DNA of 64,000 bases from Actinosynnema sp. ALI-1.44. GTDB taxonomy: Bacteria > Actinomycetota > Actinomycetes > Mycobacteriales > Pseudonocardiaceae. Position numbers and translations under genes: made by a program. The notes beneath the pieces are model-generated. The model saw nothing but the letters and a program-made list of their open reading frames with translations. It was not told the origin of the DNA and did not search any database. Where the stretch lies: contig NZ_MTQO01000054.1 in the NCBI RefSeq assembly GCF_001984155.1, positions 806,001-870,000 of the forward strand. Direction: 5' to 3'. Positions 1-64,000 of the stretch are shown in pieces (position 1 is the stretch's first letter; each line of letters begins with the position of its first letter).

Positions 1-1158
1 GATCCCGGACAAGGCGGTGAACTCCAGCCGGACATCCACCTCGCCGGGGCCCTGCGGCGGCCGGATCAACACGTCACACCGGTTGAAGTTGCCGTAGTCC
101 GGGTCGAGTTCGGTGTTGCCGAACTTGTCGAGCTTGGCCGGGTCGAGCAGCGAGCACGGGTCCGCCGTGCGTGGTTCGCCGATCGCGGGCCACGCGGTGG
201 TCTCGGCGACGCGTTCGGGTCCGGTGACCGTCAGCAACCCCCAGGTGGCCAGCAGCACTGCCAGGATCGCCGCCCGGCCCATCAGCCGGGGACGGCTCCT
301 GAACCAGCTCATCGGGCGCTGCCTGATGCCGTTCGCCGCGTCCTGGAGCATCTGCCTGGCCTGCGCCGCGGTGGGGCGTTGGCGCGGGTCCAGGTGCAGC
401 ATCCTGGCCAACACCGGCCGCAGTGGACCGTGCGATTCGCCGATGTCACCCTTGGCCGCGCGCCAAACCAACACCTGCGGATTGTCCGCCGTGCCGACTG
501 GTGACACGCCTTCGGCGGCGGCGAACAAGGTCGCGCCGAGCGAGAAAACGTCGGACGCCGTCGTCGCTTCCATACCCTGCGCCACCTCGGGCGCGAGATA
601 TCCGGGTGTTCCGTCCAAACCGCCGGTCCGGCTGAGAGTGATGTCTTTGTGGACACTTCGGGATACGCCGAAATCGCTCAGTTTCGGGCGGTCGTCCTCG
701 GTCATCAGCACATTGCTCGGCTTCACGTCGCGGTGCAGGACGCCTGCCTTGTGCACCGCGTCAAGCGCGTCCGCGAGTTGCGCGCCGATCCGAGCGACCC
801 GGTCGGGCGGCAGAACTCCCTGCTCGGCGAGTGTGCCGCCGGAGACGTACTCCATCACCAGCCACAACTCGTCACCTGCGACAACTTCTATGTGCAGCGT
901 CACGACATTCGGGTGGTTCACCTTCGCGACGGCGCGGGCTTCGCGCTTGAGCCGTTGCGCTCGTTTCCGATCATGCGCGCCGTCGACGTAAAGCGCGCGC
1001 TTGAGGGCGACTGTGCGGTGGAGTTCTTCGTCCGTGGCACGCCAGACCACGCCCATTCCGCCGGAGCCGAGCTGTTCCTCAAGCCGGTAACGGCCGTTGA
1101 CCAATCGACGAGCGCCCACCGATTCCTCCGGGAAGCCAGTGCGGTACCCGCCAACCAT
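1..1158 (-). CDS. Membrane-anchored Ser/Thr protein kinase (C-terminus cut off by window edge)
   Basis: 386 codons are visible and the frame is still open at base 1. The start is an ATG at 1158. The N-terminal ~270 residues are a Hanks-type kinase: a GSGGMGVV glycine loop, an ALKRAL lysine strand, HRDVKPSNVL catalytic loop, DFGVSR and GTPGYLAPE activation segment are all intact, so it should be active. One hydrophobic segment (about residues 298-313, GRAAILAVLLATWGLL) follows a basic stretch, and the remainder is extracytoplasmic with a DPCSLLDP start resembling DUF3558-type lipoprotein/sensor domains. No PASTA repeats are seen before the edge. It probably phosphorylates cytosolic targets in response to an external cue. 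It is divergent from the CoA-transferase gene. Confidence 0.93.
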   Translation of the reverse strand, partial: MVGGYRTGFPEESVGARRLVNGRYRLEEQLGSGGMGVVWRATDEELHRTVALKRALYVDGAHDRKRAQRLKREARAVAKVNHPNVVTLHIEVVAGDELWLVMEYVSGGTLAEQGVLPPDRVARIGAQLADALDAVHKAGVLHRDVKPSNVLMTEDDRPKLSDFGVSRSVHKDITLSRTGGLDGTPGYLAPEVAQGMEATTASDVFSLGATLFAAAEGVSPVGTADNPQVLVWRAAKGDIGESHGPLRPVLARMLHLDPRQRPTAAQARQMLQDAANGIRQRPMSWFRSRPRLMGRAAILAVLLATWGLLTVTGPERVAETTAWPAIGEPRTADPCSLLDPAKLDKFGNTELDPDYGNFNRCDVLIRPPQGPGEVDVRLEFTALSGI

Positions 1159-1188
1159 AAGCCCAAGCGGATTCGTCAAAGACCCCGA

Positions 1189-1210
1189 GTGTGAAACGCG
1201 CCGTTCACAC
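1189..1210. promoter_or_regulatory. 22-bp dyad between divergent kinase and CoA-transferase genes
   Basis: GTGTGAA at 1189-1195 and TTCACAC at 1204-1210 form a perfect 7-bp inverted repeat with an 8-bp spacer. It lies 31 bp upstream of the kinase start and 53 bp upstream of the CoA-transferase start. A further AGTGTGAC half-site lies just downstream near 1218. Position suggests an operator acting on one or both genes; no cognate regulator is adjacent. Confidence 0.45.
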
Positions 1211-1262
1211 CTCCGCAAGAGTGTGACCGTCGCCTGCCACGCGCGGCCGTTAAGGTGATCAG

Positions 1263-2429
1263 GTGACTGATCGCCCGCTCGAAGGTGTCACCGTCGTCAG
1301 CGTCGAACAGGCCGTGGCCGCGCCGTTCGCGACACGGCAGCTCGCCGACCTCGGCGCCCGGGTGGTCAAAGTGGAACGTCCGGGCGGTGGTGACTTCGCC
1401 CGCCGCTACGACACGACGGTGCACGGCCAGTCCAGCTACTTCGTCTGGCTCAACCGTTCGAAGGAGTCCCTCACGCTGGACCTGAAATCCCCGCGCGGCC
1501 GCGAGATCCTGCACCGGCTGCTGGCCGACGCGGACGTGTTCGTGCAGAACCTCGCGCCCGGCGCGGCGGCCCGGCTCGGCCTGGACAAGCGGAGTCTGAC
1601 CTACGAGAAGCTGATCACGTGCACGATTTCCGGGTACAGCGAGCCGTGGGCCGACCGCAAGGCCTACGACCTGTTGGTGCAGTGCCAAACCGGTCTCGTT
1701 TCCCTGACGGGCACGCCGGAGGGCGCCGCGCGCGTCGGTGTGTCCGTCGCGGACATCGCGGCCGGGATGTACGCGTACTCCGGAATCCTCACCGCGCTCT
1801 ACACCCGTGCCATGACAGGCAAAGCACGCTCGGTCGACGTGACACTGTTCGACGCGCTCGGCGAGTGGATGGGGCAGCCCGCGTACTACACCCGGTACAG
1901 CGGAACACAACCACCACGCGTCGGAACCCAGCACGCCACGATCTCGCCCTACGGCGCCTACACCGCGCGTGACGGCAAGGACGTGCTGTTCTCCATCCAG
2001 AACGAGCGCGAATGGGCCGCGCTGTGCGAGCAGTTCCTCAACCGTCCCGAACTCGTCGACGACCCGCGTTACGCGACCGGCTCGGCCAGGGTCGAACGTC
2101 GCGACGAGGTCAACCGGATTGTCGCCCAACGGTTCGCCGACATCGACAGCGCCGAGGTGATGGCACTGCTGGACGAAGCGGGAATCGCGAACGCGGGAGT
2201 CAACTCGGTCAGCGACTTCCTCGACCACCCGGTGCTCGCCGGACGATGGCAGGACGTCGGCATCCCCGGCGGGGTGGTGACGGCTCTGCCGCCGCCCGCG
2301 CGTCTCGACGGGATCACCGCGCGGATGGACCCGGTACCGGACGTCGGCGAGCACACCGCGGACATCCTCGGCACGTTGGGCTACAGCGCTGGCGAGATCC
2401 AGCGGCTGCGGGAGGAAAAGATCATATGA
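1263..2429 (+). CDS. CaiB/BaiF family (class III) CoA-transferase
   Basis: 388 residues starting at GTG 1263, with AAGG upstream. The full length matches the family (about 380-410). The N-terminus LEGVTVVSVEQAVAAPFATRQLADLGARVVKVER is the characteristic first block, and the SVADIAAGMYAYSGI block contains the expected catalytic aspartate (D164). Family members move CoA between carboxylic acids, acting on carnitine, bile acid, oxalate, mesaconate or similar substrates; the substrate cannot be read here. The stop codon overlaps the start of the following acyl-CoA dehydrogenase (ATGA), so the two are probably co-translated and act in one acid-activation/oxidation pathway. Confidence 0.93.
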   Translation: MTDRPLEGVTVVSVEQAVAAPFATRQLADLGARVVKVERPGGGDFARRYDTTVHGQSSYFVWLNRSKESLTLDLKSPRGREILHRLLADADVFVQNLAPGAAARLGLDKRSLTYEKLITCTISGYSEPWADRKAYDLLVQCQTGLVSLTGTPEGAARVGVSVADIAAGMYAYSGILTALYTRAMTGKARSVDVTLFDALGEWMGQPAYYTRYSGTQPPRVGTQHATISPYGAYTARDGKDVLFSIQNEREWAALCEQFLNRPELVDDPRYATGSARVERRDEVNRIVAQRFADIDSAEVMALLDEAGIANAGVNSVSDFLDHPVLAGRWQDVGIPGGVVTALPPPARLDGITARMDPVPDVGEHTADILGTLGYSAGEIQRLREEKII

Positions 2430-3583
2430 CCGAGTTGTCGGATGACGAGCGGTTCATGGTCCGGACCGTGCGCGAGTTCGTCGACAAGGACGTCAAACCG
2501 GTCGTCCGCGAGCTCGAACACGCCAACACCTACCCCGAGGCGCTGATCGAGCGGATGAAGGAGCTCGGCATCTTCGGCCTGGCCGTCCCCGAGGAGTACG
2601 GCGGAACCCCGGTCTCGATGCCCTGCTACGTCCTGATCACGGAGGAACTCGCCCGCGGCTGGATGAGCCTCGCCGGGGCGATGGGCGGCCACACGGTCGT
2701 GGCCAAACTCCTGCTCGAGTTCGGCACCGAGGACCAGAAGCAGCGCTACCTGCCCCGCATGGCCACCGGTGAATGCCGTGCCACGATGGCGTTGACCGAA
2801 CCGGGCGGCGGGTCGGACCTGCAGGCCATCCGGACGCACGCCCGCCGGTCCGGGAGCGGATACGTCGTCAACGGGTCGAAGACGTGGATCACGAACTCGC
2901 GGCGGTCCGGGCTGATCGCTCTGCTGTGCAAGACGGACCCGGGCGCCCAGCCGTCCCACCACGGCATGTCGATCCTGCTGGCCGAGCACGGTCCGGGCCT
3001 CACGGTCTCCCGTGACCTGCCGAAGCTCGGCTACAAGGGGGTCGAGAGCTGCGAGTTGTCCTTCGACGACTACCACGCGGCCGCGGACGCCGTGCTCGGT
3101 GGCGCGGAAGGGCGCGGGTTCGCCCAGATGATGGCCGGGCTGGAGACCGGCAGGCTGCAGGTCGCCGCGCGTGCGCTCGGCGTCGGCCGGGCCGCGCTGG
3201 AGGACTCGCTGGCCTACGCCCAGAGCAGGGAGTCGTTCGGCAAACCGATCTGGCAGCACCAGTCGATCGGCAACTACCTGGCCGACATGGCCACGTCGTT
3301 GTCCGCGGCCCGCCAGCTCACGCTGCACGCGGCGCGGGAGGCCGACGCGGGCCGCCGGGTCGACATGGAGGCCGGGATGGCGAAGCTGTTCGCCTCGGAG
3401 ACCGCGATGCAGATCGCGCTGAACGCCGTGCGGATCCACGGCGGCTACGGCTACTCGACCGAGTTCGACGTCGAACGGTACTTCCGGGACGCGCCGTTGA
3501 TGATCGTCGGCGAGGGCACCAACGAGATCCAGCGCACCGTGATCACCCGTCAGCTCATCGCCCGGGGCGGGCTGGACTCGTGA
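2426..3583 (+). CDS. Acyl-CoA dehydrogenase
   Basis: 385 residues starting at ATG 2426 inside the stop of the CoA-transferase. A typical FAD-dependent acyl-CoA dehydrogenase in length and motifs: MALTEPGGGSD (FAD/substrate signature 1), TWITN, an R-E-SFGKPIWQHQ segment, and GGYGYSTEFDVERYFRDA followed by GEGTNEIQR, where the Glu of GEGT is the usual catalytic base. It oxidises the alpha-beta bond of an acyl-CoA and passes electrons to ETF. Coupling to a CoA-transferase suggests the acid is activated by CoA exchange rather than by a ligase. The last 34 bp overlap the convergent channel gene. Confidence 0.95.
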   Translation: MTELSDDERFMVRTVREFVDKDVKPVVRELEHANTYPEALIERMKELGIFGLAVPEEYGGTPVSMPCYVLITEELARGWMSLAGAMGGHTVVAKLLLEFGTEDQKQRYLPRMATGECRATMALTEPGGGSDLQAIRTHARRSGSGYVVNGSKTWITNSRRSGLIALLCKTDPGAQPSHHGMSILLAEHGPGLTVSRDLPKLGYKGVESCELSFDDYHAAADAVLGGAEGRGFAQMMAGLETGRLQVAARALGVGRAALEDSLAYAQSRESFGKPIWQHQSIGNYLADMATSLSAARQLTLHAAREADAGRRVDMEAGMAKLFASETAMQIALNAVRIHGGYGYSTEFDVERYFRDAPLMIVGEGTNEIQRTVITRQLIARGGLDS

Positions 3584-4317
3584 TCCCCCAGCTGTTCACG
3601 CAACCTGCGGACCTCCTCCCGCAGCGTGACCAGTTCGACGTGCAGCTCATCGGTCTCGGTGTGGATCGCGCCGTGCACCGCGTCCTCGGTGTTCTGCTGG
3701 ATCCGTTCGAGGAACCACGACGCGATCATCCCGGTGATCACACCGAGCAGTGCGATGCCGCCGATCATCAGGCTGGCCGCGACCAGCCTGCCTTCCCACG
3801 TCGTCGGGTACACGTCGCCGTAGCCGACTGTGGAGATCGTGGTGAGCGTCCACCACAGCGCTTTCGGGAACGAATCGATCCCGGCGTCCGGATTGCTCCG
3901 TTCGGCGTCCAGCACGGCGAGTGCGGCCGCGAAACTCACCAACAGGGTCACCACGGCGACATAAATCGCCACCCGGCCGCGGAACGCCCCCGAGGCTTTG
4001 CGATTGAGCACTCGTAAAACGGTGACGAGTCGAAGGACCCGCAATTGCCGGACCATCGGTAACGCCACCGCGAGCAAATCGAACAGGTGACGCCAGACGA
4101 AACGCAGTTTCCGCTCGGCCAGTGCCAGCCGCGTCAGGTAGTCGGCCGCGAACACCAGCCAGACCGCCCACAGCGCGATCTCCAGCGTCAACCGCCACCA
4201 CGCCGGGGCGCTCACGTGCAGCACCTGCCAGGCGTACGCGACCAGGAATGCCACCGCGAACGCGGTCATCGGCCATTCCGTGCGAGTTTCCCAGGCGGAC
4301 AGTCGCTGCTCGGTCAC
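3550..4317 (-). CDS. Voltage-gated-type potassium channel, six-TM
   Basis: 255 residues from a GTG start at 4317 (upstream in-frame sequence is basic and lacks a membrane segment). The selectivity filter TTISTVGYGDVYP is intact, between an S5 helix near RVAIYVAVVTLLVSFAAALAV and an S6 helix near AASLMIGGIALLGVITGMIAS. Upstream are four further hydrophobic stretches with a basic S4-like segment RQLRVLRLVTVLRVLNR. The C-terminal ~50 residues are a charged predicted coiled coil (TDELHVELVTLREEVRRLREQL), suitable for tetramer assembly. No RCK/cyclic-nucleotide domain is present. It forms a K+ pore in the plasma membrane. It is convergent with the acyl-CoA dehydrogenase gene and overlaps it. Confidence 0.93.
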   Translation of the reverse strand: MTEQRLSAWETRTEWPMTAFAVAFLVAYAWQVLHVSAPAWWRLTLEIALWAVWLVFAADYLTRLALAERKLRFVWRHLFDLLAVALPMVRQLRVLRLVTVLRVLNRKASGAFRGRVAIYVAVVTLLVSFAAALAVLDAERSNPDAGIDSFPKALWWTLTTISTVGYGDVYPTTWEGRLVAASLMIGGIALLGVITGMIASWFLERIQQNTEDAVHGAIHTETDELHVELVTLREEVRRLREQLGDHESSPPRAMS

Positions 4318-4355
4318 CGCGACACTGTAAGCCCGCGGGGGCTTTGATACAGGCC

Positions 4356-4541
4356 CTACCGGCCGGGACGGCACCGCACAATCAGACCGAGACCGATCAG
4401 CATCGCGGCGGGCCCGGAGATCCAGGCGTACACGTAGCTGATGTCGCCGCCGGTCGCGGTGAAGAAGATGGCGATCAGGTAAATGAAGCAGAGCACGGCA
4501 GAAAGCGTCGCCGCCTCTCGCAGCCGTGCCCGCATCGTCAT
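4356..4541 (-). CDS. Small two-TM membrane protein of unknown function
   Basis: 61 residues starting with ATG at 4541. A basic N-terminus (MTMRARLRE) is followed by two hydrophobic helices (about residues 12-28 and 34-55) and a short basic tail, CRPGR. Third-position G/C bias fits a real gene. It lies 38 bp upstream of the K+ channel on the same strand and could be co-transcribed. I do not recognise the family. Confidence 0.65.
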   Translation of the reverse strand: MTMRARLREAATLSAVLCFIYLIAIFFTATGGDISYVYAWISGPAAMLIGLGLIVRCRPGR

Positions 4542-4596
4542 GGGCAGAGGCTACCTCACGGACACGCGGCGAAAACCCCCCTCTTGTTCCCAGCGT

Positions 4597-4602
4597 TACC
4601 AT
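4597..4602 (+). promoter_or_regulatory. Putative -10 box (TACCAT) for a leaderless transcript
   Basis: TANNNT hexamer six bases before the ATG of the first nitrile hydratase gene; no Shine-Dalgarno sequence is visible in between. This spacing is that expected of leaderless actinobacterial mRNAs. No convincing -35 box. Confidence 0.4.
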
Positions 4603-4608
4603 CGGATC

Positions 4609-4902
4609 ATGGGCCGGATCAACGATGTCGGCGGGGTGCAGGGCTTCGGCGAGATCATCGTCGAGCAGGACGAGCCGCCGTTCCACACCGACTGGGAAGC
4701 TCATGTCTTCGCGGTGAACACAGCGTTGCTGCGGCAGCGGATCTATCACCTGGACGAGTTCCGCGACGCGGTCGAACGCCTTCCGCCCAGCCAGTACCTG
4801 GCGGCCTCGTACTACGAACGCTGGTTCCTGGCGATCCGCACGCTGCTGATCGAGAAGGGCGTGTTCACCGAGGGGGAGTTGGATGACGTTCACGACGGGT
4901 GA
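4609..4902 (+). CDS. Nitrile hydratase beta subunit, N-terminal half as a separate protein
   Basis: 97 residues from ATG 4609. It begins MGRINDVGGVQGFGEI and continues with DEPPFHTDWEAHVFA, LRQRIYHLDEFRDAVERLPP and YLAASYYERWFLAIRTLLIEKG; these are the helical N-terminal features of nitrile hydratase beta subunits. It stops where a normal beta subunit (about 210-230 aa) would continue through its linker into a C-terminal barrel, which is encoded by the next gene in another frame. A split beta subunit is known from thiocyanate hydrolase and from the toyocamycin nitrile hydratase of Streptomyces, so I read this as a three-protein enzyme. It would help form the alpha-beta interface and the substrate channel. 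Confidence 0.88.
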   Translation: MGRINDVGGVQGFGEIIVEQDEPPFHTDWEAHVFAVNTALLRQRIYHLDEFRDAVERLPPSQYLAASYYERWFLAIRTLLIEKGVFTEGELDDVHDG

Positions 4903-5146
4903 GCAGGTCAGGACCAAGAACACCGACCCACCGCACCACACTCGCCTGCCCAGATACGCACGCGGCGCACTCGGCACGATCGTGCGCCCGCAAGGCGCGC
5001 ACACGCTGCCCGATGACGTCGTACGGGGGATCACCTCGCAGGCGGAGGCGGTCTACGAGGTCCGGTTCAGCGCCCGCGAACTGTTCGGAGCCGGAGACCA
5101 CACGGTGACGTTGAGCCTGTGGGAGAGCTACCTGGAGAAACCATGA
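4883..5146 (+). CDS. Nitrile hydratase beta subunit, C-terminal half as a separate protein
   Basis: 87 residues. The ATG at 4883 overlaps the previous gene by 20 bp and has its own GGGGGAG ribosome-binding site about 6 nt upstream, which favours a genuine start over a broken fused gene. FTTGEQVRTKN, HTRLPRYARGALGTIV and the C-terminal LSLWESYLEKP match the SH3-like barrel domain of nitrile hydratase beta subunits and of the third subunit of thiocyanate hydrolase-type enzymes. It also resembles, in size and fold, the small beta-like activator proteins of cobalt nitrile hydratases; given its place between the beta-N and alpha genes I prefer structural subunit, but a chaperone role is possible. 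Its stop overlaps the alpha start (ATGA). Confidence 0.86.
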   Translation: MTFTTGEQVRTKNTDPPHHTRLPRYARGALGTIVRPQGAHTLPDDVVRGITSQAEAVYEVRFSARELFGAGDHTVTLSLWESYLEKP

Positions 5147-5733
5147 GCGGCGACCACGCCGACGCGCCGATCGCGGCCCGCGTCCGCCGGATGGAACACC
5201 TGCTGGAACAGCGCGGTCTGGTGGTGCCCGGCGTCCTCGACGAGACGCTGGCCGCGTTCCTCAACCGCGCGTCCCCGACGAACGGCGCCCGGATCGTCGC
5301 ACGGGCGTGGATCGACCAGGCCTTCCGTGAGCACCTGCTGGTGGACGCCCAGGTCGCGATCGCCGGGCTCGAGATGTCCATGGGCGGTGGGCTGCGCGCG
5401 CAGGATCTGCAGGTGGTGGCCAACAGCGAACGCGAACACAACGTCGTGGTGTGCACGTTGTGCTCCTGCTATCCGCTCGCCCTGCTCGGCCCGTCGCCGA
5501 CCTGGTACAAGAGCGAGGCCTACCGGTCGCGAGTGGTCCGCGAACCCAGGGAAGTGCTCAGGGAGTTCGGCGTGGACCTGCGGCCGGAGGTCGAGATCAA
5601 GGTGTGGGACGCCAACTCGGAGATCCGCTACATGGTCGTCCCGAACCGCCCGCCCGGTACCGGGAACCTGACCGAAGAGCAGTTGGCCGCGCTGGTCACC
5701 CGCAACGGCCTGATCGGGACGGCGCTGGTGTAG
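5143..5733 (+). CDS. Nitrile hydratase alpha subunit, cobalt type
   Basis: 196 residues from ATG 5143. The metal-binding claw C104-T-L-C-S-C109 is intact; threonine at the second position is the signature of the low-spin Co(III) enzymes (Fe enzymes have Ser). The flanking VCTLCSCYP, the GPSPTWYKSEAYRSRVVREPREVL block and EIRYMVVPNRP(P)GT are typical of the family. The enzyme hydrates nitriles (R-CN) to amides; the related thiocyanate hydrolase acts on SCN-. Substrate cannot be read from the sequence. No amidase, aldoxime dehydratase, cobalt transporter or activator is seen within the window. Operon order is beta-N, beta-C, alpha. Confidence 0.94.
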   Translation: MSGDHADAPIAARVRRMEHLLEQRGLVVPGVLDETLAAFLNRASPTNGARIVARAWIDQAFREHLLVDAQVAIAGLEMSMGGGLRAQDLQVVANSEREHNVVVCTLCSCYPLALLGPSPTWYKSEAYRSRVVREPREVLREFGVDLRPEVEIKVWDANSEIRYMVVPNRPPGTGNLTEEQLAALVTRNGLIGTALV

Positions 5734-5817
5734 CCCGAACGGCCGCCCCGCCGTGGAGCGGTCGGCCGCACGGTGGTCCACTATCCGTAGTGACGTCCAC
5801 ACTCTCCGGGAGTCGAT

Positions 5818-6378
5818 ATGCGCTACCTGGCGTTGGCCACGATCGTGCCCGCCGTACTGCTGGCCGGGACTACAGCTTCGGCAGCCGAGATCCCCGCTCT
5901 GCACGTGACCACGGCATCCTCGAAGATCGAGCCCTACAAACCGGGCACGAGCGGTGTCACCTACAACGAGAAGCTCGCGCCGGCGGGCGCGACCCTGTCC
6001 GTGCTGGCCGTGTCCGCGCCCCAGGGCAGCACGGTCCTGCTCACCACGCGTGGCCTGCTGCCCGGACGTGAATACGGCGCGCACGTGCACGTGAAGCCGT
6101 GTGGGCCCGCGCCCGCGGACTCCGGGCCGCATTTCCAGGACAAGAAGGACCCGGTGCAGCCGTCGGTCGATCCGGCCTACGCCAATCCGCGCAACGAGAT
6201 CTGGCTGGATTTCACGACCGACCAGGCAGGTGTTGGGTTTGCCGTTGCTCGGGTGCCGTGGGGTTTCGGTGACCGGGAGGCTTCGTCCTTGGTGGTTCAC
6301 GAGACGCACACGCACACTGAGCCGGGTCACGCTGGTACGGCTGGTGCTCGGCTGGCCTGCCTCAACGCCGACTTCTAG
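5818..6378 (+). CDS. Secreted Cu/Zn superoxide dismutase-like protein
   Basis: 186 residues with a Sec signal peptide (about residues 1-22, ending ASA). The core has GAHVHVKPCG (two copper-type His), SGPHF (third His) and VVHETHTHTEPGHAGTAGARLACL (fourth His, plus the second Cys of the conserved disulphide). The zinc-loop histidines expected shortly after GPHF are not evident; that stretch is rich in Asp/Asn instead. It may thus be a copper-only dismutase or a non-enzymatic SOD-fold protein. The start is ATG 5818 after a GGGAGT sequence. It stands alone between the nitrile hydratase operon and the SARP regulator. Confidence 0.85.
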   Translation: MRYLALATIVPAVLLAGTTASAAEIPALHVTTASSKIEPYKPGTSGVTYNEKLAPAGATLSVLAVSAPQGSTVLLTTRGLLPGREYGAHVHVKPCGPAPADSGPHFQDKKDPVQPSVDPAYANPRNEIWLDFTTDQAGVGFAVARVPWGFGDREASSLVVHETHTHTEPGHAGTAGARLACLNADF

Positions 6379-6487
6379 CCCCGGGCAGGGGACGCCCCGA
6401 AGGGTCTCCAACCGCGACGGGAGGGGGCCTCGCCCCGTACGCCAGGTAGCCGAACCCGGCTTCCGGAACCTGTACCGGCACTCTGGG

Positions 6488-6501
6488 TGGAAACGCTCTC
6501 A
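6488..6501. promoter_or_regulatory. LacI-family-type operator upstream of SARP gene
   Basis: The 14-mer TGGAAACGCTCTCA matches the CG-centred pattern TGRRANCGNTNYCA typical of actinobacterial LacI-family operators. It ends 7 bp before the putative -10 box of the 6522 gene, a position suited to repression. A second match sits at 18457-18470. Confidence 0.5.
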
Positions 6502-6508
6502 CGCCCGG

Positions 6509-6514
6509 TAGTCT
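6509..6514 (+). promoter_or_regulatory. Putative -10 box (TAGTCT), leaderless start
   Basis: TANNNT hexamer with 7 bases to the GTG start at 6522 and no ribosome-binding site between. Confidence 0.4.
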
Positions 6515-6521
6515 GGGCTTC

Positions 6522-9500
6522 GTGTCGAGGCTAAGAGTCCGATTGCTCGGCCACATCACCGTCACCGACGGCGACGAGGAACCGAACCTGGGGCCGCCCC
6601 GCCAACGTGCGGTTCTCGCGGTTCTCGCCGCGCGGGCGGGGCAAGCCGTGACTCGTTCTGAGCTGATCGAAGCCGTTTGGGGCCCGGTGGCGCCGCCCAG
6701 TGCGTCGAGCGCGATCTACCTCTACATCTCCAACCTGCGCAAGGTCCTGGGCAAGGATGTCCTCGCGTCGGTGGACAGCGGGTACGCGCTGCTGTTGCGG
6801 CCGGACCAGGTGGATGTTTCCGCCTTCGACAGGTTGACGGCCAAGGCGGCACGTCAGCCCGCAGCCGCTGCGGCAGCGGCGACCTTGACCGAGGCGCTGT
6901 CCCTTTGGAGTGGTGAACCGCTGGCGGGGATCCCGGGCCCGTTCGCGGCCCAGGAGCGCACCCGCCTGACCGAGTCCTGGCTGCGTGCGGTGGAGGCGTC
7001 GGCCAAGGCTCGCATCGAACTCGGTGATCACGGGGACCTCGTGGCCGATCTGGGCGTCCTCGCCCGTGAGCACCCGCTTCGGGAGTCTCTGCGTGAGCTG
7101 TTGATGCAGGTGTTGGCTCGCGGGGGACGGCATGCCGACGCGCTGGAGGTCTTCCGGGACGCCCGCGACACGCTGCGCCGTGAGCTCGGCATCGAACCGG
7201 GACCAGGGCTGCGCCAGGTGCACGCCCAGATCCTGGCAGGCGATGACCGCGCAGCCGTGCCCCTGTCGGTGATGCCCGCGCACATCGCGGCCGTCATCCG
7301 CAGTGACAAGCGCGTCTACGTCGGCCGGGCGGCCGAGGTGGCCAAGGTCCGTGACAGCGTGGCCGAGGTGCTGGCCGGTCGGGGCGGCATGGTGTGGATC
7401 GAGGGCGACCCGGGCATCGGCAAGTCGGAACTGCTGATCGAGGCACTGGCAGACCTCACGCCCGGGGTGTGCCAGCTCGGCTGGGCGGTCGCCGACGAGC
7501 CGGACATCCGCTTCCCGCTCCGGCTGATCATGGAATGCCTTGGCATCACGGTGAAGTCGCCGGACGCGGACCGCGCCGACCTCGCCGCGCAACTGCGTGC
7601 GCACCCCGGCGGGGACGACGACCCGATCACGGGCGCGGTCGACCGAATGCTCGCGCTGGTGGACCGGATGTGCGCGCACGGGCCCGTCGTCCTGGTGATC
7701 GACGACCTGCAGTGGGCCGATGAGGCCAGTGTGCACGTCTGGCGCCGGTTGTCCGCGGCGACCAGGCAACTGCCGTTGCTGCTCGTGACGTGTTCGCGCA
7801 CCGGCCACGGCCGCGCCGAGCTGGACCAGCTGCGCTCACGCGGCCGGCTGATCGCGGTGGAACCGTTGCCGTCCAACGACGTGGAGTCGCTCACCAGCAG
7901 GTTGGTCGGCGCACACCCCGGCAAGCTGCTGCGCCGGGTCACCGACCGGGCCGCTGGCAACCCCCTTTACCTGCGGGAAATGGTCACGAGCCTGGTGCGT
8001 GACGAAGCGATCGACCTGGTCGACGGCGTCGCGCACATCGACAAGGCACACGCCGAAGCGGCGCCCAGATCGCTGGCTGACGCCGTCGAACGCACCTGCG
8101 GCGCGTTGCCGCAGCGGACGCACGAAGTCCTGCGCTGGATGGCCGTACTCGGGCCGGAGGCCACAATGGACAACGTGGTCGCGTTGACCGGCCGTGCCGA
8201 GCCGGACCTGCGTGCGGCACTGGCGGACGCGGTGGACGCCAACGTCGTCTTCGGCGAAGGGGCGCGGCTGGTGTTCCGGCACCCGTTGATGCGCGAGGCG
8301 ATCCTCGGCGGGATCTCCCCGGCTGTGCGGCTGGCGTTGCACCGCGCGGCGGCCAAGGCGTTGGCAGCCACGGGCGCGCAGGCGATCCGGGTCGCCGAGC
8401 AGCTCGCGTCGGCGTCGGCGCCCGGTGTCGAGGAGTGGGTGCCCGGCTGGTTGGCCGAGCACGTCACCGAGGTCGCCAACCACGCCCCGCTGATCGCCGC
8501 CGACCTGCTGGAACGCGTGCTCGAGGCCATGGACGCGGCGGACCCGGCGCGTGAGGTCCTGCTGGCCACGCGGGTCAAGGTGCTGTTCCGGCTGACCAGG
8601 GTCACCGCCGACCAGATCGAGCAAGCGCTTGCCGCGTCCACCGACCCGGTCCGCACCGAGGAACTGCGGCAGCTGCTGGCCGCGATCATCTACCGTGACG
8701 GCCGTCGCGCCGACTCGATCCGCGTGCTCACCGAGTCCGATGTGGATGGATCATTGCCGTCGGCGTGGCGGCAGCGTCGCAAGTTCCTGCTTGCCCACCT
8801 CGTGCGGGACGTCACGGATGTCGACGCGGCCGAAACCATGGCGCGCAACGCATACGACCAGGCCGTGGCCGAGGGTGAGACCGGTCTGATGGCGCACGCC
8901 CTGCAGACCAGGTGGATCGTCGAGTCGGTCCGCCGCGACCACGTGGCGGCGCTCGGGCACATCGAGGCGGCCATCGACGTGGTGCGCGGCGCGGCGGATC
9001 TGGCAGGGATGCACTTCAACCTGCTGGACAACCGCCTTTTCACGCTGCAGAACCTGGACCGGATGGCGGACGCGGACGAGAACCTCCGCGCGGCCAACGA
9101 ACTCGTCGTCGAGCACCGGCTGCCCGTCGGGCCGCAGGTCGCGGCGGCCGTGCACTACTACTGGGCAGGCCGGTGGGACGAGGCCCTCTACGAGCTGGAC
9201 ACGATCACCGAGGACGGCCCGGCGATCACGTACGCGGGCCTGATGGACGCCGGTCCGGCCGGGCTGCTGCTGCACGGCGTGTCCGCGCTGATCGCCGGTC
9301 GCCGTGACGACCACACCGCGCTCGCGGCCAACCTCGACGCGGCCGAGCGCTACCTGGTGATCACCGACTCCGAACGGGAGAGCCAGGACTTCCTGCTGGC
9401 GGCCCGTGCGCTGGCGGCCGTGCGGCGCGGTGACGTCCCGGGTGCGCTGGCGGAGTTCGCGCCCGTGCTCGACCCGGCGTACGCCGAGATGATGCTGCGC

Positions 9501-10094
9501 CACCAGTGGCTGCCGGAGATCGTCAGGTTGTCGTTGGAGCACGACTCGGCCCAGGTTGACGAAGCGATCGCGATCGCCGAGCTGGAGGCGAGCCGGGAAC
9601 GAGTGCCCGCGCGTGCCTACGCCGCGCTGCACCGCTGCAAGGCGTTGGCCACCAACGACCCGGAACCGGCGCTTGTCGCCGTCGACCACTACCGGACGGT
9701 CGGCCGTCCGGTGGAGCTCGCGGTCGCGCTGGAAGACGCCGCGGTGCTGCTGGCCGCGCGGAACGCCCACAAGGACGCGACGACCGCGTACGCCGAAGCA
9801 GTCCGGTTGTACGTGGAACTCGGCGCGCACTGGGACCGGACCCGCGCGAAGACGAGGATGAGTGAGTTCGGGATCCGCGAGCCCATGCACGCCGTGCCAG
9901 GCGCGGGGATCAGCGACTGGGAGACGCTGTCCGCGGCCGAACGGCAGATCGCCGCGATGGTCGCGAATGGACTGTCCAATCCGGAAATAGCTACCCGGAT
10001 GTCGTTGCCGCGGCGGATCGTGCAGGCCCACGTCGTGCAGATCATGGCGAAGCTCGGCGTGGACACCCGCGCGCAGATCCAGATGGCGTCCTAG
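6522..10094 (+). CDS. Large SARP-STAND-LuxR transcriptional regulator (1190 aa)
   Basis: Starts at GTG 6522. Domains in order: OmpR-type winged helix (about 1-95, SRLRVRLLGHITVTDGDE... AVLAVLAARAGQAVTRSELIEAVWG), bacterial transcriptional activator domain (about 100-240), AAA/STAND ATPase (Walker A GDPGIGKS near 297, Walker B VLVIDDLQWADEA near 390), a long helical TPR-like region, and a C-terminal LuxR/GerE HTH (last ~60 residues, LSAAERQIAAMVANGLSNPEIATRM). Having a DNA-binding domain at each end is unusual: SARP heads and LuxR tails are normally found in separate families. Such ATP-dependent regulators typically control secondary metabolism or development in actinomycetes. Its 3' end overlaps the convergent response-regulator gene by 4 bp. 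Confidence 0.92.
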   Translation: MSRLRVRLLGHITVTDGDEEPNLGPPRQRAVLAVLAARAGQAVTRSELIEAVWGPVAPPSASSAIYLYISNLRKVLGKDVLASVDSGYALLLRPDQVDVSAFDRLTAKAARQPAAAAAAATLTEALSLWSGEPLAGIPGPFAAQERTRLTESWLRAVEASAKARIELGDHGDLVADLGVLAREHPLRESLRELLMQVLARGGRHADALEVFRDARDTLRRELGIEPGPGLRQVHAQILAGDDRAAVPLSVMPAHIAAVIRSDKRVYVGRAAEVAKVRDSVAEVLAGRGGMVWIEGDPGIGKSELLIEALADLTPGVCQLGWAVADEPDIRFPLRLIMECLGITVKSPDADRADLAAQLRAHPGGDDDPITGAVDRMLALVDRMCAHGPVVLVIDDLQWADEASVHVWRRLSAATRQLPLLLVTCSRTGHGRAELDQLRSRGRLIAVEPLPSNDVESLTSRLVGAHPGKLLRRVTDRAAGNPLYLREMVTSLVRDEAIDLVDGVAHIDKAHAEAAPRSLADAVERTCGALPQRTHEVLRWMAVLGPEATMDNVVALTGRAEPDLRAALADAVDANVVFGEGARLVFRHPLMREAILGGISPAVRLALHRAAAKALAATGAQAIRVAEQLASASAPGVEEWVPGWLAEHVTEVANHAPLIAADLLERVLEAMDAADPAREVLLATRVKVLFRLTRVTADQIEQALAASTDPVRTEELRQLLAAIIYRDGRRADSIRVLTESDVDGSLPSAWRQRRKFLLAHLVRDVTDVDAAETMARNAYDQAVAEGETGLMAHALQTRWIVESVRRDHVAALGHIEAAIDVVRGAADLAGMHFNLLDNRLFTLQNLDRMADADENLRAANELVVEHRLPVGPQVAAAVHYYWAGRWDEALYELDTITEDGPAITYAGLMDAGPAGLLLHGVSALIAGRRDDHTALAANLDAAERYLVITDSERESQDFLLAARALAAVRRGDVPGALAEFAPVLDPAYAEMMLRHQWLPEIVRLSLEHDSAQVDEAIAIAELEASRERVPARAYAALHRCKALATNDPEPALVAVDHYRTVGRPVELAVALEDAAVLLAARNAHKDATTAYAEAVRLYVELGAHWDRTRAKTRMSEFGIREPMHAVPGAGISDWETLSAAERQIAAMVANGLSNPEIATRMSLPRRIVQAHVVQIMAKLGVDTRAQIQMAS

Positions 10095-10711
10095 ATGACT
10101 CCGGCCCGCAGGGCGTAGGCCACGGCATGAGCCCGGTTGCGCAGGTGCAGGCGTGCGGTCAAGTTGTAGATGACGTTCTTGACGGTTCGCTCCGAGTAAC
10201 TCAGTTCCTGCGCGATTTCCTCGGTGTCGCAGCCGTCGGCGATCAGCCGCAGCACGTCCACCTCACGCGGTCGCAGCCCGGACCCGTTCAACCCTTTCGG
10301 GCCGAGCACCTCGCGGTGCAGCACCTCGATCCGCCGCGGCAGCTTGCCCAGCACGTCACGCGGCATGACCCCGTTGCCGTCGGCGGCGGCCTGCACGCTG
10401 TCCACGAGTTGGGTACCGGTGACGGTCTTCTTCGGCAGGATCGCCACGACGTGGCATTCGACCAAGGTCAGCAGCGGGACTTCGGCGAGGTCGCCGGTGA
10501 CCAGCACGGTCGGCTTGGCGAAGTCGGTGGCGGCCTGCCGCAACCGCGCCATCGAGTCGCTGCCGAGCCGGTCGGTGGAGACAACGACCACGTCGGGTCG
10601 GTCATCGGGGCCGTCGACGACGGTCAGGTCACCGTGAGACCCGAGATAGCTGGTCAGGCCCACACGGGACATCGGGTCCGACGATCGGACAGCGACTCGC
10701 ACCTGCTCCAT
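10091..10711 (-). CDS. LuxR-type response regulator with degenerate receiver
   Basis: 206 residues; the ATG at 10711 follows a GGAGGAG ribosome-binding site. The C-terminus is a clear LuxR/GerE HTH (LRPREVDVLRLIADGCDTEEIAQELSYSERTVKNVIYNL). The N-terminal ~120 residues align with a receiver fold (RVAVRSSDPMSRVGLTSYL... PDVVVVSTDRL... AILPKK), but the position of the phospho-acceptor Asp at the end of the VVVV strand reads Ser, and only one acidic residue remains in the N-terminal pocket. It is therefore likely phosphorylation-independent or ligand-gated. No sensor kinase is adjacent. Confidence 0.85.
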   Translation of the reverse strand: MEQVRVAVRSSDPMSRVGLTSYLGSHGDLTVVDGPDDRPDVVVVSTDRLGSDSMARLRQAATDFAKPTVLVTGDLAEVPLLTLVECHVVAILPKKTVTGTQLVDSVQAAADGNGVMPRDVLGKLPRRIEVLHREVLGPKGLNGSGLRPREVDVLRLIADGCDTEEIAQELSYSERTVKNVIYNLTARLHLRNRAHAVAYALRAGVI

Positions 10712-10893
10712 CGACTCCTCCACACGCTGGATCGGGTGTGCGGGGGAGTCTGGGCGAGGAGTCTTAACGAAGTCTTGTCGACGGCAGGCGGCAGACGGCC
10801 GCGTGCCGATGATGGCCGTCAATGGACCGGTCCACCAGGGAAAGGCCCGGTTCGAGGGCGTTCGGGGGCCGAATGTTGCCCGGAAGCACCCAG

Positions 10894-10899
10894 TACGCT
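10894..10899 (+). promoter_or_regulatory. Putative -10 box (TACGCT), leaderless start
   Basis: TANNNT hexamer with 7 bases to the GTG start at 10907; no ribosome-binding site in between. Confidence 0.35.
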
Positions 10900-10906
10900 C
10901 GGCAGA

Positions 10907-12430
10907 GTGCTGCGGGTCCGTGTGCTGGGTGACCTGGCGGCGTGGCGTGACGACGTGGCGCTGGACCTGGGGCCAGGCAGGCAACGTGCCGTTTTCGCGG
11001 TGCTGGCCATGCGCGCCAACCAGGTCGTGTCCCGTGAGGCGCTGATCGACGCGGTCTGGGGCGACGCGGCGCCCGCAGGAGCGGACGGCAGCCTCTACAG
11101 CTACATCTCCCGCCTCAAGCTGGTGCTGGGCCGCTCCAGTCAAACCCTCACCTCAACCCGCTCGGGCTACACACTGGGGCTCGACCCGCAGGCGTTGGAC
11201 GTCCACGAATTCGACGCACTACGCGAAGCAGCCCAGCTGGCATGGAACAGACGCGACACAACAGCAGCCAGGGCGGCACTGGACACGGCACTGGCCCTAT
11301 GGCAGGGAGACGACGCGCTGGGCGGCGTCGACTCGCCGTTCGCGACCCTGCACCGACAACGCCTGGCGGAACTGAGACTGGCGGCAAGGGAACAGCGCGC
11401 GGAAGTGATGACAGCGGCAGCGGATCCCCAAGCCGTGCCTGACCTCCGTGACCTGGTCCGGCAGCACCCACTCCGCGAGTCACTCGCCGGACTGCTGATG
11501 ACCGCGTTGCACCGCCTCGGCCGTGACACGGAGGCCATCGACGTGTTCGACTCGACCAGACGCAGACTGGTGGAAACCCTGGGCATGGAACCAGGCGCGG
11601 CACTACGAAGAATCCACGACGACATCGCGGCGACAACAAGAGCCCGCACAGGAGCCCCGAACAAACCAAAAGCATTCGTGGGGCGAAAGCGAGAGTTGGA
11701 GGTACTGCGAAGACGCCTGGCAGAAGTGCGGCAAGGACATGGCGGATGCGTGTGGATCGAAGGACCACACGGCATCGGTAAATCGGCGCTGTTGGCCGAA
11801 GCCTTCGCGGACACCGAGATCCCGGTGATCTGGGCGGATCGGAGAACGATCAACGAAGTGGAGTCGGCAGGCCCAGCGGTGATCGTGGCCGACGACCTGA
11901 ACGACGCATCGGAGCAAGAACTACTGGCCTGGCACAGACTGAGCAAGATCGCGCACGGAGAACCTCTGCTCGTGGTAGGAGCATGCAGGCCGCTACCCCG
12001 AAGAACGGAAGTCGACCGGCTGCGCGCGGGCGTCGGTCCAGGTGGAGGCGATGTCCTACGCCTCACCGGTCTGACGAGCGAGGAAGCCGCACAGCTGGCA
12101 GGCAACCGAACCGATCAGTCCCTTGTGGACCTGGCAGCGGGAAACCCGCAGTTCCTGGCCGAACTCGTCGACCCGGCCACCTCAACCGAAGAAGTCGTAC
12201 TCCGGCGAACCAGCCTGCTGTCATCCCGAACCCAGGCCCTGCTCCGAGCAGCCGCCATCCTGGCGGACCAGTTCGACCTGGCCGACGCGGCGACAGCGAT
12301 GGGCGTACCGGTGACGGATCTCGTAGGCGCGGTCGAGGAAGCAGCGGAAGCAGGGTTCCTGACGGAGGTGGGACACCTCTTCAAGTTCCACCACCCAGCA
12401 GCAAGGCAAGCGCTGACCCAAAATCGGTAG
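10907..12430 (+). CDS. SARP-STAND regulator, short form (507 aa)
   Basis: Starts at GTG 10907 (LRVRVLGDLAAWRDDVALDLGPGRQRAVFAV). Domains: OmpR-type winged helix (1-90), BTAD (about 95-235), then an ATPase module with GPHGIGKS (about 283) and VIVADDLNDAS (about 325), ending soon after a winged-helix-like region. It resembles the first third to half of the 1190-aa regulator at 6522 but lacks the TPR array and LuxR tail. From about 11230 onward the codons end in A much more often than in the neighbouring genes (AGA, GCA, GGA, ACA), a change that begins inside the gene. It is divergent from the response regulator. Confidence 0.88.
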   Translation: MLRVRVLGDLAAWRDDVALDLGPGRQRAVFAVLAMRANQVVSREALIDAVWGDAAPAGADGSLYSYISRLKLVLGRSSQTLTSTRSGYTLGLDPQALDVHEFDALREAAQLAWNRRDTTAARAALDTALALWQGDDALGGVDSPFATLHRQRLAELRLAAREQRAEVMTAAADPQAVPDLRDLVRQHPLRESLAGLLMTALHRLGRDTEAIDVFDSTRRRLVETLGMEPGAALRRIHDDIAATTRARTGAPNKPKAFVGRKRELEVLRRRLAEVRQGHGGCVWIEGPHGIGKSALLAEAFADTEIPVIWADRRTINEVESAGPAVIVADDLNDASEQELLAWHRLSKIAHGEPLLVVGACRPLPRRTEVDRLRAGVGPGGGDVLRLTGLTSEEAAQLAGNRTDQSLVDLAAGNPQFLAELVDPATSTEEVVLRRTSLLSSRTQALLRAAAILADQFDLADAATAMGVPVTDLVGAVEEAAEAGFLTEVGHLFKFHHPAARQALTQNR

Positions 12431-12452
12431 CGCGCGATGAGACCATGGTGGA

Positions 12453-12920
12453 GTGGAACTGTCAGCCCTGTGGGTGAGAACGAACTGGACGAAGAAGTCC
12501 AGAGGCGGCAAGGCAGCCGCGAGGAGGAACGCGGTCCCGACAGCATTCGCCTTGCCCGACAACGGAATCTTCGAAGTAACGATGCACGAGCACACGGACT
12601 TCGCCCCGGTCTGGCAGTCGGCAGCCGAGCTGAAGAGAGATGAAGTGGACCTGACCGAAGAAGACACAGGTCGCCTCAGAGTCCAACTCTCCGAGTACGT
12701 ACACGGCTTGCCGCAGCGAAACCGCCACCCGGCGGTCCGAATCGAAAAAGGGCAGTGGATCCGCTGGCAGATCAATTACCGTATGGTGCTCCACTGCCGC
12801 ACAGGGGAATGGCGCTACCGTCAGGACACGCTGAACCTGGCGTACGGAAACGCAGACCCGACAGTCTTCCTGACAACGGCTCCGGTCCGGCACGTGGACG
12901 AGCGAGTACACCTGTTCTAG
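12453..12920 (+). CDS. Hypothetical protein, 155 aa
   Basis: Starts at GTG 12453, 22 bp after the SARP gene and on the same strand, so probably co-transcribed. No signal peptide or membrane segment. The C-terminal half has several aromatic and charged stretches (VRIEKGQWIRWQINYRMVLHC, EWRYRQDTLNLAYG) suggesting a compact soluble beta-rich domain. Codon use shares the A-ending bias of the end of the upstream gene. I do not recognise the family. A later in-frame start is possible because the first 30 residues are basic and low in complexity. Confidence 0.65.
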   Translation: MELSALWVRTNWTKKSRGGKAAARRNAVPTAFALPDNGIFEVTMHEHTDFAPVWQSAAELKRDEVDLTEEDTGRLRVQLSEYVHGLPQRNRHPAVRIEKGQWIRWQINYRMVLHCRTGEWRYRQDTLNLAYGNADPTVFLTTAPVRHVDERVHLF

Positions 12921-12985
12921 CGGACCTGCCGCCCCAGTCACCGAGAACTCAAGGCTGAAGCGCGACCAAGTGCCGAGCCTGCGGT

Positions 12986-15900
12986 TCAGACCAGCAACGA
13001 CGCCACACCCCGTGCCCGCTCCGAAACCAACAGCTGACCCCGTTCCGAAGCCAATACCAAAGCCTCCTGCACGGTGGCCCTGGCCTTGGCGAACATCCCC
13101 AGCGCGATCTGACCGTGTGCCAACTCGGTCAAAGCCCTGGCCTCCAGCAACAACTGGCCACCGGTGCGAAGCTTGGCCAGTGCCTGCTCGCTGCAGGTCA
13201 CAGCCAGTTCCGCGTTCCCTGCCCCGCGATGAGCGCCCGCCAGTCCGATCAGGACCGACGTTTCCCCGTAGCGGAAGCCGATCTGCCGGGACAGTGCCAG
13301 TGCCGCGTGGTATCCGGAGATCGCCGGGTGGAAGGCTCTCTGTCTGCTGTGGATGGTCGCGGTGACCTCCAGCGCCCCGGCTTCGCCTCGCCGGTCGCCT
13401 GTCTGGGTGCTGAGGGTGATCGCTTCTTCGGCGTGTCCCAGCGCGGTGTCGAGGTCGTCGAGGTCGCACTCGACCTCCGCCAGGCACACCAGCGCGGTCA
13501 GTTCGCCGAACCGCTCGCCGATCTGGCGGCAGTAGCGCAGCACTTGCTGTTGCAGTTCAGCCGCTTTCGTCAGCGAGCCGAGGTGCCAGTACGCGATGCC
13601 CAGCCCGTTCATGGCTCGGAACGCGGCGGCTTGGTTTCCCGTCGAACGGCTCAAAGCGAGTGACTGCTCGTGCCAGTTCAACGCGGTCGCCGGGCGCCCC
13701 GCCGACGTGTGCGCGACACCGATGTAGTTCAGCGCGAGGATCTCAGCGGCGTGGTTGCCGGTCTTGCGGCTGACGTCCAACGCCTGCCGGTGGCAGTCCT
13801 CAGCCAGCTTCGGAGTCCCGCGCTGGAGGTGGATGCGGCCGAGGTTGTGCAGTGCCTGCGCGGCGGCGTCCAGGTCCTCGGCCCGTTCGGCCACGGTCAA
13901 TGCCTCGGTGTGGTAGTCGATCGCCCGGTGGTAGTCACCGAGGTTGAAGCAGATCATGCCGAGCACGTCCAGCATCGAGATCTGTGCCGCCGGTTCGCCT
14001 GCCTGCCGTGCGGCCCGCAACGCGGCCTCGAAGCCGGTGACCGTCTCCCGGGCGTGTCCACGCGCCTGAAGGTATCCACGTAGGACATCCGCCAGGCGCC
14101 ACGCGTATGGCCGCAGCACAGGATGTGTCGCTGCCCACGCGACGACGGCGACGAGGTTGTAGCGTTCCTCATCCAGCCACGACAACGCGGTCGCCTCAGT
14201 CAACGCGGACGCGGGGACTGGTGACGACGGCAACGGCAACCGGGGCGCGGCCGGATACAGCAGACGCACCGCGGAGTTCGCGGTGTGCAGGTAGAAGTCC
14301 ATCAGCCGGGTCAACGCGTCGACGGGGTCGGCGGCCGTGTCCTGGCTGACGGCGTACTCGCGGATCAGGTCGTGGAACTGGTAGCGCCCACTGGAATCCC
14401 TGTACAGCAAGGCCGCTGCGGTCAACCGGTCCAGCGCCCGACCGGCCTCCGCCGCCGACGAGCTAGCCAGCGCGGCGGCCGCGTCCACCCCGATGTCCGG
14501 CCCAGGCACGAGCCCGAGCAGCCGGAAAAACGACCGGTCGGACTCCGAGAGCCGCACGGAGGAATGGTCGAACGCGACCCGCACGGCGGACGCCTCGTCG
14601 CCGTCGATCGCGAGTTCCGCCAATCGCCCGGACTGCGTCATCTCCGCGACGTACTCGGCGATCCGCCGGTGTGGGCCCGCCGCGAGGTTCGCGCCGGCGA
14701 TGCGCAACGCCAACGGCAGGCGTGCGCACGCGTTCACCAAGTCCAGCAACGCTTCCGGCTCGGCCTCGGCCCTCGCCGCGCCGACCAGCCCGGTCAGCAC
14801 GGCCAGGGACTCCTGTTCGGTCAGCACGTCCAACGGGATGTGGTCGGCGCCTGGATTGACCGCGAGACCCCGTAGGTCGCCGCGGCTGGTGATCAGCACG
14901 TGACAGCCCGGCTCGGCGGGCAGCAACGGGCGGACCTGTTCGGCGTTGACAGCGTTGTCAAGCACCAGGAGCATCCTCCTGCTGGTCAACACGCTCCGGT
15001 ACAACGCCGCCTGGTCCGCGAGGTCGGCGGGGATCTCGTCACGTCCGACGCCGAGCGTGCGCAGGAACCGGGTCAGCACGGTTCCAGGTGCCAGCGGTGG
15101 GTCCGTCGCGTACCCCTGCAGGTTCACGTACAGCTGGCCGTCCGGGAAACGGCCGCGTAGCTGGTGTGCGACATGCAGCGTGAACGCCGTCTTGCCGACG
15201 CCGGGTGGTCCGGACACGACCGTGATCGGCCCGGGCATGTCGATCAGCCGCGCGGCGGTGTCCTCCCGGCCGACGAACCCGCGCAGTGCGGCGGGGAGCT
15301 GGTTGATCGGCGTCGTCAGCACCGGTTGCGGGTCCGAACGCCCGGCCAGGATGGTGCGCTGGACCCGCTGCAGGTGCGGGCCCGGGGCGATGCCCAGGTC
15401 GTCGCGGAACTTCCGGTGCACTGTGCGGTACGTGTCCAGCGCGTCGGCCAGCCGGTCGGACCGGTGCAGCGCCTCGATCAGCTGGGCCCAAAACTGCTCG
15501 TGCCACGGGTGGTCCTTGGTCAGCTGGACCAGTTCGCCGATCACCTCGCGGTGCCTGCCCAGGTCGAGGTGGACCCGGATGCGGCGCTCCGCCGTGCGCA
15601 GCCGGTCCTCGGCGAGCTCGGCCACGGCCTCCCGTTGCAGCGACTCCGACGGGACGTCGGACAGCGCGGGCCCGCGCCAGCAGGCCAGTGCGTCGTCCAG
15701 CTTGGACAGCTCGTCGTCCAGGTCGCCGGTCCTCGCCGCCGTGCGCGCCGCCGCGACCAGCTGCCGGAACCGCAGCAGGTCCACCTGGTCGGACTGGACG
15801 GCGATCAGGTACCCGTCCGGTCGGGTCTCGATCAGCGAGTCGTCGCCGAGCACCCGGCGCAGCCGCATCACGTACAGCTGGATGCTCTTGCGCGCGGTCG

Positions 15901-16075
15901 GAGGCAGCCGCTCGCCCCACATCCGCTCACCGAGTTGGTCCATCGACACCGTGGCGTTGGCTTGCAACAACAGCGTGGCCAGCAGGACACGCAGCTTGGG
16001 ACCGTTGATCGCGACTCGATGGCCGTCACGGACGACCTCGAGCGGGCCGAGCACGCCGTAGTGGAGGTTGGTCAT
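12986..16075 (-). CDS. AfsR-like SARP/NB-ARC/TPR regulator (1029 aa)
   Basis: ATG 16075 overlaps the stop of the upstream gene (ATGA), which decides the start over an in-frame codon 24 bp earlier. Domains: OmpR-type winged helix (about 1-90; GVLGPLEVVRDGHRVAINGPKLRVLLATLL), BTAD (about 95-240), NB-ARC ATPase (P-loop GPPGVGKT near 285, LLVLDNAVNAEQVRPLLP, then HVLITSR), and at least seven TPR-like repeats in the last ~350 residues (for example ALHNLGRIHLQRG, ALNYIGVAHTSAG). This is the full AfsR-type architecture, so ATP- and partner-dependent activation of secondary metabolism or development genes is the likely role. Confidence 0.93.
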   Translation of the reverse strand: MTNLHYGVLGPLEVVRDGHRVAINGPKLRVLLATLLLQANATVSMDQLGERMWGERLPPTARKSIQLYVMRLRRVLGDDSLIETRPDGYLIAVQSDQVDLLRFRQLVAAARTAARTGDLDDELSKLDDALACWRGPALSDVPSESLQREAVAELAEDRLRTAERRIRVHLDLGRHREVIGELVQLTKDHPWHEQFWAQLIEALHRSDRLADALDTYRTVHRKFRDDLGIAPGPHLQRVQRTILAGRSDPQPVLTTPINQLPAALRGFVGREDTAARLIDMPGPITVVSGPPGVGKTAFTLHVAHQLRGRFPDGQLYVNLQGYATDPPLAPGTVLTRFLRTLGVGRDEIPADLADQAALYRSVLTSRRMLLVLDNAVNAEQVRPLLPAEPGCHVLITSRGDLRGLAVNPGADHIPLDVLTEQESLAVLTGLVGAARAEAEPEALLDLVNACARLPLALRIAGANLAAGPHRRIAEYVAEMTQSGRLAELAIDGDEASAVRVAFDHSSVRLSESDRSFFRLLGLVPGPDIGVDAAAALASSSAAEAGRALDRLTAAALLYRDSSGRYQFHDLIREYAVSQDTAADPVDALTRLMDFYLHTANSAVRLLYPAAPRLPLPSSPVPASALTEATALSWLDEERYNLVAVVAWAATHPVLRPYAWRLADVLRGYLQARGHARETVTGFEAALRAARQAGEPAAQISMLDVLGMICFNLGDYHRAIDYHTEALTVAERAEDLDAAAQALHNLGRIHLQRGTPKLAEDCHRQALDVSRKTGNHAAEILALNYIGVAHTSAGRPATALNWHEQSLALSRSTGNQAAAFRAMNGLGIAYWHLGSLTKAAELQQQVLRYCRQIGERFGELTALVCLAEVECDLDDLDTALGHAEEAITLSTQTGDRRGEAGALEVTATIHSRQRAFHPAISGYHAALALSRQIGFRYGETSVLIGLAGAHRGAGNAELAVTCSEQALAKLRTGGQLLLEARALTELAHGQIALGMFAKARATVQEALVLASERGQLLVSERARGVASLLV

Positions 16076-18426
16076 GGTGAGCGAACTGTCGCCAGCCACT
16101 CCGCTGGGGTCGTGACCGCCAGTTCCGCGGACTCGCGGGCTTCGGTGCCGTCGACGAGCGCACGGGCCCGTGCCCAGTGGGCGTCGGCGGCGGCCTGGTC
16201 ATCGGTGACGGTCGACGCCGCGAGGTCACGCAGCGTGCGAGCCTGCCACAGCGGCAGGTCCAGTTCGGTCCACAGGGCCAGTGCCGTTTCCAGCGTCTGC
16301 CGCGCGGCCGGGTAGTCGCCGGACGCGAGATGGACCTCGCCGAGGGTACGGGTGACGAGCGCGATGCCGAACCGGTCGTGCCTGCGGGTGCAGGTGCCCA
16401 GGCAGTGGTCGAGCGTTGCGGCGGCCTGCGCGTGCAGGCCGGTCCGCAGCGCGGCCTTGGCCCACGACTGCCGGGCGTAGGCGGCGCCGAGCTCGTCGCC
16501 GAGGTCGTCGAGGATGGCGGCCGACTGGTCGGCCAGGTCCGCGGCTGCGGCGTACTCGCCGATCGCCCGGTGGCAGAGGCTGAGACCACGCAACGACATC
16601 GCGACGCCGCGCTGGTCGCCCGCCTTCCGGTAGATCTCGACGCAGCGCTGGAACTGGGCGGTCGACGCGGTGATGTCGCCTTGGTCGCGACTGATCGCGC
16701 CGAGGCCGTAGTTCGCGGCCGCGACCACCCCGAAGTGGCCGATCTCCTCGGCCACGGCGGCGGCCGTGCCCAGGTCGACGATCGCGGCATCGGTCACGGC
16801 GAGTTCACGGTGGACGGTCCCCATCCCGACGAGCGCGGCGGCGAACGTGCTGTCGCCGCCGAGCACGGCGGCGAGCGTGGCGGCCTCGCGGAAGTGGGTG
16901 ATCGCCGCGGGGAAGTCGTCCTTCTCGGCGTACAGCTGGCCGAGCCGGGCCAGGCTGACGGCCTCCGCGCCGCGGTCGCCGACCGCGCGGGACACCTCGA
17001 GGGCGATCTCCTGCGTCCGCTGCCACTCGTCGAACTCGTTGCGCGCCGCGAACGGGATGGCCAGCAGGGACACCAGTGACACGATCGTGTTGTAGTTGAT
17101 CCGCAGCTCGTAGGCGCGTTCGACCATGCGCACGGCCGCGGCCGACTCGGCCCTCAGCCACTCGTCGCGGTCGGCGCGCACGTCCTCGATCAGCGCCGGG
17201 TCGACCGTGACGTCCGGCAACACCGGTGAGCCCAGCGTCACGGTGACCCGCGGCAGGTCACGGCTGCTCTCGTCGATCAGCACCATCCACGTGGCCAGCG
17301 TGCGGATGACCGCGGCGGGCATGCCCACACCGGACTCGTGCTGCTCCGCGCCGAACAGCTGGACCAGGTCGTGCAGCCGGTAGCGGACCCGGCCGAGCGC
17401 GTCGGCCCCGGCGACCTCGATCAGCCGCAGGTCGACGAGGTGCTCGACGATGTCCCTGGCCTCGCGTGGCGACACGTCCAGCAGCGGCACCACCGGCCAC
17501 CAGCCGAAGTCCGGCAGGTCGAGCACGGACAGCAGGTGGAACGCGCGCCGCTGCTTCTCGTCGAGCTCGGCGTAGGTCAGGCCGAGGCTGGAGCGGATCG
17601 CCAGGTCGCCGACGGTCAGTTCGTCCAGCCTGCGGTGTTCGTCGGACAGCCGCACGACGAGCGACTCCAGCGGCCAGTCCGGGTTGGCCACCAGCTTCGC
17701 CCCGGCCGCGCGGACGGCCAGCGGCAGCCCGCCGCAGAGCTTGGCGATCTGCTCGGCCTGCTCGCGCTCGGCGATCACGCGGCCGGGCCCGATGATCCGG
17801 CCGAGCAGCACGATCGCGGCGTCGGTGGTGAGGAAGGCCAGTTCGATCGACTCGGCGTTGTCCAGCCCGGCCAGCCGGGAGCGGGTGGTGATCATGACGA
17901 GGTTGTCCTCGCCGCCCGGCAGCAGCGGCCTGACCTGCTGCTCGGTGCGGGCGTTGTCGAGCAGGACGATCATCCGCTTGCCCGCGGTGATCGACCGGTA
18001 CTGCTCGATCCGCTCGGCCGTGCCCGCCGGGACGTCGGCCGCCTGGACGCCGAGCGCCTGCAGGAAACGACCGAGGACGTCGTGCGCGTCGGCCTCCTCG
18101 CGGCCGGTGGCGCCGCGCAGGTCGGCGAACAACTGGCCGTCGGGGAAATGGCGGGCCAGCTTGTGCGCGGTGTGGACGGCCAGTGCGGACTTGCCGATGC
18201 CGCCGAACCCGGAGACGGCCACCACGCGCTTGCCCGAGCCTGTGGCGGTCCGCATGATCGCGGCCACGTCTGCGTCGCGTCCGATCAGCTCGCCGCTGTC
18301 CGGCGGCAGGTTGCGTGGGGGGTCGTCGAGTTCATCGGTGATGCGCACGTCGTCTCCCCCAAGCACGGACTCAGCGTTGGATTCTCCCACAACCGGCGGC
18401 TCCGGCAACCGCGTGGTGACGGCCAT
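16072..18426 (-). CDS. NB-ARC/TPR STAND protein lacking a DNA-binding domain
   Basis: 784 residues from ATG 18426 (AVTTRLPEPPVVGE). About 50 linker residues precede an AfsR-like NB-ARC ATPase: ELIGRDADVAAIM, P-loop GFGGIGKS, MIVLLDNARTEQQVRPLLPGG, NLVMITTRS, and LCGGLPLAVRAAGAKL. The last ~300 residues are TPR-like. There is no SARP, HTH or LuxR segment. Translational coupling to the AfsR-like gene downstream suggests the two act together, perhaps as a hetero-oligomer or as sensor and effector. It is divergent from the GH64 glucanase gene, with a perfect palindrome in the shared promoter region. Confidence 0.88.
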   Translation of the reverse strand: MAVTTRLPEPPVVGESNAESVLGGDDVRITDELDDPPRNLPPDSGELIGRDADVAAIMRTATGSGKRVVAVSGFGGIGKSALAVHTAHKLARHFPDGQLFADLRGATGREEADAHDVLGRFLQALGVQAADVPAGTAERIEQYRSITAGKRMIVLLDNARTEQQVRPLLPGGEDNLVMITTRSRLAGLDNAESIELAFLTTDAAIVLLGRIIGPGRVIAEREQAEQIAKLCGGLPLAVRAAGAKLVANPDWPLESLVVRLSDEHRRLDELTVGDLAIRSSLGLTYAELDEKQRRAFHLLSVLDLPDFGWWPVVPLLDVSPREARDIVEHLVDLRLIEVAGADALGRVRYRLHDLVQLFGAEQHESGVGMPAAVIRTLATWMVLIDESSRDLPRVTVTLGSPVLPDVTVDPALIEDVRADRDEWLRAESAAAVRMVERAYELRINYNTIVSLVSLLAIPFAARNEFDEWQRTQEIALEVSRAVGDRGAEAVSLARLGQLYAEKDDFPAAITHFREAATLAAVLGGDSTFAAALVGMGTVHRELAVTDAAIVDLGTAAAVAEEIGHFGVVAAANYGLGAISRDQGDITASTAQFQRCVEIYRKAGDQRGVAMSLRGLSLCHRAIGEYAAAADLADQSAAILDDLGDELGAAYARQSWAKAALRTGLHAQAAATLDHCLGTCTRRHDRFGIALVTRTLGEVHLASGDYPAARQTLETALALWTELDLPLWQARTLRDLAASTVTDDQAAADAHWARARALVDGTEARESAELAVTTPAEWLATVRSP

Positions 18427-18455
18427 TGACACACGACGGGCGCCTGTCGATGCTA

Positions 18456-18471
18456 GTGAGAGCGCTCTCAC
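18456..18471. promoter_or_regulatory. Perfect 16-bp palindrome, LacI/CebR-type operator
   Basis: GTGAGAGCGCTCTCAC is a perfect inverted repeat centred on CG. Its core is one substitution per arm from the CebR operator TGGGAGCGCTCCCA known in Streptomyces. It lies 120 bp upstream of the glucanase start and 30 bp upstream of the STAND gene start, so a sugar-responsive LacI-family repressor may control either or both. Confidence 0.7.
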
Positions 18472-18590
18472 GTCCTGAACGCGAAAAGCGCACGTCGGCG
18501 CCTGGAAGTACCTGCCCGGTGTCCGTACGACACCGCCCCTGCAGTGGGCGCCGACGCTCCACCCGGGACAAACCTGAGGAGGACAAGCAG

Positions 18591-19772
18591 GTGCTCACCC
18601 CACGCAGGACACTCGCGGCCCTGGTCGCGGCGGCCTCGGTCGCCGTGATGATCACCGCCGGCCTGACGGCACTGGCCCCGGCCGCGCGGGCCGTACCGGC
18701 CACGATCCCGCTGCAGATCAAGAACAGTTCCGGCCGCGGCGACGCGGTGTACATCTACAACCTCGGCACCGAGCTCTCGACCGGGCGGCAGGGCTGGGCC
18801 GACGCCAACGGCACATTCCACCCGTGGCCCGCGGGCGGCAACCCGCCGACACCGGCGCCGGACGCGTCGATCGCCGGTCCGGCCAACGGCCAGACCAGGA
18901 CCATCAGGATCCCGAAGTTCTCCGGCCGGGTCTACTTCTCCTACGGCCAGAAGCTCGTGTTCAAGCTGACCACCGGCGGCCTGGTGCAGCCCGCGGTGCA
19001 GAACCCGTCCGACCCGAACGCCAACATCCTCTTCAGCTGGTCGGAGTACACGCTCAACGACAGCGGCCTGTGGATCAACAGCACGCAGGTCGACATGTTC
19101 ACCGCGCCGTACGCGGTCGGTGTCCAGGCGGCGGGCGGGCAGGTCCGCACCACCGGGCACCTCAAGCCGGGTGGGTACAGCGCGGTGTTCAACGGCCTGC
19201 GGTCACAGGGCTGGGGCAACCTCATCCGCAACAACGGCATCCGGGCGTTGGCGCCTGGTCACGGCGTCGGCGTGGGTGCGTTGCCCGCCAACGTGATGAG
19301 CAACTACATCGACCGCGTCTGGTCGCACTACTCGACACGGACGCTGACGGTGACCCCGTTCGCCAACCAGCCGAACGTGAAGTACACCGGCCGGGTCTCC
19401 GGCAACACGATGACGTTCACCAACGCCTCGGGCGGGTTCGCCACCTCGTTCCAGAAACCCGACTCCGACAGCGTGTTCGGCTGCTACAAGCTGCTGGACG
19501 CGCCGAACGACCAGGTCCGCGGGCCCATCTCGCGCACGCTGTGCGCCGGGTACAACAGGTCGACGCTGATCACGAACCCGAACCAGCCGGATCCGAACAA
19601 CACGAACTTCTACAAGGACTCCGTGACCAACCACTACTCGCGGCTGATCCACGCCCAGATGGCCGACGGCAAGGCGTACGGGTTCGCGTTCGACGACGTC
19701 GGCGCGCACGAATCCCTTGTGCACGACGGGAATCCGCAGCAGGCGTACATGACGCTCGACCCGATGAGCTAG
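18591..19772 (+). CDS. Secreted GH64 beta-1,3-glucanase
   Basis: 393 residues from GTG 18591, chosen because GAGGAGGA lies 7 nt upstream and the next residues form a Sec signal peptide (TPRRTLAALVAAASVAV... ARA, about 1-35). The mature protein has the GH64 (laminaripentaose-producing beta-1,3-glucanase, thaumatin-like) hallmarks: IPLQIKNSSGRGDAVYIYNLG, FSYGQKLVF, FSWSEYTLND, STQVDMFTAPYAV, and the C-terminal YKDSVTNHYSRLIHAQMADGKAYGFAFDDVGAH. There is no carbohydrate-binding module. It hydrolyses beta-1,3-glucan such as fungal wall laminarin outside the cell. The LacI-type operator upstream suggests induction by glucan breakdown products. Confidence 0.94.
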   Translation: MLTPRRTLAALVAAASVAVMITAGLTALAPAARAVPATIPLQIKNSSGRGDAVYIYNLGTELSTGRQGWADANGTFHPWPAGGNPPTPAPDASIAGPANGQTRTIRIPKFSGRVYFSYGQKLVFKLTTGGLVQPAVQNPSDPNANILFSWSEYTLNDSGLWINSTQVDMFTAPYAVGVQAAGGQVRTTGHLKPGGYSAVFNGLRSQGWGNLIRNNGIRALAPGHGVGVGALPANVMSNYIDRVWSHYSTRTLTVTPFANQPNVKYTGRVSGNTMTFTNASGGFATSFQKPDSDSVFGCYKLLDAPNDQVRGPISRTLCAGYNRSTLITNPNQPDPNNTNFYKDSVTNHYSRLIHAQMADGKAYGFAFDDVGAHESLVHDGNPQQAYMTLDPMS

Positions 19773-19776
19773 TTGG

Positions 19777-19782
19777 TAGCGT
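19777..19782 (+). promoter_or_regulatory. Putative -10 box (TAGCGT), leaderless start
   Basis: TANNNT hexamer, 6 bases before ATG 19789 and 4 bases after the glucanase stop, implying a separate transcript for the DinB-like gene. Confidence 0.35.
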
Positions 19783-19788
19783 GGAGCC

Positions 19789-20283
19789 ATGGACCACTGC
19801 CCGGAGTGTGGCTTCACCTATGACCTGAACGAGTCTCCAGCGGCGGCCAGGGCGATCCGCGCGGGCGCCGACGACTTCGCGGTGATCCTGCGAAGCGGGG
19901 CGGACGTGCGCCGCAGGCCGGGCAGCGGTGTCTGGTCGCCGCTGGAGTACTCGAGTCACGTGCGCGATGTCCTGCTGGTGCAACGGGAACGCGTTTTGCT
20001 CGCGCAACGGTTGGACACGCCCGACTGCGAGCCGATGGGCCGGGACGAGCGGGTCGAACAGGAGGGCTACAACGAGCAGGAGCCCGCAGCCGTCGCCCGG
20101 CAGATCACGGACTCCGCGCTGCTGTTCGCGACGGTGCTCGACCGTCTCGAAGAGACGGGCTGGCAGCGGACGCTGATTTACAATGCGCCCTCGCCGGTGA
20201 AGCGGGCAGTGCGGTGGGTTGCCGTGCACACCTTGCACGAGGTGCGCCACCACCTAATGGACATTCGTCGCCAGCTCGCGTGA
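19789..20283 (+). CDS. DinB-like (four-helix, putative metal-dependent) protein
   Basis: 164 residues starting MDHCPECGFTYDL, a short CPECG knuckle. The body is a DinB/YfiT-type four-helix bundle: WSPLEYSSHVRDVLLVQRERVLLA supplies the first conserved His and HTLHEVRHHLMDIRRQL the HxxxH pair, the usual three-His metal site. Actinobacterial members include mycothiol-dependent transferases and enzymes of unknown substrate. The last 30 bp overlap the convergent gene. Confidence 0.82.
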   Translation: MDHCPECGFTYDLNESPAAARAIRAGADDFAVILRSGADVRRRPGSGVWSPLEYSSHVRDVLLVQRERVLLAQRLDTPDCEPMGRDERVEQEGYNEQEPAAVARQITDSALLFATVLDRLEETGWQRTLIYNAPSPVKRAVRWVAVHTLHEVRHHLMDIRRQLA

Positions 20284-20823
20284 CGCGTCGTTGATCGCCC
20301 GCACGGCCTCGCGTGGGTCGTCGGCGCGGAACCGGATCGCCGACACCTGGCTGTCCTTGACGGACAACGGGTCAGAGAGCACGACTGTCACGTCGGTCTG
20401 GTTGCCGATCACGATGCTGAGCGTGTCGTCGTCGAATTCGATCGTCGGTCCATTGTGGTCTTTGCGGTGCACCCTGGCGGACGCGATCGACGCGAGCGGA
20501 ACCCGCACCTCGAACATCGAGCCTTCCCGCAGCACCAGCGTGTCGCTCGTCAGACAATGCGGCCTGGTCACCATGACCGCCGCGATCCCCAACACCTGGA
20601 GCAGGGTCAGCACGTCGAGCACGTGGACCCACCACCACGGCACCAGCAGGCCGACCACGAACGACTCCAGCGCGAGCGCTCCGGTCAGGACCGACAACGT
20701 CGGCACCTGGTCGCGGGCGTAACCGATGGCGGTGTCCGACGGTCCGACACCGGCGCGGCGACGCCGGACCCACAACCACAGGCTGGTCAGGCCGCGCCAT
20801 TGGCTGGTCAGGAGTCGCTTCAC
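20254..20823 (-). CDS. Membrane protein with bacterial PH-like domain
   Basis: 189 residues from GTG 20823, which overlaps the stop of the MerR-type gene upstream (GTGA). Two hydrophobic helices (about 41-60 and 66-86) follow a basic N-terminus. The C-terminal ~95 residues alternate strands (LVLREGSMFEVRVPLASIASARVHRK, IVIGNQTDVTVVLSDPLSV) in the manner of bacterial PH domains. Function is unknown; coupling to the MerR regulator suggests it is under its control. Confidence 0.72.
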   Translation of the reverse strand: MKRLLTSQWRGLTSLWLWVRRRRAGVGPSDTAIGYARDQVPTLSVLTGALALESFVVGLLVPWWWVHVLDVLTLLQVLGIAAVMVTRPHCLTSDTLVLREGSMFEVRVPLASIASARVHRKDHNGPTIEFDDDTLSIVIGNQTDVTVVLSDPLSVKDSQVSAIRFRADDPREAVRAINDASRELATNVH

Positions 20824-21545
20824 GGGCCCACCTGCCGCATCGCCCGACGGAACACCTCGGCCTGCGCGGGTGCCAGCGACTCCAGCACGGCGGCGCTGAA
20901 CGGGTGGTCCAGGTCGACCTCCGACGGGACAATCCCGGGCGGGATGCTCTGGGCGACCCTGGTCGCGAGCGGGGCGATACGCGGGTCGTCGACGGCGGCC
21001 TCGGCGAGCTCTTCCAGCTGTCGCGCCAGGTCCTGGCCGAGGGCGAGCGTCGCCGGGTCGGTCACGTGGGCACGCAACGTGGAGACGATCTGCTCGCTGT
21101 CCGGCGTCATGTCCAGCAGCGTGAACAGTTCACGCTCCAGTGCGCCGATCGACCCGGTGGCGGTGGGCAGTTCGCCGAGCAGATCGGCCACTTCCGGTGA
21201 GATCGTGGCGTCCTCATGTCGGCCGACCTGTTCGAGCACGGCCGCCAGCCGGGTCCGGCGGGCGCGGATGGCGGCTTCCTGGCGAGCCAGGTCGGCGTCC
21301 AGCGCGGTGAGCATCTCCCGCAGGTCCAGGCCACGGTCGTCGGCGAGCGTGTCCCGCACCTCGTCCAGGCTCAGTCCCAGTTCGGTCAGCCTGCGGATCC
21401 GGGCGAGCACGATCACGTCACGCAGCCCGTACTCGCGGTAGCCGTTCGCGCGCCGCTCGGGCTCGGGGAGCAGACCGCGGTGGTGGTAGTGCCGGATGGC
21501 CCGGGTCGACAGTCCGACCAGGTCGGCGAGTTCCCCGATGCGCAT
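20820..21545 (-). CDS. MerR family transcriptional regulator
   Basis: 241 residues from ATG 21545. The N-terminal HTH is canonical (MRIGELADLVGLSTRAIRHYHHRGLLPEPERRANGYREY), followed by the RIRRLTELGLSLDEV segment and a coiled dimerisation helix (to about residue 115). The C-terminal ~125 residues are helical with no cysteine cluster, so a metal sensor is unlikely and a TipAL-like or small-molecule effector domain more probable. A dyad with MerR-type geometry lies 16 bp upstream, suggesting autoregulation. It forms an operon with the PH-like membrane protein. Confidence 0.9.
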   Translation of the reverse strand: MRIGELADLVGLSTRAIRHYHHRGLLPEPERRANGYREYGLRDVIVLARIRRLTELGLSLDEVRDTLADDRGLDLREMLTALDADLARQEAAIRARRTRLAAVLEQVGRHEDATISPEVADLLGELPTATGSIGALERELFTLLDMTPDSEQIVSTLRAHVTDPATLALGQDLARQLEELAEAAVDDPRIAPLATRVAQSIPPGIVPSEVDLDHPFSAAVLESLAPAQAEVFRRAMRQVGP

Positions 21546-21560
21546 GACCACAGTAAAAAC

Positions 21561-21583
21561 CTTGACGCTGCGTCATGGTCAAG
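21561..21583. promoter_or_regulatory. MerR-type operator/promoter dyad
   Basis: CTTGAC (21561-21566) and GTCAAG (21578-21583) are perfect outer arms; nested inside is TGACGC-T-GCGTCA (21563-21575). On the minus strand TTGACC serves as -35 and TTTACT/TTACTG follows after 19-20 bp, the over-long spacer typical of MerR-activated promoters. Confidence 0.6.
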
Positions 21584-21647
21584 CCGAACCGCTAGTCTTG
21601 GCCGATCCGTTCCATGCACCAGCGTCGGTGGTGGAGGAGCCATGGGG

Positions 21648-22085
21648 ATGTGGCGCAAGGCGAAGGCCGCCGGGCCGGAGCGCGATCTCGCGCGGACACT
21701 GGCGGTCCTGATCACCTTGGTCGACCAGGGAGTCCGGGCGCAGCCCAATGCCGAGGAGACCATCGCCGAGTGCTGCAGACCCGGCGCGCCGCCCGCCGAC
21801 GTCGCCCGCCGGGGTGGCCGGATCGTCAGCGAGTACGCCCGGCTGCACCTGGAGGCCATGGACCTGGGGTGCCCTGAGGGCTCGTTGCAGCAACGGGTCG
21901 CCGAACTGCTGCTCTGGCACGCGGTCACCGTCGAGAGCTGCATCAGGCTCGCGTTCTCCAAGCACTGGAGCCCGGACGCGCAGCGCCGGGGCCACTCCCA
22001 CAGCGGCCTCGGCGACCACGCCCGCACGCTGCGGGAGTCCCGTGTCGCCCTGCGGATGTGGCTCGACGAGCTTCAGTCCGCCTGA
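21648..22085 (+). CDS. Hypothetical helical protein, 145 aa
   Basis: The ATG at 21648 is preferred over one 6 bp earlier because GGAGGAG at 21633-21639 then has an 8-nt spacing. The protein (WRKAKAAGPERDLARTLAVLITLVDQ...) is predicted mainly helical and soluble, with two Cys in IAECC and a His-rich HSHSGLGDH stretch. I do not recognise a family. It is divergent from the MerR gene and may be part of its regulon. The final 13 bp overlap the convergent hydrolase gene. Confidence 0.65.
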   Translation: MWRKAKAAGPERDLARTLAVLITLVDQGVRAQPNAEETIAECCRPGAPPADVARRGGRIVSEYARLHLEAMDLGCPEGSLQQRVAELLLWHAVTVESCIRLAFSKHWSPDAQRRGHSHSGLGDHARTLRESRVALRMWLDELQSA

Positions 22086-22876
22086 GTCCCCCGAAGGAAC
22101 TCCGCGGTCTTGGCGGTCCACGTCCGGACGTCCGCGACGGACGCAGCGATGTGCAGCCGCGAGCCCGGGATCAGGTCGTGCAGTCGCTGGGCGGTGGCGG
22201 GCGGGTGCAGCGGGTCGGTCTCCCACGTCATGATCAGCGTCGGTAGCCGAAGGCGGGCAACGAGATCCTGCGGCGGCAGATCGGACTGGCCGATCCCGCG
22301 CAGCACAGCGGGCAGCAGTTCGTCGGGGACCTGCGGGGTCAGGTCGAACTTGGGGTAGTCGGCGAAGATCGGCAACGGGTCGGCGGCCGCCCACTTCGCA
22401 CGCCACGCCGCTCCGCCGAGTCGGTCGACCTCGTCGGCGGTGTCGGTGTACCACTGCCGCGCCTGGACCGGTCCGTCCTCCCAGGCGACGGGCGGAATGA
22501 TCAGCACCAGACTGCCGAACCGCTCCGGCGCGATGACGGCCGCGTGCAGCGCGGCCGCGGCGCCCCACGACGAGCCGGTGAAGTCGATCGGCTCGGCCAC
22601 GCCCGCGTCGTCGAGCACGCCGAGCAGGTCGAGTCCGACGTTGGCGAAGCCGTAGTCGGCGTCGACCGGGCGGCCGGTCGACTGCCCGTGGCCGCGCTGG
22701 TCGAACGTGAGCAGGGAGCGACCGGCTGACAACGTGTCGAAATCGAACAACCCCATGCGCCGCACCGCGTCCCGGCTGAGGAAGACGCCGTGGGCGTAGC
22801 CGAGCGGCCGACCGCTGCCGGTGTACTGGTAGGCGATTCTGGCGCCGTCCCTGGTGAAGTGGCGGTCTTCGGGCAT
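22073..22876 (-). CDS. Alpha/beta hydrolase
   Basis: 267 residues; ATG 22876 is chosen because GGAGGAG sits 9 nt upstream. The fold is clear: YQYTGSGRPLGYAHGVFLS (oxyanion-hole region), LLTFDQRGHGQSTG, and the nucleophile elbow FTGSSWGAAAALHAA, where Ser in G-S-S-W-G is the likely nucleophile. The acid is probably Asp in TWETDPLHPP. The position of the catalytic His is less clear (C-terminal GSRLHIAASV). The substrate is unknown; relatives are esterases, lactonases and C-C hydrolases. Confidence 0.85.
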   Translation of the reverse strand: MPEDRHFTRDGARIAYQYTGSGRPLGYAHGVFLSRDAVRRMGLFDFDTLSAGRSLLTFDQRGHGQSTGRPVDADYGFANVGLDLLGVLDDAGVAEPIDFTGSSWGAAAALHAAVIAPERFGSLVLIIPPVAWEDGPVQARQWYTDTADEVDRLGGAAWRAKWAAADPLPIFADYPKFDLTPQVPDELLPAVLRGIGQSDLPPQDLVARLRLPTLIMTWETDPLHPPATAQRLHDLIPGSRLHIAASVADVRTWTAKTAEFLRGTQAD

Positions 22877-22891
22877 CGGCCTCGGCTCCTC

Positions 22892-22910
22892 CATACCGGG
22901 TGATGGTATG
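22892..22910. promoter_or_regulatory. Inverted repeat in the hydrolase/ArsR-type divergent region
   Basis: CATACC (22892-22897) and GGTATG (22905-22910) flank a 7-bp spacer, directly upstream of the hydrolase ribosome-binding site. This is a plausible operator controlling the hydrolase, possibly bound by the regulator encoded at 23161. Confidence 0.4.
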
Positions 22911-23019
22911 TGGCGAACATACGGGTAGGGGGTATATGAGTCAACTGGTCGCGTGGTTTCAGGTCAGCGTGAAGCCGGATGCGCCGGAAGAGGCGATCAT
23001 GGGACGATGTCCACGGTGT

Positions 23020-23073
23020 CGCTGTCCGCTGGGCCGCTGTCCACTGGACGACAGCGAACTTGTCGCCCAGTGG
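23020..23073. promoter_or_regulatory. Repeat cluster upstream of the ArsR-type gene
   Basis: CGCTGTCCGCTGG (23020-23032) and CGCTGTCCACTGG (23035-23047) are direct repeats with one mismatch and a 15-bp period. CCACTGG (23041-23047) and CCAGTGG (23067-23073) form an inverted repeat. The cluster begins 141 bp before the proposed GTG start and is a candidate operator. Confidence 0.35.
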
Positions 23074-23160
23074 ATATCCGCGCGGCCTGCCGCTGGCTAT
23101 CGTTCGCTGTGCCGGTGCACGGGGGGAACCGGCGTACCGACTCGTGTTGCTGGGGGACGA

Positions 23161-24144
23161 GTGCTGCGCATCCACTTCACGGCGGAGGATCTGGTCAGGA
23201 TCAGGGTCCGCGCCGAACCGCATCCGTTATGGGAAGTCCTGCTGAGCATCCACATGCTGCAGACCAGCGACGGCTCCCTGGTGTTCGACGCGTGGCGGCG
23301 GCAGGCACGCGCGTCGGTCCGCCCGTCGGCGACGATCCTGGCCGCCCTCGCGCGCCCCAAGGGCTACTCGCCGGACTTCCTCACGCCCACAGTGGACACG
23401 GCGGACCTGGACACCGCACTGGAAGCCCTGCTCGGCACCGGGAAGTCGGTACTGCGGGCCGACATCGAACGACTGGCGACCGAGGTGGCCCCGCCGAGCT
23501 GGGTGGTCGGCATCGCCGACGGCGACACCGAAGCCATGCGCCAACTGGCGAGCAGCGTCAGCCGTTACCACGAAGACGCGCTGAGGCCGCACTGGCAGAC
23601 GATCCGTGCCCACGTCCGCGCGGACCGTGACAAGCGCGCATCGCTGGCCACGGACTGCGGGATCGAGGCGATGCTGACGATGCTGCACCCGACGATGAAA
23701 TGGCGCGCGCCCGTGCTGGAGGTGGACTACCCGATCGACCGCGACATCCACCTCGACGGGCGAGGACTGGTGATGGTGCCGTCGTTCTTCTGCTGGCGCA
23801 GGCCGATCGCCCTCGCCGACCCGGATCGCGAGCAGATCCTCGTCTACCCGGTCGAACGGGAGCTGGGGTGGTGTGAACCGATCAAGGGGCAACACTGCGC
23901 GCCACGGCCGGAGTCGCTGAGCGCGTTGCTCGGCCGGACACGGGCGTCGGTCCTGCGCGCGATCGCCGAGGCACCGAGAGTCAACACCTCGCAGCTGGCC
24001 AGGACGATCGGGATATCGGTGGCGGGAGCCTCCCAGCACGCTACAGTGCTTCGTGACGCCGGTCTGGTCATCACACACCGGTCGAACGGCTCAGCCGTGC
24101 ACAAACTGTCCTCGCGAGGGGTGAGTTTGCTCGCGGCGGGATGA
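23161..24144 (+). CDS. ArsR-type winged-helix regulator with N-terminal DUF5937-like domain
   Basis: 327 residues. The reading frame is open further upstream, but GTG 23161 gives the usual family start (LRIHFTAEDLVRIRVRAEPHPLWEVLLS) and follows a GGGGGAC sequence. The N-terminal ~240 residues are the domain found in many actinobacterial ArsR-like regulators, with VDYPIDRDIHLDGRGLVMVPSFF near the middle. The C-terminal ~70 residues are a winged HTH (LGRTRASVLRAIAEAPRVNTSQLARTIGISVAGASQHATVLRDAGLV). No ArsR metal-binding CxC motif is present. It probably represses the divergent hydrolase and/or itself. Confidence 0.82.
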   Translation: MLRIHFTAEDLVRIRVRAEPHPLWEVLLSIHMLQTSDGSLVFDAWRRQARASVRPSATILAALARPKGYSPDFLTPTVDTADLDTALEALLGTGKSVLRADIERLATEVAPPSWVVGIADGDTEAMRQLASSVSRYHEDALRPHWQTIRAHVRADRDKRASLATDCGIEAMLTMLHPTMKWRAPVLEVDYPIDRDIHLDGRGLVMVPSFFCWRRPIALADPDREQILVYPVERELGWCEPIKGQHCAPRPESLSALLGRTRASVLRAIAEAPRVNTSQLARTIGISVAGASQHATVLRDAGLVITHRSNGSAVHKLSSRGVSLLAAG

Positions 24145-24396
24145 TTCCCCGAAAGAACCCGCGTCCGGGTCTGGTGTCACTCACAAGAGGACCCGGGCGA
24201 CCCCCTGGGTGGTAGTGCCCAGATACCCGCCGAAGCTCGGCGTAAACCACCCGCTCAGGCAGTCCCGGTCTCGCTGTGCGTGGTTGATTCGCCCACGTCG
24301 GACCGTGGTCGCCGGGCGTTCGGTTTGCGGGTGCCTTGCACACGGTGGACTGTGGACTTCCGTACGTTGTCCTTTATAGACACGGAAGGTGAAGCC

Positions 24397-25185
24397 ATGC
24401 GACCGCAGGAGCTCGTGGGCGCTGAGGTGTACGACACGCGAGGAGATCGCGTCGGCAAAGTGGCGACGGTGTACCTGAGCGAGGAGTCACAGCAGCCGGA
24501 ATGGGTGACGGTCCACACCGGCCTGTTCGGGCACAAGGAGAGTTTCGTGCCGCTGGCGGGCGCGCAGACCGCGACCGACGGCCTGCACGTCAACTGGGGC
24601 AAGGACAAGATCAAGGAAGCACCCCGGATCGACGCGGACGGCAGGCTTTCCGCGCAGGAGAGCATGAACCTGTACGACTACTACGGGATTCCCGTGCAGC
24701 GCGCCGGTGAACCAGGCCGGGGCCAGCAGGGCCGGATGCCCCAGGACCGGCAGACCCAGGGCCGGGGCCAGGACGAGATGCGGGCGAGGGCCAAGGGCGA
24801 CCAGCGGGGCCGCGCGGACGATCAGGTGATGACCCGCTCCGAGGAGCAGTTGAAGGTCGGCACCCAGCGCGTGGAAACCGGCCGCGTCCGGCTGCGCAAG
24901 CACGTGGTGACCGAGGAGCAGCAGGTCACCGTGCCGGTTTCGCACGAGGAGGTGCGCATCGAGCGCGAACCGATCGACCCTCGCAACGCGGGCAAGACCG
25001 AGATCGGCGAAGAGGAGCAGGAAGTCGTCCTGCACGCCGACAAGCCCGTGATCGGCAAGGAGTCCGTGCCGGTCGAGCAGGTCCGCATGCGCACCGAGGA
25101 AGTGACCGAGCAGCAGCAGGTCCGCGACAAGGTCCGCAAGGAGCAGATCGACGTGGACCGGCCCCGGCCAGGCAGCGTGAAGTGA
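24397..25185 (+). CDS. PRC-barrel and DUF2382 domain protein
   Basis: 262 residues from ATG 24397. Residues 1-75 form a PRC barrel (MRPQELVGAEVYDTRGDRVGKVATVYLSEES... PLAGAQ). A Gln/Gly/Arg-rich linker (about 105-140) leads to a DUF2382 domain in the last ~115 residues, with repeated glutamate-rich strands (EEQLKVGTQRVETGRVRLRKHVVTEEQQVTVPVSHEEVRIEREPI). Soluble, no signal peptide. Such proteins are common stress-associated proteins in actinobacteria and cyanobacteria; no biochemical role is established. Upstream, TATAGA at 24375-24380 could be a -10 box. The 253 bp before the gene contain only short inverted repeats (for example CTGGG/CCCAG at 24205-24222). Confidence 0.85.
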   Translation: MRPQELVGAEVYDTRGDRVGKVATVYLSEESQQPEWVTVHTGLFGHKESFVPLAGAQTATDGLHVNWGKDKIKEAPRIDADGRLSAQESMNLYDYYGIPVQRAGEPGRGQQGRMPQDRQTQGRGQDEMRARAKGDQRGRADDQVMTRSEEQLKVGTQRVETGRVRLRKHVVTEEQQVTVPVSHEEVRIEREPIDPRNAGKTEIGEEEQEVVLHADKPVIGKESVPVEQVRMRTEEVTEQQQVRDKVRKEQIDVDRPRPGSVK

Positions 25186-25370
25186 ACGGCGGGTGCCCCG
25201 CCGGGTGATGGTGCGCGACATGCGCTCCCCGGCGGGCACACCCCCGCTTCCGGTGCGCCGGTAGCGCACACGTGGATCAGCATCGGCGTGGGAACCTGCC
25301 CGGTATTCGCTGTAGCAATCGGCTGCACGCGCACCGGCTTCCATCGCCGACCGCCAAGGGCTGTCAGCGA

Positions 25371-26057
25371 TCATCCGGCCGCGTGCTCCGGGTCAGACTC
25401 ATCTTCGGCACCCGATGTCAGCGGCTCGCGGAGCAAAGAACAACTGCACGCCTTGAGTGGATGCAGGAATTCACTGCAGTGGTGGTAGAGGACATGCGAC
25501 AGTTCATTCAACTGCGCCATCTGTGCACCGGCTATGCAGCGCGCTTCCCAGATCAGCGCGCTGGCGTCGGATATCGCGTACTCCGGGGGCCCTGCCTGCT
25601 CGTCGAGCCGCACGTCGGCCATGGCTGCCAGGTCACATGCCGGAATGCCGAGTACGAGGACGGACGCCGCAACCAGTTCGGCGGACACGTCCTTGCGGCC
25701 GTGGCCCACCAGGTTCAGCGTCGATGGCGACCACGGGCCGAACGACGCCAGCATGAACAGCGCCTTGACCGCCTGAATCGCGGGCATGTTCCGGTTGCCG
25801 AACAACCGCATCAGCACGGCGCCGAAGCCCGGCTGGAACCACCTGTCGTACTCCCGCTCACCACCTGGGCGGACATCCGCCGACGTGTGCAACCCGAACG
25901 CCGGTGCGAGCTGACGCAGCAGTGACGCGGACGGTTGCCGCCCGCCGAACACTGCCGTCAACTCCGTGTTCGGCAGGTCAACGGCCCGCGCCAACGCTCG
26001 CGCGTCCAGCCCTCGCTGGGCGGCCAACCGCGAGAGCATTCCCCCGAAGTCCGGCAT
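25371..26057 (-). CDS. XRE-like HTH protein, 228 aa
   Basis: ATG 26057. Residues 1-65 fit an XRE-type HTH (MLSRLAAQRGLDARALARAVDLPNTELTAVFGGRQPSASLLRQLAPAFGL), though the recognition region is divergent. The rest is helical with a hydrophobic central stretch (PAIQAVKALFMLASFGPWSPSTLNLVG) and an HVLYHHCSEFLH segment. Probably a DNA-binding regulator. It is divergent from the glycosyltransferase and may control it. The assignment of the C-terminal part is open. Confidence 0.75.
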   Translation of the reverse strand: MPDFGGMLSRLAAQRGLDARALARAVDLPNTELTAVFGGRQPSASLLRQLAPAFGLHTSADVRPGGEREYDRWFQPGFGAVLMRLFGNRNMPAIQAVKALFMLASFGPWSPSTLNLVGHGRKDVSAELVAASVLVLGIPACDLAAMADVRLDEQAGPPEYAISDASALIWEARCIAGAQMAQLNELSHVLYHHCSEFLHPLKACSCSLLREPLTSGAEDESDPEHAAG

Positions 26058-26141
26058 GTGGTTGTTCTACCAGGTAACAGCGGCCACAGGCACCGTGAAC
26101 GGTTGAACCTGTCGACGGCGAAAACAGTTGAACATCGGTCC

Positions 26142-26147
26142 TAGAAT
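26142..26147 (+). promoter_or_regulatory. Putative -10 box (TAGAAT), leaderless start
   Basis: Near-consensus hexamer 6 bases before ATG 26154. GTTGAAC occurs twice upstream as a direct repeat (26102-26108 and 26127-26133), possibly a regulator site. Confidence 0.45.
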
Positions 26148-26153
26148 CGGCCG

Positions 26154-28795
<2,642 letters not shown>

Positions 28796-28847
28796 TCAGG
28801 ACGGTGACCCCCATCTTAGCCGCCACGGAGAGCCACCAAAGAAAGCG

Positions 28848-31800
28848 TCAGGGGTTCCAGTGGCGGGCGCCACGCTGCAAACCGATCATTCCGGACACCA
28901 GGCGCATCTGGTCGACGTCCCGGATGTCGGCCTGCACCAGTCGCGGCGAACAGATCAACACGGCCACGGCCTGGGCACGCGACAGCGCCACGTTCAAGCG
29001 GTTGCGCGACAGCAGGAAGTCCAGCCCCCGCGGCAGGTCCACCGCGGCGGACGACGTCATTGTGACGAGGACCACCGGCGCTTCCTGGCCCTGGAACTTG
29101 TCGACCGTGCCGACCCGCGTCTGCTCGAACCCGGCCTCCGCCAGCGCCCGGCGCACGACCCTGACCTGAAGGTTGTACGGCGCCACAACGAGGATGTCCG
29201 CGTCGGTCAGCGGCCGCTCGGCCGACCCGTCCACCCACGTGCGGCCGACCAGCGCCCGGACCGCGGCCACGACGGCGTCGGCTTCCTCCGGTGAGCTCGT
29301 GATGTTGTGGTTGTGCTCGACGTAGTGCGTGTACAGGCCGGGCTCGACGCCGTCGACGTGCCTGCCGGAGGCGGTCTCGTGCGCGTGCAGCAGGCCCGCG
29401 TACGACAGCCGGGACACGGGGTCGCAGACGCCGGGGTGCATGCGTCGGGTCTGGTCCATGAAGTAGCCGAGGTTCGGCGGGATCACGTCCGCCTCGCCCA
29501 GCAGGTGCCCCAACGCGGACGCGTCCGCACCCGCCGGGTGCGTGCCCTGCACGACCTGCGGCAACTGCTGCGGGTCCCCGAGCAGCACCAGGTTGCGGGT
29601 GCACGTCGACACCGCGAGCGCGTCGGCCAGGGCGAACTGACCGGCCTCGTCGATGATCAGCACGTCGAAGCGTTCTTCGCGGACGGCGGCGTTGGCGAAC
29701 GTCCACGCTGTGCCGCCGACCAGGTGCCCGCCGCCCTGGTCGGACCGCCAGCGCACCAAGGAGGTGTTGTCCTTGGGCTGGTCCCACTGGCAGTCCTTGT
29801 CGGGTTTCCCGCCCTTCGCGCGTTTCGCGCACGGGATCGCCACACCGAGATCCCGTCCCGCGGCCAGCGCGGAGCTGAGCACGTTCTCCACGGCCTTGTG
29901 GCTGTTGGACGTGACCCCGACGGACTTGCCCTTGCCGATCAGGTGCGCGATCAACCGCCCGGCCAGGTAGGTCTTCCCGGCGCCCGGTGGTCCCTGCACG
30001 GCCAGCGTCGAGCCGTCCAGCGCGTCCACCGCGCGGATCACCGTGGCGACCAGGTCGTCACCTTGGGGCAGGTCACCGCGGATGGTCTGCGGCGGCAGCC
30101 TGCGCAGCAGGTCGAGACCTGGGTGCGCGGGCAGCATCGGCAGCAGCCCGACCACGCCCTCGGCCAGCGAGTACACCGCCTCGTCCTTGGGCTGCGGCTT
30201 CACCGGGTCGCCGGGCAGCACCGCGATCGGGACGTCGTCGGAGGTCTCGTCCGGCTTCGCGCTCTCCTCCAGGGTGAGCGTGTCGGCGGTCGCCTCGACG
30301 ACCTTCGCGTTGCGGGTCCAGTTGACCGGCGTGCCCCGGTACAGCAGGCGGACCTGTTCGTTCGTGTCGAACGGGTGCGGCCGGTCGGGATCGCACCGGG
30401 CGTGCAGGACGCGTTTGGCGTTGCGCACCCGGCCTTGGGGCGCGGTCCAGTCCTCGGAGCGCAGGGAAACCGGGACGGTGCACGCGGTGTCCGACTCGAG
30501 GTCGGACAGCGGCGCGCCGACCTGGCGGAAGAAATCCCACCACGCCGGGTTGGTCTCCCGCCGGTGGTAGCCGACCGCGGCCGCCAGCAGCGCCCGTGCC
30601 AGCTCGTCTTCCGTTGCCTGCGCGGGATCCTCGGGCAGGTCGGCGAGCAGCGGGTCGACCACGGCGGCGATCCGGGCCGCGCGTTCGGCGCGGCGCTGCG
30701 CGGCCTCGGCCTCCGCGGTCTCGTTGATCAGGACATCCAGTTCGGACTCGTCCGGCTGGTGCGGTTCGATCCCCGCCTCGGTGCGAACCTGCAACAGGAA
30801 CCGGTACAGCCGGTGCGTGGACACGCAGTCGTACTCGTTGTAGTCCTTGATCCCGTCGAGAACGGCCTCCGCCTCGGGGACGTCGTCGGCGGCGAGCAGC
30901 GTCAGGTACTCCTCGTACGCCTCGATGCTGGACACGGCGTTGACCACGTCACCATCTCGCTTGTCCGGCATGTACAGCGGTTCCAGGTACTTGATCGAGT
31001 ACGACCGCTGCGAGACCCGAAGTCCTTTGCGCACCACCGCGTACAGGTCCACCAACGCGCCCACCCGCAGCAGTGTGTCCACGGCTTCCTCACGGGTGCC
31101 GTGCAACGCCGCCAAGCGCTTGAGCGCGTTCACCTCATAGGGCGCGTAGTGGTAGACGTGCGACCCCGGGTGCTTGGTCGTGCGCTCCAACGCGAAGTCC
31201 ACGAAGTCCTCGAACGCACGCTTCTCCTGCGCTCGGGTGTGTGCCCAGAACGGCCGGAACTCCTCCGTGCCGTCATCGGTGACGGTGACCGCGCCGAACA
31301 GGTACTCCAAACCCTGGCCCGCCAAGGCGAACGGATCGCCCTCCATGTCGAAGAACACGTCACCGGCACTCGGCTGCGGCAACGTGGCGAGCACCTCGGC
31401 GGACAGCACCTCGTAGGCCACCTTGCCGACAGGGTCGTCCGGCGTGCGGGAGTCGTCCTGGATGACCTGGATCGCGGCCTGGGAGCGTAGGCCGTGGAAC
31501 GTGGCGGCCGACATGGTCGACGGCCGGTCCATCGCGGTCGCGTTGGCCAGGTCGTCGATGGTCGACATGCCTGCGGCGACCAGCTTCCGGCGCTGGTCGG
31601 CCCGGATGTTGGCGACCAGTGACAAGTCCCGGTCGCCTTCCCTCCCGGACGCGCAGTGCGTACCGAACTTGCACGTCGCGCACGCTGCCCGCTCGTCCGC
31701 CCAGACCTGGACGGGCAACCGCGCGGGCTTGGCCAGCCGTTCCGCCAACCGGGCGCGGAGATCCAACACCAGCGGCAGGAAATCGTTGACACGATAGGAA

Positions 31801-32318
31801 TGCGTCGACCCGTCACCCAGAACCAGGTGCATCTGCGGGCCCGCCGGATACCCGGCGTCCCGCAACGCGGCGGCGTACGTGGTCAACTGCAGCACGGCCG
31901 ACGGCTTGGCGTGCCGGGTGAGTTTCGTGTCGTGCGCCTCGTAATCGCCGTTCGCGTCCTGGATCAGGAAGTCCGCACGGCCGTAGAACGAGCCGTCGTA
32001 GAAAACCGCCTGGTAGATCACCGGAGCGCCGGACTCGATGGCCTTCCGGGTCTGCTCGGCGGCCGCCGCCAGCGCCTCAGGCCGAGGGGCGGGCAGATCG
32101 ATCTTCACAACCTCGAACCGCGCCTCGAGCCGCTCGAGCGTCGCCTGCTCGTGCGCGATGCCGTGCTTGGCGACCAGCAGGTTCTGCGGATCCTGCGGCT
32201 GCGGCGCACCCTCGACACCCATGGCAAGCGCATGATCGAGAACGCTGCGGTGCTCGCACTCCAGCAGGTCGACAAGATCCCCAGGAGAGATCACCAGGCC
32301 GGTTGGAGTGACAAGCAC
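28848..32318 (-). CDS. TM0106-type RecB-like nuclease fused to SF1 helicase
   Basis: 1156 residues from GTG 32318. The N-terminal half is a RecB/Cas4-like nuclease: a lone Cys near residue 21 (LLECEHRSVLDH), GRADFLI and YEAHDTKL (PD-(D/E)xK-type acid and Lys), then CATCKFGTHC, so four Cys could hold an Fe-S cluster as in AddB/Cas4. An RNase H-like segment follows (VFFDMEGDPFAL). The C-terminal half is a Dna2/UPF1-like helicase: GPPGAGKT near 775, LIIDEAGQFALADALA near 885, GDPQQLPQV, and VDKFQGQEAPVVLVTM... LSRNRLNVALSRAQ. It likely processes DNA ends or flaps in repair or defence. Not linked to another repair gene here. Confidence 0.9.
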   Translation of the reverse strand: MLVTPTGLVISPGDLVDLLECEHRSVLDHALAMGVEGAPQPQDPQNLLVAKHGIAHEQATLERLEARFEVVKIDLPAPRPEALAAAAEQTRKAIESGAPVIYQAVFYDGSFYGRADFLIQDANGDYEAHDTKLTRHAKPSAVLQLTTYAAALRDAGYPAGPQMHLVLGDGSTHSYRVNDFLPLVLDLRARLAERLAKPARLPVQVWADERAACATCKFGTHCASGREGDRDLSLVANIRADQRRKLVAAGMSTIDDLANATAMDRPSTMSAATFHGLRSQAAIQVIQDDSRTPDDPVGKVAYEVLSAEVLATLPQPSAGDVFFDMEGDPFALAGQGLEYLFGAVTVTDDGTEEFRPFWAHTRAQEKRAFEDFVDFALERTTKHPGSHVYHYAPYEVNALKRLAALHGTREEAVDTLLRVGALVDLYAVVRKGLRVSQRSYSIKYLEPLYMPDKRDGDVVNAVSSIEAYEEYLTLLAADDVPEAEAVLDGIKDYNEYDCVSTHRLYRFLLQVRTEAGIEPHQPDESELDVLINETAEAEAAQRRAERAARIAAVVDPLLADLPEDPAQATEDELARALLAAAVGYHRRETNPAWWDFFRQVGAPLSDLESDTACTVPVSLRSEDWTAPQGRVRNAKRVLHARCDPDRPHPFDTNEQVRLLYRGTPVNWTRNAKVVEATADTLTLEESAKPDETSDDVPIAVLPGDPVKPQPKDEAVYSLAEGVVGLLPMLPAHPGLDLLRRLPPQTIRGDLPQGDDLVATVIRAVDALDGSTLAVQGPPGAGKTYLAGRLIAHLIGKGKSVGVTSNSHKAVENVLSSALAAGRDLGVAIPCAKRAKGGKPDKDCQWDQPKDNTSLVRWRSDQGGGHLVGGTAWTFANAAVREERFDVLIIDEAGQFALADALAVSTCTRNLVLLGDPQQLPQVVQGTHPAGADASALGHLLGEADVIPPNLGYFMDQTRRMHPGVCDPVSRLSYAGLLHAHETASGRHVDGVEPGLYTHYVEHNHNITSSPEEADAVVAAVRALVGRTWVDGSAERPLTDADILVVAPYNLQVRVVRRALAEAGFEQTRVGTVDKFQGQEAPVVLVTMTSSAAVDLPRGLDFLLSRNRLNVALSRAQAVAVLICSPRLVQADIRDVDQMRLVSGMIGLQRGARHWNP

Positions 32319-32397
32319 CGACGCAGTATTACGCCATTCGTGGCCAAAACCCGGGAGCCCGAACCCCGCGTGTCCAGAGCACCCCGACTCCTGGCTT

Positions 32398-32454
32398 GTG
32401 CAACCAATGTGGCCTTCGTAGCCAAAAACGCAACGAAGGCCACATTGGTTGCAC
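32398..32454. terminator. Perfect 22-bp-arm hairpin between minus-strand genes
   Basis: Bases 32398-32419 and 32433-32454 are exact reverse complements (core CCAATGTGGCCTTCGT / ACGAAGGCCACATTGG) with a 13-nt loop. It lies 27 bp after the 3' end of the minus-strand T7SS-like gene set and 80 bp upstream of the nuclease-helicase gene. It fits a strong bidirectional terminator; no U tract follows. Arms of this length could also be a dispersed intergenic repeat. Confidence 0.7.
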
Positions 32455-32480
32455 TCAGAACGGGGCGGGGCGGCCTGCTG

Positions 32481-33221
32481 TTACGTCCAGACCTGCTGCG
32501 GGATCCGGTCGAGGATGTCGCAGCGCAGGTCCAGCGCGGCGGACAGCGGACCAGGATCGCGGTGGTCGGGGACGATGTCGCCGACCACCTCCAGTTGCTG
32601 CCCGCGGATCCAGAAACCCTGGAACGTCCGGGAGTCGGTGAGCAGGAAGTCGATCAGCCCCGGCGACAGCACGTCCCGCGCGAACTGGTCGTTCTCCGCG
32701 GTGACCTGGTAGCGGGCGTCGAACTCCGCGTGCCCGATCTTCAGGTCGCCCGCGCCGATCGCGGAGCCGATGCTGCTCTGCAGCCTCGGCACCGACCGCA
32801 CGTCCAACGTCGGTCGCGGCGCCGGGGTCCGCACCCAGATCGCATGCTCGTCGTGCATGCTTCCCGGGCCGTTGCTGTCCGGTGGATCCTTGATGTGGAA
32901 CCGCGCGGACAGGAACGGCCTGCCGCGGTGCTGACCGGTGACCACCTCGTGTGCCCGCACCGCGTTCGGCTGCCGGTCGTAGCCGATCACCGTCGCGGAC
33001 AGCGGGGCGTACTGCTGCACCTCGTCGAACACCTGGTTGTAGGCGTCCTCGCGCTCCTCGTAGCGCCAGCCACGCCGGGGCGCTTCCTCGTTGAGGCGGG
33101 TGAGGACGCCTTCGACCGATTCCTTGTAGTCCTTGCGCAGCCAGATCATCATCCAGGTCAGCAGGCCGCCGACGATGACGAGCCCGCCGACCACGATCGC
33201 GATGATCGCTGCCGCACTCAA
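32481..33221 (-). CDS. Single-TM membrane-anchored hypothetical protein
   Basis: 246 residues. The start is TTG 33221, inside the stop of the preceding gene (TTGA overlap). One N-terminal transmembrane helix (about 4-26, AIIAIVVGGLVIVGGLLTWMMI) precedes a soluble ~215-residue domain beginning KDYKESVEGVLTRLNEEAPRRGW. It is the last gene of the WXG100-type set. I do not recognise the domain; genes of this kind often accompany ESX-like substrates in actinobacteria. Confidence 0.78.
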   Translation of the reverse strand: MSAAAIIAIVVGGLVIVGGLLTWMMIWLRKDYKESVEGVLTRLNEEAPRRGWRYEEREDAYNQVFDEVQQYAPLSATVIGYDRQPNAVRAHEVVTGQHRGRPFLSARFHIKDPPDSNGPGSMHDEHAIWVRTPAPRPTLDVRSVPRLQSSIGSAIGAGDLKIGHAEFDARYQVTAENDQFARDVLSPGLIDFLLTDSRTFQGFWIRGQQLEVVGDIVPDHRDPGPLSAALDLRCDILDRIPQQVWT

Positions 33222-33700
33222 CGGCGCATCCCCTGGTAGATGTCGAATCCGTCCTCGTAGTCGTCGTACCCGGCCCGGGACGACGCGGGTGCCTGCCGCA
33301 GCACCTGCACGCCGGGATCGGGCGTCGGCTTGTCACCGAACGTCCGCTCCTCCTCGGACAGCACCCGGTCGAGGAGTTCCGACCCGCCCAGCCCGCGCCG
33401 GACCACCTCGGCCTGTGCCCGTGCCGCGTCTGCCTGCGCCCTGGCGATGGCGTGCATCACCGTCTTGGCCAGCAGGTCCGCCGTCGCGGTCTTGAACGAC
33501 TCGTCGAACGAGATCGACTTGACCGAACCACCCGCACCGGCGACGACCGTGACCATGCCGTCGGGCGACGACGCGGTCCCGTCGACGGCCTTCAGCTCCT
33601 CGGTCATCTGCTTGTACGACTCGGCACGCATCCGGTTGTCCGCAGCCGCCTGGTCGATCGCCTGGATCCGTTGCGCCAGGCGCTGTGGCCACTCGGTCAT
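33218..33700 (-). CDS. YbaB/EbfC-like protein
   Basis: 160 residues from ATG 33700. A coiled N-terminal helix (about 1-40), then a short beta meander, TASSPDGMVTVVAGAGGSVKSISFDESF, and a long helix, match the YbaB fold (nucleoid-associated/ESX-linked family often next to WXG100 genes). The acidic C-terminal tail (DDYEDGFDIYQGMRR) is extra. Its start overlaps the stop of the preceding gene, and its own stop overlaps the start of the next gene, so it is translationally coupled on both sides. Confidence 0.82.
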   Translation of the reverse strand: MTEWPQRLAQRIQAIDQAAADNRMRAESYKQMTEELKAVDGTASSPDGMVTVVAGAGGSVKSISFDESFKTATADLLAKTVMHAIARAQADAARAQAEVVRRGLGGSELLDRVLSEEERTFGDKPTPDPGVQVLRQAPASSRAGYDDYEDGFDIYQGMRR

Positions 33701-34209
33701 CAGTAGCCTCCGTTGTTCTGCTGTGCCTTGGTGTCCGGCCGCACGGTCTCGATGAACTGCTGGAAGTCGCTGACCACGCGCTCGAACTCGTCGGAGTCCG
33801 CGGTCAGCACCAGGTGCAGCACCGCCTGCTGCTGCGGGTTACGCACGTCCTGCATGCCCAGGTACACCTGCAGCTGGGCGACGTCCATCTGCCTGCCGTT
33901 GGCCACGATCAGCATCCGCACCGCCTGCGTCAGGCCGGGGTTGTCCGCCGTGCCGTGCTCGCTGCGGTTGCCGACCTTCATCTGCACGACCTCGGTCTGC
34001 AGCTTGGCCAGCGCCTCGTCCGCGATCTGGCCGAGGGGTACGTCCGGCCTGACCTCGCCGGAGATCGTGATGTTCGACGTGAACCCGTTGACCGCCGGTG
34101 GTTTCAGCGCGACGAACGCGACGTTGGGCGACCCGACCTCGTCAGGCGGGGCGGCCCGCCAGCCGTCCGGCAGCGAGAACTCGATCGGTACCGGAATCGT
34201 CGTTGCCAT
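33700..34209 (-). CDS. LpqN/Mog1-like domain protein (cytosolic)
   Basis: 169 residues from ATG 34209. PVPIEFSLPDGWRAAPPDEVGSPNVAFVALKPP and the later strands and helices resemble the Mog1/PsbP-like fold seen in actinobacterial LpqN and in many ESX-associated small proteins. No signal peptide or lipobox is present, unlike LpqN itself. Probably a chaperone-like partner of the neighbouring WXG100-type proteins. Its end overlaps the YbaB-like gene start (TGATG). Confidence 0.72.
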   Translation of the reverse strand: MATTIPVPIEFSLPDGWRAAPPDEVGSPNVAFVALKPPAVNGFTSNITISGEVRPDVPLGQIADEALAKLQTEVVQMKVGNRSEHGTADNPGLTQAVRMLIVANGRQMDVAQLQVYLGMQDVRNPQQQAVLHLVLTADSDEFERVVSDFQQFIETVRPDTKAQQNNGGY

Positions 34210-34230
34210 ACCGTTGAATCTCCATCCGCT

Positions 34231-35601
34231 TTACAGTCCGAAGAAGTTCTTGACGCCCTTGGCGGCGTTGCCGACGCCCTCGTCGATCGCCTTGCCCGCG
34301 CTGCTGATGCCGTTGCCGACAGCACCGGCCACGTCGCCAACCGTATCGACGACCTTGCCCGGGTCGACGGAGACGTCGAAGCCGACCTTCGCACCGACAC
34401 CGAGCCCGAGGCCGACCGACCCGCCGATGTGGAACTTCCCGTCGTTGCCCATACCCAGCTGGGCGGAGGCCTCGGCGCCCGCACCGGCCCACGCCTCACC
34501 GTGCACACCGGCACCGACGCCACCGACCTCGGCGCCGATGTCGCCTTCGGCCTTCGCACCGGCGAAGGCACCGGCGCTGACGTCCGCGCCGCCCCAGCCG
34601 ATGTTGGCCTCGGCCTCGGCGTTGGCGCCGACGAACACCTCACCCTTGCCGGACACGCTGGCGTGGTCGCCCCAGCCGACCGTGCCCTCGGCGCCTGCCT
34701 TGGCCAGGTACGCCTCGGCGCTGGCACCGGCGGTCAGGCCGTCGGGGCCCCACTTGGCATGGGCCTCCGCGCCCGCGCCGAGCACGTCGACACTGGCCTT
34801 GCCCTTGCCGTTGAAGGTGCCGTTGTCGAACTCGCCCTCGGCCTCCGCGCCCCAGACCTTGGCCTCGGCCTGGGCCTTCCACTCGCCTTCGGGGATGTCG
34901 ATGCCCAGCTGCTTGAGCGCGCCGGACATGAGGCCGCCGAAGACGTCGCCCATGCCGCTCTGGTTCTGGCTGCCGAACTCGCGGTTGTAGCTCTTGCCGC
35001 CGGGCCCCTTGTGCCAGCCGGGCTTGTTGGGGTTGTGGCCGTCGACACCGAAACCACGCTCGTTGCCGACCTGCTTGGTGTACTTGCCTTCGCCGTTGTC
35101 CTGCATGCCGAACATCTCCGCGATCGAGCCGCCGGCGGACGCCAGCTGCTCACGCGCGTTCTGCAGGACCGTCTGCGCGTTGTGGAACGCGGCCGCGGCC
35201 GGATCGGTGAACGGGGTGACCACACCGTTCTCGGCGGCGGTCAGCGCGTCCGCGGCGGCGGCGCGGGAGGCGGCCATGGCCTCGGTGTACATCTCGATCG
35301 CCCGCTGGGCCTCGCCCTGCGCCCACGTGAGCGTGTCGCCGAAGTCGGCGAGCGCCTGGCCGCCGAGCCCCATGTCCTCGACCGCCTGCATCCACTTGGG
35401 AGGTTCCTGGCCGAACATCTCGAGGAAGCTGTTGGCGGCCTGGCCGGTCCACTCGACCACGTCGACCGAGCCGAGGTCCTGGCCGACGGATCCGACCTGC
35501 TTGACGGTCTCGACCAGCGCCTGCAGGTCGGACGAGATCGCCTCCGGCATCCCGGGGATGAGCGCGCGGGGATCCATCGTCTGTCCGAGTTCGGCGGCCA
35601 T
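34231..35601 (-). CDS. WXG100-type putative T7SS substrate with long Gly/Ala-rich C-terminus
   Basis: 456 residues; ATG 35601 overlaps the stop of the upstream WXG-like gene. The N-terminal ~150 residues are helical with a W-T-G turn (VVEWTGQAANSFLEMFG), as in WXG100/LXG ESX substrates. After a linker (about 150-225) the remaining ~230 residues are a low-complexity array of alternating Ala/Gly/Glu strands (AEAHAKWGPDGLTAGASAEAY, AGAFAGAKAEGDIGAEVGG), free of cysteine, ending in an amphipathic GKAIDEGVGNAAKGVKNFFGL tail. Probably exported by a type VII system encoded elsewhere; the C-terminal part could be adhesive, pore-like or a toxin carrier. No immunity gene is obvious. Confidence 0.8.
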   Translation of the reverse strand: MAAELGQTMDPRALIPGMPEAISSDLQALVETVKQVGSVGQDLGSVDVVEWTGQAANSFLEMFGQEPPKWMQAVEDMGLGGQALADFGDTLTWAQGEAQRAIEMYTEAMAASRAAAADALTAAENGVVTPFTDPAAAAFHNAQTVLQNAREQLASAGGSIAEMFGMQDNGEGKYTKQVGNERGFGVDGHNPNKPGWHKGPGGKSYNREFGSQNQSGMGDVFGGLMSGALKQLGIDIPEGEWKAQAEAKVWGAEAEGEFDNGTFNGKGKASVDVLGAGAEAHAKWGPDGLTAGASAEAYLAKAGAEGTVGWGDHASVSGKGEVFVGANAEAEANIGWGGADVSAGAFAGAKAEGDIGAEVGGVGAGVHGEAWAGAGAEASAQLGMGNDGKFHIGGSVGLGLGVGAKVGFDVSVDPGKVVDTVGDVAGAVGNGISSAGKAIDEGVGNAAKGVKNFFGL

Positions 35602-36035
35602 CAGAACACCATCCGTCCGGGTCCGGCCGGGTTGCCGCCCGGAGCTGATTCCTGGTGACTGCCGGGGTCGAGCCGCCCGGAGATGCTCGGCGCGATGCCG
35701 ATCGCGCCGCCGGTGAGCCCGCCTTCGCTGGTGCCACCGCCGTCGAACAGGTCGCCGACCTTGCCGAGGACGTCCCCGACCCCGGTTTCCCGCTCCAAAT
35801 AGGAGGTGGCGGCGGTGATCAGGTTGTCGCCGTGACCGTCCGCCTTGGTCTTGAGGTCGTCGACGTACTTCTTCATGTCCTCGATGAACACCGACCATCC
35901 CTGTTGGACACCAGGATGGCCGTAGTCGCCGCTCGGTGGCTGCCAGACGGCGCCGGCCACTTTGCCGACCACGTCACCGATCTTGTTGGCGGCGGTGCGT
36001 AGCTCCTCGGGAACTGTCCCAAACCCATCGGGCAT
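35601..36035 (-). CDS. WXG100/ESX-like small protein
   Basis: 144 residues from ATG 36035 (GGTGAAGG 5-6 nt upstream); a GTG 12 bp earlier is possible. The N-terminal ~80 residues are helix-turn-helix-like with the turn WQPPSGDYGHPGVQQGW, then IEDMKKYVDDLKTKADGHGDNLITAATSYLE. The C-terminal ~60 residues are Gly/Ser/Pro-rich. It is the first gene of the five-gene minus-strand set and likely the partner of the larger substrate downstream. The 5' flank (36048-36286) contains a GTGTT/AACAC dyad at 36130-36146. Confidence 0.75.
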   Translation of the reverse strand: MPDGFGTVPEELRTAANKIGDVVGKVAGAVWQPPSGDYGHPGVQQGWSVFIEDMKKYVDDLKTKADGHGDNLITAATSYLERETGVGDVLGKVGDLFDGGGTSEGGLTGGAIGIAPSISGRLDPGSHQESAPGGNPAGPGRMVF

Positions 36036-36286
36036 GACGGCCTTCACCCCAGTCGAATCGAATGCCCCGTGCGATCGCTCCGACGCGCCCCGCCCGGCCG
36101 CGGTTCCATCGGAGTTTCACCCGTTTGAGGTGTTGTACCAGAACACGGTAGCCCTTGATGGGACGAACGGCCCTTTTCACACCGCCGAATGGCCGCCGAC
36201 CTGGTGGTTTCAGAGGAGGGTGAACAACCCGTTCGGATGTCAGGTGTCACGACACGAGCCAGCCGTCCCGGGATGTCGGTACCCGG

Positions 36287-36520
36287 TTACACGGCGGCCG
36301 ACGGCGGCTGGGGTTCGATCGCGCCCTCGATGACTCCGTGCAGCCGCCGTGCGCCCTCGGCGGCGAGGTCGCGCAGCCGTTCGAGGCTCTGCACGTCGAA
36401 GAAGTCGAGCGTGATCAGTTCCTCGCCGAACAGGATCGAGACGATGTGGTCGCGCGGCGGGTGCATGGACAGCTTCATGGGCACGTCGTCCGTCACCCCG
36501 GCGTTCACGAACAGCAGCAT
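36287..36520 (-). CDS. Hypothetical protein, 77 aa
   Basis: ATG 36520 with an AGGAGG ribosome-binding site 4-5 nt upstream, strong support for translation. The sequence (MLLFVNAGVTDDVPMKLSMHPPRDHIVSILFGEELITLDFFDVQSLERLRDLAAEGARRL) is a small soluble alpha/beta protein of the type paired with actinobacterial regulators. I do not recognise a function. It is divergent from the XRE regulator. Confidence 0.75.
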   Translation of the reverse strand: MLLFVNAGVTDDVPMKLSMHPPRDHIVSILFGEELITLDFFDVQSLERLRDLAAEGARRLHGVIEGAIEPQPPSAAV

Positions 36521-36591
36521 GATGCCTCCTTGATCGGCGCGCCTGCACTCACAGGCGCTCGTGAGCGATTAAAATCGCGCCCTCAGTATGG

Positions 36592-36634
36592 CTTGACCCG
36601 TAGGAATCACGTCAAGTCATCGACACGTTCGTGT
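36592..36634. promoter_or_regulatory. Two dyads upstream of the XRE-DUF5753 gene
   Basis: CTTGAC (36592-36597) and GTCAAG (36611-36616) are perfect arms 13 bp apart; ACACG-TT-CGTGT follows at 36623-36634. A third, GCGATT-AA-AATCGC, lies at 36565-36578. They occupy the divergent promoter region and are candidate autoregulatory sites. Confidence 0.45.
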
Positions 36635-36656
36635 ACTGAATCTCAGGGAGCGCCCA

Positions 36657-37508
36657 ATGCCCGTGTCGACGTCTGTTGCCGTTCTGCGCCGCCGCATCGC
36701 CATCGCACTTCGCCAGCACCGCGAGAACACCGGCATGACGCAGAAGGAAGTGAGCAGGCGGACAGGCATCGCGGCGAACCGGATCTACCACTTCGAAGTG
36801 ATGCGCAGCGTGCCCCCGGACGAAGACCTGGTCCGGCTTCTGGAGTCGTACGGCGCGACCGAGGACACCGCTGAACTGCTCGCGATACTGCCGTTGGCCC
36901 GCAAACGAACACCCAGCGAGGCCGCGGCGGCAGACCCCGAGCAGTTCAACCTGTACATCGGCCTGGAAGCCGGAGCCACCCAGATCGAGTCCTACGACGC
37001 GCTCGTGCTCCACGGGCTGGTCCAGACTGCCGAGTACGCCGAAGCCATCCTGCGTGGCACCACGCGACGCTTTCCGGAAGCCGAAGTGCGGCGCAGGCTT
37101 CGGTTGCGCATGCGCCGCCAGGAATTGCTGGTCGCGGAGTTGCCGACGCAGCTGTGGCTGATCGTGCCCCAGCAGGTGCTTTTGCTTCCGGTCGGAGGGC
37201 CTGAGGTCCTGCGCGGCCAACTCTCTCGCCTGTTGGACTTGGCGGAGCTGCCCAACGTCGATTTGCAGGTCATCTCACGCGACGTTGTGCCCTACTCGGC
37301 GCTGCACGGCCCGTTTACCATGATGACGTTCCCGATTCCGGGCGATGCTGGCCTGGTGTACGTCGAGACGCGTGTGCGTGGCGTGTTCTTCGAAGAGCCA
37401 GGCGAGCTTCAGGAGTACCGGAAGGTGGTCAGTCACCTCCGAGTCCTGGCCGAGTCGCCCAAGGAGTCCCAACGGCTGATCGACCGCATGAGGAAGGGAA
37501 TTCGATGA
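36657..37508 (+). CDS. XRE family regulator with DUF5753 domain
   Basis: 283 residues from ATG 36657, preceded by AGGGAG. Residues 12-70 form an XRE HTH (IAIALRQHRENTGMTQKEVSRRTGIAANRIYHFEV). The remaining ~190 residues match DUF5753 (YIGLEAGATQIESYDALVLHGLVQTAEYAEAILRG... RRRLRLRMRRQELL). This family is abundant in sporulating actinomycetes and includes developmental and antibiotic regulators; it normally pairs with a small DUF397 protein, as here (ATGA overlap). Confidence 0.93.
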   Translation: MPVSTSVAVLRRRIAIALRQHRENTGMTQKEVSRRTGIAANRIYHFEVMRSVPPDEDLVRLLESYGATEDTAELLAILPLARKRTPSEAAAADPEQFNLYIGLEAGATQIESYDALVLHGLVQTAEYAEAILRGTTRRFPEAEVRRRLRLRMRRQELLVAELPTQLWLIVPQQVLLLPVGGPEVLRGQLSRLLDLAELPNVDLQVISRDVVPYSALHGPFTMMTFPIPGDAGLVYVETRVRGVFFEEPGELQEYRKVVSHLRVLAESPKESQRLIDRMRKGIR

Positions 37509-37702
37509 CTTCCGGACTCCAGCAGCCAGTGTGGCGCAAGTCCAGCCGTTCGGCCGACACCGGTTCGTGCGTCGAGTTAGCCCGCACCGAGGCCGGGTTC
37601 GGCGTCCGTGATTCGAAGAACGCCACCGGTCCGGTGCTCGCACTGACCACCGAGCAGGGACTCGCGTTCCTCCGCGCTGTCATGAGCGACAACCTCAGCT
37701 GA
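37505..37702 (+). CDS. DUF397 protein (XRE partner)
   Basis: 65 residues; its ATG overlaps the XRE gene stop. WRKSSRSADTGSCVELARTEAGFGVRDSKN...GPVLALTTEQGLAFLRAV is a textbook DUF397 sequence. DUF397 proteins act with, and in some systems antagonise, their XRE-DUF5753 partner. A frameshifted relative lies at 39211-39454. Confidence 0.92.
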   Translation: MTSGLQQPVWRKSSRSADTGSCVELARTEAGFGVRDSKNATGPVLALTTEQGLAFLRAVMSDNLS

Positions 37703-37736
37703 TTCGCTACCTCACCTCTTCCGCGGTCGCCCGCAC

Positions 37737-37760
37737 GGCCGGTCCGACGTTCGGTCGGCC
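37737..37760 (+). terminator. Imperfect hairpin after the XRE-DUF397 pair
   Basis: GGCCGGTCCGA / TCGGTCGGCC around a CGT loop, with one bulge, 35 bp after the DUF397 stop. A likely intrinsic terminator without a U tract, as is common in high-GC genomes. Confidence 0.45.
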
Positions 37761-37815
37761 AATCGCCCGATGACCTGACCTTCGGGGCAGGCCGTTACTA
37801 GATCATCGCGGAACA

Positions 37816-37845
37816 CTCGAATTTGTCGGTAATGACGGATTCGAG
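37816..37845. promoter_or_regulatory. 30-bp dyad just upstream of the protease gene
   Basis: CTCGAAT (37816-37822) and ATTCGAG (37839-37845) flank a 16-bp spacer and end 11 bp before the protease ATG. It could be an operator over the promoter or a 5'-UTR hairpin. Confidence 0.35.
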
Positions 37846-37856
37846 AAGAGGATCGA

Positions 37857-39080
37857 ATGGAGATCAAGGAAAAGAGACGAAGAACATCCAACCGCGGATT
37901 GCTCGCCGTTCTGGGGGCGGTCGTGGTTGCTGTTTCGCTGACCTCTGGTGCCGCCGCGGCGGAGCCGAAGAGCATCGGGCCGGTTCCCAAGAGCGGGTAT
38001 GACGGCCCGGTACCCGGGGGTTTCGCTGCCTGGGGTGACCTGTTGGCGATGCAGCAGAAACTGAACAGGGCAGCGGAGCAGATCGCCGCGGCGAACGGCG
38101 ATGGTTTCGCCGGGATCATCGCGGCACCGGAAAATCGTGAACTGCGGGTTTACTGGAAGGGTGCCACCGAAGGCAAAGTCAGCGCATTGGTGGCGAAGCT
38201 GAACCGGACCGTTCCGGTGAAGGTGTTACCCGCCGCGTACAGCCTGAAGGAACTGTCGGCGGAGTCAGCGCGGTTGATCAAACAGGCCGGTGTGAAATCC
38301 GTGGCGCCGAAGGCCGACGGCAGTGGCCTGTCGGTTGGCGTTGACCGGTCGATTCGGGCTCAGACGCTGAACAGTTCGGTGCCGATCGAGCAGACCGACG
38401 CGGCACCGGCCCCAGCCGCCTCCCGGGAGAACGACTCGCCCCCGTACTGGGGCGGCGCACGGTGGCGCAGCCCCGACGGTGGCTGTTCCACCGGGTTCGC
38501 CGTCTGGCACGGCGGCACGACGAAAATGCTGTCGGCGGGGCACTGCGGCAAAAATGGTCAAACCGCGCACGACGGTGGCGGCGACTTCATGGGTTACATC
38601 GAGCACGACGACGATCCGTGGGACACGCTGCTGATCAACACCTCTTCGGCCGGGCGCATCTACGACGGTGGCGTCGGTGTGAACGAGTTCTCCAAGCCGG
38701 TGGACCACGCGGCGGCGAACTGGGTCGGCAACTATATCTGTGTCTCCGGTTCCTACTCCGGTGTGACGTGCAACAACGTCGTTGACGAGATCAACGTAAC
38801 CATCGGTATCCCCTACACGGTCTACGGCCAGGTGCGGGCCCACCAAGTGGACCACCATGCGGCCGTCGGCAATGGCGACAGTGGCGGGCCCGCCTTCGAC
38901 CTGGTTCCGGACTGGAGCCGGGTGATCGCGAAGGGCACGCTCACCGCGATCGACCTCCATGCGGAGAAACCCTGCAACGGCGTTCCCACTGGGGGCAACC
39001 GCCGGTGCTCGTCGGTGTTCTTCTTCGCCGACATCAGCAAGACGCTGCCCCGCCTGGGCGCGTCGATCGTGACCGGCTGA
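37857..39080 (+). CDS. Secreted trypsin-like (S1) serine protease with pro-region
   Basis: 407 residues from ATG 37857 (AGAGGA upstream). A basic N-region and hydrophobic core (about 1-35, RGLLAVLGAVVVAVSLTSGAAAAE) form a signal peptide. Residues ~36-190 are a pro-domain (AAPENRELRVYWKG...). The catalytic domain has KMLSAGHC (His), DDDPWDTLLI (Asp) and VGNGDSGGPAF (Ser), and Cys pairs fitting disulphides. This order matches chymotrypsin-fold secreted proteases of actinomycetes. It stands alone as a transcription unit, with a 14-bp-arm terminator downstream. Confidence 0.92.
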   Translation: MEIKEKRRRTSNRGLLAVLGAVVVAVSLTSGAAAAEPKSIGPVPKSGYDGPVPGGFAAWGDLLAMQQKLNRAAEQIAAANGDGFAGIIAAPENRELRVYWKGATEGKVSALVAKLNRTVPVKVLPAAYSLKELSAESARLIKQAGVKSVAPKADGSGLSVGVDRSIRAQTLNSSVPIEQTDAAPAPAASRENDSPPYWGGARWRSPDGGCSTGFAVWHGGTTKMLSAGHCGKNGQTAHDGGGDFMGYIEHDDDPWDTLLINTSSAGRIYDGGVGVNEFSKPVDHAAANWVGNYICVSGSYSGVTCNNVVDEINVTIGIPYTVYGQVRAHQVDHHAAVGNGDSGGPAFDLVPDWSRVIAKGTLTAIDLHAEKPCNGVPTGGNRRCSSVFFFADISKTLPRLGASIVTG

Positions 39081-39097
39081 CGCTCTACTGAAGAACC

Positions 39098-39139
39098 CAC
39101 CGAACCGCAGGTCCGATACCCTCGGCCTGCGGTTCGGTG
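39098..39139 (+). terminator. 14-bp-arm hairpin terminator of the protease gene
   Basis: CACCGAACCGCAGG (39098-39111) and CCTGCGGTTCGGTG (39126-39139) are exact reverse complements with a 14-nt loop, 17 bp after the protease stop. Confidence 0.75.
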
Positions 39140-39210
39140 CGCACCTCGCGAAGCGGCTCACCGCATACGTCGGTTGGCCAGAGGTTCGAGTCAGAGGCCC
39201 TACCCGCATC

Positions 39211-39454
39211 ATGACCCGAACGCTTCGCGCGACATCCACGGTGACCGCAGGCCGACACCGGTTCGTGCGTCGAGTGGGTCCGCGCCGGAGTTGGATTCGG
39301 CGTCCCGGATTCGGAGAACGCCAACGGCCAGGCACTCACCCCGACCGTCGAGCAGGGACTCGCGTTCCTACAGTCTGTCAACGACAGCATTCGGTCACCG
39401 GATGGCATCTTTGCTTCGTCGATTCCCGCCTCACGGCTCCGGCTGACATATTGA
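39211..39454 (+). pseudogene. Frameshifted DUF397 remnant
   Basis: From about 39245 the frame reads ADTGSCVEWVRAGVGFGVPDSENANGQ... TPTVEQGLAFLQS, closely matching the intact DUF397 at 37505 in protein and DNA. This frame has a TGA immediately upstream and no start codon. An ATG at 39211 in another frame reads MTRTLRATSTVTA up to the same point, so a one-base insertion near 39250 restores a single ~80-codon DUF397. It has no XRE partner. It lies in the 545-bp gap between the protease and pglW; apart from it and the terminator I see nothing coding there. 39455-39625 should contain the BREX promoter, though no clear -35/-10 pair is visible (TACGAT at 39582 is possible). Confidence 0.7.
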
Positions 39455-39625
39455 GTGTCTTCAGAAACCGCGGCAGAGGTAACGTGGCGGCCCGTCATCT
39501 CGAAATAGCGCGTGCGGGTGATCTTCCCCTGAACGAGTTGGTTCCGCCGTAGCGGGAAGTCCCGTACGGGCGAGCGACCACTACGATCACTCGTTGGTGC
39601 GCAACGACCGAGAAGGAGGGGATCG

Positions 39626-42600
39626 TTGCCGAACGGTCGACAGCCGGTGCCCAAGCCTGGCCCGCCGCCCACGGTGAAGCGGTGGTTTCAGGAACGGCCG
39701 TCGCCGTTCCCGTGGGAGCAGGACGGCCTCGACCACGTCAAACGGTTGATGCCGCAGGCTGAGCCCTATCGCGCGTGGGCCACGTTCTCTTTCACGGCGT
39801 CATCCGGCAGAGTCAACGAGTGCGACCTGCTGATCGCTGTCCCCCGTGGCCTCTACCTGGTCGAGTTGAAGGGACACCCCGGACGCGTCGTCGGCAACAG
39901 TGACACCTGGCGATTCCACGACAACACCTCAAGCCGGACCCGGACGCTGCGGAATCCACTGCACCTGACCGACCTGAAGTGCAAGGAACTGAAGACCAGG
40001 CTCGAGTGGGCGGCCAAGCAGCTGAACATCAGCTCCCACATCCCTCGGGTCGAGCCCGCGATTTTCCTGTCCGCGACCGATCTCCGTTCCCAACTGGACG
40101 CCGTCCAGCGCACCAACGTCTACGGTCGTGACGAGGTGAACAGTGGGCTGCCGTGGATCTGGCGTGATCTGCTGGCCAAACCGCAGCAACAGGGGAACCG
40201 GCGGATCACCCAGGACTTCTCCAGCCGTGACCTGCCCAGACTGCTGGCGAAGATCGGGATCCGCGCGGCCACCGCACATCTGCGGTTCGACGATGAGTGG
40301 ACCCTGTCCTCCGATGTCCTCGACGCCGGTCCCACCTGGGAAGACCGTCTCGCCGAGCGAACCGGCATAGTGCGTGAGCAGGGCCGGGTCCGGATCTACC
40401 TGACTGAGCAGCAGGCGACCGAGGAACGACGTCTGTCCGTCGAGCGGGCCGCGCGCCGCGAGTACCAGCTCCTGCAGGGCGTTGCCCACCGGGGTATCGC
40501 ACAGGCAGTGCAGATCCGTGACCACCAGGGTGGCCCGGCGATTCTGTTCCACCATCGTGAGTCGGACCTTCGGCTGGACTCGTACCTTGATGTGTTCGGC
40601 GAGCGACTGACCACCGAGACCAGGGTGGAGATGGTGCGTCAGCTGGCCGAAGCCGTGCAGTACGCCCACAGCAGATCGCTTTACCATCGGGCCCTGTCCG
40701 CACGGTCGGTCTACGTGTCGGCACGTGACGGCGGTGCCCAACCAGTGCTGCGCATCATTGACTGGCAAGCAGCCGCTCGTGACTTCGACACGACCGGTCT
40801 CACCTCGCTCGGCAACTCGTTGCTGAACGCCGAACACCTCGCCGGCTCTGTCGAGGTCTACCTTGCTCCCGAGTTCGACCAGCCTTACGCGGACCCGGTT
40901 GACCTCGACATCTTCGGACTCGGTGCGCTGGCGTACCTCATCCTGACTGGGCAGTCGCCCGCGACACAGCGCAGTGGGCTGATCGAACGGCTGACCGAAA
41001 GCCAGGGCCTGCATCCGTACGCCGTGTTGGACGGGATCTCCGACAAGCTCGACGCGCTGGTCTTCGACGCCACTCGAGCCGATGTGGCAGATCGGATGGG
41101 CTCGGCGGACGTCTTTCTGAAGCGCTTGGACAACGCCGAACGCGACGCGCTGCCGTCGGCGACAGCGGCTGTTGCCGATCCACTCACAGTGTCCGCGGGC
41201 CAACTGCTCGATTCCGAGTGGACGGTCGAACGGGTGCTGGGCACCGGAGCGACTGCTCGCGCGTTGCTGGTCACCCGCACGCTGGAGGACGACAACGGCG
41301 ATCCCCACGTCGAACGCCGGGTTCTCAAAGTCGCTCTCGACGAAGCCAAGGCGGCTCGGCTGCACGCCGAAGCACACGCATTGGAGTTGGTCGGTGGGGG
41401 CGTGGTCATCAAGCTGCTCGAACCGCCAAGGCAGTTGGCTGGTCGTACCGTGCTCGACCTCGAGTACGCGGGTGGCGCGGACCCGGAGAGCGGGACTCTG
41501 GGCGAGCTGCTGCGAGCCGAGGGCAAGCTCAGCTACCACTATCTCGAACGGTACGGGCGTGACCTGTTCACCGCGCTCGATCAGCTCGCAGGCAAAGGGG
41601 TGCGGCACCGGGACCTGAAGCCGGACAACTTCGGGGTCTGCCGGCGGGTGGACCGATCGACGCAGCTGATGCTGTTCGATTTCTCGCTCGCCGACGCACC
41701 GGAGCGGGACGTCAAAGCGGGCACGCGCGGATATATCGACCCGTTCCTGGACACCGCCCGCCGCCCGGCGTTCGACGATCACGCCGAGCGTTATGCGGCG
41801 GCAGTGACCTTGCACGAGATGGCCTCAGGGCAGCGGCCGGTGTGGGGCGACGGGATGACCGACCCGCGAATGACCACCGATGAGGCCCCCGGCCTGGCGG
41901 CCGACCTTTTCGAGCCTGCGCTGCGGGACGAGCTGATCGCGTTCTTCCTGCGCGCCTTTCACCGTGACGTGAACCATCGGTTCGACACGTTCCGGCAGAT
42001 GGAGGACGCCTGGCGGGCGGTGTTCACGGCAGCGGACGCTACGTCACCAGTCACCACGCCTGGAACAGTAGGGATCGACGAGGCAACGCTCGACGAGACT
42101 CGCGACGCACACGCAGCGGCCGCCAAGCTCGACACTCCTCTTGAGGCTGCAGGTCTGTCTCCACGGGCGGTGTCGGTCGCGCAGTCCTTCGGTGCGGCGA
42201 CGGTGGGCGAGCTGCTCAATATCCAGCGTTATCAGATTGCCAAGGCCCGTGGCGCGGGAATGGTGGTCCGCAAGGAACTCAATCGTCGGCACAAGCAGTG
42301 GACTCAGGCGTTGCTCCGTGGCACCGCATCCGAGCGACCCGCTCTGTCTGGCGAGGGGCAACAGACTGTCGACGACCTTGCCGCTCTCCTGGTGCCGGAG
42401 GTCAATCGACGGGGCTCGAGGAAAGCCGATGCGGTACGCCGCATGCTGGGTCTGCCCAGCGGGGGCGGCGTGCCACAGGCGTGGCCGACCCAGTCGGAGG
42501 TCGCTGACGAACTGGGCATCAAACAGAGTTCGGTCTCCCGGAACTACCGTGAGGCGGCAGAGGAGTGGGCAGCCAAGCCGTGGCTGGCCGACGTACGGGA

Positions 42601-43966
42601 CGATCTTGTGGCACTGGTCGCACAGGCGGGCCGGATCATGGCCGCGGGCGAGCTCGCCGATGCGGTGCGAGCCCGGTACGGCTCTGTCGAAGAAGACGCT
42701 CAGCGCGCGGCGGCGCATGCGATGGCAGTCGTGCGGGCTGCGGTGGACACAGAGGGGTGGGTCGGCACGAAGTCCGACGACCCTGATGAGCAGCCACGGC
42801 TCGCTGTTCTTCGTCGTGGCCGTCGTGTGCTCATCGCACTGGAGTCATTGGCAGGCTCAGACGATCCGAGTGCGCCCGAGCTCGCCGACTACGCCGTCGC
42901 GCTGGGCCAGCGCGCGGACGAGCTGGTGCAGACCGAACCACTGCCTGGACGTGGTGTGGTTGTCCGAGAACTGCGGTCTGTGACTTCACCGGAAGGGCTC
43001 GCTTCGCAGGCGGACACCCGTCTGGTCGAGCTCGCCGCCGAGATGTCCGCTCATGCGGCTGCGTCACCGCGGCTCGAGCTGTATCCCCGGGAACTCGACT
43101 TGGTGCGCGCGTTGCGAATCTCGCAAGCCGCCGCCGGGGTCCGGCGTGATCCCGGGATCACGATGGAAGACCTGCTGGCCAAGGTGCGCGCACGCTTCCC
43201 CGCGGTCGACTTCGGCAAGCGACTCACCCACGTGCGTCTGGAGGAAGCTCTGCACGCTGCGGGCTTCCCGTTGGAGTACGACACGTCGGCGCGTAAGTTC
43301 CGGCCACCCGCGGTGGAACTGTCCAGAGTGGCCGATTCGTCCAGCACTCTGATGAGTGGACACGGCCGTCTGCGCGCGGCTGGCATCGACCCCCGGGATG
43401 TCGTGGCGGCGAAGCTCGCCTCTGCGGTGGAGAAAGGCGGGTTCCTCGCTCTTACCCTGCGCGGAGCCAACCTGCCCGGCGCGGCGGAGGCGCTCGCGGC
43501 CAACCATCCCCTTCGTTCGGTCAACGTGGACGAGGAGTTCCTGTCGGAGTTCCAGGCCCTTGTCGCCGAGCGGGACCAGGACTGGGACAAGGTGCGAAAG
43601 CTGGATGCCCGCTTTGCCGAGACCGGCGACGTCTCCCGTGGCCTGGCGTCCTACGTGGCGACCGCGTGGGAACGGGTTCGGCACCGGCTGCTGGAGCTCG
43701 CGGGATCGGACAGTGTGCTGTTCCTGCACCACGCGAGCCTGCTCGGGCGTTACTTCGACGAAGGCGGACGCACCCTGCTGACCGAGCTCCAGAACGCGGC
43801 TCGACGACCACACGAAGCCCCGCACGGACTGTGGCTGCTGTGTCCCGCTGACTCTGCGTTGGACGCACCCCACCTGGACACCAGACTGGTCGAGGTGCTC
43901 GGTGAGGCCGAACGGGTCATCCTGAACAGCGAGTTCCTGACGACTTTGCGGGCAGGCGCGGCATGA
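39626..43966 (+). CDS. pglW: BREX type 2 protein PglW: NERD nuclease-like plus two kinase-like domains
   Basis: 1446 residues from TTG 39626, with AAGGAGGGG 6 nt upstream. Domains: NERD-type PD-(D/E)xK region (about 30-170; NECDLLIAVPRGLYLVELKG), a first kinase-like domain (about 270-505) whose HRD reads HRA and whose DFG reads DWQ, and a second kinase domain (about 525-800) with GTGATARA, VLKVAL, HRDLKPDNFGV near 660 and DFS for DFG. Next come a helix-hairpin-helix-like segment (LSPRAVSVAQSFGAATVGELLNI, ~840) and a sigma-region-4-like HTH (QSEVADELGIKQSSVSRNY, ~955). In the Streptomyces Pgl system PglW is a protein kinase required for phage resistance. First gene of the operon. Confidence 0.93.
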   Translation: MPNGRQPVPKPGPPPTVKRWFQERPSPFPWEQDGLDHVKRLMPQAEPYRAWATFSFTASSGRVNECDLLIAVPRGLYLVELKGHPGRVVGNSDTWRFHDNTSSRTRTLRNPLHLTDLKCKELKTRLEWAAKQLNISSHIPRVEPAIFLSATDLRSQLDAVQRTNVYGRDEVNSGLPWIWRDLLAKPQQQGNRRITQDFSSRDLPRLLAKIGIRAATAHLRFDDEWTLSSDVLDAGPTWEDRLAERTGIVREQGRVRIYLTEQQATEERRLSVERAARREYQLLQGVAHRGIAQAVQIRDHQGGPAILFHHRESDLRLDSYLDVFGERLTTETRVEMVRQLAEAVQYAHSRSLYHRALSARSVYVSARDGGAQPVLRIIDWQAAARDFDTTGLTSLGNSLLNAEHLAGSVEVYLAPEFDQPYADPVDLDIFGLGALAYLILTGQSPATQRSGLIERLTESQGLHPYAVLDGISDKLDALVFDATRADVADRMGSADVFLKRLDNAERDALPSATAAVADPLTVSAGQLLDSEWTVERVLGTGATARALLVTRTLEDDNGDPHVERRVLKVALDEAKAARLHAEAHALELVGGGVVIKLLEPPRQLAGRTVLDLEYAGGADPESGTLGELLRAEGKLSYHYLERYGRDLFTALDQLAGKGVRHRDLKPDNFGVCRRVDRSTQLMLFDFSLADAPERDVKAGTRGYIDPFLDTARRPAFDDHAERYAAAVTLHEMASGQRPVWGDGMTDPRMTTDEAPGLAADLFEPALRDELIAFFLRAFHRDVNHRFDTFRQMEDAWRAVFTAADATSPVTTPGTVGIDEATLDETRDAHAAAAKLDTPLEAAGLSPRAVSVAQSFGAATVGELLNIQRYQIAKARGAGMVVRKELNRRHKQWTQALLRGTASERPALSGEGQQTVDDLAALLVPEVNRRGSRKADAVRRMLGLPSGGGVPQAWPTQSEVADELGIKQSSVSRNYREAAEEWAAKPWLADVRDDLVALVAQAGRIMAAGELADAVRARYGSVEEDAQRAAAHAMAVVRAAVDTEGWVGTKSDDPDEQPRLAVLRRGRRVLIALESLAGSDDPSAPELADYAVALGQRADELVQTEPLPGRGVVVRELRSVTSPEGLASQADTRLVELAAEMSAHAAASPRLELYPRELDLVRALRISQAAAGVRRDPGITMEDLLAKVRARFPAVDFGKRLTHVRLEEALHAAGFPLEYDTSARKFRPPAVELSRVADSSSTLMSGHGRLRAAGIDPRDVVAAKLASAVEKGGFLALTLRGANLPGAAEALAANHPLRSVNVDEEFLSEFQALVAERDQDWDKVRKLDARFAETGDVSRGLASYVATAWERVRHRLLELAGSDSVLFLHHASLLGRYFDEGGRTLLTELQNAARRPHEAPHGLWLLCPADSALDAPHLDTRLVEVLGEAERVILNSEFLTTLRAGAA

Positions 43967-43992
43967 CGGATCTGTGGAGAGGGATGCGGTAG

Positions 43993-46900
43993 ATGGTGGC
44001 ACTCGATGCCAAGCTGCAGGAACTGGTGAAGGACCTTCGCAAGCAGGTCACCGTGCTCGAAGGCGACTTGCTGGCGCGCAGCGACGAGGAGCCCGAGTTC
44101 GCGAAGCAGCTACGCGCGGAGTACGACCAGGCTTTCGAGGCGAAACGCACGGCGGCGACGTACGGGTCGTGGCAGAAGGAACGCGTCACCCAGGTAGCGG
44201 CGGCCTGGATCCTGGGCATGGTGTTTGTCCGGTACTGCGAGGACAACGGCTTGATTGCGGCGCCGTTCATCGCCGGACCGGGTGAGCGGCTAGCCGACGC
44301 TGAGGAACGGCACGAGGCGTACTTCCGTGAACGCCCGCAGGACAACGACCGCGACTGGATCGTCGAGTCGTTCAACCACCTCGCGTCGGCTCACCCGACA
44401 GCAGCCGGGCTGTTCGACCGGCAGCACAACCCGCTGTGGGAGATCACGCCCTCGTTCGAGGCTGCGGCGGCGCTGCTTCAGTTCTGGCGTCGGCGTGGTG
44501 ATGACGGCGAGATTCGCTACGACTTCACCGGTTGGGACACTCGGTTTCTGGGCGACCTTTACCAGGACCTGTCCGAGGATGCGCGCAAGAAGTACGCCCT
44601 CCTGCAGACCCCGGAATTCGTCGAGGAGTTCATTCTCGATCTCACCCTGGAGCCCGCGGTTGAGGAATTCGGGTTGAAGGGCCTGCGCACGATCGACCCG
44701 GCATGTGGTTCCGGGCACTTCTTGTTGGGCATCTTCCGCCGGGTGCTGTCAAAGTGGCGGGAGACCGAACCTGGCACCGATGACTGGGAACTGATTCAAC
44801 GGACGTTGGGATCGGTGCACGGCTGCGACAAGAACCCGTTTGCCGCGTCGATCGCCCGATTCCGGATGCTTGTTGAGGTGCTCAAGGCGGCAGAAACCAC
44901 GCGGCTGGACCGTGCGCCGGAGTTCCCCATCAACATTGCGGTCGGAGACTCACTGATCCACGGCCGAGGCGCCCCAGGAATTCAGGAAGAACTGTTCGAA
45001 ACCGAGGAGGCGCATACTTATGTCACCGAGGACGTGAACGAGTATGTGCGCTCCTGTGACTTGCTCGGTCGATCCTCGTATCACGCGGTCGTCGGAAATC
45101 CGCCTTATATCACTGTGAAGGACAATCGGGAGAACGAAAACTATCGAGCCTCCTACAAGGATGTCTGCTCGGGGACGTATGCTCTGTCGGTGCCCTTTGT
45201 GAAGCGGCTGTTCGACCTCGCTATTCCTGCTTACGGATCGGATCGCAACGCAGGTCATGTCGGGCAGATCACTGCGAACTCATTCATGAAACGTGAGTTC
45301 GGCAAGAAGCTGATCGAGAACTACTTCGCCCAGAAAGTCCACCTCACGCATATCATCGACACCTCAGGCGCCTATATTCCTGGCCATGGAACGCCGACGG
45401 TGATCCTGGTCGGCCGCAATCATATTGGCCGCTCAAACGATCCGATCCGAGCAGTTCTTGGGGTACGTGGCGAGCCAAGGCAGCCCGAAATTCCTGCCGA
45501 AGGGCTGGTGTGGTCGGCCATTACAAGCCAGGTCAAAAAACCGGGAAGCGAATCCCAGTGGGTATCGGTAGACGATGTGGTTAGGGTGCAGTTTGCTGAA
45601 CACCCTTGGTCGCTGAGTGGTGGTGGTGCGGATAAAATTCTCCGCGCTTTGAATGGGGTGGCGACACGTAAACTGGCGGATAGTGTAGAGCTCATCGGCT
45701 TCTTGGCCTTGACTCGTGAGGACGATGCATATGTGTTGCCGTTAGCTGCCGCTCGCCGATTGGGGCTGATGGACGCAGTGTGCGCGTTCGGTATTGGTGC
45801 CGATGTGAGAGACTGGGTGAGCTCTGTTGGTGATTTTACGGTATTTCCCTACACCGCTGATGGTCAAAATTCTCGGCTAACTGAACAGTCTGGTCGTCAC
45901 CTATGGCCTAACCGGGTGTTGCTCCTCCGTAGGCGAGCTTTGTCCGGTTATCATAGTGACCGAGGAATTGATTGGTTTGTGTATTCAGACTTTCATCCAA
46001 ATCGATGGGCGGCTAGTCGCCTGATTGCCTTTGCTTTTGTGGCTACACATAACAATTTTGTGTTGGATCGTGGCGGAAAGGTGTTCAACCGATCTGCTCC
46101 GGTGATCAAGTTGCCGAAGGGGGCGAGTGAGGATGAGCACATGGCGTTGCTGGGGGTGCTGAACTCGTCAACGGCCTGCTTCTGGCTAAAGCAGGTGAGC
46201 CAGGGGAAGGGCGGTAGCGGGCTCGGGCGTGGCCTGCAAGACGAAGAGTGGGAAGAGCGGTACGAATTCACCGGTACAAAGCTGCAGGAGTATCCGCTTC
46301 CGGATGCGCTCCCACTTGAGTTCGGACGTGCGCTCGACTTCATGGCCCAGCGACTCGCCGCGCAGGCTCCTACAGCCATCGCGGCTGAGGCAGCTCCGAC
46401 CAGGGACCGACTTGATGCGGCGCGGGCTGACCATGAGCGGATCCGTGGGCGGATGATCGCCACACAGGAAGAGCTCGACTGGAACGTCTACCACTCCTAC
46501 AGTCTCATTGGCGACGCGGAACGAGCCCAGCTCGTGGCGAAAGATCACGAAAGCCTGCCGGAGATCAAACTGGGTGAGCGCGCCTTCGAGATCGTGCTGG
46601 CCCGGAAAGTGGTAGCGGGTGAAGCTGAGACGGCCTGGTTCGAACGACACAGGTCGACACCGATCACCGAGATCCCCGCCCACTGGCCCGGCTGGTACCG
46701 CGACATCGTCCAGGCCCGGATAGACACGATCGAGAAGCGGCGGGACATCGCGCTCATCGAACGACCGGAGTGCAAGCGACGCTGGTCATCCGAACCATGG
46801 GAGAAGAAGGAAGCCGAAGCGCTGCGGACCTGGCTCCTTGACCGTTGCGAGCAACGGGACATCTGGTTCGGGATGCGAGACGGTTTCGAGCACCCGCGCC

Positions 46901-47610
46901 CGCTGACTATCAATCAACTGGCCGACGCGTTCCGCAACGACGAAGACATGCACTCGGTAGCACAGCTCTACGCGACCGATCACCTCGGCAAACCCGACCT
47001 CACACTGGCACAGGTGCTGGACCGAGTCGTCGCTGACCAGCACGTCCCCCACCTGGCAGTCTTGCGCTACAAGGACAGCGGACTGAGTAAGCGCGCCCAG
47101 TGGGAAGAAGTCTGGGAGCAGCAGCGGGAAGAGGACCGCACCGGACAACGCCTGGACATCCCGGTACCGCCGAAGTACTCCTCAGCAGACTTCCGCAAGA
47201 CAAGCTACTGGCAGCAGCGCGGCAAGCTCGACGTGCCGAAAGAGCGGTTCATCTCCTACCCAAACGCCAACCCGGACTCCGACCCGACTCTCCTCCTCGG
47301 CTGGGCAGGCTGGGACCACAAAGACCAGGCCCAAGCTCTGGTCGACCTTGTCAACGACCGCACCACGGACGCAGGCTGGGACACGACCAGGCTCACCCCG
47401 TTGCTCGCCGGGCTGGCCGAGATAATGCCGTGGGTCAGGCAGTGGCACGGTGAAGAAGACGAGGAATGGGGCGGCGTCCCAGCCGACGAGTACCAGGCGT
47501 TCCTGGACGAGCAGCGCACCAAGCACCAGCTCACCGAGGACGACCTCAAGGCATGGCGGCCGGAACCCGCCCGGCGTGGCCGGAGCAGCGGCAAAAAGGA
47601 CGAGCAGTGA
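43993..47610 (+). CDS. pglX: BREX type 2 adenine-specific DNA methyltransferase PglX
   Basis: 1205 residues from ATG 43993, 26 bp after pglW. The gamma-class N6-adenine methyltransferase motifs are intact: [12 protein letters not shown] (AdoMet binding, ~235) and [11 protein letters not shown] (catalytic NPPY, ~370). The N-terminal ~180 residues are the BREX PglX helical region ([21 protein letters not shown]). The central part (codons for about residues 340-715) is clearly A+T-richer than the rest, about 48% G+C by hand count over 45841-46080. PglX modifies host DNA for self-recognition and is required for resistance; in Streptomyces it shows phase variation at a G tract, but no G run longer than five was noticed here. 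It overlaps pglY (GTGA). Confidence 0.95.
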
Positions 47611-50600
47611 GCGACAAGTACCTCCGCGAGGTCCTCGACCTCCCGAAATCGGTGCACGCCGGTGACTTCAAAGTCGAGCTGACCGGTGGCTTCACCGACG
47701 TCGAAGCTCGCCTGTCCGAGTACGTAGTCACCGACCAGCTGCGCGGTGCCTTCCACGACGCGCTGGATGTCGTTCGGGCGGCAACGCGCGACGGAGCGTC
47801 GCATGCCGCGTACCTGCACGGTTCGTTCGGTTCCGGTAAGAGCCACTTCCTCACTGTTCTGCACGCCGTCCTGAACGGGCACCCGGCGGCGCGTGCCAAG
47901 CCAGGGCTGCAGCCTGTGATCGCGGAGCACGACGAGTGGCTGCGCGGCAAGAAGTTCCTGATGGTGCCCTACCACCTGGTCGGCGCCAGCGACATCGACT
48001 CCGCGATCCTCGGCGGATACGTCGCGCGGGTCCGCAAGGAACACCCCGACCATCCGACTCCTCCGGTCTACAAGGCCGACGCGATGCTCGCAGACGCACG
48101 CAGACAGCGTGAATTCCTCAACGATGACAAGCAGTTCGCCGACTGGATCGGCACCAGCGCTCCGTCCACCGCGGGTGCCGGTGACGTCGACGACCTTGAC
48201 GTGATCGAAGGGGCGCAGATCTCCGCATGGACGAGCGCCGAGCTGGACCGCGCGTTCACAGCCCCTGCCGGTGATCCGGTGCGCGACGCGTTGATCTCCG
48301 CGCTGCTATCCGGCCCGATGTCGTCATACATCCGCGGTGCGACCGGTGACGCGGCGGCGTTCATCCCGCTCGAAAACGGTCTGACGGTGATCAGCCGACA
48401 CGCACGCGACCTCGGCTACGACGGGCTGATCCTGTTCCTCGACGAGCTGATCCTCTGGCTCCAGGGCAACATGACCAACCAGCAATTCGTCAACACCCAG
48501 GTCAGCAAGCTGGTCAAGCTGATCGAATCCGGTGACGCCGACCGGGTACTGCCCATCGTCTCGTTCATCTCCCGGCAGCGTGACCTGACCAAGCTGGTCG
48601 GTGAGGACGTCACCGGCTCGGAGGTGAAGAACCTCGAAGCGCAGTTGCACTACCTGGCCGAGCGATTCGACACGGTCTCGCTGGAAGATCGCAACTTGCC
48701 AGCCATCATCAAGGAACGCGTGCTCAAGCCCTTGCCCGGCGGGCGCGAGATCCTGGATCAGGCTTTTGCCGGTATCGAGTCGACAAAGGCCGCGGACCGG
48801 GACGTCCTGCTCGACGCGGGTGGTGCCACCGGGGCGGACTGGCAGGACTTCCGCGCGGTGTATCCGCTTTCGCCCGCGCTGTTGAACGTGCTGGTGGCGC
48901 TGTCCGGTGCACTGCAGCGAGAACGCACTGGCCTGAAGCTTCTGCAGGAGATGCTGTACCGGCGGCGCGCAGACATGAAGGTCGGTGAGCTGATCCCGCT
49001 CGGCGACCTATGGGACGTGCTCGCGGACGGCACAGGGGAGGCGTTCACCGACAAGCTTCGCAAGAGCGCCGAAGACGGACATCGGTTCTACGTCAAGGCA
49101 CGTGCGTACCTGCAGCAGCGTTACGGCGAAGGCAGCACCCAGTTCGTTGCCATGGACAGGTTCGTCAAGACGCTGCTACTCGCCGCGCTCGCTCCAAATG
49201 TCCCCGCGCTGGCACGGCTCACTGGCGGACGACTCGCCGCGTTGAACCATGGGTCGATCCGGTCGCGTACGGTCTCGCCCGGGTCGATGGTGGTCAGCAG
49301 GCTCCGCGACATGCAGGCCGAGTTCGGTGAACTTCGCTCAGAAGGCGACGAGGACCCGGTTTTCCGGCTTCAGCTGTCCGACTTGGACATCGAGCCTCTG
49401 CTGGACGATGTGGGGGAACAGGACACGCTCGGAGCGCGCCGGATCTGGACGAAGAAACAGCTCTGGAGCCAGCTCGGCGTGCGTGTCACCGAGGACTTCG
49501 TCTGCGAGCGCGAAATCGTGTGGAAGGGGACACGGCGTACTGCCGAGTTCGTCTTCGCCAATGTCCGTGACAGCCGGGATCTGCCGGACATGCAGTTCGC
49601 CCCGACTGTGCCTGGGCGGGTGCGGGTCATCCTGGACTATCCGTTCGACGAGGCCGACCAGACTCCGCTCAGCGATGCCGCGCGGGTGAGCAAACTGCGC
49701 AGGGAAGGCGTCAGCGCGCCGACTCTGGTGTGGATTCCGCATTTCTTCTCGCCGCAGAAGTCAGCACAGCTCGGCAGACTGCTCAAGATCCAGTATCTGC
49801 TCGAACGCGACCGGCTGGCCGACTTCGCGGGCACGATGTCCGAGGAGAACCGGGTCAAGATCAAGCATCAGCTCCAGGCGCAGCGGGACAACCTGGAGTC
49901 GCAGCTGTCCGCCGCGCTGCGCCAGCTCTATGGCATCGCGGCGGCCGAAGAGTCCACTGTGGGCAAGGAGGTCGGCGAAGACGGGCACGTTCTGTCTCTG
50001 CAGCCCGGGCACAAACCGAGGCTGGCCGGAGGCGCCGGTTTCGAGTACAACGCGCTGGCGCTGACCGACGGACTGTTCGATGTTCTGTATCCCAAGCACC
50101 CGAACTTCGATCCGAGCGGAAACCGCAAGGCCATCACGGTCGGCGATCTGCGTACTGTGCTGAGCTGGATCACCCGGGCAATGGAGGACGGGCAGCGCCG
50201 AGTCGTCGTCGACAAGACCCTGCTCCCGCTCGTCAAGCGAATCGTGCATCCGCTCGAACTGGGCGAGGTGTCCGACGGTCCACTCAACGTGTCCACCGAG
50301 TGGCGTCGGCGCATCGAGCAGGCGGCCACTCAGCGCGGAGTGACCGGCGACTACCGCGTCGAGGACATTCGCGTCTGGGTCGAAGAGCTTGGTTACACCG
50401 GGCTGGACAAGGCAGTTTCGAACCTGATCATCGCGACCTACGCGTTGCTCGCCGACCGAGCCTGGATACTGCACGGTTCGCCGCTGCGGGAGGCTCCTGA
50501 TCTGGACAAGATCGGCTCTGGCCATGCGCTGCGCGCGCAGGAACTGCCCACCGCGGACGAGTTCGCGACGGCACGCATGCGTGCCTCAGTCCTTTTCGGA

Positions 50601-51416
50601 CTGCACATTCCGGAGACGTTGTTCACCAGGAACGTAAACCGGTTGGCGGACGAGATACGTGAGAAGGCCGCGGAGTTGGAGGGCGCATGCACCGGTGTCC
50701 GGCGTGCGATGGATCGACACGGCGCGGCACTGGGCATCGCCGAGCAAACGGAGGTGCCACGCGTCACCTCGGGGCGCGATGCGGCCGACCTGCTCGCCAG
50801 GCTGACCGCAGCGCGTGACTCCACTGGGCTGGTGCAGGAGCTTGTCGCGGCCGACTACGACACGACCGACGAGGTGCTGGCCGCCACGATCAGTTCCGCT
50901 CCGGCCGTTCTCGACGCACTGGAACGGGTCGAATGGACGCTGCTCGATTCCGTACGGGCGTTCACCGGCCGCGGCGATATGGTCGGTAACCGAGCCGAAA
51001 GCCTGGTCGACGACCTGGCCGCCACAGCGGCGGCAGACCAGTTCACCCGCGATCTCGTTCCGGTGCTGGACGGTCTCGGCCGCCGGGCGGTGGCGCTGGT
51101 CAACGAAGCTGCTCGGCTGGCTGCCGTGGCTACACCGACCACACGGGAACCGGAGTCCACGACTGAGCGGGGGCCCCTGCCGAGCGCGACGGGGCAGGGC
51201 TCCACGGTGGTGGCGACCACCGCAGGGCATGGCGGCCCTGCAGGCAACGGCAGGGCAAGGATCAGCGCAAGTGCGGTTGACCAGGCGTTGGCTCGACTCA
51301 TTGCCGACATGGACGGCGAGATCCGTGCCTATGCCCAGCAACACCCTGGCACTGAATTCGAGGTGACCTGGTCAGTGGTGAGCGACGACGGTGCCGGAGA
51401 GGATACCGCCGGATGA
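47607..51416 (+). CDS. pglY: BREX type 2 ATPase PglY
   Basis: 1269 residues from GTG 47607, inside the pglX stop. The N-terminus [28 protein letters not shown] is typical. Walker [12 protein letters not shown] lies at about 73-83 and a Walker B-like [12 protein letters not shown] at about 274-285. The C-terminal half is largely helical with a Gly/Ser/Thr-rich linker near 1190-1220. Corresponds to the BrxC/PglY family of large P-loop ATPases, an essential BREX component. Its stop overlaps pglZ (ATGA). Confidence 0.94.
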
Positions 51417-54094
51417 ACGTGCCGCCGGTGGATCGCCGGATCGTCGAAGCCATGGTGGAGGACTGGCTGCCGCACGCTGGTGAACGCAGGCTCTTGCTGG
51501 TGTACGGCCGTTATGTCGACACCGTGACGGAATTTCCAGTCCTTGCCGGGGCACGGCGTCGCCGCGTTCACGTCGCGGACCAGCATTCGGTGCTCGGTCT
51601 GGTCGAGGCCTGGCAGGAGCACGAACGGCGACACGTTGACGACGAGGATCTGCTGGTCGTCACGACGACCGTGCCCGACGACCAACTCGGCTGGGATTTG
51701 CGTGCCTATGCGATCGGGCGCTCCACTCGCACGGTCGACAGGGCGAAGATCGTGGCTCAGCGATTCGGCGCGAAGGATGTTGACGCCCGCATTCGGCGGG
51801 ACACATGGCTGGTGGATGCACTCCTGGACGCCGAGCCATCCGACGGTTGGCCGCGAAACGGCTCGATCCTGACACGAGACAGCGCAGTTCGCGCGCTCAT
51901 CGGCGCCCGGCTCGGTGGTCGCGTCCCCGCTGAGGGCGCCCTGGACGCGGGCGCATTGCTTGAATGGTCCCGCGACCCCGACGGACCGAGCCGGTTCAAG
52001 TCTCTGGCGGATGCCGAGCGGGACGGTCTGGTGCAGTGGCTGGTCGACACGGTCGGTGAGGTAGCCGCTGTGGTCATGCGCCTGGTCGCCGACGGACGCG
52101 CGAGCGATGCGGTGCCGCTTGGGATCGTCGGCTCGGCCGTGACAGCTCCAGGTGCTTCCGTGGACACCGCGTTCGCCTTCGGTAGTTTGCTCGGTGGCAC
52201 CCGTGGCGAGGAGCTTCGAACCTTCACCGATGCCGTGTCCGGGGCGTTGGAACGGTGGGTGAGCGAAGCGGCGAACCGGAACGACGAAGCCGCTCGCCAT
52301 CGTGTTTTCGAGGTTCTGCGTCGCGCCGATCGGATTGCCGCCGAGGCCCACCTCACCGATGCACTCGTCGACAACCGGTTCCTGCCCTCAACTTTCATGA
52401 GTCGGCTGAGAACGCTTGCTGCCGCTCTGCCCGGCTCTTCTCGGCACGGAGACGACGATCTTGAGTCCGCCCTTTCCGCTGTTCGGGATCACGTACTCGC
52501 CAGATTGGAGAACCAGCGAGTATCCGCGGCTGAAATGGCAGTCCGGCTGGCTCGATGGTGGCGCATGCCGACGCCCGCGATCGATTCGGTTTCCGCGGGC
52601 GTGGAATGGCAGATGACGATCTGGGCCTGGGTCGACAGAGCGCTGACGACTCTGTCGGTTGGCGATCCCGAGAGCGACCCCGCCATCGGGCAGGCGTATC
52701 GCGGCTTGCACGACGCGGTGCGCGCTCGCCGAGACGAACTGGATGAGCAGTTCGCACATCGCTTGGCGAGTTGGGCCAAGCACGCGACTGCCACGAACAG
52801 CGGTGAGTGTCTACTGGTCGAACAGGTGCTGACCGAGATCGCGGTTCCGGTCGCGGGAAAGGCAGCGCCTCTGGTCGTCGTCCTGGACGGGATGAGCGCC
52901 GCGGTTGCCGTGGAGCTGGGTGAGCAGTTGACTGGTCGAGTGTGGACTGAGGTGACGCCGGTGGCTGGTCGGCGAGTTGCCGCCGTCGCAGCACTGCCTT
53001 CGGTGACCAGGGTCAGTCGTGCCAGCCTGCTCACCGGTGAGGCTCAGGCTGCGGATCAAGCCAGGGAAAAGGAAGGGTTCGCCGGCCTTTGGCGCAAACG
53101 ACGCCGTCCGGGTGCCGTGCTTTTCCACAAGGGCGACCTCACTGGCAATGCCGGTCACCGGTTGGCTGACCAGGTGGTGGCCGCGCTGTCCGAGAGCGAG
53201 ATCGTGGTCGGTGTCGTCCTCAACACGATCGACGACGCACTGGACCATGGACAGGAAGGGGACCGCGCGGGTTGGTCCCTCAACGCCGTCACCTTCTTGC
53301 CGGAGTTGCTTGACGCTGCCCGGGCATACGGGCGACCGGTGGTCCTCGTGTCCGATCATGGACATGTGTTGGACCGACCCGGCAACAGCTCGACCTCCGC
53401 GACCGGAATCGAGTCCGCTCGATGGCGAACCGGGGTTCCGGGCGCGGGTGAGATCGCAGTCACCGGTCCTCGCGCGGTATACGGCAATGGTGAACTCGTG
53501 ATGCCATGGCGTGAGGACATCCGGTATACGGCACGCAAAGCGGGCTATCACGGTGGTGCGTCACTTGCCGAGATGACCGTTCCTGTCATGGTGATTCTCC
53601 CTTCACTGGAACAACTTCCGATAGGCTGGCACGTTCTGCCCAAGGAAAATGCCGAGCCGGAATGGTGGAGTCCTCGTCCGGTACCTGTGCTGGCCGTGCC
53701 GAAGCCCGTGAAGGATCGCAAGCCCAAACCGGAAGTCGACGCTGTTCCGCTGTTCACTGTGGAGTCGCCGGGCACCTCAGCCGACTCTCTCGGAACGCAA
53801 GTGGTCGCAACAGACGTATACGGTGCGCAACGCGGCTTCGTTCGGAATCCTCCGGAACGGCCGATCGTCGCCGCGATCATCGATGCTCTGCTGGAAGCTG
53901 ATGGTGTGCTCACGCTCGCCGCAGTCGCCGCAGTGGCAGGCCGCGGCGCCCGTCGTCCCGAGTATTTCGCGGCGACGTTGCAACGGTTGCTCAACGTCGA
54001 TGGGTACCCCGTATTGTCCTTGCTGGACGGCGGCAGCCGGGTCAAGCTGGATCGGGAAGTCCTGTTGGTGCAGTTTGGAGTGCGGGCGAAATGA
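51413..54094 (+). CDS. pglZ: BREX type 2 alkaline-phosphatase-fold protein PglZ
   Basis: 893 residues from ATG 51413. The PglZ domain is in the second half: [19 protein letters not shown] (first metal aspartate, ~490), [18 protein letters not shown] (~597), and [15 protein letters not shown] (DHGH metal ligands, ~646), followed by [14 protein letters not shown]. The N-terminal ~450 residues are helical and BREX-specific. PglZ is the signature gene of BREX; in Streptomyces it is reported to counter PglX toxicity. Coupled on both sides by 4-bp overlaps. Confidence 0.95.
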
Positions 54095-55410
54095 CCGTGG
54101 TCAGCGAGGTTCGACGCCGTGAGGTGATCGACGCCCTACGGCGCGGAACCGTACCTCAGAACGGCCTGGACCTGCTTGCCGTCGGGCTCGAACGATTCGA
54201 TACGGCGATGGGCGACGACCTGGCGACTGTTGCCCGCGGTGGAGCGGCGTTCCACGCGGTGCGTGGCGAGTACGGAGCGGGCAAGACGTTTTTCGCCCGC
54301 TGGCTCGCGGAACACGCGAAACGGCGTGGTCTGGCGACTTCGGAAATCCAGATTTCAGAGACGGAAACTCCACTACACCGGTTGGAAACCGTGTACCGGC
54401 GGCTCACCGAACGGCTGGCCACGGCGACTCATCGCCCGAGCGCGCTGCGGGCCGTCGTCGACTCGTGGTTGTACACCCTGGAGGAGCAGGTCCTCGAAGC
54501 AGGGGAGGTCGAGGCTGACGACCAAGCCGGTCTGGCGGTCGCGGTGGACGCTCTGCTTGAGCAGCGACTGGCGGAAGTGGCTCGTACCACACCTGCTTTC
54601 GCCGCAGCTCTGCGCGGCTACCGGCAGGCGGTCGACGCGGGTGACAGCGCGACCGCCGAGGCGATCATCGCCTGGCTCGGTGGACAGAAATCGGTAGCGG
54701 CTTCCGCTCGACGTGCCGCAGGGGTTCGCGGGGACCTCGATCATTTCGCAGCGTTGGGCTTCCTCGAGGGATTGCTCGCCGTACTGAGAGACTGTGGTCA
54801 TCCGGGACTTCTGCTCGTACTGGACGAGACGGAAACACTCCAGCGTGTCCGCGGCGATGTTCGGGAGAAGGGACTCAACGCGCTGCGCCAACTGCTCGAC
54901 GAGATCGACGCAGGCAGGTTTCCCGGACTCTTCCTCATCCTGACAGGCACTCCCGCGTTTTTCGACGGCCAGCAAGGCGTTCAGCGACTGCCTCCCCTTG
55001 CGCAGCGACTGGCGACCGACTTCACCACCGACGCACGGTTCGACTCGCCACGAGCGGTCCAACTGCGGCTACCCGGATTCGATGTCGACCGGCTCAGCGA
55101 GCTGGGGCGGAAAGTTCGCGATCTGTACGTCGGCGCAGCGCGTCATCCGGACCGGGTCACTGCTCTGGTCGACGATTCGTACATCGACGTGCTTGCGCGA
55201 GCACTGACCGGGGAGCTCGGCGGCAGGGTCGGTGTGGCCCCGCGCATCTTCCTCCGCAAGCTGGTCGCCGACGTCCTCGACCGGGTGGACGACTTCCCTG
55301 ACTTCAATCCGCGTGAGGACTATGCTCTGACCGTGACCGCGAGCGAATTGACTGCGGGAGAGCGCGCCGTGGCCACCAGCGCGGGTGAAGTCGACCTGGA
55401 TCTGCCGTGA
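54091..55410 (+). CDS. brxD: BREX type 2 ATP-binding protein BrxD
   Basis: 439 residues from ATG 54091. Walker A GEYGAGKTFFARWLAEHA (about 58-75), Walker B LLLVLDETETLQRV (about 238-251) and GLFLILTGTPAFFDG (sensor-like, ~285) define a DUF2791-type P-loop ATPase. REVIDALRRGTVPQNGLDLLAVGLERFD is the family N-terminus. BrxD accompanies BrxHI in type 2 systems. 4-bp overlaps at both ends. Confidence 0.93.
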   Translation: MTVVSEVRRREVIDALRRGTVPQNGLDLLAVGLERFDTAMGDDLATVARGGAAFHAVRGEYGAGKTFFARWLAEHAKRRGLATSEIQISETETPLHRLETVYRRLTERLATATHRPSALRAVVDSWLYTLEEQVLEAGEVEADDQAGLAVAVDALLEQRLAEVARTTPAFAAALRGYRQAVDAGDSATAEAIIAWLGGQKSVAASARRAAGVRGDLDHFAALGFLEGLLAVLRDCGHPGLLLVLDETETLQRVRGDVREKGLNALRQLLDEIDAGRFPGLFLILTGTPAFFDGQQGVQRLPPLAQRLATDFTTDARFDSPRAVQLRLPGFDVDRLSELGRKVRDLYVGAARHPDRVTALVDDSYIDVLARALTGELGGRVGVAPRIFLRKLVADVLDRVDDFPDFNPREDYALTVTASELTAGERAVATSAGEVDLDLP

Positions 55411-57512
55411 CCGGAGCGGTCAACCGGCTGCACCCCGTCCTCGTGCATCACGTCGTCAACACCCTGGGCTGGCGGACGCTTCGCCCGCTGCAGCAGGAAG
55501 CGATCGGTCCGATCGCCGACGGCAACGATGCGTTGCTCCTCGCCCCCACCGCCGGTGGCAAGACTGAGGCGGCGTTCTTCCCTGTCCTCACCGAGATGGA
55601 GGAGCAGAAGTGGACAAGTCTGTCGGTGCTGTATGTCTGTCCACTGAAAGCGTTGCTGAACAACCTGCTTCCTCGCCTTGAGGGGTATGCCGCGTGGTTG
55701 GGGCGGCGAGTAGCACTCTGGCACGGTGACCTGACGGGATCAGCGCGACAGCGGATCCTGCGCGATTCCCCTGACGTCCTGCTGACCACGCCGGAATCGC
55801 TGGAGGCGATGCTGGTGAGCGTCAACGTGGATCACGCGCAGTTCTTGGCAGGGGTACGTGCCATCGTGGTCGACGAAGTGCACGCCTTCGCTGGAGACGA
55901 CCGCGGTTGGCATCTCCTTGCCGTCCTTGAACGACTGAGCCGGATTACCGGGCAGTCGATCCAGCGGATCGGATTGTCCGCGACAGTGGGCAATCCGCCG
56001 GAGCTGCTGGACTGGTTGCAGGGATCGGGCCGGGTGGTTCGGCCAGGGGTAGTCGTCGCACCGGGAGTCGAGAGCGTGGTCGGCATCCCGCCGCCGGGCG
56101 AGATCGAACTGGACTACGTGGGCTCGGTGGACAATGCCGCGACCGTGATCGCTGCCTTGCACCGCGGCGAGAAGCGCCTGGTGTTCTGTGACTCGCGGCA
56201 ACTGGTCGAAGAGATCGGCGCAGCCCTTCGCTTTCGCGGCGTGACTACTTTCCTATCTCATGCCTCGTTGTCGGTCGACGAACGACGCCAAGCCGAGCAG
56301 GCGTTCGCCGACGCCCGCGACTGCGTCATCGTGTCGACATCGACACTCGAGCTCGGAATCGACGTAGGTGATCTCGACCGCGTCATTCAGATCAACGCGC
56401 CCACTTCGGTGGCATCGTTTCTACAGCGCCTGGGGCGCAGTGGACGCCGCCCAGGAAGCACTCGCAACTGTCTCTTCCTGGCGATTCGTGAAGACTCGTT
56501 GCTGTGGGCCGCGGCATTGCTCGTGCTATGGGGACGAGGTTATGTCGAACCGGTCACCGCGCCGCCGGAGCCACGTCACATCGTTGCCCAGCAGATCCTC
56601 GCGTTGTGTCTGCAGGAGCGCGCGGTGGATGAGCAATCCTGGGCGCGGGCATGGAACGATCTGGCGCCCTTCGACCAGCGGGCAGAGCCGATCCTTCGGC
56701 ATTTGCTGGACAACGGGTTCATCGAACGCGACGGTCCGCACATGTTCGTCGGGCCGGAGGCCGAGCGCAGATTCGGGCATCGGCATTTCATGGACATGAC
56801 CGCGGTGTTCACCGCGCCGCCCCAGTTCACCGTGTTCGAGGGGCGGCGGGAGATCGGACGCACCGATCCCGCGCTGCTGACCGAGAAGGTGGACGGTCCC
56901 CGATTGCTGCTGCTGGGCGGCCGAAGCTGGAAGGTGACCTGGATCGACTGGAAGCGGCGGCGCTGCTTTGTCGAGTCGGCTGATTCCGGTGGCCGAGCGC
57001 GGTGGTTGACACCGGGTATTGGCGGCACAACCTTCGAGCTCGCCCGAGCTGCACGTGATGTCCTTCTTGGGGAGGACCCATCCGTTCAGTTGTCGCAGCG
57101 GGCACAGAAGGTGTTGGCTGACTTGCGAGCCGAGCGGTATCGCACCGTTCATCCTGCGGGAACTGTGATCACTCGCGACGGCGCTGACGTGCGTTGGTGG
57201 ACCTGGGCCGGGTTCAGAGCAAACGCCACGCTCGCCGCAACGCTGAACGGGCTTGTCGACGGGAAACAGCGGTTCGACGACGTATCAGTCCGGCTGAGGG
57301 ACGACTTGACTCATGAGTTGTGGCGTGCCGGCGTGCAGGAAGCACCCGACCGACTGTGCCTGCCAGAGATCGATGAGCGTGCACTGGCCGGGTTGAAGTT
57401 CTCCGAGGCCCTGCCGCCCCGCCTCGCCAACGCGACACTCGCATCGAGGCTCGCGGACCTCACCGCCGCACGGGAGCTGCTGCGACAGCGAGTGAGGTTC
57501 GTGGCGCAGTGA
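55407..57512 (+). CDS. brxHI: BREX type 2 Lhr-like DEAD/DEAH-box helicase BrxHI
   Basis: 701 residues from GTG 55407. Helicase motifs in order: Q-like LRPLQQEAI, APTAGGKTEAAF (I, ~45), CPLKALLNN (Ia), TTPESLEAML (Ib), VVDEVHAF (II, DEVH ~156), LSATVGN (III, ~191), LVFCDSRQLVEEI (IV), STSTLELGIDVGDLDRVIQINAP (V) and FLQRLGRSGRR (VI, ~340). The Lhr-like C-terminal part follows, without an extra nuclease. Last gene of the BREX operon. No clear terminator follows; 57513-57703 holds no gene I can support. Confidence 0.94.
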   Translation: MTGAVNRLHPVLVHHVVNTLGWRTLRPLQQEAIGPIADGNDALLLAPTAGGKTEAAFFPVLTEMEEQKWTSLSVLYVCPLKALLNNLLPRLEGYAAWLGRRVALWHGDLTGSARQRILRDSPDVLLTTPESLEAMLVSVNVDHAQFLAGVRAIVVDEVHAFAGDDRGWHLLAVLERLSRITGQSIQRIGLSATVGNPPELLDWLQGSGRVVRPGVVVAPGVESVVGIPPPGEIELDYVGSVDNAATVIAALHRGEKRLVFCDSRQLVEEIGAALRFRGVTTFLSHASLSVDERRQAEQAFADARDCVIVSTSTLELGIDVGDLDRVIQINAPTSVASFLQRLGRSGRRPGSTRNCLFLAIREDSLLWAAALLVLWGRGYVEPVTAPPEPRHIVAQQILALCLQERAVDEQSWARAWNDLAPFDQRAEPILRHLLDNGFIERDGPHMFVGPEAERRFGHRHFMDMTAVFTAPPQFTVFEGRREIGRTDPALLTEKVDGPRLLLLGGRSWKVTWIDWKRRRCFVESADSGGRARWLTPGIGGTTFELARAARDVLLGEDPSVQLSQRAQKVLADLRAERYRTVHPAGTVITRDGADVRWWTWAGFRANATLAATLNGLVDGKQRFDDVSVRLRDDLTHELWRAGVQEAPDRLCLPEIDERALAGLKFSEALPPRLANATLASRLADLTAARELLRQRVRFVAQ

Positions 57513-57703
57513 ACAACGCGTTCTGAAGCCTGCGCGGGGTGATCAATTGTCGCAGAGACTCGTCTTCCGACGCTCGGTCAAGTGGTCCTGGACAGCGTCC
57601 CGCGTGTGGCGCCGTCCACCAGAATCCCGTTGTGGATGAGATCGCCGGCCCGTGGGCCGCGCTCGTGGAACAGAACCAGTCCGGTCAGGACGCGTAAGTC
57701 TGA

Positions 57704-57943
57704 ATGCTGGGACCGATCCAAACGGCGGACAGCCGGGACCACGCGCGGGCTGTCGCAACCGAGCTGGCCATGACATACCGCCCAACGCACCCGCGGCGGT
57801 TGCAGCGCCGAACCGTGTACAGGCACAGCGAGGACGTCCTCTACGTCGTCCTCGACGGCCGGACCAAACAGCTCCACCTCCGGATCAGCGTGGTCCAGAT
57901 GGTCGCCGACCTCCACCGCGAAGGCAGGCCCGTCACCGACTGA
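57704..57943 (+). CDS. Small hypothetical protein downstream of BREX
   Basis: 79 residues from ATG 57704; a second in-frame ATG at 57770 gives 57 residues and may be the real start. The later part (YRHSEDVLYVVLDGRTKQLHLRISVVQMVADLHREGRPVTD) has strong G/C third-position bias and a compact beta-beta-alpha look. No family recognised. It lies 191 bp after brxHI on the same strand, and its end overlaps the convergent GntR gene by 11 bp. Whether it belongs to the BREX transcript is unknown. Confidence 0.5.
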   Translation: MLGPIQTADSRDHARAVATELAMTYRPTHPRRLQRRTVYRHSEDVLYVVLDGRTKQLHLRISVVQMVADLHREGRPVTD

Positions 57944-58622
57944 GCGAGCTCGCCACGGCGGCCCGATCGCTGAGCACGCGGGCCTTCGCGTTCTCGATGT
58001 GCAGCCGCATCTTGGCTGACGCCTCGTCCGGATCGCCCGCGACCAACGCGGCATGCACCGCGCGGTGTTCCTCGGCCGCGAGCCCGGGAGCGCCACGCGC
58101 CGAGCCCAGTGTCGCGAAGAACCGGAACCGCTGGACCTGGCCGCCGAGCGACTTGTACGCCGTCACCAGGAACGGGTTGTCCGCCTGTGCCGCGATCAGC
58201 ATGTGGAAACGTTCGTCGGCCTTCCAGTAGTCGCTGAACACCGCGCTGTCCAGCGCGGCCAGTTCGTCGACGGCCTTGAGCACTTCGTCAAGGAACTCCG
58301 GGGTCGTGCGCCGCGCGGCCTCGTACGCCATCGCCGGTTCCAGCACCAGGCGGGCGTCCATCAGCTTGGTCAGCTCGAACTCGGTCAGCAGGGGAGCGAC
58401 CCGGTAGCCCTTCAGCGCCTCCCGGCGCACCAGGCCGGTGTGCTCGAGCCGGGCGAGGGCCTCGCGCAGCGGCGTCTGGCTGACATCGAGTTCACGGGAC
58501 AGCGCGCCGATGTTGACCGGCTCGCCCGCGGTCCACCGGCCGTCGGTGAACTGCCCGAGCAGGACCTCGTACATCTTGTCGGCCAGCGGCTGGCGCTCGG
58601 ACTTCCGCCGTGGGGACGCCAT
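57933..58622 (-). CDS. GntR family (FadR/FCD subgroup) regulator
   Basis: 229 residues; ATG 58622 has an AAGGAGGG ribosome-binding site. N-terminal winged HTH (PVNIGALSRELDVSQTPLREALARLEHTGLVRREALKGYRVAPL) and an all-helical FCD ligand domain (about 85-220), where DARLVLEP, H in DERFHMLIA, H in AAEEHRAVHAALVAGD and H in MRLHIENAK give the usual Asp/His metal-ligand set. FCD members bind organic acids, fitting regulation of the divergent acid-sugar operon. Confidence 0.93.
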   Translation of the reverse strand: MASPRRKSERQPLADKMYEVLLGQFTDGRWTAGEPVNIGALSRELDVSQTPLREALARLEHTGLVRREALKGYRVAPLLTEFELTKLMDARLVLEPAMAYEAARRTTPEFLDEVLKAVDELAALDSAVFSDYWKADERFHMLIAAQADNPFLVTAYKSLGGQVQRFRFFATLGSARGAPGLAAEEHRAVHAALVAGDPDEASAKMRLHIENAKARVLSDRAAVASSLSR

Positions 58623-58687
58623 GGACCCTCCTTCGTCGTCATGAAGATATCCGGCCTCACCGGGGCATCCGGGCGGTGATCAAAACT

Positions 58688-58720
58688 ATAGTATTGACAT
58701 CAATCATATAGTATTTACAT
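58688..58720. promoter_or_regulatory. A+T-rich direct repeats in GntR/acid-sugar promoter region
   Basis: ATAGTATTGACAT (58688-58700) and ATAGTATTTACAT (58708-58720) are 13-bp repeats with one mismatch, spaced 20 bp (about two helical turns). TTGACA at 58694 looks like a -35 box. In a G+C-rich genome this stretch stands out and is the likely binding site of the GntR/FCD regulator and promoter of the operon. Confidence 0.6.
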
Positions 58721-58745
58721 CTGACCGCTGTTGATCAGGGGAAAC

Positions 58746-59702
58746 ATGACCAAGCGAGTGCTCGTGACCGCCGCCTACCTGGCTCCCGGCGGTGATGTGG
58801 ATCGGCTGCTCGGCGACGCCGGGTTCGAGGCGGTGTTCGCCACGCCCGCGCAGCGCGCCACGTCGGGGCAGGACCTGCACGACGTCGTCGCGGACGTCGA
58901 CGGGATCGTCGCGGGGACCGACGCCTTCACCGCCAAGGTGCTCGACGCCGCCCCGAGGCTGAAAGTCATCGGTCGCTGCGGCGCGGGATACGACAACATC
59001 GACATCGACGCCGCGACCCGCAACGGCGTCGCCATCACCTTCACCCCCGGCGCCAACCGCCGGTCAGTGGCCGAACACGTGCTCGCCCTGATGCTCAACT
59101 GCGCGCGTCACATCCCGCAGAACATCGCGAGTGTCCATTCGGGAGCGTGGGAACAACGCAGCGGCCGCGAACTGGAGGGGGCGACGCTCGGCGTCATCGG
59201 ACTCGGCACGATCGGCAAGTCCGTCGCACGCCTGGGGCTGGCGCTCGACATGCGCGTCATCGCCTACGACCGGGAGCCGGTCACCGAGGAAGGCGTCTCG
59301 GTCGTCGGCTTCGACGAAGTACTGCGGCAGTCGGACTTCCTGACCCTGCACATCTTCCTCAGTCCGGCGACCCGGCACCTGATCGACGCGGCGGCGTTGC
59401 GCGCGATGAAACCGGGCGCCTACCTGATCAACACCGCGCGTGGTGAAGTCGTGGACGAAGACGCCCTTGCCGACGCGCTGGCCGAAGGCGAACTGGCCGG
59501 GGCGGCGCTCGACGTACTACGCGAGGAACCACTGCCCGCCGACAGCAGGTTGCGGGAACTGGACAACGCCATCGTCACCGCCCACATCGCGGGCGCCACG
59601 GCAGAGGCGCGGTCGCGGTCGAGCCTGATGGCCGCCCAGCAGGTGATCGACGTCCTCAACGGCCGCGCCCCGAAGAACCTCGTCAACCACAAGGTGTTCT
59701 GA
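58746..59702 (+). CDS. D-2-hydroxyacid dehydrogenase (phosphoglycerate dehydrogenase-like)
   Basis: 318 residues from ATG 58746 (AGGGGAAA upstream). The Rossmann motif GVIGLGTIGKSVARLGLAL (~150), catalytic Arg in NTARGEVVDEDAL, Glu in REEPLPADS and His in VTAHIAGATAEA are intact. It oxidises a 2-hydroxyacid to the 2-oxoacid with NAD(P)+. As first gene of the operon it probably converts the tetronate-type acid to its 2-oxo form, a step done in characterised threonate/erythronate pathways by the unrelated LtnD/DenD family. Its stop and the next start share bases (TGATG). Confidence 0.93.
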   Translation: MTKRVLVTAAYLAPGGDVDRLLGDAGFEAVFATPAQRATSGQDLHDVVADVDGIVAGTDAFTAKVLDAAPRLKVIGRCGAGYDNIDIDAATRNGVAITFTPGANRRSVAEHVLALMLNCARHIPQNIASVHSGAWEQRSGRELEGATLGVIGLGTIGKSVARLGLALDMRVIAYDREPVTEEGVSVVGFDEVLRQSDFLTLHIFLSPATRHLIDAAALRAMKPGAYLINTARGEVVDEDALADALAEGELAGAALDVLREEPLPADSRLRELDNAIVTAHIAGATAEARSRSSLMAAQQVIDVLNGRAPKNLVNHKVF

Positions 59703-60415
59703 TGCGACTCGATGCCAACCTCGGGTGGTTGTTCACCGAACTGCCCTTCGAACAACGCTTCGACGCGGCGGCGGCAGCCGGGTTCACCGGAGTCGAATAC
59801 GCCGACCCCTACCCGCACACACCGGCCTGGCTGACCAAGCGCCTGGCCGACGCGGGTCTCGCGCAAGTACTGATCAACACCCCGTTCACCTGTATGGACG
59901 CGAACTTCCGCGGCGGCGTGGACCAGGGCCTCGAATACGCGGTCGAACTCGGCAGTTCGTTCCTGCACCTGGTCGGCGGGGCCATCCCAAACGGTGTCAG
60001 TCGAGACCGGGCGTTCGCGCGGTACGTCGCCAACGTCGCGTGGGCAGCCGAACGCGCCCACGGTTGCGATGTCAGCCTCCTGCTGGAGGTGCAGAGCAAG
60101 CCGGGTTTCATCCTGGAGAGCCAGGAACAGGCCGCTGCCGTGGCCGAGGAGATCGGTGTCGGCCTGCTTTTCGACGTGTACCACGCCCAGGTCATGGAGA
60201 CCGACGTGATCGGCTCGCTGACCTCGTTCCTGCCGGTGATCCGGCACGTCCAGATCGGTGACCCACCAGGGCGTGGCGAGCCGGGAACGGGCGATGTCCC
60301 GTGGCCCGGCGTCTTCTCCGCGCTCGCGGGCTACGACGGTTGGATCGGGTGCGAGTACCAGCCGGTCACCGACACGTCCACGGGCCTGCGGTGGATCAAG
60401 GAGTTGCTGCCATGA
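59702..60415 (+). CDS. Hydroxypyruvate isomerase/OtnI-like TIM-barrel isomerase
   Basis: 237 residues from ATG 59702. MRLDANLGWLFTELPFEQRFDAAAAAGFTGVEY is the typical start of the Hyi/OtnI family. Metal and acid-base residues are recognisable in LLLEVQSKPGF, LLFDVYHAQV, HVQIGDPPGRGEPGTGDV and GWIGCEYQP. Expected reaction: 2-oxo-tetronate to 3-oxo-tetronate (or hydroxypyruvate/tartronate semialdehyde). Coupled to both neighbours. Confidence 0.88.
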   Translation: MRLDANLGWLFTELPFEQRFDAAAAAGFTGVEYADPYPHTPAWLTKRLADAGLAQVLINTPFTCMDANFRGGVDQGLEYAVELGSSFLHLVGGAIPNGVSRDRAFARYVANVAWAAERAHGCDVSLLLEVQSKPGFILESQEQAAAVAEEIGVGLLFDVYHAQVMETDVIGSLTSFLPVIRHVQIGDPPGRGEPGTGDVPWPGVFSALAGYDGWIGCEYQPVTDTSTGLRWIKELLP

Positions 60416-60972
60416 GCCCCCGTATCGCCCTGATCAGCGCGACCACCGCGGCGATCGGCCCGGCCGTGTCCGCGCTGGCCGAGGAGTTCCCGCAGGCCGA
60501 CCCGTGGAACCTCCTCGACGACAAGCTGTTGCCGGACGCGGAAAGCAGCGGCGGCGTCACACCCCAGCTGGCCAACCGGATGCGGCGACTGATCGCCTAC
60601 GCGGCGGGTTCCGCCGATGCCGTGCTCCTCACGTGCTCGATGTACGGCTTCATCGCCGAGGAATCGTCCGGCATCCCCGTACTGGCGCCCGATGCGGCGG
60701 CTTTCGAGCACGCACGCGCACATCGGAGTCTTCTTGTTGTCGCGTCACTGGAACCGGCGCTACGCGACACCCTTTCCAGGCTGGATCACCCCAATGCGAC
60801 CGGAGTTGTCTCCCTTCCTGCGGACATCGCGGACGCGTGCCGTTCCCATGACGTGGACGCGGTCCTGTTGGCCCAGTACTCACTCACTCCCTACGCGCCG
60901 ACGCTCGACATCCCCGTCATCTCCGGCCCGCGCAGCGCCGCGGCGAAACTGAAGTCGGTGATCACGACATGA
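60412..60972 (+). CDS. Asp/Glu/hydantoin racemase superfamily protein, single catalytic-type Cys
   Basis: 186 residues from ATG 60412, ATGA overlap with the isomerase gene. MSPRIALISATTAAIGPAVSALAEEFP and the ADAVLLTCSMYGF block place it in the racemase superfamily, which includes maleate isomerase and arylmalonate decarboxylase. The first active-site Cys (LLTCS) is present, but the second, expected in the VDAVLLAQYSLTP strand, is replaced (A-Q). A classical two-Cys racemase mechanism is therefore unlikely. It may isomerise, decarboxylate or repair an intermediate of the operon; this is not a standard tetronate-pathway enzyme. Confidence 0.8.
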   Translation: MSPRIALISATTAAIGPAVSALAEEFPQADPWNLLDDKLLPDAESSGGVTPQLANRMRRLIAYAAGSADAVLLTCSMYGFIAEESSGIPVLAPDAAAFEHARAHRSLLVVASLEPALRDTLSRLDHPNATGVVSLPADIADACRSHDVDAVLLAQYSLTPYAPTLDIPVISGPRSAAAKLKSVITT

Positions 60973-62195
60973 TCGGCGCCATAGCTGACGACTACACCGG
61001 CGGCACCGACGTCGCGGTGGCGTTGCGCTCCCAAGGGTTGCGGACCCTGCTGTTCTTCGGAGCCCCACCCGAATCCACCGGCTTGCCCGGCCACGACGCC
61101 GTGGTCGTCGCGCTGAAAAGCCGCTCGGCACCCGTCGAACAGGCGACGGCGCAGTCGCTGGCCGCGCTCGAATGGCTGCGCCACGACGGCTGCGACCAGA
61201 TCTACTTCAAATACTGCTCCACATTCGACTCGACACCGCTGGGCAACATCGGCCCTGTGCTCGACGTCCTCGCCGACGCGCTGCGCGCCGAAACCGTCGT
61301 CATGACACCCAGCTCGCCACAACACAGGCGGACGCAGTACCAGGGGCACCTTTTCGTCGGCGGAACGCTGCTGGCCGAATCGCACATGCGGGACCACCCG
61401 GTGAACCCCATGCGTGACTCGTACCTGCCGAGACTCCTGCGTGCCCAGACCGCCGAGCCGGTCGGTGTGCTGCCGCTCGAAACCGTGCGCGCCGACCTGG
61501 CGGCAGCCTTGTCCGCGACCGAAGACCGATACCTCCTGGTCGACGCGGTCGAGGAAAGCGATCTGACCGTGATCGGGCGGGCACTGCGGGAAGCGCCACT
61601 CGTCGCGGGAGCAGCCGGATTGGCACGGGGGCTTGCCACCGCGAGACCGGGAACGGCGGATTCACCGGCACTTCCACCGGCCGTGGGCCCGGCGGCGGTG
61701 CTGTCCGGCAGTTGCTCGGCACGCACTCTCGAACAGATCGCCGCCATGATCAGGGTCGGCAGGCCCGCGTACCGGCTCGACCCGGTGATCCAGAGCGATC
61801 CGGACCTCCTCGCAGCCGGGGCACTGGCGTGGTACGACGGCCTGCCCGACGGTGCGGCGCCGTTGATCTACTCGTCGATGGGGCCGGTCGACCTCCGGCG
61901 GACACAGGAGGTCCTCGGGACCGACGAGTCCGCGTGGATCCTGGAACGCGCGTCCGGACTGGTGGCCGAAGGCTTGGTGGACAAGGGAGTCCGGCGGCTG
62001 GTCGTCGCCGGAGGCGAGACGTCGGGCGCGGTCGTCGGAGCACTCGGGATCACCGGCGGCGCTGTCGGCGCGGAGGCCGACGTCGGCGTGCCGTGGATCC
62101 ATCCGGTCGGCAGGCCGGACCTGGCTCTGCTGCTGAAATCCGGCAACTTCGGCCACGTCGGCCTGCTCGTCACGGCCTCTGGGGAGGGCGAATGA
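60969..62195 (+). CDS. Four-carbon acid sugar kinase (DUF1537, OtnK-like)
   Basis: 408 residues from ATG 60969, ATGA overlap. IGAIADDYTGGTDVAVALRSQGLRTLLFFG is the DUF1537 N-terminal substrate block (DDYTG), and YFKYCSTFDSTPLGNIGPVLD the second. The C-terminal nucleotide part has LVVAGGETSGAVVGALGI and LLLKSGNFG. The family phosphorylates 3-oxo-tetronate at O4 (OtnK) or related acid sugars. Position between the isomerase and aldolase fits that role. Confidence 0.92.
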   Translation: MIGAIADDYTGGTDVAVALRSQGLRTLLFFGAPPESTGLPGHDAVVVALKSRSAPVEQATAQSLAALEWLRHDGCDQIYFKYCSTFDSTPLGNIGPVLDVLADALRAETVVMTPSSPQHRRTQYQGHLFVGGTLLAESHMRDHPVNPMRDSYLPRLLRAQTAEPVGVLPLETVRADLAAALSATEDRYLLVDAVEESDLTVIGRALREAPLVAGAAGLARGLATARPGTADSPALPPAVGPAAVLSGSCSARTLEQIAAMIRVGRPAYRLDPVIQSDPDLLAAGALAWYDGLPDGAAPLIYSSMGPVDLRRTQEVLGTDESAWILERASGLVAEGLVDKGVRRLVVAGGETSGAVVGALGITGGAVGAEADVGVPWIHPVGRPDLALLLKSGNFGHVGLLVTASGEGE

Positions 62196-62806
62196 TTCGC
62201 GAACGCGACATGCTGGTGACCGCCGCCCGAACGCTGTACGCGCGCGGCCTCACGCACGGCAGCACCGGGAACGTCTCGGTCCGAGTCGGCGACAAGATCC
62301 TGGTCACGCCAACCGGGTGCAAGCTCGGCACGCTACTGCCCGGAGAACTGTCCACTATCGACCTGAACGGCAACCACCTCGACGGGCCGAGACCGTCCAA
62401 AGAGGCCTTCCTGCATGCGATCGTTCTACGGCAACGCCCGGACGCGAATGCCGTGGTGCACACGCATTCCACGTACACGGCGGCGGTGTCGTGTCTGGAC
62501 GGTCTCGACCCGGCCGACGCGATCCCGCCGCTGACAGCGTATTTCGCGATGCGTGTTGGCAAGCTCCCTCTGCTTCCGTACTATGCGCCTGGAGACACAG
62601 ACATCTCCGCCGCCGTGACCGACGCGGCCACGGATCATCGGGCGTTTCTGCTCAGCAATCACGGACCGGTCATCGCCGGAGCAGATCTCGGCACGGCCAT
62701 GGACGTGCTCGACGAGATCGAACACACAGCCAAGATCTTCCTGCTGCTGCACGGCATGCGCACCCGGCCGTTGACCGAGCGGCAACGGCAGGACCTTGTT
62801 CAATGA
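62192..62806 (+). CDS. Class II aldolase family (OtnC-like 3-oxo-tetronate 4-phosphate decarboxylase)
   Basis: 204 residues from ATG 62192, ATGA overlap. GLTHGSTGNVSVRVGDKILVTPTG is the family phosphate-binding block. Zinc ligands are His in VVHTHSTYTAAV and His in LLSNHGPVIAG, with the catalytic Glu in SKEAFLHAIVL. OtnC members decarboxylate 3-oxo-tetronate 4-phosphate to dihydroxyacetone phosphate, so the operon would feed glycolysis. Confidence 0.92.
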   Translation: MIRERDMLVTAARTLYARGLTHGSTGNVSVRVGDKILVTPTGCKLGTLLPGELSTIDLNGNHLDGPRPSKEAFLHAIVLRQRPDANAVVHTHSTYTAAVSCLDGLDPADAIPPLTAYFAMRVGKLPLLPYYAPGDTDISAAVTDAATDHRAFLLSNHGPVIAGADLGTAMDVLDEIEHTAKIFLLLHGMRTRPLTERQRQDLVQ

Positions 62807-62822
62807 CGAACGGACATCCAGC

Positions 62823-63488
62823 ATGATCACCTTGTTCAGCGTCCTCGCGGTGAAGAAAGCCGTCGAAGAACTGGTTCCCGTGTTCACGGCGGAAACCGGG
62901 ATCGCGGTGGAGACCGTGTTCGACCCCACCACTGTGCTGATGAAGCGGATCGAAGCGGGCGCGCAGCCGGACGTGATCGTCGCGGTGACCGAAAGCGTTG
63001 CCACGCTTGGTCAACCGATCGTGCCCGTCGCCAAGGTCGGCGTCGGTGTCGCGGTCGGGCCCGACGTGTCCGTTCCCGACATCTCGGCGGTTCCGGTGTT
63101 GCGCGAGACCCTGACGTCGGCCCGCTCGGTCGCGTACTCCCGGACCGGTGCCAGCGGCATCTACTTCGCGACCCTGATCGAACACCTCGGCATCGCCGAC
63201 GAGGTCAACGCTCGCGCGACCGTGGTGGAGAAGGGGTTCACCGCACTCGCTCTGCTGGACGGCCGGGCGGACCTCGCGATCCAGCAGATGAGCGAACTCA
63301 AGTTCGTCCCCGAGGCGCGGGTGGTCGGTCCACTGCCCGAAGAGGTCCAGCACTACAGCGATTTCTCGGTCGCCGTCGGCACCGGTGCGGCCCCGGACGC
63401 CACCCGGCTGCGCGACTTCCTCTGTGGACAGTTGGCGAGGGAGGCGTACACTCGGGCCGGTCTGGCACCAGCCGAAGGTGACGAGTGA
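62823..63488 (+). CDS. ModA-like periplasmic-binding-fold protein without signal peptide
   Basis: 221 residues from ATG 62823; an in-frame TTG at 62796 adds only a hydrophilic NDERTSS segment, so no start gives a signal peptide or lipobox. The fold is type II periplasmic-binding: MITLFSVLAVKKAVEELVPVFTAETGIAVE, GAQPDVIVAVTESV, ARSVAYSRTGASGIYFATLIEHLGIADEV and GRADLAIQQMSEL align with ModA-type molybdate/sulphonate-binding proteins. Without export it may be a cytosolic ligand sensor or chaperone, or be carried out by another route. Coupled to the permease gene (TGATG). Confidence 0.8.
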   Translation: MITLFSVLAVKKAVEELVPVFTAETGIAVETVFDPTTVLMKRIEAGAQPDVIVAVTESVATLGQPIVPVAKVGVGVAVGPDVSVPDISAVPVLRETLTSARSVAYSRTGASGIYFATLIEHLGIADEVNARATVVEKGFTALALLDGRADLAIQQMSELKFVPEARVVGPLPEEVQHYSDFSVAVGTGAAPDATRLRDFLCGQLAREAYTRAGLAPAEGDE

Positions 63489-64000
63489 TGAACGCGATCT
63501 ACGCCTTAGGCGCCTTCATCCTGACCATCGTCGTGTGGAACGCCGTGTTCAAGCGGAACATCGGCGAGGCCATGGCTGTCGGGTTCGTCGTCACCGCCGC
63601 GTTCGCCGGGGCGGACGCCTTCGCGGTCGGCTGGAAGAGCCTGGTCGACGGGCTCAAGTCGGAGATCACCTTCGCCGCGCTGGCCTTCGTGTTCGTCAGC
63701 GAACTGCTGACCAGGACCGGTCTCGTCGGCCGGATGGTCGACATCCTCAGCTCGGTCCTCGGCCGGTACCGCGGCGGATCGGCCTACGCCGCGACCGTCG
63801 CGTCCGGACTGTTCGGAGCGGTGGCGCACAACGGCGCCGCGATCGTGGCGACCATCGGTTCGATCACCATTCCCTGGATGAAGCGGTCCAAGGCCAGCGG
63901 GGAGACGGCGGCGCTGGTGCTGTCCGGGAACGCCGGTGTCGGCGCCACGTTCCCCTTCAGCGGCGCGTTCTTCGTCCTGCTCGCGGCGCCGACCGTGCTG
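63488..64000 (+). CDS. DctM-like (TRAP large) permease, N-terminal 171 residues (runs off window)
   Basis: ATG 63488 overlaps the previous stop. The visible part is highly hydrophobic with several transmembrane helices (MNAIYALGAFILTIVVW; FVVTAAFAGADAF; FAALAFVFVSELL; ...GATFPFSGAFFVLLAAPTVL). YAATVASGLFGAVAHNGAAIVATIGSITIPWMKRSKASGETAALVLSGNAGVGATF is laid out like the DctM core segment carrying small residues around a substrate site. Likely the uptake system for the acid sugar. A TRAP small subunit is not present upstream, so it may lie beyond the edge. The exact family should be treated as tentative. Confidence 0.72.
   Translation, partial: MNAIYALGAFILTIVVWNAVFKRNIGEAMAVGFVVTAAFAGADAFAVGWKSLVDGLKSEITFAALAFVFVSELLTRTGLVGRMVDILSSVLGRYRGGSAYAATVASGLFGAVAHNGAAIVATIGSITIPWMKRSKASGETAALVLSGNAGVGATFPFSGAFFVLLAAPTVL

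Follow-up and report, generated by a model that had tools for sequence, protein, structure and literature searches.

An intact type 2 BREX (Pgl) operon in Actinosynnema sp. ALI-1.44 with a putative PglX target-recognition domain that does not follow its backbone

Judged from its sequence, the region at positions 39626-57512 of a 64,000-nt window of Actinosynnema sp. ALI-1.44 (contig NZ_MTQO01000054.1; the window is the whole stretch of DNA that was analysed) is a complete, well-preserved type 2 BREX (Pgl) anti-phage system of a known kind, with all six genes. We regard it with high confidence as an intact, horizontally acquired phage-defence operon, probably expressed as one polycistronic message with coupled translation. 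In addition, residues 541-680 of its methyltransferase PglX form a putative target-recognition domain (TRD) that appears to be inherited largely independently of the PglX backbone. The features are as follows:

pglW, 39626-43966, forward strand: protein with a NERD nuclease-like domain and two kinases (NF033442, PADLOC, Pfam)
pglX, 43993-47610, forward strand: BREX-2 N6-adenine DNA methyltransferase (NF033451, Pfam Eco57I and DUF7008)
PglX residues 541-680, 45613-46032, forward strand: putative TRD
pglY, 47607-51416, forward strand: BrxC-like ATPase, start revised to GTG 47607 (PADLOC BrxC/PglY)
pglZ, 51413-54094, forward strand: BREX-2 PglZ, motifs VLDGMS, SDHG and GYHGG (NF033446, PADLOC, Pfam)
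brxD, 54091-55410, forward strand: ATPase, motif GEYGAGKT (NF033438, Pfam BrxC_BrxD)
brxHI, 55407-57512, forward strand: helicase, motifs PTAGGKTE, DEVH, SAT and QRLGRSGR (PADLOC, Pfam DEAD and Helicase_C)
Accessory segment, 37682-57932, no strand: 20,251 nt with one protease-like gene and the BREX operon
Protease-like gene, 37857-39080: within the accessory segment
Fragment upstream of pglW, 39250-39380, forward strand: 80% identical to 37552-37682, which we take to be the end of a small DUF397-like ORF (a label given from the sequence itself)

A preliminary description of the locus had reported pglW-pglX-pglY-pglZ-brxD-brxHI as all present, full length and free of nonsense disruption, and the six ORFs were indeed found at that place and on that strand, without internal stops and with nearly full-length matches to their families. 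Its reading as a type 2 BREX phage-defence operon is supported by the profile searches, in which each component matched its BREX family. PglW scored 1562 bits against NF033442 (cut-off 990) and 1611 bits against the PADLOC PglW model, together with Pfam NERD and Pkinase, and PglX scored 1833 bits against NF033451 (cut-off 400), together with Pfam Eco57I and DUF7008. The match of PglZ to its family profile, proposed earlier as a check, was confirmed (NF033446, 856 bits, cut-off 200; PADLOC, 904 bits; Pfam PglZ, 35.8 bits, cut-off 25). BrxD matched NF033438 (671 bits, cut-off 350) and Pfam BrxC_BrxD (476 bits), while BrxHI matched the PADLOC model (1091 bits, residues 4-699 of 701) as well as Pfam DEAD and Helicase_C; no BrxHI model was among the matches listed for the NCBIfam scan (25 of 29). 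PglY reached 1472 bits against PADLOC BrxC/PglY (profile positions 3-1239 of 1240) and 1002 bits against NF047891, under the cut-off of 1700. As two other actinobacterial type 2 PglY proteins scanned against NF047891 also stayed under it (1019 and 991 bits), and as the PADLOC match is near full length, the shortfall probably rests with the model rather than with the gene of the window.

The motifs checked were all intact, in agreement with the earlier claim for the core motifs. The second kinase of PglW has HRDLKPDN and DFS, while the first is presumably degenerate, as we read HRA and DW instead of HRD and DFG. The C-terminal half of PglW is DNA-binding/sensor-like according to the published family description. 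In order to assess conservation, the residue of the window was inspected wherever an alignment column of the relatives was conserved to 95% or more, the relatives being the best 80 of 348 confirmed loci, from which 52 PglW, 77 PglX, 36 PglY, 31 PglZ, 30 BrxD, and 14 BrxHI sequences entered this and the motif comparison (for proteins other than PglX, a coverage of 90% or more inside the fetched stretch was required). Deviations were found at 2/186 such columns in PglW, 2/283 in PglX, 4/148 in PglY, 3/89 in PglZ, 1/195 in BrxD, and 4/253 in BrxHI, or 16/1154 over the whole operon, so that 1138 highly conserved positions were kept.

The six genes are joined by five junctions, namely a 26-nt gap between pglW and pglX (43967-43992) and four 4-nt overlaps (GTGA at 47607, ATGA at 51413, ATGA at 54091, and GTGA at 55407). 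The spacing given in the preliminary description (4-bp overlaps or a 26-bp gap) thus stands, while its count of "five of six junctions" does not, as six genes have five. pglW starts with TTG and is preceded by a good ribosome-binding site (AAGGAGGGG at 39613-39621). For pglY, the mechanical ORF start lies at 47466, which is an unlikely start, since no family match begins before residue 51 and a start at GTG 47607 shares bases with the pglX stop in the manner of the other overlapping junctions; GTG 47607 was therefore adopted. A promoter scan found two sites against a shuffle mean of 1.7, i.e., no excess, and the claim of a single transcript therefore rests on the spacing of the genes, which points to one polycistronic message with coupled translation as the probable arrangement. 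The order W-X-Y-Z-D-H defines type 2 BREX. Among the best 80 of 348 loci, this order on one strand was seen in 72/72 loci showing at least two of the genes; within the fetched stretch, all six genes were visible in 24/80, pglX alone in 8/80, and X-Y-Z-D-H without pglW in 6/80.

The segment 37682-57932 is accessory, as its flanks occur in a congener where the segment itself is missing: window positions 37681 and 57933 align to positions of congener G002 with 541 nt between them, in flank blocks 85-93% identical to the window, and the segment is absent at the syntenic place in both G002 and G004. The gene next to the operon is protease-like by eye (GHCG, GDSGGP, and a signal peptide) and was matched by none of the PADLOC, NCBIfam and Pfam models at E 0.001. 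Regarding signs of mobile elements, no tRNA gene and no Rfam match was found in the window, and a Pfam scan of 27 of the 43 chosen ORFs revealed neither an integrase nor a transposase. PglX was covered to 80% by 6/97 plasmid records and by 0/20 phage records with a match. A genus-level hotspot was considered but not adopted: diverged type 2 BREX loci occur in congeners G003 and G007 as well, but at another insertion point, with distances of ~33 and ~58 kb to one and the same helicase gene. The locus in G007 is decayed: its pglX was matched in three separate parts, and neither PglZ nor BrxD was matched within the fetched stretch.

The closest known systems are the type 2 BREX loci of other Pseudonocardiaceae (Amycolatopsis sp. 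A133, Kutzneria sp. CA-103260, and Lentzea fradiae), which have the same six genes, order and tight junctions, and PglX proteins 69-71% identical to that of the window (best 80 of 348 loci). The window PglX groups with this family in the backbone tree but has its own TRD. Type 1 BREX (E. coli HS, Salmonella) has PglX/BrxX, PglZ and a BrxC-like ATPase in common with the window, whose six genes, in contrast, gave no BrxA, BrxB or BrxL match among the matches listed. The operon holds a BREX-2 PglZ, a BREX-2 PglX, a PglY/BrxC ATPase, a PglW kinase, and BrxD with BrxHI in the type 2 gene order.

The PglW, PglX, PglY and PglZ families are also those of the Streptomyces coelicolor Pgl locus, where the genes are reported to form two operons separated by 6 kb and pglX to carry a phase-variable 8-G tract (PMC4365076). 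The earlier statement that the order is that of the Streptomyces Pgl system therefore holds for type 2 BREX but not literally for the Streptomyces founder locus. The shared families could suggest that the operon works in the classical S. coelicolor mode, in which a first infection proceeds and yields modified progeny that are blocked in the next cycle, with PglX and PglZ acting like a toxin/antitoxin pair and with phase variation; the title of PMC4365076 calls Pgl a toxin/antitoxin system, and one of its headings concerns the lethality of a pglZ null. We consider this mode doubtful for the window, where the genes form a single operon and pglX lacks a G tract (longest G/C run 5), and a 2026 study states that direct evidence is lacking for methylation of phage DNA in the first infection (PMC12839542). 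A G/C run of at least 8 was likewise found in pglX of 0/77 relatives (best 80 of 348 loci), and phase variation was rejected for the window, as the operon has no homopolymer of 7 or more (the longest is A6 at 45535).

The TRD was compared in 78 PglX proteins (3003 pairs; of the best 80 of 348 loci, 3 were dropped because they held under 95% of PglX). Similarity in the TRD did not track similarity in the PglX backbone: the rank correlation of identity between residues 541-680 and the backbone was 0.05 for residues 41-300 and 0.07 for residues 881-1160, while the two backbone parts correlated with each other at 0.86. The TRD is nearly constant in length (136-145 residues), and in the 21 pairs with > 90% backbone identity its identity was 0.25-0.61. 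The window TRD had its best match among 77 relatives in Parafrankia (47%; best 80 of 348 loci), and its identity to the five nearest PglX proteins was ~32% on average. On trees, the bacterial family changed 9 times for the backbone, 11 times for a 140-residue control block, and 38 times for the TRD, the latter against a mean of 38.8 (range 35-42) under shuffled labels; the TRD tree is poorly resolved (16/75 inner branches starred, 30 open), which by itself raises this count, and family names were absent for 2/78 PglX rows. Low correlations elsewhere were 0.35 in PglZ 761-800, 0.47 in PglY 1161-1200, and down to -0.05 in several BrxHI blocks, the latter from 15 sequences only.

We consider it likely that type 2 BREX gains diversity through exchange of the PglX TRD, which would move as a cassette between actinobacterial families, while common descent is retained by the PglX backbone, by PglW and PglY, and by most of PglZ and BrxD. 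Very fast evolution in place could also make TRDs differ; most TRD pairs have an identity of about 0.30, the level expected under saturation, and no distant backbones carrying near-identical TRDs were found among the 78 proteins. Some family signal is also left, as 11/15 of the most similar pairs fall within one family and 36/56 of the pairs with a TRD identity of at least 0.55 were between families (family name absent for 2/58), against 2102/2850 among all pairs. In-place evolution should, however, restrict similar TRDs to close backbones, yet having a similar TRD depends little on backbone closeness: a TRD identity of at least 0.55 was reached by 1/21 close and 57/2982 other pairs, and the median backbone identity of these 58 pairs was 0.67, that of all pairs 0.62. 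In eight pairs, the DNA identity (mostly 80-97%) drops to a minimum between 29% and 39% within the TRD before it recovers, and the nearly as variable PglW blocks at 1201-1360 (mean identity 0.36-0.40) retain phylogenetic signal (rho 0.79-0.82), which together make evolution in place unlikely.

As for a source of exchanged TRDs, no pair exceeded 0.71 identity, and no recent donor is therefore seen; when residues 531-690 were compared with 394 genomes of the class, the best match, disregarding the own genome, was 50% identical (G376). Low GC3 in the TRD is no sign of recent import, since GC3 is below that of the backbone in 77/77 relatives, with a drop at least as large as that of the window in 26/77. 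Silent cassettes (a shufflon) were also rejected, as no TRD-like sequence occurred outside pglX in the best 80 of 348 loci; the gaps of these relatives held no further pglX match, and no second TRD copy better than E 0.05 was found in the window. A PglX structure was predicted from 45 of the 78 sequences, and the model of residues 481-1100 partially matched the DNA-bound adenine methyltransferases CamA and M.BseCI in Foldseek (34 matches at E ≤ 0.001, 33 CamA chains and one M.BseCI); BrxX of type 1 BREX was not among the 34, a missing match that is weak evidence. A PglX sequence search gave, at E 0.004, two adenine methyltransferase sequences only, one of them 7lni (CamA). TRD variability in BREX has already been published, while unlinked TRD inheritance in type 2 BREX was not found in the literature searched.

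It is very improbable that the strain holds a complete operon that is silent or does not function: the locus is accessory and a congener carries a decayed counterpart, but the absence of internal stops, the retention of conserved positions and the ribosome-binding site before pglW argue against it.

In the mechanism we propose, PglX would place N6-methyladenine on host DNA within a short motif that its own TRD determines, and PglX, PglY and PglZ would block phage DNA without this mark (in the Pgl variant, the blocked DNA would be that marked in an earlier cycle). The ATPase-helicase pair BrxD/BrxHI and the kinase/NERD/DNA-binding protein PglW may assist them, possibly within a complex of BREX proteins, and the TRD may be replaced as a module by recombination. 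This kind of system is reported from 1309 taxa (PMC12839542), and the locus adds one intact copy to this widespread defence system. If TRD exchange is true, one locus type would have a large stock of methylation specificities at its disposal, comparable to HsdS in type I restriction, and the recognition motif of the window's copy would therefore not be predictable from its nearest relatives. Relatives with > 90% identical PglX backbones should then differ in the motif that they methylate, and resistance to phages should track the TRD, not the species. Such an exchange would help to explain how type 2 BREX could keep up with phages even in the absence of a G-tract switch like that of S. coelicolor.

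The putative phage-defence operon (W-X-Y-Z-D-H) occupies the following part of the window.

39626-57512, forward strand: type 2 BREX (Pgl) operon pglW-pglX-pglY-pglZ-brxD-brxHI, filled by six adjacent ORFs

The preliminary description had counted six junctions between these genes; there are five, and the spacing it gave was confirmed, with a 26-nt gap after pglW and 4-nt overlaps at the other four. For pglY, the mechanically called start (47466) falls within pglX; the likely one is the GTG at 47607, which overlaps the pglX stop. All six components, described as present and full length, matched their BREX families nearly end to end (PADLOC, NCBIfam, and Pfam; BrxHI in PADLOC only). PglY scored 1002 bits, below the NCBIfam cut-off of 1700, as did the PglY of Kutzneria sp. 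CA-103260 (1019 bits) and Streptomyces himalayensis (991 bits). Every motif checked was intact, as had been claimed, and the window deviated from its relatives at 16 of the 1154 columns conserved at 95% or more. This is an intact type 2 BREX of the ordinary kind.

The congener genome G002 aligned with the window in blocks of 85–93% identity. In G002, 541 nt separate the points that align with window positions 37681 and 57933; the segment was likewise absent from a second congener, G004. Because these congeners lack it, the BREX operon together with one protease-like gene is an accessory segment (20,251 nt), flanked in G002 terms by the gene for a DUF5753 regulator and by a cluster starting with a GntR-family gene. 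An 80% identical repeat (37552-37682 and 39250-39380) lies on either side of the protease-like gene, and its second copy, upstream of pglW, may mark an insertion step. After brxHI, a 79-residue ORF (57704-57943) had weak relatives (32–41%) at other places in 11 of the 60 genomes searched (own counted), some of which are congeners that lack the operon, and is probably not BREX-specific. Elsewhere in the window (12986-18471), two adjacent genes encode large proteins of the NB-ARC/TPR type, one of which has a BTAD regulator domain.

A strong PglW match was found in three of the eight genomes of the genus searched, i.e., its own, G003 (39%), and G007 (32%, decayed). In the decayed type 2 BREX of G007 (G007:C2; loci L144 and L031), pglX was matched as three separate pieces and brxHI in its C-terminal part only, while PglZ and BrxD had no match within the stretch examined. 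In G003 (L139), the neighbourhood of the diverged type 2 BREX includes two genes that partially match PADLOC models for type IV restriction enzymes; a locus resembling type VII secretion (by eye), which G007 shares, is also fairly close.

Scanning named genomes for PglX yielded 348 confirmed relatives; the analysis used the 80 best. At least two of the six genes occurred within the stretch in 72 of these 80 loci, and all 72 kept the W-X-Y-Z-D-H order on a single strand. All six were visible in 24; in the remainder the stretch or contig border was reached, other genes were interposed, or the missing genes were unmatched within the stretch. By our count, every intergenic gap was < 250 nt in 16 of the 24 complete loci, and in many Streptomyces loci W and X, and likewise X and Y, were separated by kilobases of other genes. 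Variable accessory genes lay inside the operon at pglW-pglX and pglX-pglY in five loci (L042, L051, L053, L057, and L062), three of them with a P-loop ATPase (MinD/ParA-like by eye) between pglW and pglX. Some PglX match, often weak, was present in 28 of 100 genomes searched as relatives (own genome counted). In the PglX backbone tree the window fell among Pseudonocardiaceae, nearest to Amycolatopsis and Saccharomonospora (SH-aLRT 93, not starred).

Mean PglX identity to the ten nearest relatives dropped from 0.77 at residues 441–480 to 0.28–0.32 at 561–680. Across 78 proteins, pairwise identity in residues 541–680 showed no correlation with backbone identity (rho 0.05 and 0.07), while the N-terminal and C-terminal backbone parts were correlated with each other (rho 0.86). 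The next block (681–760) is conserved, yet equally unlinked to the backbone (rho 0.03 and 0.06), residues 761–860 are partly unlinked (rho 0.16 and 0.25), and both blocks are hardly linked to residues 541–680 (rho 0.07 and -0.03). PglW blocks almost as variable kept a rho near 0.8; elsewhere in the operon, rho was lower in one block of PglZ (0.35), one of PglY (0.47), and several of BrxHI (15 sequences). At the DNA level, eight pairs were mostly 80–97% identical, fell to minima of 29–39% in this segment, and then recovered. GC3 was lower in the segment than in the backbone in 77 of 77 PglX relatives (mean 0.57 vs. 0.85), a family-wide feature.

A model of residues 481–1100 (mean pLDDT 80) matched CamA and M.BseCI (E about 1e−5), a match that is partial because the TM-score is about 0.33; it is consistent with a target-recognition domain (TRD) in the modelled region. 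Together with the position after the methyltransferase motifs, the match is consistent with residues 541–680 being a putative TRD. Close precedents for TRD variability are already in print: in E. coli-like BrxX the TRD varies more than any other part (PMC11842806), pglX divergence between E. coli and Salmonella is interpreted as variable TRDs (PMC9009780), pglX phase variation is described as common (PMC11341690), and type 1 and type 2 TRDs are described as diverging (PMC12839542). In the literature searched, which took in a minority of subscription papers, unlinked inheritance of the TRD was nowhere found stated for type 2 BREX.

On the backbone tree bacterial family changed 9 times, on that of a 140-residue control block 11 times and on the poorly resolved TRD tree 38 times, a count like that of shuffled labels (mean 38.8). 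The window's TRD best matched Parafrankia (47%, among 77 relatives) and a genome of the class (50%), in contrast to its backbone, nearest to Pseudonocardiaceae; no recent TRD transfer was seen. A TRD identity of 0.55 or more was shared by 58 of the 3003 pairs, 1 among the 21 close pairs (backbone identity > 90%) and 57 among the other 2982. Where families were known, 36 of 56 such pairs were between families; the figure for all pairs was 2102 of 2850. Of the 15 TRD pairs most alike, 11 fell within a family. TRD and backbone are thus very weakly linked, but not wholly unlinked.
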